Below, piece after piece: positions 1-64,000 of a stretch of DNA of 64,000 nt. The stretch lies in the NCBI GenBank assembly GCA_964019135.1, contig OZ025248.1, positions 53,685,670-53,749,669 of the forward strand, given 5' to 3'. Source of the stretch: Arenicola marina. Taxonomy: Eukaryota > Annelida > Polychaeta > Arenicolidae. Within the stretch, counting starts at the first letter, position 1; every line of letters starts with the position of its first letter. The notes below the pieces were generated by a model that was not told where the DNA came from, made no database searches, and saw only the letters and a list, made by a program, of their open reading frames with translations. The position numbers and the translations under genes were made by a program.

Positions 1-1789
1 GACCTCAGGACAACAGTACCAAAAAGATGCAATTTAATCAAAATTAAGTCGCACAATCTAAAAAGGATATCTTTTCATTACAGAGTTATGCAGCATTAAT
101 TCCAATGTAGATTTCAATTTGCAAATGTCATGAACAACATTTGTCACCCAGGGCTGATTTAATGTAGAACAAAGTTGATGATTGTTATATCCTATTAAAC
201 CATATAATGTCCTATTTTATTTTAAAAGTCATAAATTTATCTTTTCTTTATTTAAATTGATGGAACACAATCTAATACAATATACCGGTAGCAACTGAGA
301 GATTTGAAAAAAGCTTATATGTTATATTTATTACTGTACACAGGATTTATTAACCAAGGAATGTGCCCTTGTCATTAATGTAGTTGAATGCAGGAGAATT
401 TAGAGCGAAATTGACCTAACAAAATGTAACATATATATTGATTATCCCTTTTTTGGGATTTTTATGTTTATGCTGGTTAAATAAAAATGTCTCTATATAT
501 AATATATATAATAATATATTTAATAATATTACTGAATTCGATATGGGTTAATTGTTATCAATATTTTTAATAGTTTGCTGTTCTCTTGTTTCTTTATTAT
601 ATGTTTCATGTATAGACATTAGGACAAAGTGTAGCTATGAAAGGTGTAATTTAATCAAATTAATTGGACAACCTCAAAAGGAAATGTTATGAATTTGATG
701 TATGAAGTATGAAGTATCTCGTGTTTTGTACCTTCACTTAGTTTTTGTATCTGCTACATTTCAAATATTTGCAGATTTTATTTTATACCATATGTTGTCA
801 ACCCAATTAAACTGATATTATAGAAGCAAATCCAATGCAAAGAGACAAATAGAAACTTTGTAGAAATAGAAATGTATGAGCAAAAAAGTAGTCAATCATG
901 AAGGTTATACACTGAATAATTATAGATTTTGTATGTTTGCATTACAGATTCTTGATGAAAATCTCCATATATTTAAAGCTGCCTCAATTTTTAAATAATT
1001 CTTGTTTCCTTGTGTGTTTGTGTCAAAATTAGCAAAAGAAAGTGTAATTTAATTAATCAAAATCAAAAGGAAATGTTACAATTAAAGGGTTTATACAGAA
1101 AGAACTAAAGCGATCAGCAAGCTGAACGTAGACACATCAGCTATACAAATTATTAACACAGGTGTCCACCTGTAAAAATCTAAAAAAAATTGTTTTATAA
1201 ATTAAGGCTTAATTCCACCATTCCCATAAAGAGGAAGCATAGATTATTTATTTTTGCTAGCATATTTGAAAGGACCCGTTAAACTGAGGTATGACTGCAG
1301 TCAACTGCATACATGTATATACTTCTTAGATATTAAGTTTGCCGCACCAGTTTAACTTAGATCCAAATCATTATACCGGTAAGCCGATAAGTACATGCAT
1401 GTAAGCTAGCTCACTCTGTGGAAATGGAAAAGTCACAGTACTGGTCAATTTTGTGGTTCTCATGAAACTGTTTGTCAAAATACCCCTCAAGACTATGAGT
1501 GTAACAGAACGGAAGTAATTTAGAAAGATAAAGTTAGACCAGTAAATTTACAACGTTGTTTTTTTGAAACTTGCCTATTTGAATGGTAGTTGCATTCAGC
1601 ATTGAAAAACTGTAATTTTGACGGCAAAGCTGTCCATACCTGTCGCCCGATCACTCCAGCTCAGTGTAAACATTGCCTAGTTAACTGAACGTGGCCAGTA
1701 TTATGGAAAATGACATGTTCAAAGTGTCATCTACCAACATATCGACACGAAAAAGTTAACATATCTTTATTTAAGACGCACGAAAGACG
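1..1789. other. AT-rich non-coding DNA, nothing recognised
   Basis: This stretch is AT-rich, has no long open frame, and shows no motif, repeat array or exon that I can support. Short phrases about reacting with 'aatttaatcaaa' recur near 30, 650 and 1050, which hints at an old diverged repeat, but I could not define a unit. Confidence 0.5.
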
Positions 1790-2210
1790 AATTGCGACCC
1801 ACCCCTTGTTTGCCTCGCCGGTCGCGCAGCTTGCCTGGTTCCGCTTCCTATGTCGTAACTAGTATGACAGCCCTCTGCGGGCGGTATCCATTGTTACGCA
1901 GGGGGCGAGTCAGGCTGCGCACTGAACAAAAAGCGTGTTCGTTTGTTTGTCCCTAAAATCCTAGGCCGGAAGTAGTCCCCGCTAGAACTGACATGCCCTA
2001 TAGAAATTGACAAATTTTCTGTCCAGCTGCCAAGTTGGCGCCTGCAGACGGCCATTCGATACGATGGTGGCCTCCAGGCGCATGTCTGTGTCCTCGGCGG
2101 AGGAATGCGGGGGGCATCCGGGCACGTGCCTCCCCTCCCCCGATCAAAACAATAATAACAATAATTCACATTCTGCTTTCTCAACACATGATCATTTGCC
2201 CTTATTATCC
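1790..2210. other. GC-rich patch in AT-rich surroundings
   Basis: Base composition changes sharply to CpG-containing, GC-rich sequence here and returns to AT-rich after about 2200. Open frames exist on both strands (for example 2007-2216 on + and 1894-2187 on -), but none has a recognisable protein sequence or convincing splice context. It could be a CpG-island-like promoter or 5' exon of an unrecognised gene. I cannot assign it. Confidence 0.25.
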
Positions 2211-3714
2211 TGGTAAAGTTCTTTGTATGGGCGCGTCATATATAGAACCATGAATCCTCTGATCAATGCGGTATTGTCACTGATTCATTTTAGGATTGTA
2301 AAACGGCCACAAAGCATAGCAGATGAAGCCACTATAAGCGATAATTGCGACTCGGGAATTCTAAACTTTTGTTCCATATCTATTTATTTATTCTAGATTT
2401 GCGTCAAATACCGTACTCTACTATAGACCTGGTGAGGGTGGGCCGAATGATATGGAGAGTGAGAATCTTTATCTGATACTCTTCGATACACATGCGCCGA
2501 GGACTACTTATCTGACCAATACTTCGAAGTTTTAGACACCATGAAAGAAGGAATGGCTTGTCAAGTTGAGCAACGTTATCGATAAATGAAAATTTATTGT
2601 GATGAAATAGACTTCTATAAGCTGAAACTTCAATTTGCCATGGTCCTTGCAGCGGTATCGAAAAACAATTTAAAAGAGGTATGAGAAAATTTCGCGACAG
2701 TTCAAACTCATTTTTATTCGAATTATGCGAACATATGAATGTAACTTCTGCGTAACATACAACTTCAAGCTCAATGAACATGGCACCTCATTCAGTCCGT
2801 TTTGCTGTTAATTGGGTTTTCTTTAAGCACAATGGGTATAAAAAAAAATTCACAGACATTTGCAGTTATATCATGTTACTAAGGTCGTAAAAGCGGACGT
2901 ATGGTACTCGTGTTGAAATCTGTTCTTAAATAAGTGTCACTAACATTAGGCCTAATTGCGTGGAAGTGCAGAGCATAAAACTGCAATTAAACATAGACTA
3001 CACCCAAAATGTTCAGTGTTATTTTAGCTGGGTATATCTCTAAATAGTGTTGGCACATGGATAACAGTCTTTAATTGTCTTCAAGGTTGACAGGCACCCG
3101 TGAGGTTTTAGCACAATAATTTATGGACTTAATGTATTGATCTGATATATTTTGCCATAATATTTATGACATTATCAGAATAAAGAATGTGACATACATA
3201 GAAATATCGCCGTGGCAAAATATAAAAACTAGAATATCACATTTAATCACTTTATTTTTGACATTTGATAAATGAAATTAAATATATTCTATTGATTACA
3301 TGTGATGGTCTACATTAAACAATATGGGAAGGATCGGAAAATATGGGGTAAGATTTAGAACACGGTTCAGATGATATGATCTCACATGTGACAGATACAC
3401 ATTAGATAACAGTGTAGTGCATACAATGTATATTTACTGATATACATATCCTTACACATATAGTTTTTATACATTTTATGACTAAAAAATAATTGCATGA
3501 CAGGAAGACAATTTCGCGTTATCGAATGTGGAGCATTAGTTTTTTTATTTTATGCTTCTCATGGTTATTCATATGTGTTCTGTTTGAGCATTACCGGCAT
3601 AATTCGGAAAGCTAAAAGCTATGATTAATCACACGAGGTCTGTTTTCAGGCCGTTTTGGATCTCTACCGAAAGAGGTCGCTGGCATTCGCCGTTCTGTAT
3701 GGTGATTGGCTTCA
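2211..3714. other. AT-rich non-coding DNA, nothing recognised
   Basis: No exon, repeat unit or transposon end was found. An open frame on the minus strand (2404-2781) has no recognisable features and lies in AT-rich sequence. Confidence 0.4.
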
Positions 3715-3722
3715 GGGACAAC

Positions 3723-3771
3723 ATGTACCTGGCTGCCTGTCTAGCCTTTATTCTGTCGACCATGACAACAG
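3723..3771 (+). CDS. Candidate signal-peptide exon of a secreted peptide precursor
   Basis: An ATG at 3723 opens MYLAACLAFILSTMTT, a short hydrophobic stretch typical of a signal peptide. It is followed by ACAACAG and a GT donor (gtttgt) at 3772, leaving intron phase 1. The sequence 'ggcttcag' just before GGACAACATG could be an acceptor for this exon. A start at the upstream ATG (3699) would add eight residues. The phase matches an acceptor ending at 7566, so the exon could join the open frame that ends at 8051. The link between the two exons is inferred from phase and from the signal peptide and prohormone logic, not from transcript evidence. Confidence 0.4.
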
Positions 3772-4472
3772 GTTTGTGTGCTACTGTCATTTTGAAACAT
3801 TCCTTGAATCTTAATCGTTATAAATGATTTGTTATGCACCTATGTTATACTCGTTAACAGTTCTAATCATGTTTTCACCCTCGTGAGTCAGCTCACATCA
3901 TTTATATAATTCATTATTGCCAGTTGCATGCGTCCCTGTGTTTCACCTTTTACGATACATCTTCACATCTATTTATTACTGACATAGGTCACCATCATTT
4001 TATAACAAAAATACAACAGCTCCAGTATTTGAAAGAAGCAGAATGAATTAAGCGCGCTCTGCGCAGTCATTCAAGAGAAGGACTGACTGAAACCAAGCCC
4101 TGTATATTTTTCTATGTCATTAGAGCGTCTTCGGTTTACCTGGAACCGACGGGAAACAAATCCGTTTTGGTTACCGGTTTCAACGTTTTGTCCACCAAAG
4201 GGCGAACGCATCGTTTCATTTGTTTACAGTTTCAACCTGTATTTAGGCCATGGCCTGGGTCAGGACCGAGTGCTGATGGAGTGTGGGTAGTTTGACGGTT
4301 GCGAGCAAACTGTTTTCACTTCTTCTCGTGTCGAACACGCAGTTTGGCAAACCGGTTCTGGTTTCATGTAAACCGAACACGCCCTTGGCACGCGTACTGT
4401 GGGATTACACCCGACTCTTATAGTGTGCGCGGCACGGGCGACGCACCTCAAGGCGAAGAAAAGCGACATACG

Positions 4473-4738
4473 ACACGGGCCTCATGACAAGCGACAGGTG
4501 ACACGGGCCTCGTGACAAGCGACAGGTGACACTTGACACACGCCATCTGCTAAGTTACTTGATTCGTGACGCACGACACGCAACACATGACACGTGACAC
4601 ACGACATATGACACTTGGCACGTGACACACGACATATGACACATGACGCACGTGTACAACACGTGACACACGAAACGTGACACAGAACACGTGACACGAC
4701 ACGTGACACGACACACGACACGTGACACACGACACGTT
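4473..4738. repeat. Degenerate tandem repeat rich in ACACGTGACAC
   Basis: Two near-copies of a unit of about 37 bp (with GGCCTCATGACAAGCGACAG) are followed from about 4565 by an irregular array of short words such as CACGTGACAC and ACGACATATGACAC. The array contains many CACGTG palindromes. Long open frames across it on the minus strand follow from the repeat and are not coding evidence. Confidence 0.75.
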
Positions 4739-6079
4739 TCCTCGGCCTCAAGTTCGCGAGACACCACTGATGACCTGATAAAATACAACACGAGACATTC
4801 AAATCCCCACCTTTCTTTGCAGCGAGTGACGGGATCCTGTTGACAAGGTCGGATCTGCGGTGGTCACGGGACTCCAGGTAAAGTCTGCCGCCTACCCCCC
4901 ACCACCACCACCACCAATCCGGGCCCGGGACACAGAGCCATAATCTAATCATGACCCTCCGCCAGATAAAAGTCGCCAAAAGACATAGAGACACAACCGG
5001 AATATTCCCGCGAGAGTTCGCGTCTGAATATGTCTGACTCGGATCACTAGGCTGATTGCTGAAAGGCGAATCTTCACTGCCCCTCCACCCAGTACTCTCA
5101 CCACTAACCCTCCGCCTAGCACTCTCAACACTCCCCTCCCCCTCCCCCCGACCCCCCCCCCCCCCGGAAAAGCCCGCCACCGCGCCACCCCGTCACGGCT
5201 CCCCCCCCCCCCGCCCCCTCACGCCCCACGCGGTATTGCGATGTTGAAGGCTGCCTTAATGCAAAGTGCCCGGTGCAGGCGGCCCTCTCATCTCGGGCGC
5301 GACAACATTAACTGAAGATGTCAGGAGGGACTGGCAACCAGGGAGTGACTACTAACTTACGCAGATATATGCAAAGAGGATGACTTAAGGGATGCGCCCA
5401 ATAGGGCCTATCCCTTTGGGATGTGACCGTTCCTTTACGGGGGAGACATCATGAAAAACTTATAAGCTGCCAGATGTTTATTGCTCCACGTATGCGCATA
5501 CCTTGTTCCTCCACTCGCCTCTCCTCTCTCAAAGGTCATTACCTAACTCCGGCTCATGTGGGACGCCCAAGGTTAACATACGGGACCATTGGAATATTGT
5601 TTTATGAACTGCGTCCCCAACAAAGCCATATATTTTTATATATAATTAAGTTGGCAGATCCAGGATGGGTGATGTGTTCACGGCCTCAAATACCCCCACC
5701 CCCCTCCTTTTCGCTTTTTGTTTAGCGTGGATAAGCCTCTTTGGTTCAAATTGCACTCCATTTGATGTGTAGACCCCCCCCCACTCCCACCTACGCCGTG
5801 CCCCGCCCTACCAATCCCCCCCGCCCCACCCACCAGCCGCTTACTAACGTCTGCCACGAATACTACTTGATAATAAGATGGTATTGCAACAAAATGTCGT
5901 ACGACCTTACGTCTTCTCGTCCACTACATCGTAGAATCACAGATTAAAATCTGATAAAAAAAATTAATTTCATATTTATGGCCATGGGGGGCACCACATT
6001 TGAATGTAAGCCAAAACGAATGTTTGGGTATTGAACACTGAATACTGCAATCACAGGTCCTACTCCCACAAGTGTTAAG

Positions 6080-6175
6080 GGGCCGGCCCGGTAGTTCTCC
6101 CATTGACGCGATATGATCAAACGTGGTTGTTAAGGCGTCCTGAATATACAACCAAATAACCCACAAGAAATAACT
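6080..6175 (+). mobile_element. Fragment of tRNA-derived SINE (3' body)
   Basis: This block shares the words CTCCCATTGACG, TATGA-CAAA and GCGTCCTGAATATACAACCA, in the same order, with the complete SINE at 25329-25608. The tRNA head is missing, so this is a 5'-truncated or eroded copy. Confidence 0.6.
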
Positions 6176-6743
6176 GGGTGACATGGTGCATACATTGGGG
6201 TCTGCCTCCAAACTCACGAAACCCCGTCGTCGTTCTTAGAATAACTGATGACTATATATATACATGTATAAATATCCCCCACCCACCCCCTCTAGGCGGA
6301 GACATAAGTCCGAAATTGCGGCGTTATTGCTGTCGACAGCTATGTATGCCCGAGTGACTTTGGAGGCGCCCTTCTCGTCCCATACTGACGGGGCATGCAT
6401 CGCTTTACACGGTAGTTGATCTAGGCCAGGGCAGCATCTGCGCTTTGTTTTAATTTTCCAACTTAAAAAAAATGTTCCTTGTACGTTATCCAGAGACACA
6501 TCATGGGGTGGGGGTGGGGGTGGGGTAACAATTCGTCAAGGGAGAGAGGGGGGTGACATAGTATAAGAACATTCTCATGGTTCGTGGGCCTTCTGATTAC
6601 AAGAGGGGCGGCGGGAGTGGTACCAGAGATCATATAGAACCTTACATTATATCTCCTTTTGCCCCCCCCCCCCTCACCCACCCAACTTGGATCCGCGCCT
6701 TTTGGCGGCGATATAGGGTTTATTTCCATGTTTACTAGGCGGT

Positions 6744-7042
6744 CAGGGGCGGATCTAGGAATTTGCCAAGGGGGGGTTGCTCTCTGAAAACTTGCGACCG
6801 GGGGGGTGGGGGTACTCTATTTTTACCAAGGGGGGGGGGGGTTGCTGCTCTCTGAAAAACTTGCGACCGGGGGGGGGGGTGCTCTCTTTTTGCCAAGGGG
6901 GGAGCGGGGGGGTTCCACTCTGAAAAACTTGCGACCGGGGGTGGGGGGGGGGCGCTGCTCGGAGAAGCCGACTTTAAAAGTGTATGTTCAGGTTCCCAAC
7001 CCTAACCCCCCTAACCCCCCCCCCCCCCTGGATCCGCCACTG
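6744..7042. mobile_element. MITE-like element with 16-bp terminal inverted repeats (hAT-like)
   Basis: The left end CAGGGGCGGATCTAGG (6744-6759) and the reverse complement of the right end, CAGTGGCGGATCCAGG (7027-7042), match at 14 of 16 positions. Ends beginning CAG-GGCGG are typical of hAT-type elements, but I could not find a clean 8-bp target duplication; only CGGT is shared by both flanks. The interior is a G-rich tandem repeat of about four units (words TTGCCAAGGGGG, CTCTGAAAA, CTTGCGACCGGG) followed by C-runs. There is no transposase. Confidence 0.5.
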
Positions 7043-7206
7043 CGGTGTACTTTATTTGGTGCACATCAGTATTCATGTGCCGGACAACATCTAAATAATA
7101 CCCCCCCCCCCTCCGTCCCCAACCCGTTGCCAAGACGCGTCTTCGCCGCTACTCGCATACTCGAACAGGCGGCATAAACTGAAGACAGCAAAGTTTGTTC
7201 TTTACA

Positions 7207-7285
7207 TGAATAGTCATAGTGTCGCATATAAATATTCATAGTGCAAGTGAACATTCATAGTGCAAGTGAATATTCATAGTGTGGA
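7207..7285. repeat. Short tandem repeat, ATTCATAGTG words
   Basis: Four imperfect units of about 20-27 bp, each containing ATTCATAGTGCAAGTGA or a close variant, lie between the MITE and the terminal exon of the secreted-peptide candidate. Confidence 0.6.
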
Positions 7286-7566
7286 ATATCCATATTGTGG
7301 TCTGCTTATCAGACCACATGGGTGTTGGCGCAGAAATGTTTTTAACCACTTGTATTGGACTTGTTTTTGGTGAAATTCTTTATTAAATTATGGCCATTGC
7401 GGCAACTGCTTGGCATTGAAAAATAATATGCATTACGTCACGCGAATATATATTCCTCAGAAAATTAACGTTAACATTTTGGCTTACGTAAGAAAAATTT
7501 CACGACACGAAGTTTTTCTTAACAGATCTACCTGTAACATAATGATCGCTTCGAGTTGCAGGTTAG

Positions 7567-8051
7567 TGTCCGAGTCCAACGCCATGCGCCATCTAGCGAG
7601 TGCCAGCAGCTCTGACCAGACAGTTACGGCCTTTCAGCGCCAGGCAACTCGCTTGGCGGCGCTGTACCTCCTCCTGTGTGAATCGAAGAACGCGGCCCTC
7701 GAGCAGGACGGCGCCACGGGCTACGCCATCATGTTCGGCACTCTGTGCAAGAGGACGGAGCAGCTTCTCAACAGGGCCACCGTCGATTATTTCTTGTCCA
7801 ACTCAACGTATGCTCGGCCGGTGTCCGGCGAAGGGTCACAGGAAGCCCAGCTGCAACTTCCGGGCATCTTGTCCAGCCTGGCCGCAGACAGACTAAGCAG
7901 CGACGGCTTTCAACAGAGGGGGTTGGCGGCGATAGCCAAGCGGTACAAGACGAGCGCGTACGACTGTATATCTCTCTACTGCAGTAAGATGGGGGGCGCC
8001 ACCCGACAGGACTGCATTTTGAAAAACTGCCACCGCACGGAGGACGAATAA
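7567..8051 (+). CDS. Terminal exon of an unrecognised secreted cysteine-containing peptide precursor
   Basis: GC-rich coding-like sequence in an otherwise AT-rich area runs in one frame to TAA at 8049-8051. Upstream pyrimidine-rich sequence gives two possible acceptors: ttgcag ending at 7561 (phase 2) and gttag ending at 7566 (phase 1, matching the exon at 3723-3771). Joined that way the precursor is 177 residues. The body is helical-looking and holds two Cys (in LLLCESK and GTLCKR). Near the C-terminus, AIAKRYK offers a dibasic cleavage site, followed by a tail with four Cys spaced C-X4-C-X10-C-X4-C. This architecture suits a neuropeptide, hormone or other secreted small protein. I do not recognise the family, so no function is assigned. 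Confidence 0.5.
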
Positions 8052-8299
8052 CGGCGCAGTGTGTCCATAAAGCACACCATGGAACAATCACATCCACGTC
8101 GAACAAATATCTCCGACAAAACTTTTACATAAATGTTTCCAGTGCAGAGGCCATAGCATAGTTTACCGAACTACACTGCGCTTGCGTCCTTACCGAAGCC
8201 AATTGAGCGGTGATATCAGCAGCCAGAACCCCATTACTGGAACGTACATGTCCCCAGCAAAGGGATACCTGGCTTAAAATATGGACATGGCCGTTTGTA

Positions 8300-9215
8300 T
8301 CCAAGCCAGAATCTCTACATCGCAGTGTGTATCTCTCCAGCCAGAACCTCTACATCGCAGTGTGTATCTCTCCAGCCAGAACCTCTACATCGCAGTGTGT
8401 ATCTCTCCAGCCAGAACCTCTACATCGCAGTGTGTATCTCTCCAGTCAGAACCTCTACATCGCGGTGTGTATCTCTTCAGCCAGAACCTCTACATCGCAG
8501 TGTGTATCTCTCCAGTCAGCACCTCTACATCGCAGTGTGTATCTCTCCAGTCAGAACCGCTACATCGCAGTGTGCATCTCTCCAGCCAGAACCTCTACAT
8601 CGCAGTGTCTATCTCTCCAGCCAGAACCTCTACATCGCAGTGTGTTTCTCTCCAGCCAGAACCTCTACATCACAGTGTGTATCTCTCCAGCCAGAACCTC
8701 TACATCGCGGTGTGTATCTCTCCAGCCAGAACCTCAACATCGCAGTGTGTATCTCTCCAGCCAGAACCTCAACATCGCAGTGTGTATCTCTCCAGCCAGA
8801 ACCTCTACATCGCGGTGTCTATCTCTCCAGCTTGAACCTCTACATCGCAGTGTGTATATCTCTAGCCAGAACTTCTACATCGCAGTGTGTATCTCTCCAG
8901 CCAGAACCTCTACATCGCAGTGTGTATCTCTCCAGCCAGAACCTCAACATCACAGTGTGTATCTCTCAGACTAGAACCTCAACATCGCAGTGTGTATCTC
9001 TCCAGCCAGAACCTCAACATCGCAGTGTGTATCTCTCCAGCTAGAACCTCTACATCGCAGTGTGTATCTCTCCAGCTAGAACCTCAACACCACAGTGTGT
9101 ATCTCTCCAGCTAGAACCTCAACATCGCAGTGTGTATCTCTCCAGCTAGAACCTCTGCATCGTAGTGTGTATCTCTCCAGCCAGAACCTCTACAGGAGGG
9201 TGTTATGTCCCTAGC
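8300..9215. repeat. Minisatellite A1, 35-bp unit
   Basis: About 26 head-to-tail copies of a 35-bp unit are built from CCTCTACATCGCAGTGTG followed by TATCTCTCCAGCCAGAA. Three units equal 105 nt, so every + frame stays open with a 35-residue period. The open frames at 8210-9114 are therefore by-products. Late copies change TACATC to AACATC. Each unit holds an acceptor-like TCTCTCCAG. Confidence 0.95.
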
Positions 9216-10685
9216 CAGAACCTCTGCAGAATCTCCACAATGGAGTGTGCATGTCCCTAGTCAGAACCTCTAACTGGAGAGTGCAGTGAGTGTGCATGTC
9301 CATGGCCAGAACCTCTAAAAGGGAGTGTGTATGTCCCTAGCCAGAATGTCCACAATGGAGTGTGCATGTCCCTAGCCAGAACTTCCACCATGGAGTGCGC
9401 ATGTCCCTAGTCAGAACCTCCACAATGGAGTGTGTATGTCCCTGGCCAGAACCTCTACAGGGAAGTGCGTATGTCCCTAGCAAGAACCTCCTCAAGGGAG
9501 TGTATGTCCCTAGCCAGAACCTTCACAAGCGAGTGTGTATGTCCATAGCCAGAACCTCCACAATAGAGTGTGTATGTCCCTAGCCAGAACCTCCACAAGG
9601 GATTGTCTATGTCCCTAGCCAGAACCTCCACAAGGGAGTGTGTATGTCACTAGCCAGAACCTCCACAAGGGATTGTGTATGTCTCTAGCCAGAACCTTCA
9701 CAAGGGAGTGTGTATGTCCCTAGCCGGAACCTCCACAAGGGAGTGTGTATGTCCCTAGCCAGAACCTCCACAATGGAGTGTGTATGTCCCTAGCCAGAAC
9801 CTCCACAATGGAGTGTGTATGTCCCTAGCCGGAACCTCCACAACGGAGTGTGTATGTCCCTAGCCAGAAGCTCCACAATGGAGTATGTATGTCCCTAGCC
9901 AGAACCTCCACAATGGAGTGTGTATGTCCCTAGCCAGAACCTCCAAAATGGAGTGTGTATGTCCCTAGCCAGAACCTCCACAAGCGAGTGTGTATGTCCC
10001 TAGCCACAACCTTCACAATGGAGTGTGTATTTACCTACCCAGAACCTCTACAAGGGAGTGTGTATTTTCTTAGTCTAAACCTCATCAAGCGAATGTGTAT
10101 GTCCCTAGCCAGAACCTCTATAAGATAGAGTGTATGTCCCTAGCCAGAACCTCCACATTGGAGTGTGTATGTCCCTAGCTAGAACCTCCACAAGGGAGTG
10201 TGTATGTCCTTAGCCAGAACCTCCACAAGGGAGTGTGTATGTCCCTAGCCAGAACATCTACATAGGAGTGCGTATGTCCCTAGCCAGAACCTCCACAAGC
10301 GAGTGTGTATGTCCCTAGCAAGAACCTCTACATAGGAATGTGTATGTCCCTAGCCAGAACCTCTATAAGATAGAGTGTATGTCCCTAGCCAGAACCTCCA
10401 CATTGGAGTGTGTATGTCCCTAGCTAGAACCTCCACAAGGGAGTGTGTATGTCCTTAGCCAGAACCTCCACAAGGGAGTGTGTATGTCCCTAGCCAGAAC
10501 ATCTACATAGGAGTGCGTATGTCCCTAGCCAGAACCTCCACAAGCGAGTGTGTATGTCCCTAGCATAAACCTCTACATAGGAATGTGTATGTCCCTAGCC
10601 AGACCCTCTACATAGGAATGTGTATGTCCTTAGCCAAAACCTCCACAATGGAGTGTGTATGTCCTTAGCTGAAACCTCCGCACGT
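9216..10685. repeat. Minisatellite A2, 35-bp unit, diverged subfamily
   Basis: The array continues with the same 35-bp period but a different consensus: CCTCCACAAGGGAGTGTG followed by TATGTCCCTAGCCAGAA. The switch from A1 happens over only a few units near 9190-9300. Inside it, a block beginning CTCTATAAGATAGAGTG near 10116 recurs about 245 bp later (7 units), showing a recent multi-unit duplication. Confidence 0.95.
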
Positions 10686-10906
10686 CTTAGATTAGTAGAT
10701 TAAAATAGTAAATGGTTTTAATGTCGCCAGCTCTCCTCTTGTAGATGTTACACGATGAGACGTGTTACAGATATAGATAACGAACCATTCGTTACGACGA
10801 GATGGGGTTGATTACACTGTAGAACCATGTACCAATAAAATGTACATGAAATACTCTTAAAAAGTGTTGCTGTATTCAACTACCTATCCGCGATATGATC
10901 ATTAAT

Positions 10907-11176
10907 GGGGGGATACCCATCTGAATCGCGAATCCCCAATAATTAGGGAGAGCAATAAAGAATCTCCAAGACGAGGACCGTTCAAGGCCAGGCGCGAAAA
11001 AACCCCATTAAAATTGATATGCGAATATCGAGCAATTCACAGACTGCTATAACGGATCGGGGTAAATAGGGAAAGGGTCTTCGCGTTGAACCAGGAATTG
11101 TATGGATAACGATCCCCAACAACTGCCAACAGCTAATCCTGAATCTCCAAGTATTCCAATCGCGGAGATCAGAATA
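10907..11176 (+). repeat. Dispersed repeat, copy 1 (~270 bp)
   Basis: This block is clearly homologous to 41131-41408 in the same orientation. Shared words in order are GAATCGCGAATC, CCAA-AATTAGGG, GAATCTCCAAGA, CTTCGCGTTGAACCAGG, AATTGTA-GGATAAC, CCAACAGCTAAT and CCAATCGCGGAGATCAGA. There is no coding potential and no clear terminal repeat. It may be a SINE- or MITE-like family of unknown class. Confidence 0.8.
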
Positions 11177-11739
11177 GGCATTCCTTCCCCTCATTTGATG
11201 AACATATTACACTATTGCCGCGTCGGCCAAAGCGCACAAATACATAGAATGTATCAGAAGAAACTGTTGACAAGTAAAGCAAATGTGGTCGTGTTGGCCA
11301 TGGCTGCCAGGTACACGCATTGGACCATGTAAGGTACATGTAATGGCGGGTTTTACTCGAGGGGGTGGGGGGGGGGGGTGTCTTTATACAGACCAAATGC
11401 CGTTATGGACTTATAAACATGATTAACTCGCGTCTGGGTCGTAGCTCGTATAGATTGGGAGTTTGTTGACGTATACGTATATATTACCGTAGTAACACAG
11501 AAACAAAAACTTGTTTATATGCCAGGACGCTCTGTTCCTTACCGATAATCTAATTATATATGATTGTGACGTCAGAATAGCGGACGAGGATGAGGGCTAC
11601 AAGTATGCTATCAGTCACTAAGGTGTCGAGAGAGGGAGAGGGAGTGATGGGGGAGGAGGGAGCATACCCTGAGAACACACTGTAGACCCAATGCCATGTG
11701 TCAACATAGCTTAGGATGTTAGGAGCATACATACATACA

Positions 11740-14700
11740 TACATACAGCCTTAGCTTAGCTCAGGTTAGGATCACATTTATACAGCCTTATCTTACCTTA
11801 GGTTATGACCATATTCATACAGCCTTAGCTGATCTTAGGTTATGACCACATTTATACAGCCTTAGCTGATCTTAGGTTATGACCGTATTTATGCAGCCTT
11901 AGCTTATCTTAGGTTATGACCATATTTATACAGCCTTAGCTTACCTTAGGTTATGACCATATTTATACAGCCTTAGCTCACCTTAGGTTATGACCATATT
12001 TATGCAGCTTTAGCTTAGCTCCGGTTAGGATCACATTTATACAGCCTTATCTTACCTTAGGTTATGACCATATTAATGCAGCCTTAGCTTACCTTAGGTT
12101 ATGACCATATTTATCCAGCCTTAGCTTAGCTCAGGTTAGGATCACATTTATACAGCCTTGTCTTACCTTAGATTATGACGATATTTATACAGCCTTAGCT
12201 TATCTTATTTTATGACCATATTTATTCAGCCTTAGCTCACCTTAGGTTATGATCATATTTATACAGTTTTGCTTACCTTAGGTTTTGACCATATTTATGC
12301 AGCCTTAGCTTACCTTAGGTTATGACCATATTTATACAGCCTTAGCTTAGCTTAGGTTATGACCATATTTATACAGCCTTAGCTTACCTTAGGTTATGAC
12401 CATATTTATACAGCCTTAGCTTAGCTTAGGTTATGACCATATTTATGCAGCCTTAGCTTACCTTACGTTATGACCATATTTATACAGCCTTGGCTTAGCT
12501 TAGGTTATGACCATATTTATACAGCCTTAGCTTACCTTAGGTTATGACCATATTTATACAGCCTTAGCTAACTTAGGTTATGACCATATTTATACAGCCT
12601 TAGCCTACCTTAGGTTATGACCATGTTTATACAGCCTTAGTTTAGCTTAGGTTATGACCATATTTATGCAGCCTTAGCTTACCGTAGGTTATGACCATAT
12701 TTAAACAGCCTTAGTTTAGCTTAGGTTATGACCATATTTATACAGCTGGTTATGACCATATTTATACAGCTGGTTATGACCATATTTATACAGCTGGTTA
12801 TGATCATATTTATACAGCCTTAGCTTACCTTAGTTCATGACCATATTCATACAGCATTAGCTCACCTTAGGTTATGACCATATTTATGCAGCCTTAGCTT
12901 ACCTTAGGTTATGACCACATTTATACAGCCTTACCTTACCTTAGGTTATGACCATATTTATGCAGCCTTAGCTTACCTTAGCTTATGACCATATTTATAC
13001 AGCCTTAGCTTACCTTAGGTTATGACCATATTTATGCAGCCTTAGCTTACCTTAGGTTATGACCATATTTATGCAGCCTTAGATTACCTTAGGTTATGAC
13101 CATATTTATACAGCCTTAGCTTACCTTAGGTTATGACCATATTTATACAGCCTTAGCTTAGCTCATGTTAGGATCACATTTATACAGCCTTATCTTACCT
13201 TAGGTTATGACCATATTTATACAGCCTTAGCTTATCTTATGTTATGACCATATTTATACAGCCTTAGCTTACCTTAGGTTATGATCATATTTATACAGCC
13301 TTTGCTTACCTTAGGTTATGACCATATTTATACAGCCTTAGCTTACCTTAGGTTATGACCATATTTATACAGCCTTAGCTTACCTTAGGTTATGACCATA
13401 TTTATACAGCCTTAGCTTACCTTAGGTTATGACCATATTTATGCAGCCTTAGCTTACCTTAGGTTATGACCATATTTATACAGCCTTAGCTTAGCTTAGG
13501 TTATGACCATATTTATTCAGCCTTAGCCTACCTTAGGTTATGACCATATTTATACAGCCTTAGCTTAGCTTAGGTTATGACCATATTTATACAGCCTTAG
13601 CTTACCTTAGGTTATGACCATATTTACACAGCCTTAGCTTACCTTAGGTTATGACCATATTTATGCAGCCTTAGCTTACCTTACGTTATGACGATATTTA
13701 TACAGCCTTAGCTTAGCTTAGGTTATGACCATATTTATACAGCCTTAGCTTACCTTAGGTTATGACCATATTTATACAGCCTTAGCTTAGCTTAGGTTAT
13801 GACCATATTTATACAGCCTTAGCTTACCTTAGGTTATGACCATATTTATACAGCCTTAGCTTACCTTAGGTTATGACCATATTTATACAGCCTTAGCTTA
13901 CCTTACGTTATGACCATATTTATACAGCCTTAGCTTAGCTTAGGTTATGACCATATTTATACAGCCTTAGCTTACCTTAGGTTATGACCATATTTATACA
14001 GCCTTAGCTTAGCTTAGGTTATGACCATATTTATACAGCCTTAGCTTACCTTAGGTTATGACCATCTTTATACAGCTTTAGTTTAGCTTAGGTTATGACC
14101 ATATTTATACAGCCTTAGGTTACCTTAGGTTATGATCATATTTAAACAGCCTTAGTTTTGCTTTGGTTATGACCATATTTATACAGCTGGTTATGACCAT
14201 ATTTATACAGCTGGTTATGATCATATTTATACAGCCTTAGCTTAGCTTAGGTTATGACCATATTTATACAGCCTTAGCTTACCTTAGTTTATGACCATAT
14301 TCATACAGCATTAGCTCACCTTAGGTTATGACCATATTTATGCAGCCTTAGCTTACCTTAGGTTATGACCACATTTATACAGCCTTACCTTACCTTAGGT
14401 TATGACCATATTTATGTAGACTTAGCTTAACTTACCTTATGACCATATTTATACAGCCTTAGCTTACCTTAGGTTATGACCATATTTCTGCAGCCTTAGC
14501 TTACCTTAGGTTATGACCATATTTATGCAGCCTTAGCTTACCTTAGGTTATGACCATATTTATACAGCCTTAGCTTACCTTAGGTTATGACCATATTTAT
14601 ACAGCCTTAGCTTAGCTCAGGTTAGGATCACATTTATACAGCCTTATCTTACCTTAGGTTATGGCCATATTTATACAGCCTTAGCTTATCTTATGTTATG

Positions 14701-16925
14701 ACCATATTTATACAGCCTTAGCTCACCTTAGTTTATAATCATATTTATACAGCCTTTGCTTACCTTAGGTTATGACCATATTTATGCAGCATTAGCTTAC
14801 CTTAGGTTATGACCATATTTATGCAGCCTTAGATTACCTTAGGTTATGACCATATTTATACAGCCTTAGCTTACCTTAGGTTATGACCATATTTATACAG
14901 CCTTAGCTTACCTTAGGTTATGACCATATTTATACAGCCTTAGCTTACCTTAGGTTATGACCATATTTATACAGCCTTAGTGTGGGCTTAGGTTATGACC
15001 ATATTTATGCAGCCTTAGCTTACCTTAGGTTATGACCATATTTATACAGCTGGTTATGATCATATTTATACAGCCTTAGCTTAGCTTAGGTTATGACCAT
15101 ATTTATACAGCCTTAGCTTACCTTAGTTTATGACCATATTCATACAGCATTAGCTCACCTTAGGTTATGACCATATTTATGCAGCCTTAGCTTACCTTAG
15201 GTTATGACCACATTTATACAGCCTTACCTTACCTTAGGTTATGACCATATTCATGCAGCCTTAGCTTACCTTACCTTATGACCATATTTATACAGCCTTA
15301 GCTTACCTTAGGTTATGACCATATTTACGCAGCCTTAGCTTACCTTAGGTTATGACCATATTTATGCAGCCTTAGCTTACCTTACGTTATGACCATATTT
15401 ATACAGCCTTAGCTTAGCCTAGGTTATGACCATATTTATTCAGCCTTAGCTTACCTTAGGTTATGACCATATTTATACAGCCTTAGCTTAGCTTAGGTTA
15501 TGACCATATTTATACAGCCTTAGCTTACCTTAGGTTATGACCATATTTATACAGCCTTAGCTTTGCTTAGGTGATGACCATATTTATGCAGTTTTAGCTT
15601 ACCTTACGTTATGACCATATTTATACAGCCTTAGCTTATCTTAGGTTATGACCATATTTATACAGCCTTAGCTTACCTTAGGTTATGACCATATTTATAC
15701 AGCTGGTCATGATCATATTTACACAGCCTTAGCTTAGCTTAGGGTATGACCATATTTATACAGCCTTAGCTTACCTTAGTTTATGACCATATTTATACAG
15801 CCTTAGCTCACCTTAGGTTATGACCATATTTATGCAGCCTTAGCTTACCTTAGGTTATGACCATATTTATACAGCCTTAGCTTAGCTTAGGTTATGACCA
15901 TATTTATACAGCCTTAGCTTAGCTTATGACCATATTTATACAGTCTTAGCTTACCTTAGGTTATGACCATATTTATGCAGCCTTAGTTTACCTTAGGTTA
16001 TGACCATATTTATGCAGCCTTAGCTTACCTTAGGTAATGACCATATTTATACAGCCTTAGCTTACCTTAGGTTATGACCATATTTATGCAGCCTTAGCTT
16101 ACCTTAGGTTATGACCATATTTATACAGCCTTAGCTTACCTTAGGTTATGACCATATTTATACAGCTGGTCATGATCATATTTATACAGCCTTAGCTTAG
16201 CTTAGGTTATGACTATATTTATACAGCCTTAGCTTACCTTAGTTTATGACCATATTTATACAGCCTTAACTCACCTTAGGTTATGACCATATTTATGCAG
16301 CCTTAGCTTACCTTACGTTATGACCATATTTATACAGCCTTAGCTTAGCTTAGGTTATGACCATATTTATACAGCCTTAGCTTAGCTTAGGTTATGACCA
16401 TATTTATACAGCCTTAGCTTTACGTTATGACCATATTTATACAGCCTTAGCTTAGCTTAGGTTATGACCATATTTATGCAGCCTTAGCTTACCTTACGTT
16501 ATGACCATATTTATACAGCCTTAGCTTAGATTAGGTTATGACCAAATTTATACAGCCTTTGCCTACCTTAGGTTAAGATCAGATTGATGTAGCCTTAGCT
16601 TACCTTAAGTTATGATCATATTTATAAAGCCTTAGCTTAGCTTAGGTTATGACCATATTTATACAGCCTTAGCTCACCTTAGGTTATGACAATATTTATA
16701 CAGCCTTAGCTCACCTTAGGTTATGACAATATTTATACAGCCTTAGCTTAGCTTAGGTTATGACCATATTTGTACAGCTTTAGCTTACCTTAGGTTATGA
16801 CCATATTTATACAGCCTTAGCTTAGCTTAGGTAACGACCACACTTATACAGCCTTCCTTAAACGCAGGTTAGAACCACATTTATATAGCCTTAGCTTACC
16901 TTAGGTTTTGGTCATATTTAAACAG
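11740..16925. repeat. Minisatellite B, 37-bp unit, 5.2 kb
   Basis: Roughly 140 copies of a 37-bp AT-rich unit made of TTATGACCATATTTATACAG followed by CCTTAGCTTACCTTAGG. A second form has TTAGCTTAGG in place of TTACCTTAGG. Short units in which the CCTTAGC part is replaced by CTGG occur in clusters near 12745, 14185, 15045, 15700 and 16165. A rarer variant with GGATCACATTTATACAGCC recurs near 12140, 13165 and 14625. This points to duplication of multi-unit blocks. The unit contains no long open frame. Confidence 0.95.
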
Positions 16926-16949
16926 CCTTTGCTTATGCGTTCACGTTCA

Positions 16950-17445
16950 TGTTCAACGTGGTTGAGGATTATTCACGTTCCACATGGTTGGGGGGTGGGG
17001 AGGCGAGGGGTATTCACATTCCTCGTGGTTGGGGGGGGGCGAGAGGTATTCACATTCCTCGCGGATGGAGGGGGGGAGGGGCGAGGGGTATTCACATTCC
17101 TATTGGTTGGTGGAGGGGGGTATTTACGTTCCTCGTGGTTGGGAGCGGGGCGTGGGGTATTCACATTCCCCGTCGTTGGTGGGGGGGGGGGGGTCGGGGA
17201 TATTTACGCACCTCGTGGGTGGGTGGAGGGCGAGGGGTATTCACATTCCTATTGGTTGGTGGAGGGGGGTATTTACGCTCCTCGTGGTTGGGAGCGGGGC
17301 GTGGGGTATTCACATTCCTCGTCGTTGGGGGTGGGTGGGCGAGGGGTATTCACGTACCTCGCGCCACGAGGCTCGTGGTTGGAGTGGGAGGGGGGCGAGT
17401 GGTATTTACGATCCTCGTGATTAGGGGGGAGGGAGGTTCATTCAC
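16950..17445. repeat. G-rich tandem repeat, TATTCACATTCCTCGTGG units
   Basis: About ten irregular units of roughly 40-60 bp combine GGTATTCACATTCCTCGTGG with G-rich stretches of variable length. A block of several units is duplicated (near 17095 and 17230). Three + frames are open across it because of the composition. No protein family is recognisable. Confidence 0.85.
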
Positions 17446-18746
17446 GTTCTATGTGATTGAGGCGGGGGATGGGGGAGGGGGCGTTATGAACGGGTCTGCA
17501 GCGCTATCTATGAAACAGCGTGTCAGAAGGTGCTCGTGCACGTGCTCCGCCCATGTATCAAGTATCGAGTTATTATTCTCATTGTCAAATATGAAAAGTA
17601 CCGATTTCGATCGTTTAACTTGAAAACTCAATTAAAAACAGAAATAATGCATATATGAAATTAAAAATGCATTTTGTTATTATCAAAGCGACTGTTATAC
17701 ATCCAATATGCACGGAAGTATAGGCCTACTAACATGATTTTTGCGCCCCTGACAGATCATATATGTCGAATTTGTGTTATATATACGTGTATTATCATGC
17801 ATTATATAAGCCAAATGCATGTTCTAGAAAACTAAAGAAAGCAACGTACTATGAGTCCAATAGTCTTGAAAACTAAAGGAAACAATTAACGTACAATGAG
17901 CCTAATTAATTAATTGTCTTAAAAACTAAAGGAAACAACCAGTGAATGCCCTTTTGAATTCCAATTTTTCAGTACCTCAAGTATATGAAATACAGGCAGA
18001 AAATATACCGTATAAGGAATAATGGATAGTATCCGGGCATTCCCCCTGCAGACTAGCGTTACTGTTGATTGACATAACGTGACATGTCGGCAGAACGATT
18101 ATGCCGTTAGACCTATAGATATTGAGTTTTCGGCAAGCGCTTATAAGGGTATGTATTTTCGCGGTCAAGAAAAATCTGCTGACTCGTGCATCCCTCCCCC
18201 CTCCCCCCACATTCACTTGCTTCCGACGGCCCTGTAGTATAATGAATCATCGGCAAGGTTAACTTTTCGGTCCGCATGCCCCACATAGACTATGAATAAA
18301 TGTCTTTATTCCCAGGTCACGATGAATTAAAACTCTCCGCATGCAACGGAAGGGCGGATACACGATACTAAATTGACGATTTCCCGATTCACGGTTATTT
18401 AATATCAAAATTCACAGTTCACGATTAATGAAAATCCTTGATCACGGCGGTCGGCTAATACCCCATTCCCAGTTCATGAAGAATTATTTTCTTCATTCCC
18501 ATGCAGTGGACGGTGAAATGAAAAGGAAACAGCCGCTGACTGCCACGGAACAAAGATAAACATTGGGAACGTTGAACATTACTTTAGTTAATAGCTGAAC
18601 AACCTTGATCGTTTGGCTGACTACGATAATTAATACACGTTTTCGTGTTGGTTTTCATGCTGAAAGTTGACGATGAGCGTACCTGGTACGTTAATAGTTC
18701 TCTCGAACACAACTGATTGGTTAAATCTGCTGGCGAGTGCGGGAAA
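17446..18746. other. Region upstream of EED, no gene recognised
   Basis: This is ordinary-looking unique sequence before the EED start codon. It should hold the EED promoter and 5' UTR, but I see no TATA box or other decisive element and cannot place the transcription start. Open frames on the minus strand (17977-18216, 18584-18946) lack recognisable features. Confidence 0.35.
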
Positions 18747-18845
18747 ATGTCTGCAGAAGAAAACACTTTCACAACAAAGAAGGGACGATTATCCTTCCTC
18801 AAACTTGAGGAATCAGTGCCAACGGAAGGATCTGGAGATGAAGTT
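18747..18845 (+). CDS. EED: EED coding exon 1
   Basis: This exon encodes residues 1-33, beginning [17 protein letters not shown] and ending EGSGDEV. Its ATG is preceded by GGGAAA. The donor is GTT|gtaagc, phase 0. The start is chosen because the next in-frame sequence upstream is not EED-like and the total length then matches the family. The tail is disordered and poorly conserved, so the exact start is less certain than the rest. Confidence 0.85.
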
Positions 18846-21800
18846 GTAAGCCTGTACACTGTCTCTCTTTTATTCATATCTGTATTTTGAGCACAGTATG
18901 GTATATCGCAAGTTAACCCGCAATATCGCTCATTCCCGGTGAACATCCAGGTGAAATCCGTTCCAATCGCTGTAAACTTTCAAAGTTTGTAAGTAAAGTC
19001 AAAGTCATAAATGCCGTAGACTCACGTTTCGGCCAATATTTTCCGTGAATTTGCCGCGATCGCTCTAAAAATCACTGACGTGACAAAGCAACCCTGTGCA
19101 ATTTTAATGATACCAAACTTGCGTGTGTACTGCGAGGTTATCCTTTTTTAAGACACAAACAATACACTCCATTGGCAGCAGACACTTTGTCGCGAATAGA
19201 CTAAATCACAGACAATGAAAGGCTGTTGCCATGGCGTGCGTGGCTGGTGCAAATATAGCTCAGAGCACATTCGGCCCCATGGCAACTATGTCATCTTATG
19301 ACGTATGCTTTAGTATGTTTGCGAAACTGTGTTTCGTGGCAATGGAGAGTCAGCATAATTCTTACTTATATTTTGACCTTTACTTTTGATTGGAAAGAGC
19401 TTGATCAGGCGCGGGACGGACCTGAGAAGTCAGGACGCGTCCTGACTTCTCAGGACGGTGGCCGGCGCGGCCTGACTTCTCAGGACGGGTAGAAATAACT
19501 GATAGTGGCTCTCTGCCATCGAGACACATGCCATGTAAACACATTTGCAACATCCATTCTGATTGGCTGATTGTAGGGAAGGGATCTCTTCATAATTTGG
19601 CCAAAAACTGAATGTCAAAAGACGTGTAACTATGTTTTTTTCGGTGTATCAAAAACGGAGGTATCCCTTTGTAGGTTGCACACGCACTTTCTCCGGTGGT
19701 TGCGAATGCCGTCTGCTGTTGCCGAACAGCTTTATCAAGCTTATCAAACAAAACAATACAATGACATCACTTTCACCGAGGGGTTTGCAGATCTACCGAG
19801 TAGTTTTTGAGATACAGCAGCATTTTCATATGCCCCGATTGCATCAAATCAGCTAACATTTACGTTTCAGGTGATTGCGCCTGTGAATGCTGTAGCCTGC
19901 CACTGACTGAGTATAGTCTGCTAGGCCTTTAAATTGAGTCCTTTTAGATCAAGACAGATTGACTGTAGATCTAATCTAAACTGTAAGCTTTAAAATCTAG
20001 AATTAATTTGAAAGTGGGGGTAATCAATTTTTTTTTAATTCATAATTTCTAAAATGTAACTTCGATCAAGTTTAGATCTAAATTAATCTAAATTCTAAGC
20101 TCAGAATAAGTTAGGAACACAAAGAAAATAATAATAGATCTAGATCTATGCTTGTACCATAGTAAGTCTTATTAAAGCTTAAAACTAGAAATTAGCAGTT
20201 ACATCCTAAGACTTATTCCTTAAAGTGTTGATAACTACCCACTTTACCTTGTCTGTTAGATACAGTAACCGTAGTCTAGCTATTATAAAAAAAAATTATG
20301 TAAATTTATTTATTCATAATAGGAGTCTAAGCTAATAGTGTTATTACCTATAACATAGAACTTGAAATTAAAATGAAACAATTAAATCTTATTTAGCCCA
20401 GTTGCGTGCAGTCTGATCCAGGCGGGTTGGCACCACCCAAAAGACCCCTTTTTTGGCCCAAGCCTTTCACCAGAAATCAGCAATTTCTCTTTATGTGCTC
20501 AATCTGAGACTGGACTTTTTTCAAAATTGCAGCTTTTGACCATGTTGACTATATTTATTCCAGTTTATATATTAAGTGTTCACGTAATTGACCTCCATAT
20601 ACTTTGCCATGACTGTCTGTGTCTATTTTGTATACTGTTTTAACCAAAAAAAATTCTCTCAATGACCACAACAACCCTGTAATTTTCTCTTATTCTCCAT
20701 GCCTTCTATGGCATTGGCACCCCCCACCACTGTAGTAATGTGGTGCACTCACCCCCCCCCCACCCCCTCATCCCCCATGGAGTCTGATAAGCAGTGTCTT
20801 ATTTATTGTTTAAACAAATTTGGCAATTAATATAGAAGTGGATCCATGAAGTTAATAACTGTAACATAGAACTGCTAAATATACATATATCGCTCATAAG
20901 CTGCTTGTGGTCTGTTAGACAGTGCATGATTTATTGTTCAAATAAATGTGTCTTCGTCAAGAGGGATCCATCTTGACAATATCTGTAACAAAGAACTGCA
21001 CAGTAGCATAGGCATGCATACCCTGTAGTACTGTATAGACAAAAGTGTACTATACCAGCATATAGTTTTTTTTTACATCAATTTAGTTATGACAAGCAAT
21101 TTGATATATTGGAACTGATGTTAATGAGTTAAACTATACTTATTTGACTAAGTAAATTTATTTAACTTTGTTAAACTCAGTTTTAATACACATATGTATA
21201 AACCACAAACACAGAATATAAACAAAACTACCGTCATTTTCGTATGTTTTGGAACACCAAAAATGTCCCTATGTTTTGGAACACCCCCAATTTTGGAAAA
21301 AAATATTATTTTTTGTGGCTGTATGTTTTAGTACACCACAGATGGTGGGTAATTTTTTGGTATCAATGTTTTAGTACACCCTAATTTTCCGGAAATAGAT
21401 CTATTTACTTAGGTCGCGGCCGTGAAGATATAAGACATATAACATTGAAATCCGTCTCAATAAGGGCGTATCAACCTCCGATCCAGCACCCTGCACCTCC
21501 CTGCACCCCCCTTCCCCCGACTCGCATACATTGTTTTATTTCTGCGCTGCCTGACTGCTCTGTCTGCTCCACCCTCCACCCCTGCCAAGCCATGTGACAC
21601 ACATTTCTCCGCTTCTCTTCTCTCCATCAGAGCTGGTTGACCGACAGTAATCCCCATTCCAACCGCTGCCCACCCCACCCCCGTCGTCAGAGGAGGGCCA
21701 TTCCTCTCAGCTCGCCAAGTGCCTGCGGTGACGAAGAGGCTAAGTTTGTGACACCTCCCCCCTCCCCGTCCTTCTCGACCGATCCCTTTACACTCGTGCC

Positions 21801-24800
21801 AGGCTTTGTTTGACAGGAAGCAAGGAAGCCAAATACTGTGTGCTGACCTTACCCCACCCTGCCCCTTACACGCATCCTGTGGTGGCTACGGCTACGGAAG
21901 CTTTTGGGGTGACTGACCGTACAAGCCCCCTACGCTTTACCACCCCTCCCCCCCCCCGCCCCACCCAAAAAAAAAAAAGTTTTGGAACAGCTGCAAAATT
22001 AATTAATTTTTTTGACTGTATGTTTTGGAACACCCAGGTTTGTAATTATATTTCGGGTGTTCCAAAACATACGTAAATGACGGTAGTATCATTTATGTCC
22101 GAATAGCAGTGATCGAAGCAATCTCAAGAATATCCCTTTTGCACATGGGGGTGGGGGGTTGCAACTGCGGACCTCTACTTTCAAAAAAAAAAACTGGGAG
22201 GTGGGGGTGAGACTATATGACTGCAAAATGATTTTTTGTGCAGCCGGTGGTGGTGATCCAGACCTCAGATGGCCTTGTTTTTTGCGGGAAGAAAAGCAGA
22301 AGGGTCATTGAAATTTCTTTGACTTTAACAGTCCTTAACATCCCCTTCCTTGAGGGGGGTGGGGTTAACCCCCCCTTGGATCCACTGGGTTACATCTACA
22401 ACATGTTAATAATAATTATTAATAACTTGATACATATAATGTAATAATATATATCGGTTATATGATAATAAAAACATCATCAAATACATGCGATCTTAAT
22501 TATTCTTTATTATTGCCTGTCCAATCTCTGATTAATGTCTATAATTTTGTATCACTAAATAAAAAATGTCTGTGCTGAATTTTATCGATGTAGTCTAGGC
22601 CAAGATCGTCTACAAGCATAGTCCTGGGAGACCCACTCCGTAACCTCCGTAGGCCAGCGGCGGAGTGGGGCTCCCGAGGCTACTACAAGCACTGAGCTAT
22701 GTATGCTACAGCTAGGACTTGACAAAGGGTAACTGCAGAAGTAATTCCCTTGAAAGATTATAATATTCGAAATATTTTACCCTTTGAAGCAAAAATATAT
22801 ATATTCCCGAGCTTTTAAACGCGCACCGATCTCTTAACTAGATATATTGACATTAATTTTAATCCAAATAATATAAGGAGTTGCCTGGTCACATTTTTTT
22901 TATTTAGAGGCCAAAGCTTGTCAATTAAACTAAAAGCCTATATTATCGCCCATACTCTTCTAAAATATTATTTTTAGTGGGTAGTTTGACCTATTTTTGG
23001 AATAAATTGCTGCAAGTTAGCTAGGAAAGCTCTTTATTTTTCATCCGCTGTTATGTTTGACAACTAATTCTATGAAATATGCTTTGCTGTGAAGTGTTAA
23101 ACACCCCTTTTTGTCTGCTTCGAAAAAAGTGATTGTCAGCGCCATCTGGCGAATATTGCGGTCAACGCCTGAAAAGTCAGGACGGCCTGATTTCTCAGGC
23201 CGTCCTGACTTCTCAGGACCGTCCCTAGCCTGTTGATATGCAAATTAAACATTCATTGTAGATCACTCAAAAAAGGCTGTTTAAGTAATTGAAGCAATAA
23301 ATCATGCCTTGAGGGGGTGCAAGCCAAGTACAAGAGACTGGAAGCGAAATGTTTTGATATTTGACAGGTTAAACATATATATTATGATTAGATTCTTGAA
23401 TGTTATAATTTTTTAACCTGGTCTGAGCTGGCCTCTTAAGCTTATAGCGAGAGAGGCCAGCTCCGGCCAGGTGGCTAAATGAGCTAAAGTAAGGCCACCT
23501 GTTGTAACCCCTCGCCCAATGCGTAGGGAAGCATGGGGACATTTTAGAGATTTTGTTGGTTGAGTGCCAGAGCGGAGAATGTTCCTATATGTAAAAGTGC
23601 CATTACAATACTATTAGCCAGGAAGGATTTTGTACTTTGAAGCTTACTCAACTTATTGTTCTAATGGTATTATTAAATATTTTAGTTCTTCCAACCAATG
23701 ACAAGAGATTATTATGTCCCATACCAACATTGTGACCTCTCCTTGTTAACTCTCTCACTCTTTCTACCAACTTCTCATTATAGGGAGTTTTCACACATAA
23801 AAGTGTTGAAAATGATATAACCTAACAGGCAATGTATCCACAGTTTGTTTCCTGTGTATTTTGCAGGATGACTCCATCAGTATCAGCACTGGCAGCATTG
23901 CTGATGACAGTTCAAGAAGCGAAACCCCAACCATTTCTGGTGGCCATCGAAGACGCAGAAAGGGGGCCAAGTTCTCGAAAGGCAAGCTGCAGTACAAATG
24001 TACCAATTACCTGAAGGTAAGTCTTGTATAAATGATTGCTAGAAGTTTAATAACTTGTCAATGCTAGTCATCACATTTTCTCATATATCATTGTTTGCAT
24101 AAGAGAAGTTACATACCACACCTTTGCATAGGGAATACTGGGAAGAGATGCAAGAGGGAAAGTGTGCAACTAAGGCATGAACTGACAAATAGCATAGAAT
24201 TGCAATTTTTATCCGCAATTAATTAAGTAACACTTATCTGTAATTCTTGTTTTGGTTTCTTTTCTGTTATCATTATTTATGACACAGTGAGTTGAAGCAG
24301 TTTATGTGAGCTAGGGTAGCAGATGACTGGCTAAGCTAAGATGCTCATTAGTTTGCGAGGATAGGTGGCGTTCCGTAAGGGCCTTGTGTTGGCAAAGATC
24401 CCATGTCTTTCTTCGTAAAGAGTAGGGGTTACCCCAGGAACATGGCTCCACTCTCCCTTCCTTCTCTCATTGATGTGATATGACCAATAGTGGTTAAAGC
24501 GTCCTGAATCTGTGGATATACAACCAACCGTCAGGGCCTTTAGTGTGGTGCTAAGAACCTCTTGCAATGTGGAGTGTAAATAAAGTGTTTATGTTTGAAC
24601 AATTTATTTGTTACCATTCTGAAAATTAAAGTTGTAAGATATGCTTGAGATAGACTTGGAAAAAACTAAATTTGTGAAACTTTTTACATATATATGCATG
24701 CTTGTTACCTTAGGAGCTCGCTTACGCTGTCTATCACTCGCCTGTCCCAATAAAAATGCTACAATTTCTGTAATTTTATTAGAGTGGTGTTAAGGTTTTG

Positions 24801-27800
24801 CACTTTATTCAGTTACCTCCCATGTATGTATATGGACTTCAGGAAGACCATGGGCAGCCCTTGTTTGGGGTCCAATTCAACCACAACAGCAAAGACGGGG
24901 AACCATTGATATTTGCTGCAGTGGGAAGCAACAGAGTGAGTATAGAAAGTTTCTTTCTTTCACACTCTTGTTGATGTCTTTGCGTAATGGAATGTGCCTG
25001 TTTGAATCAGCCCAGGCAATGGTTGTATTTGTACCGGCCAGCAGCTTGAGTTATTGGAAGACAGCATGAGAGTGAATGTGTGGTCTGCAGCGACACGACT
25101 GTTGTCTAGAGCAACGATACATTAGCGCTCAAACACGGACGAGAAAGTGATCTACGGCATGGAGAAGGTAACCTAGACCATAAAGAAAGTGGCTTTGAGA
25201 GCAGGAATAATTAAATGTAATTGATTTATAGATATAGTAGACTGCTTCTACGCAACTATCTGTGGGGCATGAAGCAGCCTTTGATGATGACATGACTGGG
25301 CGTTCGCACCGCAATGCACACAACACGCAGGGCCGCCCCGATAGCTCAGTGGGTTAGAGCGCTCGCCTTCAGCGAGCTCGCCTCTGGCCACCTGAAAGCC
25401 TAACGGCACGTGGATCGGTGGTCGAGCCCCGCTGTTGCCATGTCTGCGTGGTCGCATGATAAAGATCACATGTTCTTCCCAAATAAGAAGGGGTTACCCC
25501 CGGGAACATGGCTCCGCTCTCCCCTCTTTCTCCCATTGACGTTGTATGACCAAAAGTGATACAAACGTCCTGAATATACAACCAATTAAGCTGAATATAC
25601 AAGCAACTCACACAACACGCCGGCTGTCGGTTTGTCCTTGTCTAGATCACGATCTACGAGTGCGAGGAGGAGGGCAAGGTGAAGCTGCTCCAGGCTTACG
25701 TCGACGCCGACGCTGACGAGAACTTCTACACCGTGGCCTGGACCTATGACGAGGTGACTGGTCAGGCCCTACTGGCCGTGGCCGGGGGACGAGGGGTCAT
25801 CCGTATCCTCTGTCCAGTCACCATGCAGTGTATCAAGGTAATACCCCCACCCCCCCCCCCACCCCCCAGTACCACCCCTGGACCTATGACGAGGTGACTG
25901 GTCAGGCCCTACTGGCCGTGGCCGGGGGACGAGGGGTCATCCGTATCCTCTGTCCAGTCACCATGCAGTGTATCAAGGTAATACCCCCCCCCCCACCCCC
26001 CAGTACCACCCCTGGACCTATGACGAGGTGACTGGTCAGGCACTACTGGCCGTGGCCGGGGGAAGGGGGGGTCATCCGTATCCTCTGTCCAGTCACCATG
26101 CAGTGTATCAAGGTAATACCCCCCCCTCACCCCCAGTACCACCCCTGGACCTATGACGAGGTGACTGGTCAGGCCCTACTGGCCGTGGCCGGGGGACGAG
26201 GGGTCATCCGTATCCTCTGTCCAGTCACCATGCAGTGTATCAAGGTAATACCCCCACACCCCCCCCCCCCCCACCTCCCAGTACCACCCCTGGACCTATG
26301 ACGAGGTGACTGGTCAGGCTCTACTGGCCGTGGCCGGGGGACGAGGGGTCATCCGTATCCTCTGTCCAGTCACCATGCAGTGTATCAGGGTAATACCCCC
26401 CCCCCCACCCCCCAGTACCACCCCTGGACCTATGACGAGGTGACTGGTCAGGCCCTACTGGCCGTGGCCGGGGGACGAGGGGTCATCCGTATCCTCTGTC
26501 CAGTCACCATGCAGTGTATCAAGGTAATACCCCCCCCCACCCCCCAGTACCACCCCTGGACCTATGACGAGGTGACTGGTCAGGCCCTACTGGCCGTGGC
26601 CGGGGGAAGGGGGGGTCATCCGTATCCTCTGTCCAGTCACCATGCAGTGTATCAAGGTAATACCCCTCCGCCCCCTCACCCCCCAGTACCACCCCTGGAC
26701 CTATGACGAGGTGACTGGTCAGGCCCTACTGGCCGTGGCCGGGGGACGAGGGGTCATCCGTATCCTCTGTCCAGTCACCATGCAGTGTATCAAGGTAATA
26801 CCCCCCCACCCCCCAGTACCACCCCTGGACCTATGACGAGGTGACTGGTCAGGCCCTACTGGCCGTGGCCGGGGGACGAGGGGTCATCCGTATCCTCTGT
26901 CCAGTCACCATGCAGTGTATCAAGGTAATACCCCTCCGCCCCCTCACCCCCCAGTACCACCCCTGGACCTATGACGAGGTGACTGGTCAGGCCCTACTGG
27001 CCGTGGCCGGGGGACGAGGGGTCATCCGTATCCTCTGTCCAGTCACCATGCAGTGTATCAAGGTAATACCCCCCCACCCCCCAGTACCACCCCTGGACCT
27101 ATGACGAGGTGACTGGTCAGGCCCTACTGGCCGTGGCCGGGGGACGAGGGGTCATCCGTATCCTCTGTCCAGTCACCATGCAGTGTATCAAGGTAATACC
27201 CCCCCACCCCCCAGTACCACCCCTGGACCTATGACGAGGTGACTGGTCAGGCCCTACTGGCCGTGGCCGGGGGACGAGGGGTCATCCGTATCCTCTGTCC
27301 AGTCACCATGCAGTGTATCAAGGTAATACCCCGCCCCCTCACCCCCAGTACCACCCCTGGACCTATGACGAGGTGACTGGTCAGGCCCTACTGGCCGTGG
27401 CCGGGGGAAGGGGGGGCCATCCGTATCCTCTGTCCAGTCACCATGCAGTGTATCAAGGTAATACCCCGCCCCCTCACCCCCAGTACCACCCCTGGACCTA
27501 TGACGAGGTGACTGGTCAGGCCCTACTGGCCGTGGCCGGGGGAAGGGGGGGCCATCCGACCCAGTGCATCAAGGTCATATCAATATTCTTTCTTTCGTTC
27601 TCCTTCGTCCCGAGAAGCTCCTTGTGCGCACAAAAGTGGCCTGAAACACCGAATTCATTTCATTTATCTGCAGCATTTTATCGGCCACGGTCAGTCCATC
27701 AACGAGCTCAAGTTCCACCCGAAAGATCCCAACATACTGCTGTCCGTCAGTAAAGGTAACTTATATATTACGCTTACTTCACAATTTGTCTTCATTCTAG

Positions 27801-30800
27801 GAATCACAGACTGTTTGTCATGGTGTTTGTATTAAATGTCGATTGGACGCTGTATCTGCAGAGCACCCATTTACAATATGCCTTCAGCTGTCAGGCCACA
27901 GCACCCGTTTACACTGAACCTTCAGCTGTCAGCCACAGCACCCGTTTACAATGTGCCTTCAGTTGTCAGCCACAGCACCCGTTTACATGTGCCTTCTGCT
28001 GTCAGACCCGTTTACATGTGCCTTCTGCTGTCAGACCCGTTTACATGTGCCTTCTGCTGTCAGACCCGTTTACTTGTGCCTTCTGCTGTCAGACCCGTTT
28101 ACTTGTGCCTTCTGCTGTCAGACCCGTTTACATGTGCCTTCTGCTGTCAGACCCGTTTACATGTGCCTTCTGCTGTCAGACCCGTTTACTTGTGCCTTCT
28201 GCTGTCAGACCCGTTTACATGTGCCTTCTGCTGTCAGACCCGTTTACATGTGCCTTCTGCTGTCAGACCCGTTTACATCTGCCTTCTGCTGTCAGATCAC
28301 ATGCTGAGGCTGTGGAATATAAAGACCGACGTTTGTTGCGTCCTCTTCGGTGGCGTCGAGGGCCACAGGGATGAGGTGCTCAGTGGGGTAAGTACTGGGT
28401 GGGAGGGGGGGGGGGGTCAGGGCGTGGCTGGGTGGTGGTGGGGGGTCAGGGTGTAGTTGGATGGTGGTGGGGGTCAGGGCGTGGCTGGGTGGTGGTGGGG
28501 GTCAGGGTGTAGCTGGGTGGTGGTGGGGGTCAGGGTGTAGTTGGATGGTGGTTGGGGTCAGGGCGTGGCTGGGTGGTGGTGGGGGTCAGGGTGTGGCTGG
28601 GTGGTGGTGGGCGTCAGGGTGTGGCTTGGTGGTGGTGGGGGTCAGGGTATAGCTGGGTGGTGGTGGGGGTCAGGGTGTAGCTGGGTGGTGGTGGTGGTCA
28701 GGGTGTAGCTGGGTGGTTGTGGGGGTCAGGGTGTAGCTGGGTGGTGGTGGGGGTCAGGGTGTAGCTGGGTGGTGGTGGGAGTCAGGGTGTAGCTAGGTAG
28801 TGGTGGGGGTCAGGGTGTAGCTGGATAGTGGTGGGGGTCAGGGTGTAGCTGGGTGGTGGTGGGGGTCAGGGTGTAGCTGGGTGGTGGTGGGGGTCAGGGT
28901 GTAGATGGGTGGTGGTGGGGGTCAGGGTGTAACTGGGTGGTGGTGGGGGTCAGGGTGTAGCTGGGTGGTGGCGGGGGGTCAGGGTGTAGCTTGGTGGTGG
29001 TGGGGGTCAGGGTGTAGCTGGGTGGTGGGGGAGTCAGTGTGTAGCTGGGTGGTGGTGGGGGTCATGGTGTAGCTGGGTAGTGGTATAGGTCAGGTAGTAG
29101 CTGGGTGGTGGCGGGGGTCAGGGTGTAGCTGGGTGGGGGTCAGGGTGTAATGGGTGGTGGTGGGGGTCAGGGTGTAGATGGGTTGTGGTGGGGGTCAGGG
29201 TGTAGCTGGGTGGTGGGGGGGGGGGGTCAGGGTGTAGCTGGGTGGTGGAGGGGGTCAGGGTGTAGCTGGGTAGTGGTGGGGGTCAGGGTGTATCTGGGTG
29301 GTGGTGGGGGTCAGGGTGTAGCTGGGTGGTGGTGGGAGTCAGGGTGTAGCTGGGTAGTGGTGGGGGTCAGGGTGTAGCTTGGTGGTGGTGGGGGTCAGGG
29401 TGTAGCTGGGTGGTGGTGGGGGTCGGGGTGTGGCTGGGTGGTGGTGGGGGTCAGGGTGTAGCTGGGTGGTGGTGGGGGTCAGGGTGTAGCTGGGTGGTGG
29501 AGGGGGTCAGGGTGTAGCTGGGTAGTGGTGGGGGTCAGGGTGTAGCTGGGTGGTGGTGGGGGTCAGGGTGTAGTTGGGTGGTGGTGGGGGTCAGGGTGTA
29601 GCTGGGTGGTGGTGGGGGTCAGGGTGTAGCTGGGTAGTGGTGGGGGTCAGGGTGTAGCTGGGTGGTGGTGGGTGTCAGGGTGTAGCTTGGTGGTGGTGGG
29701 AGTCAGGGTATAGCTGGGTGGTGGTGGGGGTCAGGGTGTAGCTGGGTGGTGGTGGGTGTCAGGGTGTAGCTTGGTGGTGGTGGGAGTCAGGGTATAGCTG
29801 GGTAGTGGTGGGGGTCAGGGTGTAGCTGGGTGGTGGTGGGGGTCAGGGTGTAGCTGGGTGGTGGTGGGGGTCAGGGTATAGCTGGGTAGTGGTGGGGGTC
29901 AGGGTGTAGCTGGGTAGTGGTGGGGGTCAGGGTGTAGCTGGGTTGTGGTGGGGGTCAGGGAGTAGCTGGGTGGTGGGGGTCAGAGTGTAGCTGGGTGGTG
30001 GTGGGGGTCAGAGTGTAACTGGGTAGTGGTGGGGGTCAGGGTGTAGCTGGGTGGTGGTGGGGGTCAGGGTGTAGCTTGGTGGTGGTGGGGGTCAGGGTAT
30101 AGCTGGGTGGTGGTGGGGGTCAGGGTATAGCTGGGTGTTGGTGGGGGTTAGGGTGTAGCTGGGTGGTGGTGGGGGGCAGGGTGTAATTGGGTGGTGGTGG
30201 GGGTCAGGGTGTAGTTGGGTGGTGGTGGGGGTCAGGGTGTAGCTGGGTAGTGGTGGGGGTCAGGGTGTAGCTGGGTAGTGGTGGGGGTCAGGGTGTAGCT
30301 GGGTGGTGGTGGGGGTCAGGGTGTAGCTGGGTAGTGGTGGGGGTCAGGGTGTAGCTGGGTGGTGGTGGGGGTCAGGGAGTAGCTGGGTGGTGGTGGGGGT
30401 CAGGGTGTAGCTGGGTGGTGGTGGGGGTCAGGGTGTAGCTTGTTGGTGGTGGGGGTCAGGGTCTAACAAAGTGGATAGGTGCTATGATCACCTATAAGGA
30501 TCAGTTTGTAAGTCCGACACTGTATCCCTAGTAATATTGAATGCTCTGTGGATACCGTTATTTAGCAACTGGATCAGCGGCGGTGCGTGTACAGCAAACG
30601 TATCCAGGCGCCAATATGTATGGAAGGCCATTATTCCACAAAGTATATCTTTGGTCAATGTCAAAATAAAAATCCATAGGATGGAACAGACCTCGGCAAT
30701 CCATAACTGTCGTCGCTAGCTCTTCACACACTCATGTTAAATCTGCGTTATTGTCTGGCTGAAGATATTGACTGTGTATCCCGTGTTAGAATAATAATGG

Positions 30801-33800
30801 CAATCAGCATATGAATGACGTTGATTTGTGATATTTCCTTTCTGAATCAGGATATTAATTTGGAGGGCAACTTGATTGTGTCTTGCGGCATGGACCACTC
30901 GTTGAGGATCTGGCGGATCGACAAGCCGATGGTGGTGGAGACAGTGGCCCTGTCATACAAGTACAACCCCGCCAAGACCAACAAGTCAGACATTATACAC
31001 GTTTGTCTTACCATACTCTTTAAGTTGCATGTGTGCTCATGCACAGATAACGTGGTACTGTACAAATAATGTAAGAATTAAAATTATCAGGCACGGGCTT
31101 GCTTTGATTAGCTGTTTGAGCTAAAGATATCGTTTATCTATGCTTTATCTATTATGACTACCAGAAGTACTGTCAGTATATTGCGATGTTCGGTTTGTAC
31201 ATATATTTGTTTGTATCAGTGTCTTGTGTCTACATTATGTATGTCGCAATTCAACAGGTATAATTGTCAAATTTAGATATGTCAAATAGTGGGGTCCAGT
31301 TCCTTAATGGCATATGTAGGTGAAAGGTCAAGGTCAGTGATTTTTTTAGGAAAGAAAAATGAAGAAAAAGCCATGTTCCTCACAATCTTTCAGACCATGC
31401 CCTCACCATCTTTCAGATTATTCCCATCATTATCTTTCAAACCATTCCCATCACTTTGTTTCAGACCATTCCTTCACTAACTTTCAACCATTCCTTCCCT
31501 TTCAGACCATTTCCGTCACTATATCAACACTATCCAGACTTTTGCACAAGAGACATCCACCGAAACTATGTGGATTGCGTCAGATGGTTTGGCAAGTTTG
31601 TCCTATCCAAGGTAAATATTGAAGTCAAAGCGAGTGTCAGGAAAAACATGGTATCTTATGTACCGGTAACTGAATAATAAAACATAGCGCTGTACAGTGT
31701 AGTGTCATTGGACCTTCTCTTGTGCTTTTTACCACCGCGTGAACGTGTTAAAGATTCTATTTTAGGTGTCCCGGAATACGGTGTACCGGAATACGGTGTA
31801 CCGGAATACGGTGTACCGGAATACGGTGTCCCGGAATACGGTGTACCGGAATACGGTGTACCGGAATACGGCGTACCGGAATGTGATTGCCAACATGTGT
31901 GCCTATGGGTACATCGTATTGCAAGTGAAGTGGCAATGGTGGGGTTTAACTTATGAACAGTCTCTTCACAAATGTCATTCGGGGGTTTGACATTTATGTT
32001 TGATGATGAAGCAAAAATCAAGTAAAGTTATAAAATGTTTTATTATATGTCCTAACAATAATCGATACCTGTTTGGCTTCCCATATTGGTCGTCAATCTC
32101 TATTATTGATTGGCAATTATAAATCACAATCGTCGTTACTAATTGCTCCAAAGCGTCAGCCAATCACAACTTTCGTTACTAATTGTTCCAATGGGTAAGC
32201 CAATGACAATCGAGGTTTCTCGTAGTGTGAAAAGAAGAACTATTTTTTAATATGATGTAAAAAAGAAAGCAATGGCGTGAGGTGTTGTTTGGTCTCCCTT
32301 GGCAGTCTTGTGAGAACCGCATTGTGTGCTGGAAGCCGGGTCGGATGACGGAGTTTGACTACCCGCTGAAACTAACAGACAGTCGAGTGGCCATCCTACA
32401 CCAGTTCGACTTCCGAGAGTGTGACATCTGGTTCATGCGCTTCTCCATGGACTACTGGCAGAAGGTGGGTGGTGTGGGGTGGAACTGGCAGACGGTAGGT
32501 GGTGTGTGGGGTGTAACTGGCAGAAGGTGGGTGGTGTGGGGTGGAACTGGCAGAAGGTGGGTGGTGTGGGGTGGAACTGACAGAAGGTGTGTGGGGTGTA
32601 ACTGGCAGAAGGTGGGTGGTGTGGGGTGCAACTGGCAGAAGGTGGGTGGTGTGTGGGGTGGAACTGGCAGAAGGTGGGTGGTGTGGGGTGGAACTGGCAG
32701 AAGGTGGGTGGTGTGGGGTGTAACTGGCAGAAGGTGGGTGGTGTGTGGGGTGTAACGGGTAGAAGGTGGGTGGTGTGTGGGGTGTAACTGGCAGAAGGTG
32801 GGTGGTGTGGGGTGGAACTGGCAGAAGTTGGGTGGTGTGGGGTGGAACTGGCAGAAGGTGGGTGGTGTGTGGGGTGTAACTGGCAGAAGGTGGGTGGTGT
32901 GTGGGGTGCAACTGGCAGAAGGTGTGAGGTGTGTGGGGTGTAACTGGCAGAAGGTGGGTGGGGTGTGGGGTGTAACTGGCGGAAGGTGTGGGGTGTAACT
33001 GGCAGAAGGTGGGTGGTGTGTGGGGTGTAACTGGCGGAAGGTGTGGGGTGTAACTGGCAGAAGGTGGGTGGTGTGGGGTGTAACAGGCAGAAGGCGGGTG
33101 GTGTGTGGGGTATAACTGGCAGAAGGTGGGTGGTGTGGGGTGTAACTGGCAGAAGGTGGGTGGGGTGTGGGGTGCAACTGGCAGAAGGTGTGTGGGGTGT
33201 AACTGGCAGAAGGTGGGTGGTGTGTGGGGTGTAACTGGCAGAAGGTGGGTGGGGTGTGGGGTGCAACTGGCAGAAGGTGTGAGGTGTGTGGGGTGTAACT
33301 GGCAGAAGGTGGGTGGTGTGTAGGGTGTAACTGGCAGAAGGTGGGTGGTGTGTGGGGTGTAACTGGCGGAAGGTGTGGGGTGTAACTGGCAGAAGGTGGG
33401 CGGTGTGGGGTGTAACAGGCAGAAGGCGGGTGGTGTGTGGGGTGTAACGGGTAGAAGGTGGGTGGTGTGTGGGGTGGAACTGGCAGAAGGTGGGTGGTGT
33501 GGGGTGGAACTGGCAGAAGGTGGGTGGTGTGGGGTGGAACTGGCAGAAGGTGGGTGGTGTGGGGTGTAACGGGCAGAAGGTGGGTGGTGTGTGTGGTGTA
33601 ACGAGCAGAAGGTGTGTGGGGTGTAACGGGCAGAAGGTGGGTGGTATGTGGGGTGTAACGGGCAGAAGGTGGGTGGTGTGTGGGGTGTAACTGGCAGAAG
33701 GTGGGTGGTGTGGGGTGTAACTGGCAGAAGGTGGGTGGTGTGTAGGGTGTAACTGGCAGAAGGTGGGTGGTGTGTGGGGTGTAACTGGCAGAAGGTGGGT

Positions 33801-36800
33801 GGTGTGGGGTGGAACGGGCAGAAGGTGGGTGGTGTGTGTGGTGTAACGAGCAGAAGGTGTGTGGGGTGTAACGGGCAGAAGGTGGGTGGTGTGTGGGGTG
33901 TAACTGGCAGAAGGTGGGTGGTGTGTGGGATGTAACTGGCAGAAGGCGGGTGGTGTGTGGGGTGTAACTGGCAGAAGGTGGGTGGTGTGTGGGGAGTAAC
34001 TGGCAGAAGGTGGGTGGTGTGTAGGGTGTAACTGGCAGAAGGGGGGTGGTGTGTGGGGTGTAACTGGCAGAAGGTGGGTGGTGTGGGGTGTAACAGGCAG
34101 AAGGTGGGTGGTGTGTGGGGTGTAACTGGCAGAAGGTGGGTGGTGTGTGGGGTGTAACTGGCAGAAGGTGGGTGGTGTGTGGGGTGTAACTGGCAGACGG
34201 TGGGTGGTGTGTGGGGTGTAACTGGCAGAAGGTGGGTGGTGTGGGGTGCAACTGGCAGAAGGTGTGTGGGGTGTAACTGGCAGAAGGTGGGTGGTGTGTA
34301 GGGTGTAACTGGCAGAAGGTGGGTGGTGTGTGGGGTGTAACTGGCGGAAGGTGTGGGGTGTAACTGGCAGAAGGTGGGTGGTGTGGGGTGTAACAGGCAG
34401 AAGGCGGGTGGTGTGTGGGGTATAACTGGCAGAAGGTGGGTAGTGTGTGGGAAGTAACTCGCAGAAGGCGGGTGGTGTGTGGGGTGTAACTGGCAGAAGG
34501 TGTGTGGTGTGGGATGTAACTGGCAGAGGTGGGTGGTGTGTGGGGGTGTAACAGGCAGAATGTTGGTGGTGTGTGGGGTGTAACGGGCAGAAGGTGTGGG
34601 GTGTAACTGGCAGAAAGTGAGTGGTGGGTGGTGTGTGGGTGTAACTGGCAGAAGGTGTGTGGGTTGTAACTGGCAGACGGTGGGTGGTGTGTGGGGTGTA
34701 ACTGGCAGAAGGTGAGTGGTGTGTGGGTTGTAACTGGCAGAAGGTGGGTAGTGTGTAGGGTGTAACTGGCAGAAGGTGGGTGGTGTGGGGTGTAACAGGC
34801 AGAAGGTGTGTGGGGTGTAACTGGCAGAAGGTGGGTGGTGTGGGATGTAACTGGCAGAAGGCGGGTGGTGTGTGGGGTGTAACTGGCAGAAGGTGGGTGG
34901 TGTGTGGGGTGTAACTGGCAGACGGTGGGTGGTGTGGGATGTAACTGGCAGAAGGCGGGTGGTGTGGGGTGTAACTGGCAGAAGGTGGGTGGTGTGTGGG
35001 GAGTAACTGGCAGAAGGTGGGTGGTGTGTAGGGTGTAACTGGCAGAAGGGGGGTGGTGTGTGGGGTGTAACTGGCAGAAGGTGGGTGGTGTGGGGTGTAA
35101 CAGGCAGAAGGTGGGTGGTGTGTGGGGTGTAACTGGCAGAAGGTGGGTGGTGTGTGGGGTGTAACTGGCAGAAGGTGGGTGGTGTGTGGGGTGTAACTGG
35201 CAGACGGTGGGTGGTGTGTGGGGTGTAACTGGCAGACGGTGGGTGGTGTGGGATGTAACTGGCAGAAGGCGGGTGATGTGTGGGGTGTAACTCGCAGAAG
35301 GCGGGTGGTGTGTGGGGTGTAACTGGCAGAAGGTGGGTGGGGTGGGGTGGAACGGGCAGAAGGTGGGTGGTGTGTGGGGTGTAACTGGCAGAAGGTGTGT
35401 GGTGTGTGGGGTGTAACTGGCAGAAGGTGGGTGGTGTGTAGGGTGTAACTGGCAGAAGGTGGGTGGTGTGTGGGGTGTAACTGGCAGAAGGCGGGTGGTG
35501 TGTGGGGTGTAACTCGCAGAAGGCGGGTGGTGTGTGGGGTGTAACTGGCAGAAGGTGGGTGGTGTGGGGTGGAACGGGCAGAAGGTGGGTGGGGTGTGGG
35601 GTGTAACTGACAGAAGGTGGGTAGTGTGTGGGGTGTAACTGGCAGAAGGTGGGTGGTGTGGGGTGGAACTGGCAGAAGGTGGGTGGTGTGTGGGGTGCAA
35701 CTGGCAGAAGGTGGGTAGTGTGTGGGGAGTAACTCGCAGAAGGCGGGTGGTGTGTGGGGTGTAACTGGCAGAAGGTGTGTGGTGTGGGATGTAACGGGCA
35801 GAAGGTGGGTGATGTGTGGGGGTGTAACAGGCAGAATGTGGGTGGTGTGTGGGGTGTAACGGGCAGAAGGTGTGTGGTGTGGGGTGTAACTGGCAGAAAG
35901 TGAGTGGTGGGTGGTGTGTGGGTGTAACTGGCAGAAGGTGTGTGGGTTGTAACTGGCAGACGGTGGGTGGTGTGTGGGGTGTAACTGACAGAAGGTGGGT
36001 GGTGTGTGGGTTGTAACTGACAGAAGGTGGGTGGTGTGTAGGGTGCAACTGGCAGAAGGTGGTTGGGGTGTAACTGGCAGAAGGTGGGTGGTGTGTGGGG
36101 TGTAACGGGCAGAAGGTGGGTGGTGTGTGTGGTGTCGCGAGCAGAAGGTGTGTGGGGTGTAACGGGCAGAAGGTGGGTGGTATGTGGGGTGTAACTGGCA
36201 GAAGGTGGGTGGTGTGTGGGGTGTAACTGGCAGAAGGTGTGTGGGGTGTGGGGTGTAACTGGCAGAAGGTGGGTGGTGTGTAGGGTGTAACTGGCAGAAG
36301 GTGGGTGGTGTGTGGGGTGTAACTGGCAGAAGGTGGGTGGTGTGTGGGGTGGAACGGGCAGAAGGTGGGTGGTGTGTGGGGTGCAACTGGCAGAAGGTGT
36401 GAGGTGTGTGGGGTGTAACTGGCAGAAGGTGGGTGGGGTGTGGGGTGTAACTGGCGGAAGGTGTGGGGTGTAACTGGCAGAAGGTGGGTGGTGTGTGGGG
36501 TGTAACTGGCGGAAGGTGTGGGGTGTAACTGGCAGAAGGTGGGTGGTGTGGGGTGTAACAGGCAGAAGGCGGGTGGTGTGTGGGGTATAACTGGCAGAAG
36601 GTGGGTGGTGTGGGGTGTAACTGGCAGAAGGTGGGTGGGGTGTGGGGTGCAACTGGCAGAAGGTGGGTGGTGTGTGGGGTGTAACTGGCGGAAGGTGTGG
36701 GGTGTAACTGGCAGAAGGTGGGTGGTGTGGGGTGTAACAGGCAGAAGGCGGGTGGTGTGTGGGGTATAACTGGCAGAAGGTGGGTGGTGTGGGGTGTAAC

Positions 36801-39800
36801 TGGCAGAAGGTGGGTGGGGTGTGGGGTGCAACTGGCAGAAGGTGTGTGGGGTGTAACTGGCAGAAGGTGGGTGGTGTGTGGGGTGTAACTGGCAGAAGGT
36901 GGGTGGGGTGTGGGGTGCAACTGGCAGAAGGTGTGAGGTGTGTGGGGTGTAACTGGCAGAAGGTGGGTGGTGTGTAGGGTGTAACTGGCAGAAGGTGGGT
37001 GGTGTGTGGGGTGTAACTGGCGGAAGGTGTGGGGTGTAACTGGCAGAAGGTGGGCGGTGTGGGGTGTAACAGGCAGAAGGCGGGTGGTGTGTGGGGTGTA
37101 ACGGGTAGAAGGTGGGTGGTGTGTGGGGTGGAACTGGCAGAAGGTGGGTGGTGTGGGGTGGAACTGGCAGAAGGTGGGTGGTGTGGGGTGGAACTGGCAG
37201 AAGGTGGGTGGTGTGTGGGGTGTAACGGGCAGAAGGTGGGTGGTGTGTGTGGTGTAACGAGCAGAAGGTGTGTGGGGTGTAACGGGCAGAAGGTGGGTGG
37301 TATGTGGGGTGTAACGGGCAGAAGGTGGGTGGTGTGTGGGGTGGAACTGGCAGAAGGTGGGTGGTGTGGGGTGCAACTGGCAGAAGGTGTGTGGGGTGTA
37401 ACTGGCCGAAGGTGGGTGGTGTGTAGGGTGTAACTGGCAGAAGGTGGGTGGTGTGTGGGGTGTAACTGGCAGAAGGTGGGTGGTGTGGGGTGGAACGGGC
37501 AGAAGGTGGGTGGTGTGTGTGGTGTAACGAGCAGAAGGTGTGTGGGGTGTAACGGGCAGAAGGTGGGTGGTGTGTGGGGTGTAACTGGCAGAAGGTGGGT
37601 GGTGTGTGGGATGTAACTGGCAGAAGGCGGGTGGTGTGTGGGGTGTAACTGGCAGAAGGTGGGTGGTGTGTGGGGAGTAACTGGCAGAAGGTGGGTGGTG
37701 TGTAGGGTGTAACTGGCAGAAGGGGGGTGGTGTGTGGGGTGTAACTGGCAGAAGGTGGGTGGTGTGGGGTGTAACAGGCAGAAGGTGGGTGGTGTGTGGG
37801 GTGTAACTGGCAGAAGGTGGGTGGTGTGTGGGGTGTAACTGGCAGAAGGTGGGTGGTGTGTGGGGTGTAACTGGCAGACGGTGGGTGGTGTGTGGGGTGT
37901 AACTGGCAGATGGTGGGTGGTGTGGGGTGCAACTGGCAGAAGGTGTGTGGGGTGTAACTGGCAGAAGGTGGGTGGTGTGTAGGGTGTAACTGGCAGAAGG
38001 TGGGTGGTGTGTGGGGTGTAACTGGCGGAAGGTGTGGGGTGTAACTGGCAGAAGGTGGGTGGTGTGGGGTGTAACTGGCAGAAGGTGGGTGGTGTGGGGT
38101 GTAACAGGCAGAAGGCGGGTGGTGTGTGGGGTATAACTGGCAGAAGGTGGGTAGTGTGTGGGAAGTAACTCGCAGAAGGCGGGTGGTGTGTGGGGTGTAA
38201 CTGGCAGAAGGTGTGTGGTGTGGGATGTAACTGGCAGAGGTGGGTGGTGTGTGGGGGTGTAACAGGCAGAATGTTGGTGGTGTGTGGGGTGTAACGGGCA
38301 GAAGGTGTGGGGTGTAACTGGCAGAAAGTGAGTGGTGGGTGGTGTGTGGGTGTAACTGGCAGAAGGTGTGTGGGTTGTAACTGGCAGACGGTGGGTGGTG
38401 TGTGGGGTGTAACTGGCAGAAGGTGAGTGGTGTGTGGGTTGTAACTGGCAGAAGGTGGGTAGTGTGTAGGGTGTAACTGGCAGAAGGTGGGTGGTGTGGG
38501 GTGTAACAGGCAGAAGGTGTGTGGGGTGTAACTGGCAGAAGGTGGGTGGTGTGGGGTGTAACAGGCAGAAGGTGGGTGGTGTGTGGGGTGTAACTGGCAG
38601 AAGGTGGGTGGTGTGTGGGGTGTAACTGGCAGACGGTGGGTGGTGTGGGGTGTAACAGGCAGAAGGTGGGTGGTGTGTGGGGTGTAACTGGCAGACGGTG
38701 GGTGGTGTGGGATGTAACTGGCAGAAGGCGGGTGGTGTGTGGGGTGTAACTGGCAGAAGGTGGGTGGTGTGTGGGGAGTAACTGGCAGAAGGTGGGTGGT
38801 GTGTAGGGTGTAACTGGCAGAAGGGGGGTGGTGTGTGGGGTGTAACTGGCAGAAGGTGGGTGGTGTGGGGTGTAACAGGCAGAAGGTGGGTGGTGTGTGG
38901 GGTGTAACTGGCAGAAGGTGGGTGGTGTGTGGGGTGTAACTGGCAGAAGGTGGGTGGTGTGTGGGGTGTAACTGGCAGACGGTGGGTGGTGTGTGGGGTG
39001 TAACTGGCAGACGGTGGGTGGTGTGGGATGTAACTGGCAGAAGGCGGGTGATGTGTGGGGTGTAACTCGCAGAAGGCGGGTGGTGTGTGGGGTGTAACTG
39101 GCAGAAGGTGGGTGGGGTGGGGTGGAACGGGCAGAAGGTGGGTGGTGTGTGGGGTGTAACTGGCAGAAGGTGTGTGGTGTGTGGGGTGTAACTGGCAGAA
39201 GGTGGGTGGTGTGTAGGGTGTAACTGGCAGAAGGTGGGTGGTGTGTGGGGTGTAACTGGCAGAAGGCGGGTGGTGTGTGGGGTGTAACTCGCAGAAGGCG
39301 GGTGGTGTGTGGGGTGTAACTGGCAGAAGGTGGGTGGTGTGGGGTGGAACGGGCAGAAGGTGGGTGGTGTGTGGGGTGTAACTGACAGAAGGTGGGTAGT
39401 GTGTGGGGTGTAACTGGCAGAAGGTGGGTGGTGTGGGGTGGAACTGGCAGAAGGTGGGTGGTGTGTGGGGTGCAACTGGCAGAAGGTGGGTAGTGTGTGG
39501 GGAGTAACTCGCAGAAGGCGGGTGGTGTGTGGGGTGTAACTGGCAGAAGGTGTGTGGTGTGGGATGTAACGGGCAGAAGGTGGGTGATGTGTTGGGGTGT
39601 AACAGGCAGAATGTGGGTGGTGTGTGGGGTGTAACGGGCAGAAGGTGTGTGGTGTGGGGTGTAACTGGCAGAAAGTGAGTGGTGGGTGGTGTGTGGGTGT
39701 AACTGGCAGAAGGTGTGTGGGTTGTAACTGGCAGACGGTGGGTGGTGTGTGGGGTGTAACTGACAGAAGGTGGGTGGTGTGTTGGTTGTAACTGACAGAA

Positions 39801-41758
39801 GGTGGGTGGTGTGTAGGGTGCAACTGGCAGAAGGTGGTTGGGGTGTAACTGGCAGAAGGTGGATGGTGTGTGGGGTGTAACTGGCAGAAGGTGTGTGGTG
39901 TAGGGTGTAACTGGCAGACGGTGGGTGGTGTGTGGGGTGTAACTGGCAGAAGGTGTGTGGTGTAGGGTGCAACTGGCAGAAGGTGGGTGGTGTGTGGGGA
40001 GTAACTGGCAGAAGGTGGGTGGTGTGGGGTGTAACAGGCAGAAGGCGGGTGGTGTGTGGGGTGTAACTGGCAGAAGGTGTGTGGTGTAGGGTGTAACTGG
40101 CAGACGGTGGGTGGTGTGTGGGGTGTAACTGGCAGAAGGTGTGTGGTGTAGGGTGCAACTGGCAGAAGGTGGGTGGTGTGTGGGGAGTAACTGGCAGAAG
40201 GTGGGTGGTGTGGGGTGTAACAGGCAGAAGGCGGGTGGTGTGTGGGGTGTAACTGGCAGAAGGTGTGTGGTGTAGGGTGTAACTGGCAGACGGTGGGTGG
40301 TGTGTGGGGTGTAACTGGCAGAAGGTGTGTGGTGTAGGGTGTAACTGGCAGACGGTGGGTGGTGTGTGGGGTGTAACTGGCAGAAGGTGTGTGGTGTGTG
40401 GGGTGTAACTGGCAGAAGGTGGATGGTGTGTGGGGTGTAACTGGCAGAAGGTGTGTGGTGTAGGGTGTAACTGGCAGACGGTGGGTGGTGTGTGGGGTGT
40501 AACTGGCAGATGGTGTGTGGTGTGTGGGTGTAACTGGCAGAAGGTGGGTGGTGTGTAGGGTGTAACTGACAGAAGGTGGGTGGTGTGTTGGTTGTAACTG
40601 ACAGAAGGTGGGTGGTGTGTAGGGTGCAACTGGCAGAAGGTGGGTGGTGTGTGGGGTGTAACTGGCAGAAGGTGTGTGGTGTAGGGTGTAACTGGCAGAC
40701 GGTGGGTGGTGTGTGGGGTGTAACTGGCAGACGGTGGGTGGTGTGTGGGGTGTAACTGGCAGATGGTGTGTGGTGTGGGGTGTAACTGGCAGACGGTGGG
40801 TGGTGTGTGGGGTGTAACTGGCAGATGGTGTGTGGTGTGGGGTGTAACTGGCAGAAGGTGGGTGGTGTGTAGGGTGTAACTGGCAGAAGGTGGGTGGTTT
40901 GGGTGTGTAACTGGCAGAAAGTGGGTGATGGGGGGTGTCACTGTGTGAATGTGACAACATCTTTCCGATAGAGATTTAACGTTTCGGTTTGACACATGTT
41001 ACTTTCACAGATCCTGGCGCTGGGCAATCAGTACGGCCGAGTGTTTGTCTGGGATATGGATGTGGAGGACCCCACACAAACCAGGTCAGTGAGTGCACGC
41101 CAAGCGACACGAACGCCCCTACAGGGGGTGGGGAATACCCCCTTTGAATCGCGAATCTCCAAGAATTAGGGGGAGCAATATCGAATCTCCAAGATTAGGA
41201 CATTTTTAAAGCTGGGCGCCAAAAAAGCGCCTTAAAGGTGCTATCGCGAATATCGAGGAGTTCGCAGACTACTGTTATAACGGATCGCGGTAAATGAGCA
41301 AAGTATCTTCGCGTTGAACCAGGAATTGTACGGATAACAATCCCCCAAAATTTCCAACAGCTAATGGAGAATCTCAAAGAATTTCTGGATGCCAATCGCG
41401 GAGATCAGACCCCCTCCCCCACCCCAACCCTATAGAGACGGGCAGACCTTGCCGCTGTCATCACGATATTAGTGTCAAGTGCGAGATCTCGCATTGTATC
41501 CTCGTATTAAGTGTCAAGTGCGACCCCATCGCGGACGAGAATTTACGACGATTTAAGTAGTATATGTATTTATAACAAAAATTATTTGTATGTATCACAC
41601 CGGTGTGATTTAACCTCTGCGCTATTTCCAGGTGCACAGTTTTGACTCACCCCAAGTGTATATCGGCGGTACGACAAACCAACCTGAGCCGGGATGGACA
41701 CACGCTGATCTGCGTCTGTGACGACGCCAGCATCTGGAGGTGGGACAGGGTCAAATGA
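18747..41758 (+). CDS. EED: Polycomb protein EED, 11 coding exons (gene-level entry)
   Basis: EED is the WD40 scaffold subunit of Polycomb Repressive Complex 2. It binds EZH and SUZ12, reads H3K27me3 and stimulates the methyltransferase in the nucleus. Exons are 18747-18845, 23867-24016, 24843-24935, 25646-25837, 27674-27755, 28296-28387, 30851-30984, 31506-31611, 32306-32464, 41011-41084 and 41632-41758. All junctions are GT-AG with matching phases. The joined frame is 1308 nt (435 residues; human 441 from memory). An acidic and then basic N-terminal tail (1-73) precedes a seven-bladed WD40 propeller (about 74-435). Recognisable stretches are [59 protein letters not shown] and [11 protein letters not shown]. 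By alignment the trimethyl-lysine cage is F91, Y142, W358 and F359 (human F97, Y148, W364, Y365). Introns hold over 12 kb of tandem arrays. Identification is near certain; exon edges rest on splice rules and homology, without transcripts. Confidence 0.96.
21231..22083. mobile_element. Nested TA-flanked MITE-like element, 853 bp
   Basis: Terminal inverted repeats begin CCGTCATTT at both ends and continue through CGTATGTTTTGGAACACC with about one mismatch in 28. TA dinucleotides flank both ends (21229-21230 and 22084-22085), which is the Tc1/mariner-type target duplication. The word ATGTTTTGGAACACC or ATGTTTTAGTACACC recurs several times inside each end. The interior is GC-rich, with CACCCC-type runs and no transposase. 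It lies wholly inside the 3.8-kb element and is therefore the younger insertion. Confidence 0.7.
22615..22685. other. Inverted repeat (hairpin) inside the intron 1 transposon
   Basis: GGGAGACCCACTCCG and CGGAGTGGGGCTCCC face each other across about 20 nt and would form a strong stem with a bulge. It may be an internal structure of the surrounding element. No function is claimed. Confidence 0.5.
23408..23475. other. Inverted repeat (hairpin) in EED intron 1
   Basis: GAGCTGGCCTCT and AGAGGCCAGCTC pair across about 15 nt, and an outer CCTGG / CCAGG pair extends the stem. It sits just outside the 3.8-kb element. The role is unknown. Confidence 0.5.
23867..24016 (+). CDS. EED: EED coding exon 2
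   Basis: Acceptor ttgcag, donor AAG|gtaagt, phase 0 on both sides, residues 34-83. It carries a Ser/Asp-rich part ([16 protein letters not shown]), a TPT-like motif and a basic run ([14 protein letters not shown], about 60-73). It then enters the first WD40 strand with YKCTNYLK, equivalent to human FKCVNSLK. Confidence 0.95.
24335..24545 (+). mobile_element. Degenerate tRNA-derived SINE copy in EED intron 2
   Basis: It shares, in order, ATCCCATGT-CTT, GGGGTTACCCC-GGAACATG, CTCTCCCTT, CATTGA and GCGTCCTGAA-ATACAACCA with the younger SINE at 25329-25608. The tRNA-like head is not recognisable, and the body has many substitutions, so it is an older copy in the same orientation. Confidence 0.65.
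24843..24935 (+). CDS. EED: EED coding exon 3
   Basis: Acceptor ttcag, donor AGA|gtgagt, phase 0, residues 84-114. It encodes [16 protein letters not shown] through AAVGSNR, close to human [13 protein letters not shown] and ATVGSNR. F91 in PLFGVQ aligns with human F97 of the H3K27me3 aromatic cage. Confidence 0.97.
25329..25608 (+). mobile_element. tRNA-derived SINE with 12-bp target duplication in EED intron 3
   Basis: The element is bounded by perfect direct repeats CACACAACACGC (25317-25328 and 25609-25620). Its head carries RNA polymerase III boxes: A box TAGCTCAGTGGG (25342-25353) and B box GGTCGAGCC (25420-25428). They are further apart than in a normal tRNA, so this is tRNA-derived rather than a tRNA gene. 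A conserved body (GGGGTTACCCCCGGGAACAT) and a tail with CTGAATATACAA twice follow. The perfect duplication implies a recent insertion, 25 bp before the exon 4 acceptor. Confidence 0.9.
25646..25837 (+). CDS. EED: EED coding exon 4 (original copy)
   Basis: Acceptor gtctag, donor AAG|gtaata, phase 0, residues 115-178. It contains [12 protein letters not shown], with Y142 matching human cage residue Y148, and [11 protein letters not shown] ending VTMQCIK. This is the only complete copy. Its 3' portion from about 25723, with the donor, is repeated in tandem immediately downstream. Using this first donor with the exon 5 acceptor gives the canonical protein. Confidence 0.96.
25838..27580 (+). repeat. 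EED: Tandem array of 13 extra EED exon 4 3'-part copies (130-145 bp units)
   Basis: Each unit is a pyrimidine-rich stretch ending ccccag, then a 108-nt block encoding 36 residues ([10 protein letters not shown] to VTMQCIK), then a gtaata donor and a C-rich tract. Counting exon 4 there are 14 copies; the ACCTATGAC word starts at 25742, 25882, 26016, 26149, 26294, 26428, 26560, 26699, 26829, 26967, 27097, 27227, 27361 and 27496. Copies are almost identical, third codon positions included. Units at about 26000, 26545, 27345 and 27480 carry a one-base insertion in the Gly-rich codons, and the last also has a 22-nt deletion that restores frame. One unit changes the terminal AAG to AGG. The gaps between blocks are only 22-37 nt. 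Confidence 0.93.
27674..27755 (+). CDS. EED: EED coding exon 5
   Basis: Acceptor ctgcag, donor AAAG|gtaact, leaving phase 1. It encodes residues 179-205, [16 protein letters not shown] to LLSVSK, and the first base of Asp206. It matches human [16 protein letters not shown] closely. Confidence 0.97.
27852..28295 (+). repeat. EED: Intron 5 minisatellite built from the exon 6 acceptor (29-bp unit)
   Basis: Eleven unit starts are spaced exactly 29 bp from 27981 to 28271, each reading ACCCGTTTACATGTG then CCTTCTGCTGTCAG. The last TGCTGTCAG (ending 28295) is the acceptor of exon 6. About three older units of 36 bp, with an extra CCACAGC, precede them. Every unit therefore ends in a usable-looking polypyrimidine-AG. 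The frame of exon 6 stays open back to 27836, so an acceptor three units upstream would add 29 residues in frame. Confidence 0.93.
28296..28387 (+). CDS. EED: EED coding exon 6
   Basis: Acceptor tgtcag, donor GGG|gtaagt. It completes Asp206 and encodes 207-236, [14 protein letters not shown] to [22 protein letters not shown] is identical to the human stretch. It leaves in phase 0. Confidence 0.97.
28400..30466 (+). repeat. EED: Intron 6 G-rich minisatellite, 28-bp unit, starting next to the donor
   Basis: About 74 copies of a 28-bp unit made of GTCAGGGTGTAGCTGGG and TGGTGGTGGGG begin within some 15 nt of the exon 6 donor. The donor-proximal sequence gtaagtactgggtgggaggg resembles the unit. 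Each pair of adjacent units satisfies the G-quadruplex pattern: four runs of three or more G, with loops of 7, 3 and 7 nt. The G-rich strand is the transcribed RNA sense. Confidence 0.93.
30467..30850 (+). other. Unique part of EED intron 6
   Basis: Non-repetitive sequence between the G-rich array and exon 7. An open frame at 30537-30719 has no recognisable features. The acceptor region before exon 7 reads ttctgaatcag. Confidence 0.6.
30851..30984 (+). CDS. EED: EED coding exon 7
   Basis: Acceptor aatcag, residues 237-280 plus two bases of Lys281. It encodes [24 protein letters not shown] and YKYNPAKTN. The donor is weak: AACAA|gtcaga. It is preferred because it leaves phase 2, fits the phase-2 start of exon 8 and gives KTNKPF, like human KTNRPF. 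The next GT (after ATACAC) would break the frame. Confidence 0.9.
31383..31505 (+). repeat. EED: Intron 7 repeat built from the exon 8 acceptor (~23-bp unit)
   Basis: Five imperfect units of 19-24 bp precede exon 8, each of the form CTTTCAG followed by ACCATTCCCATCACT. The exon itself begins TTTCAG|ACCATTTCCGTCACT. The units therefore contain the acceptor and the first 15 or so exon bases. Some units have CAA in place of CAG and so have lost the AG. Confidence 0.85.
31506..31611 (+). CDS. EED: EED coding exon 8
   Basis: Acceptor ctttcag, donor AAG|gtaaat. It completes Lys281 and encodes 282-316, [18 protein letters not shown] to [21 protein letters not shown] is essentially identical to human. 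It leaves in phase 0. Confidence 0.96.
31765..31882 (+). repeat. 15-bp microsatellite in EED intron 8
   Basis: Eight copies of a 15-bp unit GGTGTACCGGAATAC (some with TCCC for TACC). It reads as an open GVPEY repeat in one frame, but it lies in an intron between well-defined exons, so coding is unlikely. Confidence 0.9.
32306..32464 (+). CDS. EED: EED coding exon 9
   Basis: Acceptor ttggcag, donor TGGCAGAAG|gtgggt, phase 0, residues 317-369. It starts [14 protein letters not shown] and ends [16 protein letters not shown]358 and F359 align with human cage residues W364 and Y365, so the second position is Phe instead of Tyr. The exon end and donor are the seed of the 8.5-kb array that follows. 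Confidence 0.96.
32465..40945 (+). repeat. EED: 8.5-kb intron 9 minisatellite repeating the exon 9 end and donor (~30/32-bp unit)
   Basis: Units of mainly 30 or 32 bp read AACTGGCAGAAG then GTGGGTGGTGTGTGGGG plus a short link. TGGCAGAAG|GTGGGT is exactly the exon 9 / intron 9 junction (Trp-Gln-Lys plus donor). From the length there are roughly 270 units, most keeping AAG|GTGGGT. Higher-order duplication is visible: blocks at 33043, 33105 and 33375 recur at 36697, 36759 and 37029 (offset 3654), and later marker variants recur at offsets near 3.71 and 3.77 kb. The complement lacks stop codons in every frame, which creates minus-strand frames of over 2800 codons. Confidence 0.95.
41011..41084 (+). 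CDS. EED: EED coding exon 10
   Basis: Acceptor tttcacag, donor ACCAG|gtcagt, phase 2. It encodes residues 370-393, [16 protein letters not shown] and DVEDPTQT, plus two bases of Arg394. It matches human [21 protein letters not shown]. Confidence 0.96.
41131..41408 (+). repeat. Dispersed repeat, copy 2, in EED intron 10
   Basis: This is the partner of 10907-11176 in the same orientation, 30.2 kb away, with the same order of shared words (GAATCGCGAATCTCC, CTTCGCGTTGAACCAGG, CCAATCGCGGAGATCAGA). Substitutions and small indels separate the copies, so this is not a recent segmental duplication. Confidence 0.8.
41632..41758 (+). CDS. EED: EED coding exon 11 with stop
   Basis: Acceptor tttccag. 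It completes Arg394 and encodes 395-435, CTVLTHPKC to [15 protein letters not shown], with TGA at 41756-41758. The C-terminus lines up with human [13 protein letters not shown], so the reading frame is intact to the end. Confidence 0.97.
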
Positions 41759-42530
41759 AGGTCCATCTCCACGCGCCAACGCAGCAGACTAGAGTGTGTT
41801 TTGTCTGGATCTAGTGTGAGTGCGGAGTGAGCGAGGACCAACCCTATGTTCTCATGTGGCCTAATAGACAGGCAGACAGACAAGCGCTCACCCCTATGGT
41901 CTGATACAAGTTCTCATTGAAAAAAACCTGTTAACAAGACAATTGGCGTTGGTTTAACCGTATAACACGGTACATATCAGTCATTCCTTATCGATCAAAC
42001 ATCACAGACTGATGCCATGGTACTGGAGGACATCCATCGTGAGGCTGTGGAAGCGAGGAAGGAAGGTTCTAGAAGCTTGAGGTAAAGACGAACGATCGAT
42101 CGTTCGCCAACCACAGTCAGCCGTTCAGGGAATATATCCCCTGACAAGTTGTCATGTTCTCTTGTTGGATTGGAAATGAGCATCTGTTTACGCACTTTCT
42201 GTATCTGAATAATTGTGAAATTGTGTTGTTTCTTGCATTAGAATAAGGAGTGCGTGTTTAATAAATGAGAGGCAATGTAGAAGGGCCACTTACTGCAGCA
42301 TCACACTGGTTCAATGCTGTCTGCACTCGTTTCATCTGATTTGCTTCGGACAAGGCTGCAACTTTAACACAGTTCAGAGCATGAATTGGGTTCGTACGGT
42401 AATAAAAGTTACATTTGTGCAAGCTTAAACGAGATGGAATATTGCTGAAATGTATATTTTGTGAAGAGGTCTGTTTGTCGATACCTATTTTGTCCAGTTG
42501 TACTCAATAAAACAAAACCTGGACTTTTTA
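41759..42530 (+). other. EED: Probable EED 3' UTR with polyadenylation signals
   Basis: Sequence after the stop codon has AATAAA hexamers at 42260-42265, 42401-42406 and 42506-42511. Any of these could direct polyadenylation. The next tandem array begins about 120 bp after the last signal. I see no other gene here. Confidence 0.5.
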
Positions 42531-42633
42531 CTGGGGATTTTGTGTTTTTAGAAAAAGGTAGAAACTTTAATACTTGTAAGACTAACGATATGCAATCTAC
42601 GCGTTCTACTTCATTGGTCTGACAAGGTTCATA

Positions 42634-45393
42634 AGCGCAAGCCCATGGGCAATCCGGAGAGAAGCGAAAGCCCGTGGGCAATCCGGAGAGAAGCGAAAGC
42701 CCGTCGGCAATCCGGAGAGAAGCGAAAGCCCGTCGGCAATCCGGAGATGAGCGAAAGCCCGTGGGTAATCCGGAGAGAAGCGAAAGTCCGTGGGCAATTC
42801 GGAGAGAAGCGAAAGCCCCGTCGGCAATCCGGAGGTAAGCGAAAGCTCGTCGGCAATCCGGAGAGAAGCGAAAGCCCGTGGGCAATCCGGAGAGAAGCGA
42901 AAGCCCGTCGGCAATCCGGAGAGAAGCGAAAGCCCGTCGGCAATCCGGAGAGAAGCGAAAGCCCGTCGGCAATCCGGAGAGAAGCGAAAGCTCGTCGGCA
43001 ATCCGGAGATAAGCGAATGCCCGTGGGTAATCCGGAGATAAGGGAAAGCCCGTCGGCAATCCGGAGAGAAGCGAAAACCCGTGGGCAATCCGGAGATAAG
43101 CGAAAGCCCGTGGGCAATCCGGAGATAAGGGAGAGCCCGCCGGCAATCCGGAGAGAAGCGAAAGCCCGTCGGCCATCCTGAGAGAAGCGAAAGCCCGTAG
43201 GCAATCCGGAGATAAGCGAAAGCTCGTCGGCAGTCCGGAGAGAAGCGAAAGCCCGTGGGCAATCCGGAGAAGCGAAAGCCCGTGGGCAATCCGGAGAGAA
43301 GCGAAAGCTCGTCGGTAATCCGGAGATAAGCGAATGCCCGTGGGTAATCCGGAGATAAGGGAAAGCCCGTCGGCAATCCGGAGAGAAGCGAAAGCCCGTC
43401 GGCAATCCGGAGATTAGCGAAAACCCGTCGGCAATCCGGAGAGAAGCGAAAGCCCGTCGGCAATCCGGAGAGAAGCGAAAGCCCGTCGGCAATCCGGAGA
43501 GAAGCGAAAGCCCGTCGGCAATCCGGAGATAAGCGAAAGCCCGTCGGCAATCCGGAGAGAAGCGAAAGCCCGTGGGCAATCCGGAGAGAAGCGAAAGCCC
43601 GTCGGCAATCCGGAGATAAGCGAAAGCCCGTCGGCAATCCGGAGAGAAGCGAAAGCCCGTGGGCAATCCGGAGAGAAGTGAAAGCCCGTCGGCAATCCGG
43701 AGATAAGCGAAAGCCCGTCGGCAATCCGGAGATAAGCGAAAGCCCGTCGGCAATCCGGAAAGAAGCGAAAGCCCGTCGGCAATCCGGAGATAAGCGAAAG
43801 CCCGTCGGTAATCCGGAGAGAAGCGAAAGCCCGTCGGCAATCCGGAGATAAGCGAAAGCCCGTGGGTAATCCGGAGAGAAGCGAAAGCCCGTGGGTAATC
43901 CGGAGAGAAGCGATAGCCCGTAGGCAATCCGGAGATAAGCGAAAGCTTGTCGGCAGTCCGGAGAGAAGCGAAAGCCCGTGGGCAATCCGGAGAGAAGCGA
44001 AAGCCCGTGGGCAATCCGGAGAGAAGCGAAAGCTCGTCGGCAATCCGGAGATAAGCGAATGCCCGTGGGTAATCCGGAGATAAGGGAAAGCCCGTCGGCA
44101 ATCCGGAGAGAAGCGAAAGCCCGTGGGCAATCCGAAGATAAGCGAAAGCCCGTGGGCACTCCGGAGAGAAGCGAAAGCCCGTCGGCAATCCGGAGAGAAG
44201 CGAAAGCCCGTGGGCAATCCGGAGATAAGCGAAGGCCCGTGGGCAATCCGGAGATAAGGGAAAGCTCGTCGGCAATGCGGAGAGAAGCGAAAGCCCGTCG
44301 GCAATCCGGAGATAAGCGAAAGCCCATCGGCAATCAGGAGAGAAGCGAAAGCCCGTCGGCAATCCGGAGAGAAGCGAAAGCCCGTCGGCAATCCGGAAAG
44401 AAGCGAAAGCCCGTCGGCAATCCGGAGATAAGCGAAAGCCCGTCGGCAATCCGGAGAGAAGCGAAAGCCCGTGGGCAATCCGGAGAGAAGTGAAAGCCCG
44501 TCGGCAATCCGGAGATAAGCGAAAGCCCGTCGGCAATCCGGAGATAAGCGAAAGCCCGTCGGTAATCCGGAGAGAAGCGAAAGCCCGTCGGCAATCCGGA
44601 GATAAGCGAAAGCCCGTCGGTAATCCGGAGAGAAGCGAAAGCCCGTCGGCAATCCGGAGATAAGCGAAAGCCCGTCGGTAATCCGGAGAGAAGCGAAAGC
44701 CCGTCGGCAATCCGGAGATAAGCGAAAGCCCGTCGGCAATCCGGAGAGAAGGGAAAGCCCGTCGGCAATCCGGAGAGAAGCGAAAGCCCGTCGGCAATCC
44801 GGAGAGAAGGGAAAGCCCGTCGGCAATCCGGAGAGAAGCGAAAGCCCGTCGGCAATCCGGAGATAAGCGAAAGCCCGTCGGCAATCCGGAGAGAAGGGAA
44901 AGCCCGTCGGCAATCCGGAGAGAAGGGAAAGCCCGTCGGCAATCCGGAGAGAAGGGAAAGCCCGTCGGCAATCCGGAGAGAAGGGAAAGCCCGTCGGCAA
45001 TCCGGAGATAAGCGAAAGCCCGTCGGCAATCCGGAGAGAAGGGAAAGCCCGTCGGCAATCCGGAGATAAGCGAAAGCCCGTCGGCAATCCGGAGAGAAGG
45101 GAAAGCCCGTCGGCAATCCGGAGATAAGCGAAAGCCCGTCGGCAATCCGGAGAGAAGGGAAAGCCCGTCGGCAATCCGGAGAGAAGGGAAAGCCCGTCGG
45201 CAATCCGGAGAGAAGCGAAAGCCCGTCGGCAATCCGGAGATAAGCGAAAGCCCGTCGGCAATCCGGAGAGAAGGGAAAGCCCGTCGGCAATCCGGAGAGA
45301 AGGGAAAGCCCGTCGGCAATCCGGAGAGAAGGGAAAGCCCGTCGGCAATCCGGAGAGAAGCGAAAGCCCGTCGGCAATCCGGAGAGAAGGGAA
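42634..45393. repeat. Minisatellite C, 29-bp unit, downstream of EED
   Basis: About 95 copies of a 29-bp unit made of GCCCGTCGGCAATCC and GGAGAGAAGCGAAA. Frequent variants are GTGGGC for GTCGGC, GATAAG for GAGAAG, and GGGAAA for GCGAAA. The 29-bp length cycles through all three frames and the minus strand has no stop in any, so 946- and 644-codon minus frames arise without coding. Homogeneity rises toward the distal (45 kb) end. Confidence 0.95.
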
Positions 45394-46779
45394 TGTCTTG
45401 ATCGTGGCCGGCTTTTAAAATCTCTCCGCGTCTTTTTACTTTAGTCACTTTCAGAAAGCAAGCGAGCAAAACACGAGTGACAATAGTTTGATTCCGAATC
45501 TGGTATGAAAAGAATACTAAAGTAGTTGTTGCAGAAGTGCAAGGAGTTTTAGTGTTGTAACCATTTCGTTTCGTTAATTAATGTAAGTCTGACCAAAGAG
45601 GGTTTTCTTCAAAGTCCTCGACAACATACTTCCAATGGTGAAGAATGAACGCTCAAGACTCTATTGTGTCTATTAAAAATGATAATACAGCCACAGCGTT
45701 TGATAAAGATGACAAATAATTACGTATAAAGTCGGGCAACTGTTTGCCATGATCCATGGTTTAGGTGATATCATACTTACCCAACGACTTATCCATCCTT
45801 ACCACAAGATCCCATCTCTTGATTTTTTTTCATCACAAAGTCACGCACAAATAATCATTAAAAGGTAATGTATAGAAGTTATTGTGACTACTAAGCATCA
45901 CTTACTGCCTAGTTCTAAAGATATGGCAATTTCTCAGGGCACGTCACACATTCTACTGCAAGTGTGCGATTCTCTGGTATTCTAAGCAACTGTCCATAAT
46001 CGCTTTTTGGCGAAACGACATCATAACGCAAACATGTATGTGACCTCCGGTATCCAACATGGCGGCAGCCCACCGCCATTCGCGTTGAACAAATCGACAA
46101 AACATTTATTTTCCATTTTGACGAAGATTGAAGACATTAGAATCCTAACCAGCTTGATCATAAACTTGACGTAAGTTTTTTTTTGTAGCATTTAACCGTT
46201 TCACGAAAGTGTTATTTCGCTATCAAGGCAGAACTCTTGGGCCGAGCTGTAGCCTTATACGAATGGCGTGGGTGAGGGGTTTGTGAAAAGTGAATGGACG
46301 CCTTATCCACAGATTCAGCACCTGTGAATTCAGCACATTCAGCAGATTCTATTGAGACCATATTGAAGCATTATTTTAGTTGTCATGGTTAGGTCAATTG
46401 ACATAGTAATCAATCGACGAACTGACCTCCCTGACAATACGCCACATTTTAAAGATGTTTCAACCGTTTAGGTTACACACCAATGAGTCGCATACCCATG
46501 AGAACCAGGAGAATCCTCATTGTCAACCCCATGCTAGAAGCAAATCGGTCAGGTTTGTACATTTCTGCCATAGGAAATTATAGAGCAATTATCAAACTTC
46601 ATTATCAAGACAAGCAAACCATAGGTTCACTTGTTTAACGACATAAAAACCTACTAAACACATACATATGATATACGACCATATTTTAGGCTCTACTTTG
46701 CTACGCACGACCTGTAGACATGTTGGTGTGTAACCTTGCCTTTCAAATGCCGAGCGATCCAACATGCAAGGTAACAGTC
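45394..46779. other. Unique sequence, no gene recognised
   Basis: AT-rich intergenic-looking DNA. AACATGGCGGC at 46056-46066 matches the YY1-type motif often seen at animal promoters, but I see no associated gene. A minus-strand frame at 45915-46100 is not recognisable. Confidence 0.4.
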
Positions 46780-49700
46780 TGGTTGGACCTGACTAGCGGT
46801 GCCGTGAGGTCGGAGCGGCCTGCTTGGACCTCACTAGCGGTGCCGGGATGTCGGAGCGGCCGGGTTGGACCTAACTAGCGGTGCCGGGAGGTCGGAGCGG
46901 CCTGGTTGGACCTGACTAGCGGTGCCGGGAGGTCAGAGCGGCCTGGTTGGACCTGACTAGCGGTGCCGGGAGGTCGAAGCGGCCTGGTTGGACCTGACTA
47001 GCGGTGCCGGGATGTCGGAGCAGCCGGGTTGGACCTAACTAGCGGTGCCGGGAGGTCGGAGCGGCCTGGTTGGACCTGACTAGCGGTGCCGGGAGGTCGG
47101 AGCGGCCTGATTGGACCTGACTAGCGGTGCCGGGTGGTCGGAGCGGCCTGGTTGGACCTGACTAGCGGTGCCGGGAGGTCAGAGCGGCCTGGTTGGACCT
47201 GACTAGCGGTGCCGGGAGGTCGGAGCGGCCTGGTTGGACCTGACTAGCGGTGCCGGGAGGTCGGAGCGGCCTGGTTGGACCTGACTAGCGGTGTCGGGAA
47301 GTTAGAGCGGCCTGGTTGGACCTGCCTAACGGTGCAGGGAGGTGGGATGGACGTGACTAGCGGTGCATTGAGGTGGGGTGGATCTGACTAACGGTGCCGG
47401 GAGGCCGGAGCGGCCTGGTTGGACCTGACTAGCGGTGCCGGGAAGTCGGAGCGTTTGGGTTGGACCTCACTAACGGTGTAGGGAGGTCGGAGCTGCCTTG
47501 TTGGACCTGACTAGCGGTGCAGGGAGGTCGGAGCGGCCTGGTTGGACCTGACTAGCGGTGCCGGGAAGTCGGAGCGGCCTGGTTGGACCTGGCTAGCGGT
47601 GCCGGGAGGTCGGAGCATTTGGGTTGGACCTCACTAACGGTGCAGGGAGGTCGGAGGGGCCTGGCTGGACCTGACTAGCGGTGCCGGGAGGCCGGAGCGG
47701 CCTGGTTGGACCTGACTAGCGGTGCCGGGTGGTCGGAGCGGCCTGCTTGGACCTCACTAGCGGTGCTGGGAGGTCGGAGTGGCCTGGTTGGACCTGACTA
47801 GCGGTGCCGGGATGTCGGAGCGGCCAGGTTGGACCTGACTAGCGGTGCCGGGAGGCCGGAGCGGCCTGGTTGGACCTGACTAGCGGTGCCGGGAGGTCGG
47901 AGCGGCCTGGTTGGACCTGACTAGCGGTGCCGGGAGGTCAGAGCGGCCTGGTTGGACCTCACTAGCGGTGCTGGGAGGTCGGAGCGGCCTGGTTGGACCT
48001 GACTAGCGGTGCCGGGATGTCGGAGCGGCCGGGTTGGACCTAACTAGCGGTGCCGGGAGGTCGGAGCGGCCTGCTTGGACCTGACTAGCGGTGCCGAGTG
48101 GTCGGAGCGGCCTGGTTGGACCTGACTAGCGGTGCCGGGAGGTCAGAGCGGCCTGGTTGGACCTGACTAGCGGTGCCGGGAGGTCGAAGCGGCCTGGTTG
48201 GACCTGCCTAGCGGTGCAGGGAGGTGGGATGGACGTGACTAGCGGTGCATTGAGGTGGGGTGGATCTGACTAGCGGAGCCGGGAGGCCGGAGCGGCCTGG
48301 TTGGACCTGACTAGCGGTGCCGGGAGGTCGGAGCGTTTGGGTTGGACCTCACTAACGGTGTAGGGAGGTCGGAGCTGCATTGTTGGACCTGACTAGCGGT
48401 GCAGGGAGGTCGGAGCGGCCTGGTTGGACCTGGCTAGCGGTGCCGGGAGGTCGGAGCGTTTGGGTTGGACCTCACTAACGGTGTAGGGAGGTCGGAGCTG
48501 CATTGTTGGACCTGACTAGCGGTGCAGGGAGGTCGGAGCGGCCTGGTTGGACCTGACTAGCGGTGCCGGGAGGTCGGAGCGGCCTGGTTGGACCTGGCTA
48601 GCGGTGCCGGGAGGTCGGAGCGTTTGGGTTGGACCTCACTAACGGTGCAGGGAGGTCGGAGGGGCCTGGCTGGACCTGACTAGCGGTGCCGGGAGGCCGG
48701 AGCGGCCTTGTTGGACCTGACTAGCGGTGCCGTGAGGTCGGAGCGGCCTGCTTGGACCTCACTAGTGGTGCTGGGAGGTCGGAGCGGCCTGGTTGGACCT
48801 GACTAGCGGTGCCGGGATGTCGGAGCGGCCGGGTTGGACCTAACTAGCGGTGCCGGGAGGTCGGAGCGGCCTGGTTGGACCTGACTAGCGGTGCCGGGTG
48901 GTCGGAGCGGCCTGGTTGGACCTGACTAGCGGTGCCGGGAGGTCGGAGCGGCCTGGTTGGACCTGACTAGCGGTGCCGGGAGGTCGGAGCGGCCTGGTTG
49001 GACCTGACTAGCGGTGCCGGGAGGTCGGAGCGGCCTGGTTGGACCTGACTAGCGGTGTCGGGAAGTTAGAGCGGCCTGGTTGGACCTGCCTAGCGGTGCA
49101 GGGAGGTGGGATGGACGTGACTAGCGGTGCAGGGAGGTGGGGTGGATCTGAGTAGCGGTGCCGGGAGGTCGGAGCGGCCTGGTTGGACCTGACTAGCGGT
49201 GTCGGGAAGTTAGAGCGGCCTGGTTGGACCTGCCTAGCGGTGCAGGGAGGTGGGATGGACGTGACTAGCGGTGCAGGGAGGTGGGGTGGATCTGACTAGC
49301 GGTGCCGGGAGGTCGGAGCGGCCTGGTTGGACCTGACTAGCGGTGCCGGGAGGTCGGAGCGGCCTGGTTGGACCTGACTAGCGGTGTCAGGAAGTTAGAG
49401 CGGCCTGGTTGGACCTGCCTAGCGGTGCAGGGAGGTGGGATGGACGTGACTAGCGGTGCAGGGAGGTGGGGTGGATCTGACTAACTGTGCCGGGAGGCCG
49501 GAGCGGCCTGGTTGGACCTGACTAGCGGTGCCGGGAGGTCGGAGCGTTTGGGTTGGACCTCACTAACGGTGTAGGGAGGACGGAGCGGCCTGGTTGGACC
49601 TGACTAGCGGTGCCGGGAGGCCGGAGCGGCCTGGTTGGACCTGACTAGCGGTGCCGGGAGGTCGGAGCGGCCTGGTTGGACCTGACTAGCGGTGCCGGGA

Positions 49701-50513
49701 TGTCGAAGCGGCCTGGTTGGACCCGACTAGCGGTGCCGGGAGGCCGGAGCGGCCTGGTTGGACCTGACTAGCGGTGCCGGGAGGCCGGAGCGGCCTGGTT
49801 GGACCTGACTACCGGTGCCGGAAGGTCGGAGCGGCCTGGTTGGACCTGACTAGCGGTACTGGGAGGCCGGATGGACCGGACTAGCAGTGTGGGGAGGTCG
49901 GATGAACATGACTAGCGGTGCCCGGAGGTCGGAGCGTTTGGGTTGGACCTCACTAACGGTGTAGGGAGGTCGGAGCGGCCCGGTTGGACCTGACTAGCGG
50001 TGCCGGGAGGCTGGAGCGGCCTGGTTGGACCTGACTAGCGGTGGCGGGAGGTCGGAGCGGCCTGGTTGGACCTGACTAGCGGTGCCGGGAGGTCGGAGCG
50101 GCCTGGTTTGAACTGACTAGCGGTGCTGGGAGGTCGGAGCAGCCTGGTTGGACCTGACTAGCGGTGCCGGGAGGTCGGAGCGGCCTGGCTGGACCTGACT
50201 AGCGGTGCCGGGAGGCCGGAGCGGCCTGGTTGGACCTGACTAGCGGTGGCGGGAAGTCGGAGCGGCCTGGCTGGACCTGACTAGCGGTGCCAGGAGGTCG
50301 GAGCGGCCTGGTTGGACCTGACTAGCGGAGCCGGGAGGCCGGAGCGGCCTGCTTGGACCTGACTAGCGGTGTCGGGAGGTCGGAGCGGCCTGGTTGGACC
50401 TGACTAGCGGTGCCGGGAAGTCGGAGCGGCCTGGTTGGACCTGACTAGCGGTGCCGGGAAGTCGGAGCGGCCTGGTTGGACCTGACTAGCGGTGCCGGGA
50501 GGTCCGAGCGGGC
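46780..50513. repeat. Minisatellite D, 41-bp unit, 3.7 kb
   Basis: About 90 copies of a 41-bp GC-rich unit made of CTGACTAGCGGTGCCGGGAG and GTCGGAGCGGCCTGGTTGGAC. Shorter variant units with GGTGGGATGGACGTGACTAG form a recurring multi-unit block (near 47335, 48225, 49100, 49250 and 49430). A donor-like word, CAAG|GTAACAG, stands immediately before the first unit. Confidence 0.95.
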
Positions 50514-52266
50514 CGGTAAAGAGGGGGCAGATTGTCGCAGTCGTGGAATGACAGGTGGCAGAGTTGAACTGTCGTGCTGTTCGCAGCTTGCTGAAAATGA
50601 CCCACTGTCGCCCGTTGGGGGCGCCGAGACCAAATTACACGTCACCTGCCATCTTGTTAACTTGTTAAATGGCCACTGAGTAGGGGTCTGCGGTAAGGTG
50701 ACACCCCGGGCTGCCCCTGTTCCCCTCACGGCTCGCCACCGTCACACTCCAAGCCGTGGGGACTGGGGATGATTGAAAGTCACTGGCTTGTACATGGTGT
50801 GTGCCACAGGCACAGAAATTACTCTTTCTGGCCCCTTGTATCTATCTGCATGCCGCGTGTTTAATACATGTAACCTGGCTCCTTCATATTGATAAGTCAG
50901 CTTTGTTCGCAGCATCATATGAATAATCCATAAATACAATGGGAATAGGTATATACACAGCAGTTTGGGGGCTTAAGGCAGTGGTGCCAGCATTTTACTT
51001 TACTTCACGTTAATTTCAGCAAACAATCAGAAAGATGTTTCAATTATAAGTTATTGCTGTTAGAGCAGTGTGCCTTTGAATCTAACAGCGACACTTTCCG
51101 CAATAGGGTTCAAGCTGCAGTTGACGTCCTCTACAAGTGTCACCCCCCCCCCCCCCACTCCCCCACGCTCACTTTCCCCTATCCCTCTGCAGGCACCCCC
51201 CCCCCCCCTCTCCCGCCCCACGCCTTACTGCATGCTGTCCCATTCTCTGTCTTTCAAGGTTGATATTACCAGTTTCGGCGTTTTACAAAAGAAGCGACTA
51301 GTTTGTTAAACCCAGATTTTCTTCTTAACCTGTTACACTCTTGGGTGAGCAATTCTCTCGCCTTTGAAGAGGCATGATTCACGGTCTATTTTGTCGGTGG
51401 TGACACGGTGAGGGACCTTCCATTGCCCGCTGGGGCCGGTACCGTGTAAGCCGCTCAAGTGGGCGGGCCTCAGGGAGACCAAGGGGGGAAGGGGGGAGGG
51501 GGAGGGGGTCGGTAGGGGTGGAAGTGGCGGGCCTTGAACCCCCTCCGCCTCTCAAGCAAAGGTGTCGAGGAGAGCCCTTTAATTGTAAGGTAATGGACTT
51601 CTTTTCACAGTGTCAAATTCTAGTCACTTAGCTATGGACGGACAAGTTCAACAGGGAGTCACAAGCCCTACTCGTCGCTCGACTATCAGGCTGGGAGCTT
51701 TCACCTGTGTGACGACTTACCTGGCTGTGAGGGTGGGTTGGGGGGGGGGGGTGCTTTGGCCGCTGGGTGTCAACTGGCGTGTATCAGTAAGGCACTGAGT
51801 ACCCCCGGCCCGCACGAGACAGGAGTTCGGGCTGCCGTGCTCTACTCAAGGGTTATAATCCCCTGAGTCAACCTCTACCCAACCAATACCGAACCGGGGT
51901 GTCTACTCAACACATTGAATTGAGAAGTGAATCCCCTGTATACGGTATAGTAGCAGCATGACTGTTCCACTTCACTGCTTGCTGCTATGAAAACCTGTCT
52001 TCGCCCTCTTAGGCTTTAGTTGACACTAGCAGAGGACTACAGAGTCAGGGAAAATAAATGAAAACACCGTGATTGACATAAGCAGAATAGGTGAATTGGG
52101 AACTTTAATAATAATATTATTCATCAGAATGCTTGACATAATACTGAAGCGTTCAGTGTCTTATAGATTCATTTCTTGAATTTCTCCGTGTTGCAGATAG
52201 TAACTTTAGTGTCCTTAACTAAGTCAAAGTAGTTTAATAACTTCCCATCAAATAAGTTGAAATCCT
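50514..52266. other. Unique sequence with poly-C and poly-G runs, no gene recognised
   Basis: Contains homopolymer runs (C-runs near 51143 and 51200, G-runs near 51740). Short open frames on both strands lack recognisable protein features or good splice contexts. Confidence 0.4.
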
Positions 52267-52376
52267 CATCTCCATGGTGATGGTTACCGTGAGCGTGGAC
52301 ACGGTGCCTCATCTCCATGGTGATGGTTACCGTGGGCGTTGACACTGTGCCTCATCTCCATGGTGATGGCTACCGG
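52267..52376. repeat. Three-copy tandem repeat, 43-bp unit
   Basis: CATCTCCATGGTGATGG starts at 52267, 52310 and 52353, each followed by a TACCG-type stretch. The third copy is incomplete. Confidence 0.9.
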
Positions 52377-52661
52377 GTGGTACCGTGATGGTACCACCTC
52401 TTATTAGACAGTTAAACTTACAACATAATATCAATCTTCACTCATTCCTTGGCCCTGGTGGTACGTTGATCGCGTAGGTCGCGGGATCACCGTGGCGCCA
52501 CCTAGCGAGTGATATTTATATGTGACAATTTCTCCACCTTGCGGGCTTTTTTCTTCTCGATATCTCAATAGTAAGCAAATATAAATAAGAGCAAATAATA
52601 TTTAATACAAACAAATCAATCAGGATCAATCAATTGTTAGACGGATATCCTATGACCTAAA

Positions 52662-53180
52662 CTACGGGGAGCCCTAGCCCTGGTACATGCTTCTCTGACC
52701 ACGCCCGTAAACGGAGCTAGGGTGAGAGCCATGCCGCTGACACGGCCGAAAACAAGAAATCGGCAGAAATCGCGGACCGGTGGCTCAAGTTGAAGTTCAT
52801 AACAGAAAAAATATACAGTGCCTACCCGCCAATGTGCGCCACGACGTTCCTAAAGCTTTTTGGACTTTCGTCGCACTTTCATTTCTTTGCTTGCTAACGT
52901 ATTTTCTTGTAATCCGGGCGTAAGAAAATACGTTACCAAGCAAAGAAATGAAAGTGCGACGAAAGTCCAAAAAGCTTTAGGAACGTCGTGGCGCACATTG
53001 GCGGGTAGGCACTGTATATTTTTTCTGTTATGAACTTCAACTTGAGCCACCGGTCCGCGATTTCTGCCGATTTCTTGTTTTCGGCCGTGTCAGCGGCATG
53101 GCTCTCACCCTAGCCCCGTTTACGGGCGTGGTCAGAGAGACATGTACCAAGGCTAGGGGAGCCCCACCTGCTCCCCGTAG
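52662..53180. mobile_element. Large foldback palindrome (about 245-bp arms, 13-nt loop)
   Basis: The left arm (52662-52908) is nearly the exact reverse complement of the right arm (52922-53180) around a 13-nt centre. Outer edges read CTACGGGGAG and CTCCCCGTAG. The right arm has a few extra bases near its outer end, and single mismatches are scattered. The structure would form a long hairpin in DNA or RNA. It could be a foldback transposon or a recent inverted duplication. No target duplication was seen. The frame at 52850-53050 is a by-product. Confidence 0.85.
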
Positions 53181-54692
53181 CGTGAAGATGAGTTCTTTAA
53201 TATGTGCATTGCATCTCTCGCTTCCAATTTCGGAATAGAAGGAATATAGTTTGTCGTAGAGTCAATCTCAATTTCTCAAATTACTAAAACACTACATCCT
53301 TGAAAAGTAATCTACAGTTTCGACCATAGGATGACGCCATAACAGAATTTTAACATATAAAAATTTTTTTGTGAGAAGGGGGGGGGGGGGGGGCGGGGAT
53401 TTGAAACAAATGTGGTTGAACACTTTTTAATTCCCGTGAGAAACAATCCTCAATTTGGAAAGGTCGATGGAGATATTCAACCTCACGTTTTAAACAAATC
53501 GAGCCTGATGACAAATTATTTTGCATGCGATGTGATCAGTAAATAGCAACCTATGTATGGGAAAACAAATACGAATTGTTCACGCTAAGTTAATAATGCA
53601 ATGCCGCCAACTGCCTTCAGAGCTAAGTCCGCGCGGTCATCAGCAGAACTAGAGAAACACATCTGTGACTAGCCGAAATAACGACTGACGCGTAGAGGCG
53701 CCAAATAACAGCATGGAGGATTTTTTAAATCGGGGCAAAATTCACACATATAACGAGATTCTACCGTGGTCGGTACTTGGGCGGGGGAGAGTGAGCAAAA
53801 ACCTGTAATTCCCAACCACCCCCTTCTCCTCCCCCCCCCCCCTCCCCTCTCTTCCCCATCCCGTCTAATTTGCCCATCTTGCCCGGCTGTCCAGCAGATC
53901 ACGGGGAATGAGTGATGACACCAGCGCATCATGCAATTGAAATCTCCTCCCATATTAATCTCACGGCTGCGGCTCGGGACTTGTAGGACGTACGCTGTCA
54001 AATTGCCGGGTGTGGGCGCCGGCGACCGAGGGGTCGTCACAGCGGTACGAAACCGGCCATTAAACAGCAGACGGCTGTCCGATGTGATGGCGGCCAGGGC
54101 GGCTAAGGGGGCGGGAGGGGAGGGTGGGGTGCAGGGGGGGGGGGGGGGTGCCGGGAGGAGCGGCTGACGGCAACATGAGGGCGCGATTAAAGGCTCAGAG
54201 TTTGACCGGCGACCGGCGCCAACACGCTAAACAATGTGTTGTACCAGCGAGGACCGAGGGCCCATATGTCCGGGGTCAACACCGTGACCCCTGGGGGTGA
54301 CCACCACCCACCCCATCATCAACACCCCCACCCCTCACCCCCGAGGTCCGTCTGTCTTCCATGCCCTCCCCTATACCCCTCCAACCCACACCACTCTCAG
54401 ACCTCGCATAGACAGGGCACCACACCACACCACCCACACCTGCTGAAGCCCTACACCGCGTCCCACATCACCACACCTACCATACACCCCCCCCCCCCCG
54501 GCCACAGCCCAATCACACCATACACCGCGCCCCACACCGCCCTACCCACCATACACCACGCCCACACACCATCCCAACAACACCCCAACCACACCATACA
54601 CCACCCCACCCACACCCCAACCACACCATACACCCCAACCACACCATAGACCCCAATCACGCTCCACACCACCCCAGCCACCCTACGCCCCC
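53181..54692. other. Unique to low-complexity sequence, no gene recognised
   Basis: Includes a G-run at about 53376-53393, a second G-run near 54136 and a CACACC-type low-complexity stretch from 54300 to 54690. Open frames here reflect composition. Confidence 0.4.
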
Positions 54693-57600
54693 GTCCCGCC
54701 CCAGCCTCAACCTTACTTACTCAGCCATTTTCCTTATATCCCGCCCCCATCGCAGCCTCAACCTTACTTACTCAGCCGTGTTCCCTCCATCCCGCCCCCA
54801 TCCCGCCTCCATCCCAGCCTCAACCTTACTTACTCAGCCGTGTTCCTTATATCCCGCCCCCATCCCAGCCTCAACCTTACTTACTAAGCCGTGTTCTCTC
54901 CATCCCGCCCCCATCCCAGCCTCAACCTTACTTACTCAGCCGTGTTCTCTCCATCCCGCCCCCATCGCAGCCTCAACCTTACTTACTCAGCCGTGTTCTC
55001 TCCATCCCGCCCCCATCCCAGCCTCAACCTTACTTACTCAGCCGTGTTCCCTCCATCCCGCCCCCATCCCAGCCTCAACCTTACTTACTCAGCCGTTTTC
55101 CCTCATTCCCGCCCCATTCCAGCCTCAACCTTACTTACTCAGCCGTGTCCCCTCCATCCCGCTCCATTTCAGCCTCAACCTTACTTAGCCGTGTTCCCCC
55201 CATCCCGTCCCATCCCAGCCTCAACCTTACTTACTCAGCCGTGTTCTCTCCATCCCGCCCCATTCCAGCCTCAACCTTACTTAATCAGCCGTGTTCTCTC
55301 CATCCCGCCCCCATCCCAGCCTCAACCTTACTTACTCAGCCGTGTTCTCTCCATCTCGCCCCATCCCAGTCTCAACCTTACTTACTCAGCCGTGTTCTCT
55401 CCATCCCGCCCCCATCCCAGCCTCAACCTTACTCAGCCATGTTCCCTCTATCCCGCCCCCATCCCCCCCTCAACCTTACTCACTCCGCCGTGTTCCCTCC
55501 ATCCCGCCCCCATCCCAGCCTCAACCTTACTTACTCAGCCGTATTCCCTCCCCTCCGCCCCCATCCCATCCTCAACCTTACTCAGCCATGTTCCCTCTAT
55601 CCCGCCCCCATCCCACCCTCAACCTTACTCACTCCGCCGTGTTCCCTCCATCCCGCCCCATCCCCGCCTCCACCTTACTTACTCTGCCGTGTTCCCTCCA
55701 TCCCGCCCCACCCCAGCCTCAACCTTACTTACTTAGCCGTGCCCCCCCCCCCATCCCGCCCCATTCCAGCCTCAACCTTACTTACTCAGCCGTGTTCTCT
55801 CCATCCCGCCCCATTCCAGCCTCAACCTTACTTAATCAGCCGTGTTCTCTCCATCCCGCCCCCATCCCAGCCTCAACCTTACTTACTCAGCCGTGTTCTC
55901 TCCATCTCGCCCCATCCCAGTCTCAACCTTACTTACTCAGCCGTGTTCTCTCCATCCCGCCCCCATCCCAGCCTCAACCTTACTCAGCCATGTTCCCTCT
56001 ATCCCGCCCCCATCCCCCCCTCAACCTTACTCACTCCGCCGTGTTCCCTCCATCCCGCCCCCATCCCAGCCTCAACCTTACTTACTCAGCCGTATTCCCT
56101 CCCCTCCGCCCCCATCCCATCCTCAACCTTACTCAGCCATGTTCCCTCTATCCCGCCCCCATCCCACCCTCAACCTTACTCACTCCGCCGTGTTCCCTCC
56201 ATCCCGCCCCATCCCCGCCTCCACCTTACTTACTCTGCCGTGTTCCCTCCATCCCGCCCCACCCCAGCCTCAACCTTACTTACTTAGCCGTGCCCCCCCC
56301 CCATCCCGCCCCATCCCAGCCTCAACCTTACTCAGCCATGTTCCCTCTATCCCGCCCCCATCCCCCCCTCAACCTTACTCACTCCGCCGTGTTCCCTCCA
56401 TCCCGCCCCCATCCCAGCCTCAACCTTACTTACTCAGCCGTATTCCCTCCCCTCCGCCCCCATCCCATCCTCAACCTTACTCAGCCATGTTCCCTCTATC
56501 CCGCCCCCATCCCACCCTCAACCTTACTCACTCCGCCGTGTTCCCTCCATCCCGCCCCATCCCCGCCTCCACCTTACTTACTCTGCCGTGTTCCCTCCAT
56601 CCCGCCCCACCCCAGCCTCAACCTTACTTACTTAGCCGTGCCCCCCCCCCCATCCCGCCCCATTCCAGCCTCAACCTTACTTACTCAGCCGTATTCCCTC
56701 TATCCCGCCCCATCCCCGCCTCCACCTTACTTACTAAGCCGTATTCCCTCCCCTCCGCCCCCATCCCAGCCTCAACCTTACTTACTCAGCCGTGTTCCTT
56801 CCATCCCGCCCCCATCGCAGCCTCAACCTTACTTACTCAGCCGTGTTCCCTCCACCCCGCCCCCATCGCAGCCTCAACCTTACTTACTCAGCCGTGTTCC
56901 CTCCATCCCGCCCCCATCCCAGCCTCAACCTTACTTACTCAACCGTGTACCCTCCATCCCGCCCCCATCCCAGCCTCAACCTTACTTACTCAGCCGTGTT
57001 CCCTCCTTCCCGCCCCACCCCAGCCTCAACCTTACTTACTTAGCCGGCCCCCCCCCCCCCCATCCCGCCCCATTCCAGCCTCAACCTTACTTAGCCGTGT
57101 TCCCCCCATCCCGCCCCATCCCAGCCTCAACCTTGCTTACTCAGCCGTGTTCTCTCCATCCCCCCCCATCCTAGCCTCAACCTTACTTACTCAGCCGTGT
57201 TCCCCCCATCCCGCCCCATCCCAGTCTCAACCTTACTTACTCAGCCGTGTTCCCTCCTTCCCGCCCCACCCCAGCCTCAACATTACTTACTTAGCCGTGC
57301 CCCCCCCCATCCCGCCCCCATCCCAGCCTCAACCTTACTTACTCAGTCGTGTTTTCTCCATCCCGCCCCCATCCCAGCCTCAACCTTACTCAGCCATGTT
57401 CCCTCTATCCCGCCCCCATCCCAGCCTCAACCTTACTTACTCAGCCGTGTTCCCTCCTTCCCGCCCCACCCCAGCCTCAACCTTACTTACTTAGCCGTGC
57501 CCCCCCCCCATCCCGCCCCCATCCCAGCCTCAACCTTACTTACTCAGCCGTATTCCCTCCCCTCCGCCCCCATCCCAGCCTCAACCTTACTCAGCCATGT

Positions 57601-60600
57601 TCCCTCTATCCCGCCCCCATCCCACCCTCAACCTTACTCACTCCGCCGTGTTCCCTCCATCCCGCCCCATCCCCGCCTCCACCTTACTTACTCTGCCGTG
57701 TTCCCTCCATCCCGCCCCACCCCAGCCTCAACCTTACTTACTTAGCCGTGTCCCCCCCCCATCTCGCCCCATTCCAGCCTCAACCTTACTTACTCAGCCG
57801 TATTCCCCCTATCCCGCCCCATCCCCGCCTCCACCTTACTTACTAAGCCGTATTCCCTCCCCTCCGCCCCCATCCCAGCCTCAACCTTACTTACTCAGCC
57901 GTGTTCCTTCCATCCCGCCCCCATCGCAGCCTCAACCTTACTTACTCAGCCGTGTTCCCTCCACCCCGCCCCCATCGCAGCCTCAACCTTACTTACTCAG
58001 CCGTGTTCCCTCCATCCCGCCCCCATCCCAGCCTCAACCTTACTTACTCAACCGTGTACCCTCCATCCCGCCCCCATCCCAGCCTCAACCTTACTTACTC
58101 AGCCGTGTCCCCTCCTTCCCGCCCCACCCCAGCCTCAACCTTACTTACTTAGCCGCCCCCCCCCCATCCCGCCCCATTCCAGCCTCAACGTTACTTAGCC
58201 GTGTTCCCCCCATCCCGCCCCATCCCAGCCTCAACCTTGCTTACTCAGCCGTGTTCTCTCCATCCCGCCCCCATCCTAGCCTCAACCTTACTTACTCAGC
58301 CGTGTTCCCCCCATCCTGCCCCATCCCAGTCTCAACCTTACTGACTCAGCCGTGTTCTGTCCATCCCGCCCCCATCCCATCCTCAACCTTACTGCCTCAG
58401 TCGTGTTCTCTCCATCCCGCCCCCATCCCAGCTTCAACCTTACTCAGCCATGTTCCCTCTATCCCGCCCCCATCCCAGCCTCAACCTTACTTACTCAGCC
58501 GTGTTCCCTCCTTTCCGCCCCACCCCAGCCTCAACCTTACTTACTTAGCCGTGCCCCCCCCCCCCATCCCGCCCCATTCCAGCCTCAACCTTACTTAGCC
58601 GTGTTCCCCCCATCCCGCCCCATCCCAGCCTCAACCTTGCTTACTCAGCCGTGTTCTCTCCATCCCGCCCCCATCCTAGCCTTAACCTTACTTACTCAGC
58701 CGTGTTCTCTCCATCCCGCCCCATCCCAGTCTCAACCTTACTGACTCAGCCGTGTTCCCTCCATCCCGCCCCCATCCCAGCCTAAACCTTACTTACTTAG
58801 CCGTGTACCCTCCATCCCGCCCCCATCCCAGCCTCAACCTTACTTACTTAGCCGTGCACCCCCCCCCCATCCCGCCCCATTCCAGCCTCAACCTTACTTA
58901 GCCGTGTTCCCCCCATCCCGCCCCATCCCAGCCTCAACCTTGCTTACTCAGCCGTGTTCTCTCCATCCCGCCCCCATCCTAGCCTCAACCTTACTTACTC
59001 AGCCGTGTTCTCTCCATCCCGCCCCATCCCAGCCTCAACCTTACTGACTCAGCCGTGTTCCCTCCATCCCGCCCCCATCCCAGCCTCAACCTTACTGACT
59101 CAGCCGTGTTCCCTCCATCCCGCCCCCATCGCATCCTCAACCTTACTTTCTCAGCCGTGTTCTCCCCATCCCGCCCCATCCCCGCCTCAACCTTACTTAC
59201 TCAGCCGTGTTCCCTCCATCCCGCCCCAATCCCGCCTCCATCCCAGCCTCAACCTTACTTACTCAGCCGTGTTCCTTATATCCCGCCCCCATCTCAGCCT
59301 CAACCTTACTTACTCAGCCGTGTTCCCTCCATCCCGCCCCATCCCAGCCTCAACCTTACTTACTCAGCCATGTTCCTTATATCCCGCCCCCATCCCAGCC
59401 TCAACCTTACTTACTCAGCCGTGTTCCCTCCATCCCAGCCTCAACCTTACTTACTCAGCCATGTTCCTTATATCCCGCCCCCATCCGAGCCTCAACCTCA
59501 CTTACTCAGCCATGTTCCCTCCATCCCGCCCCCATCGCAGCCTCAACCTTACTTTCTCAGCCATGATCCCTCCATCCCGCCCCCATCCCAGCCTCAACCT
59601 TACTTACTCAGCCGTGTTCCCTCCATCCCGCCCCATCCCAGCCTCAACCTTACTTACTCAGCCATGTTCCTTATATCCCGCCCCCATCCCAGCCTCAACC
59701 TTACTTACTCAGCCGTGTTCCCTCCATCCCAGCCTCAACCTTACTTACTCAGCCATGTTCCTTATATCCCGCCCCCATCCGAGCCTCAACCTCACTTACT
59801 CAGCCATGTTCCCTCCATCCTGCCCCATCCCCGCCTCAACCTTACTTACTCAGCCGTGTTCCCTCCATCCCGCCCCATCCCGCCTCCATCCCAGCCTCAA
59901 CCTTGCTTACTCAGCCGTGTTCTCTCCATCCCGCCCCCATCCCAGCCTCAACCTTACTGACTCAGCCGTGTTCCCTCCATCCCGCCCCCATCCCAGCCTC
60001 AACCTTACTGACTCAGCCGTGTTCCCTCCATCCCGCCCCCATCGCATCCTCAACCTAACTTTCTCAGCCGTGTTCTCCCCATCCCGCCCCATCCCCGCCT
60101 CAACCTTACTTACTCAGCAGTGTTCCCTCCATCCCGCCCCAATCCCGCCTCCATCCCAGCCTCAACCTTACTTACTCAGCCGTGTTCCTTATATCCCGCC
60201 CCCATCCCAGCCTCAACCTTACTTACCCAGCCGTGTTCCCTCCATCCCGCCCCATCCCAGCCTCAACCTTACTTACTCAGCCATGTTCCTTATATCCCGC
60301 CCCCATCCCAGCCTCAACCTTACTTACTCAGCCGTGTTCCCTCCATCCCAGCCTCAACCTTACTTACTCAGCCATGTTCCTTATATCCCGCCCCCATCCG
60401 AGCCTCAACCTCACTTACTCAGCCATGTTCCCTCCATCTCGCCCCCATCGCAGCCTCAACCTTACTTTCTCAGCCGTGATCCCTCCATCCCGCCTCCATC
60501 CCAGCCTCAACCTTACTTACTCAGCCGTGTTCCTTATATCCCGCCCCCATCCCAGCCTCAACCTTACTTACTCAGCCGTGTTCCCTCCATCCCGCCCCAT

Positions 60601-61240
60601 CCCAGCCTCAACCTTACTTACTCAGCCATGTTCCTTATATCCCGCCCCCATCCCAGCCTCAACCTTACTTACTCAGCCGTATTCCCTCTATCCCGCCCCA
60701 TCCCCGCCTCCACCTTACTTACTAAGCCGTATTCCCTCCCCTCCGCCCCCATCCCAGCCTCAACCTTACTTACTCAGCCGTGTTCCTTCCATCCCGCCCC
60801 CATCGCAGCCTCAACCTTACTTACTCAGCCGTGTTCCCTCCATCCCGCCCCCATCCCAGCCTCAAGCTTACTTACTCAGCCGTGTTCCCTCCATCCCGCC
60901 CCATCCCAGCCTCAACCTTACTTACTCAGCCATGTTCTTTATATCCCGCCCCCATCCCAGCCTCAACCTTACTTACTCAGCCGTGTTCCCTCCATCCCAG
61001 CCTCAACCTTACTTACTCAGCCATGTTCCTTATATCCCACCCCCATCCGAGCCTCAACCTCACTTACTCAGCCATGTTCCCTCCATCCCGCCCCCATCGC
61101 AGCCTCAACCTTACTTTCTCAGCCGTGTTCCCCCCATCCCGCCCCATCCCCGCCTCAACCTTACTTACTCAGCCGTGTTCCCTCCATCCCGCCCCATCCC
61201 GCCTCCATCCCAACCTCAACCTTACTTACTCAGCCGTGTC
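54693..61240. repeat. Minisatellite E, 50/51-bp pyrimidine-rich unit, 6.5 kb
   Basis: Roughly 130 copies of a 51-bp unit made of CTCAACCTTACTTACTCAG, CCGTGTTCCCTCCATCCCG and CCCCCATCCCAGC, with 50-bp and shorter variants. All three + frames are stop-free, so frames up to 765 codons reflect the repeat. Blocks are duplicated at higher order: 55291 recurs at 55842 (551 bp), 56792 at 57901 (1109 bp) and 59207 at 60120 (913 bp). Each unit contains acceptor-like CTTACTCAG and CATCCCAG. Confidence 0.95.
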
Positions 61241-61739
61241 CTTTCCTTTAAATTATACATATCTTGAAGGTAACCGGGCCCAATCTTTTTGATACTCTTG
61301 TAAAATTCTGATGCTATGCCGCGCAATCGTTCAACATATAGCAATGGTCTACCCGCTCTCTTCCACTTTCTGCCTTCGACTCACTCCGCTAGGGCTCCAT
61401 TATAGCTTGCGTAGCGCCACCGTGCGGGGAGCTTGGCTCTGTTCCTAAAATCCAAAATCTAAAATCAAACCCCAATGAACGCTCCTCAATCTTACGTATG
61501 CTTTTCATATCACAAAATGCCGCCACACAACGGGACAGTAGTTAAAGTGTGAAAGGATGAAGGAATGAAATAAAGTAAGTGTGCTATCAACATTCATTAA
61601 TGTTTATACCCAGCTAATACATTGGGACTTTTGCCGGCCTTTTGGCATAAACTGTGGGTGCCGAAAAATTTCATCTGGAATCCAGTTGAATACCTAGTAA
61701 TGTTACTTCCTGCTCCACCGCCAGTTAATTAAATCTTAC
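61241..61739. other. Unique sequence between arrays, no gene recognised
   Basis: No exon or repeat recognised. Confidence 0.4.
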
Positions 61740-62032
61740 TTAGTCGTGTTCCCTCCATCTCGCCTGCCCGGCTGCCCGCCCCCCATGCCCGACGCCCGCC
61801 CCCGTGCCCGACGCCCGCCCCCATGCCCGACGCCCGCCCCCATGCCCTGACGCCCGCCCCCGCGCACGCCCCAAGCCCTCTCGATGTCCCGACACCGCCC
61901 CGACGCCCGCCCCGACGCCCGCCCCCGCTCCCGCCCCCATACCCGCCCTGATGCCTAGATGTCCCGACGCCCGCCCCGACGCCCGCCCCCGCTCCCGCCC
62001 CCATACCCGCCCTGATGCCTAGATGTCCCGAT
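61740..62032. repeat. C-rich tandem repeat, GCCCGACGCCCGCCCC units
   Basis: Short units of about 16-20 bp built on GCCCGACGCCCGCCCC, followed by two copies of a block of roughly 64 bp ending CTGATGCCTAGATGTCCCGA. The opening TTACTTAGTCGTGTTCCCTC resembles minisatellite E, so it may be an offshoot of that array. Confidence 0.8.
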
Positions 62033-63230
62033 AACGGACCTCCATCCTGCCCGCCCCCTTCCCACTCTTCGCCTCCAAAAAAATGATGCAAACCGAGGCG
62101 TTTCCCTGCGCTATGCTGCATGTGTGGGCCGGATCGTGCACCTGTGTTCACCGACACCAAACACCGCCACTATAGCCGCGGGCCCGGCCAGGGTTTAGGG
62201 TGAAAGAAACCACGGGCCTGACACCAAAGAGGCCTTGCAGTCGCGGGATAACATTACTTGACATTCATAGTTGGCTATGTGATTTTTCACTCGTCCAAAT
62301 ATTGACCGGGCAAAGAGGTATTCCCCCAGACTTCTGGGTCTGAGCGGCTAGCGGGATGGCCGTTTAGCCATCCCCCCACAGCCACCATGGCCACGAAGCG
62401 GGGTGGGCGGGGTGAGCATAAAAAAAGCTTCTCCGTCGGCCTACCTTAAAAGGGTCAGATAATTGGCTTCCGTGTGAGTGTGAGAGTTTCTGACAAAAGT
62501 CACGAGTATCCCGGGTCAAATATGGTCATTATGACTGTGGTGGGGCAATGATGGGTCGGTGGGACCAGGTGTAAGCCCGCAGCCCTACAGCCCCTCACGT
62601 AGTCGGCTGTTGACATGCGTAGGGGCGACTAAACACAGGCCGCCTCACGCCTTGTTTGGCCACGAGGAGATATTAGTCCGGCGTCCTAAAGCCGTAACAA
62701 GGTGAGAACCAACTGAAAGGGGGAGTCGGGTCTTTGATGGCGGCCGTGAGAGCAGTGGAGGACACAGACTCCAAGTCAAAGAGCGTTTGTTGTGTACAGC
62801 TAAAGGCAGCGGTCAACACGATAAATACACAGCAGCTGTTGACTACTGGGAGAGAACGTGGTACCAGCACCCCCCCCCCCCCACTTCCTCACACCCACCC
62901 ACCCCCCGCGTCCGACCCATGTAGTCAGCCCCTTTGCCGTTGACTTCTGTTCGCGCTATTTGCTTCCACCCGACGCAAAGGTGCTTGAATTGGCCGCATT
63001 ATTAGTAAGCAGTTATTGTGAGTAGTTTATCTGGGACTATATCACTTCCTTTTACCTCAAACCCGACTTTTACTGATCAAATGCGCCGCACGCATCGCCT
63101 GTTCTATGCTGGTCGGGGCTGACGTTCAGCCATCAAGGAGTACCACTACGTAGTCAAAACTGTCCATGGTGAGTGCTGAACCACAGTACAGAATGACTTA
63201 CTTATGGCATCTTATAACCACTCTGGGTCA
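62033..63230. other. Unique sequence, no gene recognised
   Basis: Contains two ATGs in reasonable context: MATKRGGRGEHKK at 62388 and MAAVRAVEDTDSK at 62737. Neither has a recognisable protein nor confident splice sites. Confidence 0.35.
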
Positions 63231-63232
63231 CG

Positions 63233-63490
63233 ATATTAAGGATGAAAGCACTAAGGGTCACGATATGAACGATCAAAGCACTAATGGTTACGATATGAAC
63301 GATGAAAGCACTAATGGTTACGATATGAACGATCAAAGCACTAAGGGTCACGATATGAACGATGAAAGCACTAATGGTTACGATATGAACGATGAAAGCA
63401 CTAAAGGTCACGATATGAACGATGAAAGCACCAATGGTTACGACATGAACGATGAAGGCACTAATGGTCACGATATAAACGATGAAAGCA
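63233..63490. repeat. 30-bp minisatellite (10-codon open repeat)
   Basis: About nine copies of a 30-bp unit made of CACGATATGAAC and GATGAAAGCACTAAGGGT, with CAAAGC/GAAAGC and GGTCAC/GGTTAC variants. In one + frame it reads GHDMNDESTN repeats within an open frame 63166-63750. The 30-bp length keeps frame, but no signal peptide or domain supports coding. Confidence 0.9.
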
Positions 63491-63631
63491 TCATAATGTA
63501 TGACGTACGTTCCAATCGAGACGGTATTAACAGTGTTTTGATGGTATTTAGGGAGAAAAGTATATTTAGTTGGGCTAGTTCCGACCGGTGTATGGCTATA
63601 GGTTGTCACATCTCGTTATCACAGACCACAG

Positions 63632-63733
63632 GACACCGCGGTGGACCTGCCCCGTATAGCGCCATTCGTTCGCAGAGACGCCGGAAACTCCATTGTCTTC
63701 AGGCTCCCGGACTGCTCTGCGCAACCGGATGGC
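63632..63733 (+). CDS. Candidate internal exon of an unrecognised gene
   Basis: Acceptor-like atcacagaccacag and donor GGC|gtgagt bracket 102 nt (34 codons, phase 0 both sides) encoding DTAVDLPRIAPFVRRDAG and then NSIVFRLPDCSAQPDG. The amino acid composition looks like real protein, unlike the repeat-derived frames around it. I do not recognise a family, and no partner exon lies in the window. Confidence 0.3.
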
Positions 63734-64000
63734 GTGAGTGTGCAGAGTGACGTCACAGGCGGAAGTCCTACCACTTCCGGCGCACAGCGTGGGGGCTATT
63801 TCGCCAAGATGAGTAGTTCCTCAACGTTAGGGAGGGGGTGGCAATAGTCGCGTGATGTCCCGTATGAGACAGATCAAAGAGAGTCTATGCATGGCATTAC
63901 GATACCATATCAGGCATAGGGTAGTCGTACTCGAATAACCTCTTTAGTATTCGATTTTGATTGGAAATATTCATTTTGAAATACGTTTTCAAAATCATCC
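63734..64000. other. Window end, nothing recognised
   Basis: No motif beyond the putative donor at 63734. Confidence 0.35.

Follow-up and report, generated by a model that had tools for sequence, protein, structure and literature searches.

Background

Minisatellites grown from splice junctions have already been published under the name of amphioxus 'mirages', in which tandem units extend across the exon-intron borders of Adh3, TnC, PGBD5 and the globin genes BflGb6 and BflGb9 (PMC3087553, PMC3902484). According to these two reports, 5' or 3' borders are affected in several genes, AG or GT is kept in many of the copies and the two haplotypes of BflGb6 carry 6 and 3 units, while splicing appears normal, the mechanism is unclear and intron gain may follow. 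Unlike these cephalochordate cases, which as far as described involve few copies, the locus presented here belongs to an annelid, Arenicola marina, carries about 270 units in one array and is affected at several junctions of one gene, EED. The human interferon-induced gene 6-16 (IFI6/G1P3) reportedly also contains a minisatellite with multiple donor sites, and this is not known to extend beyond a single human locus.

Related phenomena have been described from two other directions. The model of Rogers for intron gain by tandem genomic duplication starts from an exonic segment containing AGGT, which becomes a new intron; it has in common with the arrays studied here that a segment bearing splice signals is duplicated in tandem, but the outcome here is the multiplication of an existing junction rather than a new intron (PMC3443670). 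Among annelids, the metallothionein genes of earthworms contain long intronic minisatellites (mean monomers of 178 and 181 bp) together with exon duplications that are absent from the transcript (PMC12783039). These genes resemble EED as annelid genes with long intronic minisatellites, but, as far as described, their arrays are not presented as derived from splice junctions (PMC12783039).

A literature search by title, with most subscription journals outside its coverage, returned no report of junction-derived arrays in annelids. Within the literature searched, the phylum, the copy numbers and the first rate are apparently new, and the arrays of A. marina apparently represent a mirage-like system outside the lancelets, in a new phylum.

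The EED gene and the arrays in its introns

The window, that is, the whole stretch of 64,000 nucleotides analysed (C1:53685670-53749669, contig OZ025248.1), belongs to a genome of 867 Mb in 762 contigs. The mitochondrial genes, all on one strand and ordered by eye (cox1 alone by family search), read nad4L-nad4-(rRNA stretch)-nad1-nad3-nad2-cox1-cox2-atp8-cox3-nad6-cob-atp6-nad5, which we take to be the annelid ground pattern. An amphioxus source, suspected at first in view of the mirage reports, was rejected on this order, on a muscle myosin exon with its best scores against squid and scallop chains, and on a search for the GFP family that gave no match, a negative result which the control set did not suffice to validate.

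Ten EED exons, numbered 2 to 11 and located on the plus strand between 23867 and 41758, join into one open frame (Table 1). The joined product aligns with human EED at 614 bits (query residues 1-401), which bears out the gene identity proposed in the preliminary description, and the exon numbering used there is consistent with the exons as joined; exon 1 was not found. Tandem repeats in the window were listed by TRF, and the six arrays in EED introns, A to F, were studied.

Table 1. Exons of EED and intronic tandem arrays, in positions of the window
Feature	Positions	Strand	Description
EED exon 2 (first exon found)	23867..24016	+	open joined frame, GT-AG borders
EED exon 3	24843..24935	+	open joined frame, GT-AG borders
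EED exon 4, authentic donor AAG/GTAATA	25646..25837	+	open joined frame, GT-AG borders
Array A	25737..27558	+	units of ~130-140 bp, made up of the final 101 bp of exon 4, its donor, a C-tract and CAG
EED exon 5	27674..27755	+	open joined frame, GT-AG borders
Array B	27862..28295	+	37-bp then 29-bp units, ending with the exon 6 acceptor CTGTCAG/
EED exon 6	28296..28387	+	open joined frame, GT-AG borders
Array E	28412..30462	+	73 copies of a G-rich 28-bp unit, the first one 24 bp beyond the exon 6 donor
EED exon 7, weak donor CAA/GTCAGA	30851..30984	+	joined open frame
Array C	31376..31522	+	units of ~23 bp that take in the exon 8 acceptor and the ~16 exon bases next to it
EED exon 8	31506..31611	+	open joined frame, GT-AG borders
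Array F	31765..31882	+	15-bp units, intron 8
EED exon 9, authentic donor AAG/GTGGGT	32306..32464	+	open joined frame, GT-AG borders
Array D	32454..40943	+	units chiefly of 30 and 32 bp, made up of the final 11 bases of exon 9, its donor and the G-rich beginning of the intron
EED exon 10	41011..41084	+	open joined frame, GT-AG borders
EED exon 11 (last coding exon, stop at end)	41632..41758	+	joined open frame

Exon bases and a splice site lie together within the unit of arrays A, C and D, and such border-spanning units are what the amphioxus mirages are described as having. Array B adjoins and repeats the exon 6 acceptor with at most one exonic base, the rest of its unit being intronic; TRF assigns 11.0 copies to the 29-bp units and 3.9 to the related 37-bp units. 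The earlier statement that four arrays hold an authentic junction is therefore right in full for A, C and D, and right for B in so far as the acceptor is contained in an otherwise intronic unit. Both kinds of border are affected, again as in the published mirages, with donors in arrays A and D and acceptors in arrays B and C.

The donor of array A is present in 13 intact copies, the authentic one included, and in one truncated last copy, which accounts for the 14 copies first counted. Array C has six acceptor-like copies, and its unit sequence confirms the description of an array built on the exon 8 acceptor and first codons. Array E does begin beside the donor of intron 6, as had been noticed, and proximity is all that the two have in common: the similarity of its unit to the exon 6 junction is at the level of chance (18 of 200 shuffles), and when the larger part of the array was set aside it was reached in 856 of 2000 shuffles. 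Array E is thus near a donor only, and its unit is not demonstrably junction-derived. The unit of array F, compared with the EED junctions, is unrelated to any of them.

The window holds five more multi-kilobase minisatellites (8304-10669, 11743-16935, 42633-45393, 46779-50511 and 54700-61205), which showed no relation to the junctions of EED, the only ones with which they were compared. In the array at 54700 the unit includes, on the minus strand, a donor-like CTGAGTAAGT, and no adjacent exon was found. No neighbouring gene was placed; a coding-like last exon at 7566-8045 has no Pfam match and is followed, 260 bp downstream, by a 35-bp array.

Array D and the fate of the copies

Array D was found to contain 269 anchored units, in agreement with the roughly 270 exon 9 and donor units of the preliminary description. 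GT occupies the donor position in 235 of the 269, a retention which, together with the intact donors of array A, recalls that reported for the mirages. On a simple donor matrix, 149 units equal or exceed the score of the authentic donor. The donor G persists in 0.90 of the units and the T in 0.78, the mean for the other positions being 0.92; the lower conservation of the T may be a trace of selection against decoys or may have no meaning.

Most likely the unit originated at this locus. A similarity search with array D, which ignores very common words, gave matches of at least 84% identity only at the EED locus among the 119 matches listed; away from it, the listed matches have at most 76% identity, apart from a few short ones of up to 82%. 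The array also holds a higher-order internal repeat of about 3.7 kb, the commonest 40-mer offsets being 3775, 3711, 3654 and 3681, and this fits with unequal exchange. The same internal repeat could be an echo of assembly, in which case the arrays would consist of repeats collapsed or inflated by the assembler. We regard such an artefact as the least probable of the explanations weighed, since the copies of array D diverge from one another (85% matches by TRF) and the same anatomy was found again in independent genes.

Another reading is that the arrays are functional, their copies being used as exons or splice sites for alternative or longer EED proteins. The units of array A between 25853 and 27558 do resemble mini-exons, in which CAG is followed by 108 bases (9 of 12) or 109 bases (3 of 12) and then by GTAATA, and they are open in the exon frame in the first copies. 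Furthermore, the interval from AG to GT is divisible by three in five of the seven donor arrays with one dominant interval, a weak post hoc observation with P of about 0.05 by hand. However, the ten EED exons join without any of the copies to give a product that aligns along human EED, the 30 and 32 bp units of array D mix frames, and the published mirages, as far as described, leave splicing undisturbed (PMC3087553, PMC3902484). A role of this kind is accordingly considered very unlikely.

Arrays at exon borders in the rest of the genome

When the six arrays of EED are reduced to single units, about 5.1 kb with 18 junctions are left, and 0.9 junction hits are expected. The probability of at least four hits (A, B, C and D) is then 0.003 and that of at least three 0.034, both being post hoc figures for a gene picked for its arrays, in which 4 of 18 is high beside the sample. 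Because of this choice, an independent test was conducted on exon blocks from the rest of the genome. The sample comprises 96 exon blocks (192 edges) of CCT, myosin and WD40 genes, in 209.5 kb covering 34 gene loci, and it was drawn from 39 of 49 CCT, 45 of 77 myosin and 12 of 150 WD40 rows with at least 400 bp of sequence on either side; the WD40 rows near fetched loci were selected by eye. Six 10-kb stretches (L069-L074) were picked after a first look, four with arrays in view and two without, and by hand check only three of the 96 blocks rest on these stretches, with no hit among the three. An array was counted as near when its edge fell between 100 bp inside and 60 bp outside a block edge and it ran outward from the block. 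The null expectation was obtained by rotating the arrays within their segments in 2000 trials.

An array edge lies near 28 of the 192 block edges, against 12.7 expected, a number reached in none of the 2000 rotations. The excess is found on the donor side (16 against 6.4) as well as on the acceptor side (12 against 6.4), and narrower scoring intervals gave 27 against 10.0 and 18 against 5.9, again with no rotation of 2000 reaching either value. Acceptor arrays that extend into the block were not in excess (6 against 3.75; 328 of 2000 rotations). A subset of 82 blocks yielded 25 near edges against 11.0, and predicted splice sites could be placed in these blocks for 59 donors and 30 acceptors, with near-to-far ratios of 3.1 and 2.2, respectively.

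Among the 192 edges there are 14, or about 7%, at which the repeat unit contains the junction itself, as called by reading and not by an automatic rule; nine are donors and five acceptors, so that both borders are hit as in the amphioxus reports. The 14 cases are distributed over 7 of the 34 gene loci, several of which have two or three, as exemplified by CCT genes at C17:26.07 Mb (three junctions) and C8:22.4 Mb (two) and by myosins at C12:10.1 Mb (three) and on C7 (two). Since some block edges are not true junctions, the value per junction may exceed this one. Of the 28 near array edges, the remaining 14 were kept out of the junction-bearing class, and the one at C1:36056061 seemingly lies beyond a stop codon. 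An alignment of the copies in ten donor arrays shows between 11 and 101 exon bases per unit.

Uniform seeding predicts 7.0 junction-bearing units where 14 were found (P 0.012), and 12 remain (P 0.05) once the two weakest cases are removed. The latter are C8:22405017, where allowing 5 mismatches in 20 brought up no second copy, and C17:12808598, where AG is lost in the copies displayed, a departure from the retention seen in the mirages. Among the 82 blocks, 13 clear cases compare with 5.9 expected (P 0.008). At the scale of the genome, three copies of CAGGTGAGT separated by gaps of 12-42 bases occur at 2660 places against 830 for the reversed motif (3.2-fold), and the tandem AAGGTAAGT at 447 against 219 (2.0-fold); such places can overlap inside one array, and many of those listed come from a small number of arrays, so these counts are supporting only.

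The border excess of arrays is therefore real and about twofold, and junction arrays are not peculiar to EED. The earlier argument that random minisatellites would not hit borders so often is upheld as to the existence of an excess and weakened as to its size, as about half of the junction hits are expected from minisatellite abundance alone. The comparison with shuffled positions that had been suggested, as carried out on these 96 blocks, reveals a clear excess of array edges but a modest one at the level of the unit. Plain abundance could then be the whole explanation: arrays would be seeded uniformly, those breaking exons would be selected away and those overlapping borders would survive through an outermost copy that continues to function, with nothing special about splice sites. 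Arrays do occupy 23% of the sampled gene sequence, uniform seeding supplies half of the junction-bearing units, and their excess becomes marginal without the two weakest cases. Against this stand the doubling over the prediction with all cases included and the array edges never equalled by rotation; moreover, both nulls omit selection against exon damage and are to that extent generous to the abundance explanation. We consider it possible, albeit unlikely, that abundance suffices.

Some features of the gene families examined were recorded in addition. A muscle-type myosin gene at C4:367768-384767 has four exon matches each for profile positions ~110-154 and 590-640, like alternative exons, and the two loci sampled from it, L043 and L049, showed no arrays. 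Dozens of kinase matches, among the matches listed, lie at C3:14-57 Mb in open frames of ~280-320 residues, most of them at 45-57 Mb. On the small contigs C232, C330, C443, C465, C497, C504, C609, C652 and C684, kinase genes contain at least one in-frame TAG/TAA, which is a ciliate-type code and probably marks a ciliate contaminant or symbiont.

G/C runs as a possible seed of arrays

The preliminary description had proposed splice sites, or the R-loops and breaks formed there, as nucleation points of tandem duplication. The excess at borders of genes other than EED and the excess of tandem donor motifs agree with the first part of this proposal, which is tempered by the half of the junction hits that follow from abundance. 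Regarding the second part, transcription or splicing at the junction would actively nucleate germline tandem duplication through R-loops or breaks. The presence of an excess on donor and acceptor sides alike, the surplus of tandem donor motifs over reversed ones and the strongly positive GC skew of arrays D and E on the sense strand point in this direction. On the other hand, absolute GC skew does not differ between junction arrays and other arrays (P 0.90), and the sense strand is rich in C in array A and in the array at C7:32814139, the opposite of the R-loop preference. This mechanism appears doubtful, and less credible than abundance.

G/C runs beside the junctions offer a simpler, partial and plausible cause, with the reservation that numbers are small. 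Runs of G5 or C5 occur in 8 of 14 junction arrays against 18 of 75 other arrays (Fisher P 0.022; P 0.008 for the run fraction), and in the 82 blocks the share of bases that belong to G runs is 1.22% within 60 bp past donors and 0.40% at 400-1200 bp. The link is nevertheless weak: GC skew, as stated above, fails to separate the two classes of arrays, and at ten donor seams a run of at least five is found in the 14 bases before the seam in only four, and no run in two. DNA folding of three units gave nothing strong. A tie between the unit seam and a preceding AG was also considered and dropped, being near chance.

Conclusions

The reading that we favour, with a probability of roughly 75%, is that these are minisatellites of the mirage type, in which a segment spanning a border underwent tandem duplication as DNA and then expanded into the intron. 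A short segment lying by chance across an exon-intron border would be copied in tandem, and its copy number would rise by unequal exchange or slippage, with growth into the intron. The authentic junction stays as the outermost copy, first in the case of donors and last in that of acceptors, so that the coding sequence remains intact and the other copies lie in the intron as putative decoys. Seeding may be favoured by the G/C runs at junctions, through slippage, stalling or G-rich structures on either strand, and the arrays would persist because only the outermost site is needed.

A broader and rather speculative extension is that borders act as minisatellite seeds across the annelid genome by way of germline transcription or splicing, that lancelets acquired the same trait independently, and that in-frame units persist preferentially and feed new exons and introns.

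The finding extends a lancelet curiosity to what seems to be another phylum, and provides a rate of about 7% of sampled exon-block edges. Gene models are easily misled in genomes with junction arrays. If the excess holds genome-wide, the growth of introns, the choice of the spliceosome among hundreds of near-identical donors and a possible role of junction copies as raw material for new introns and exons would become testable.
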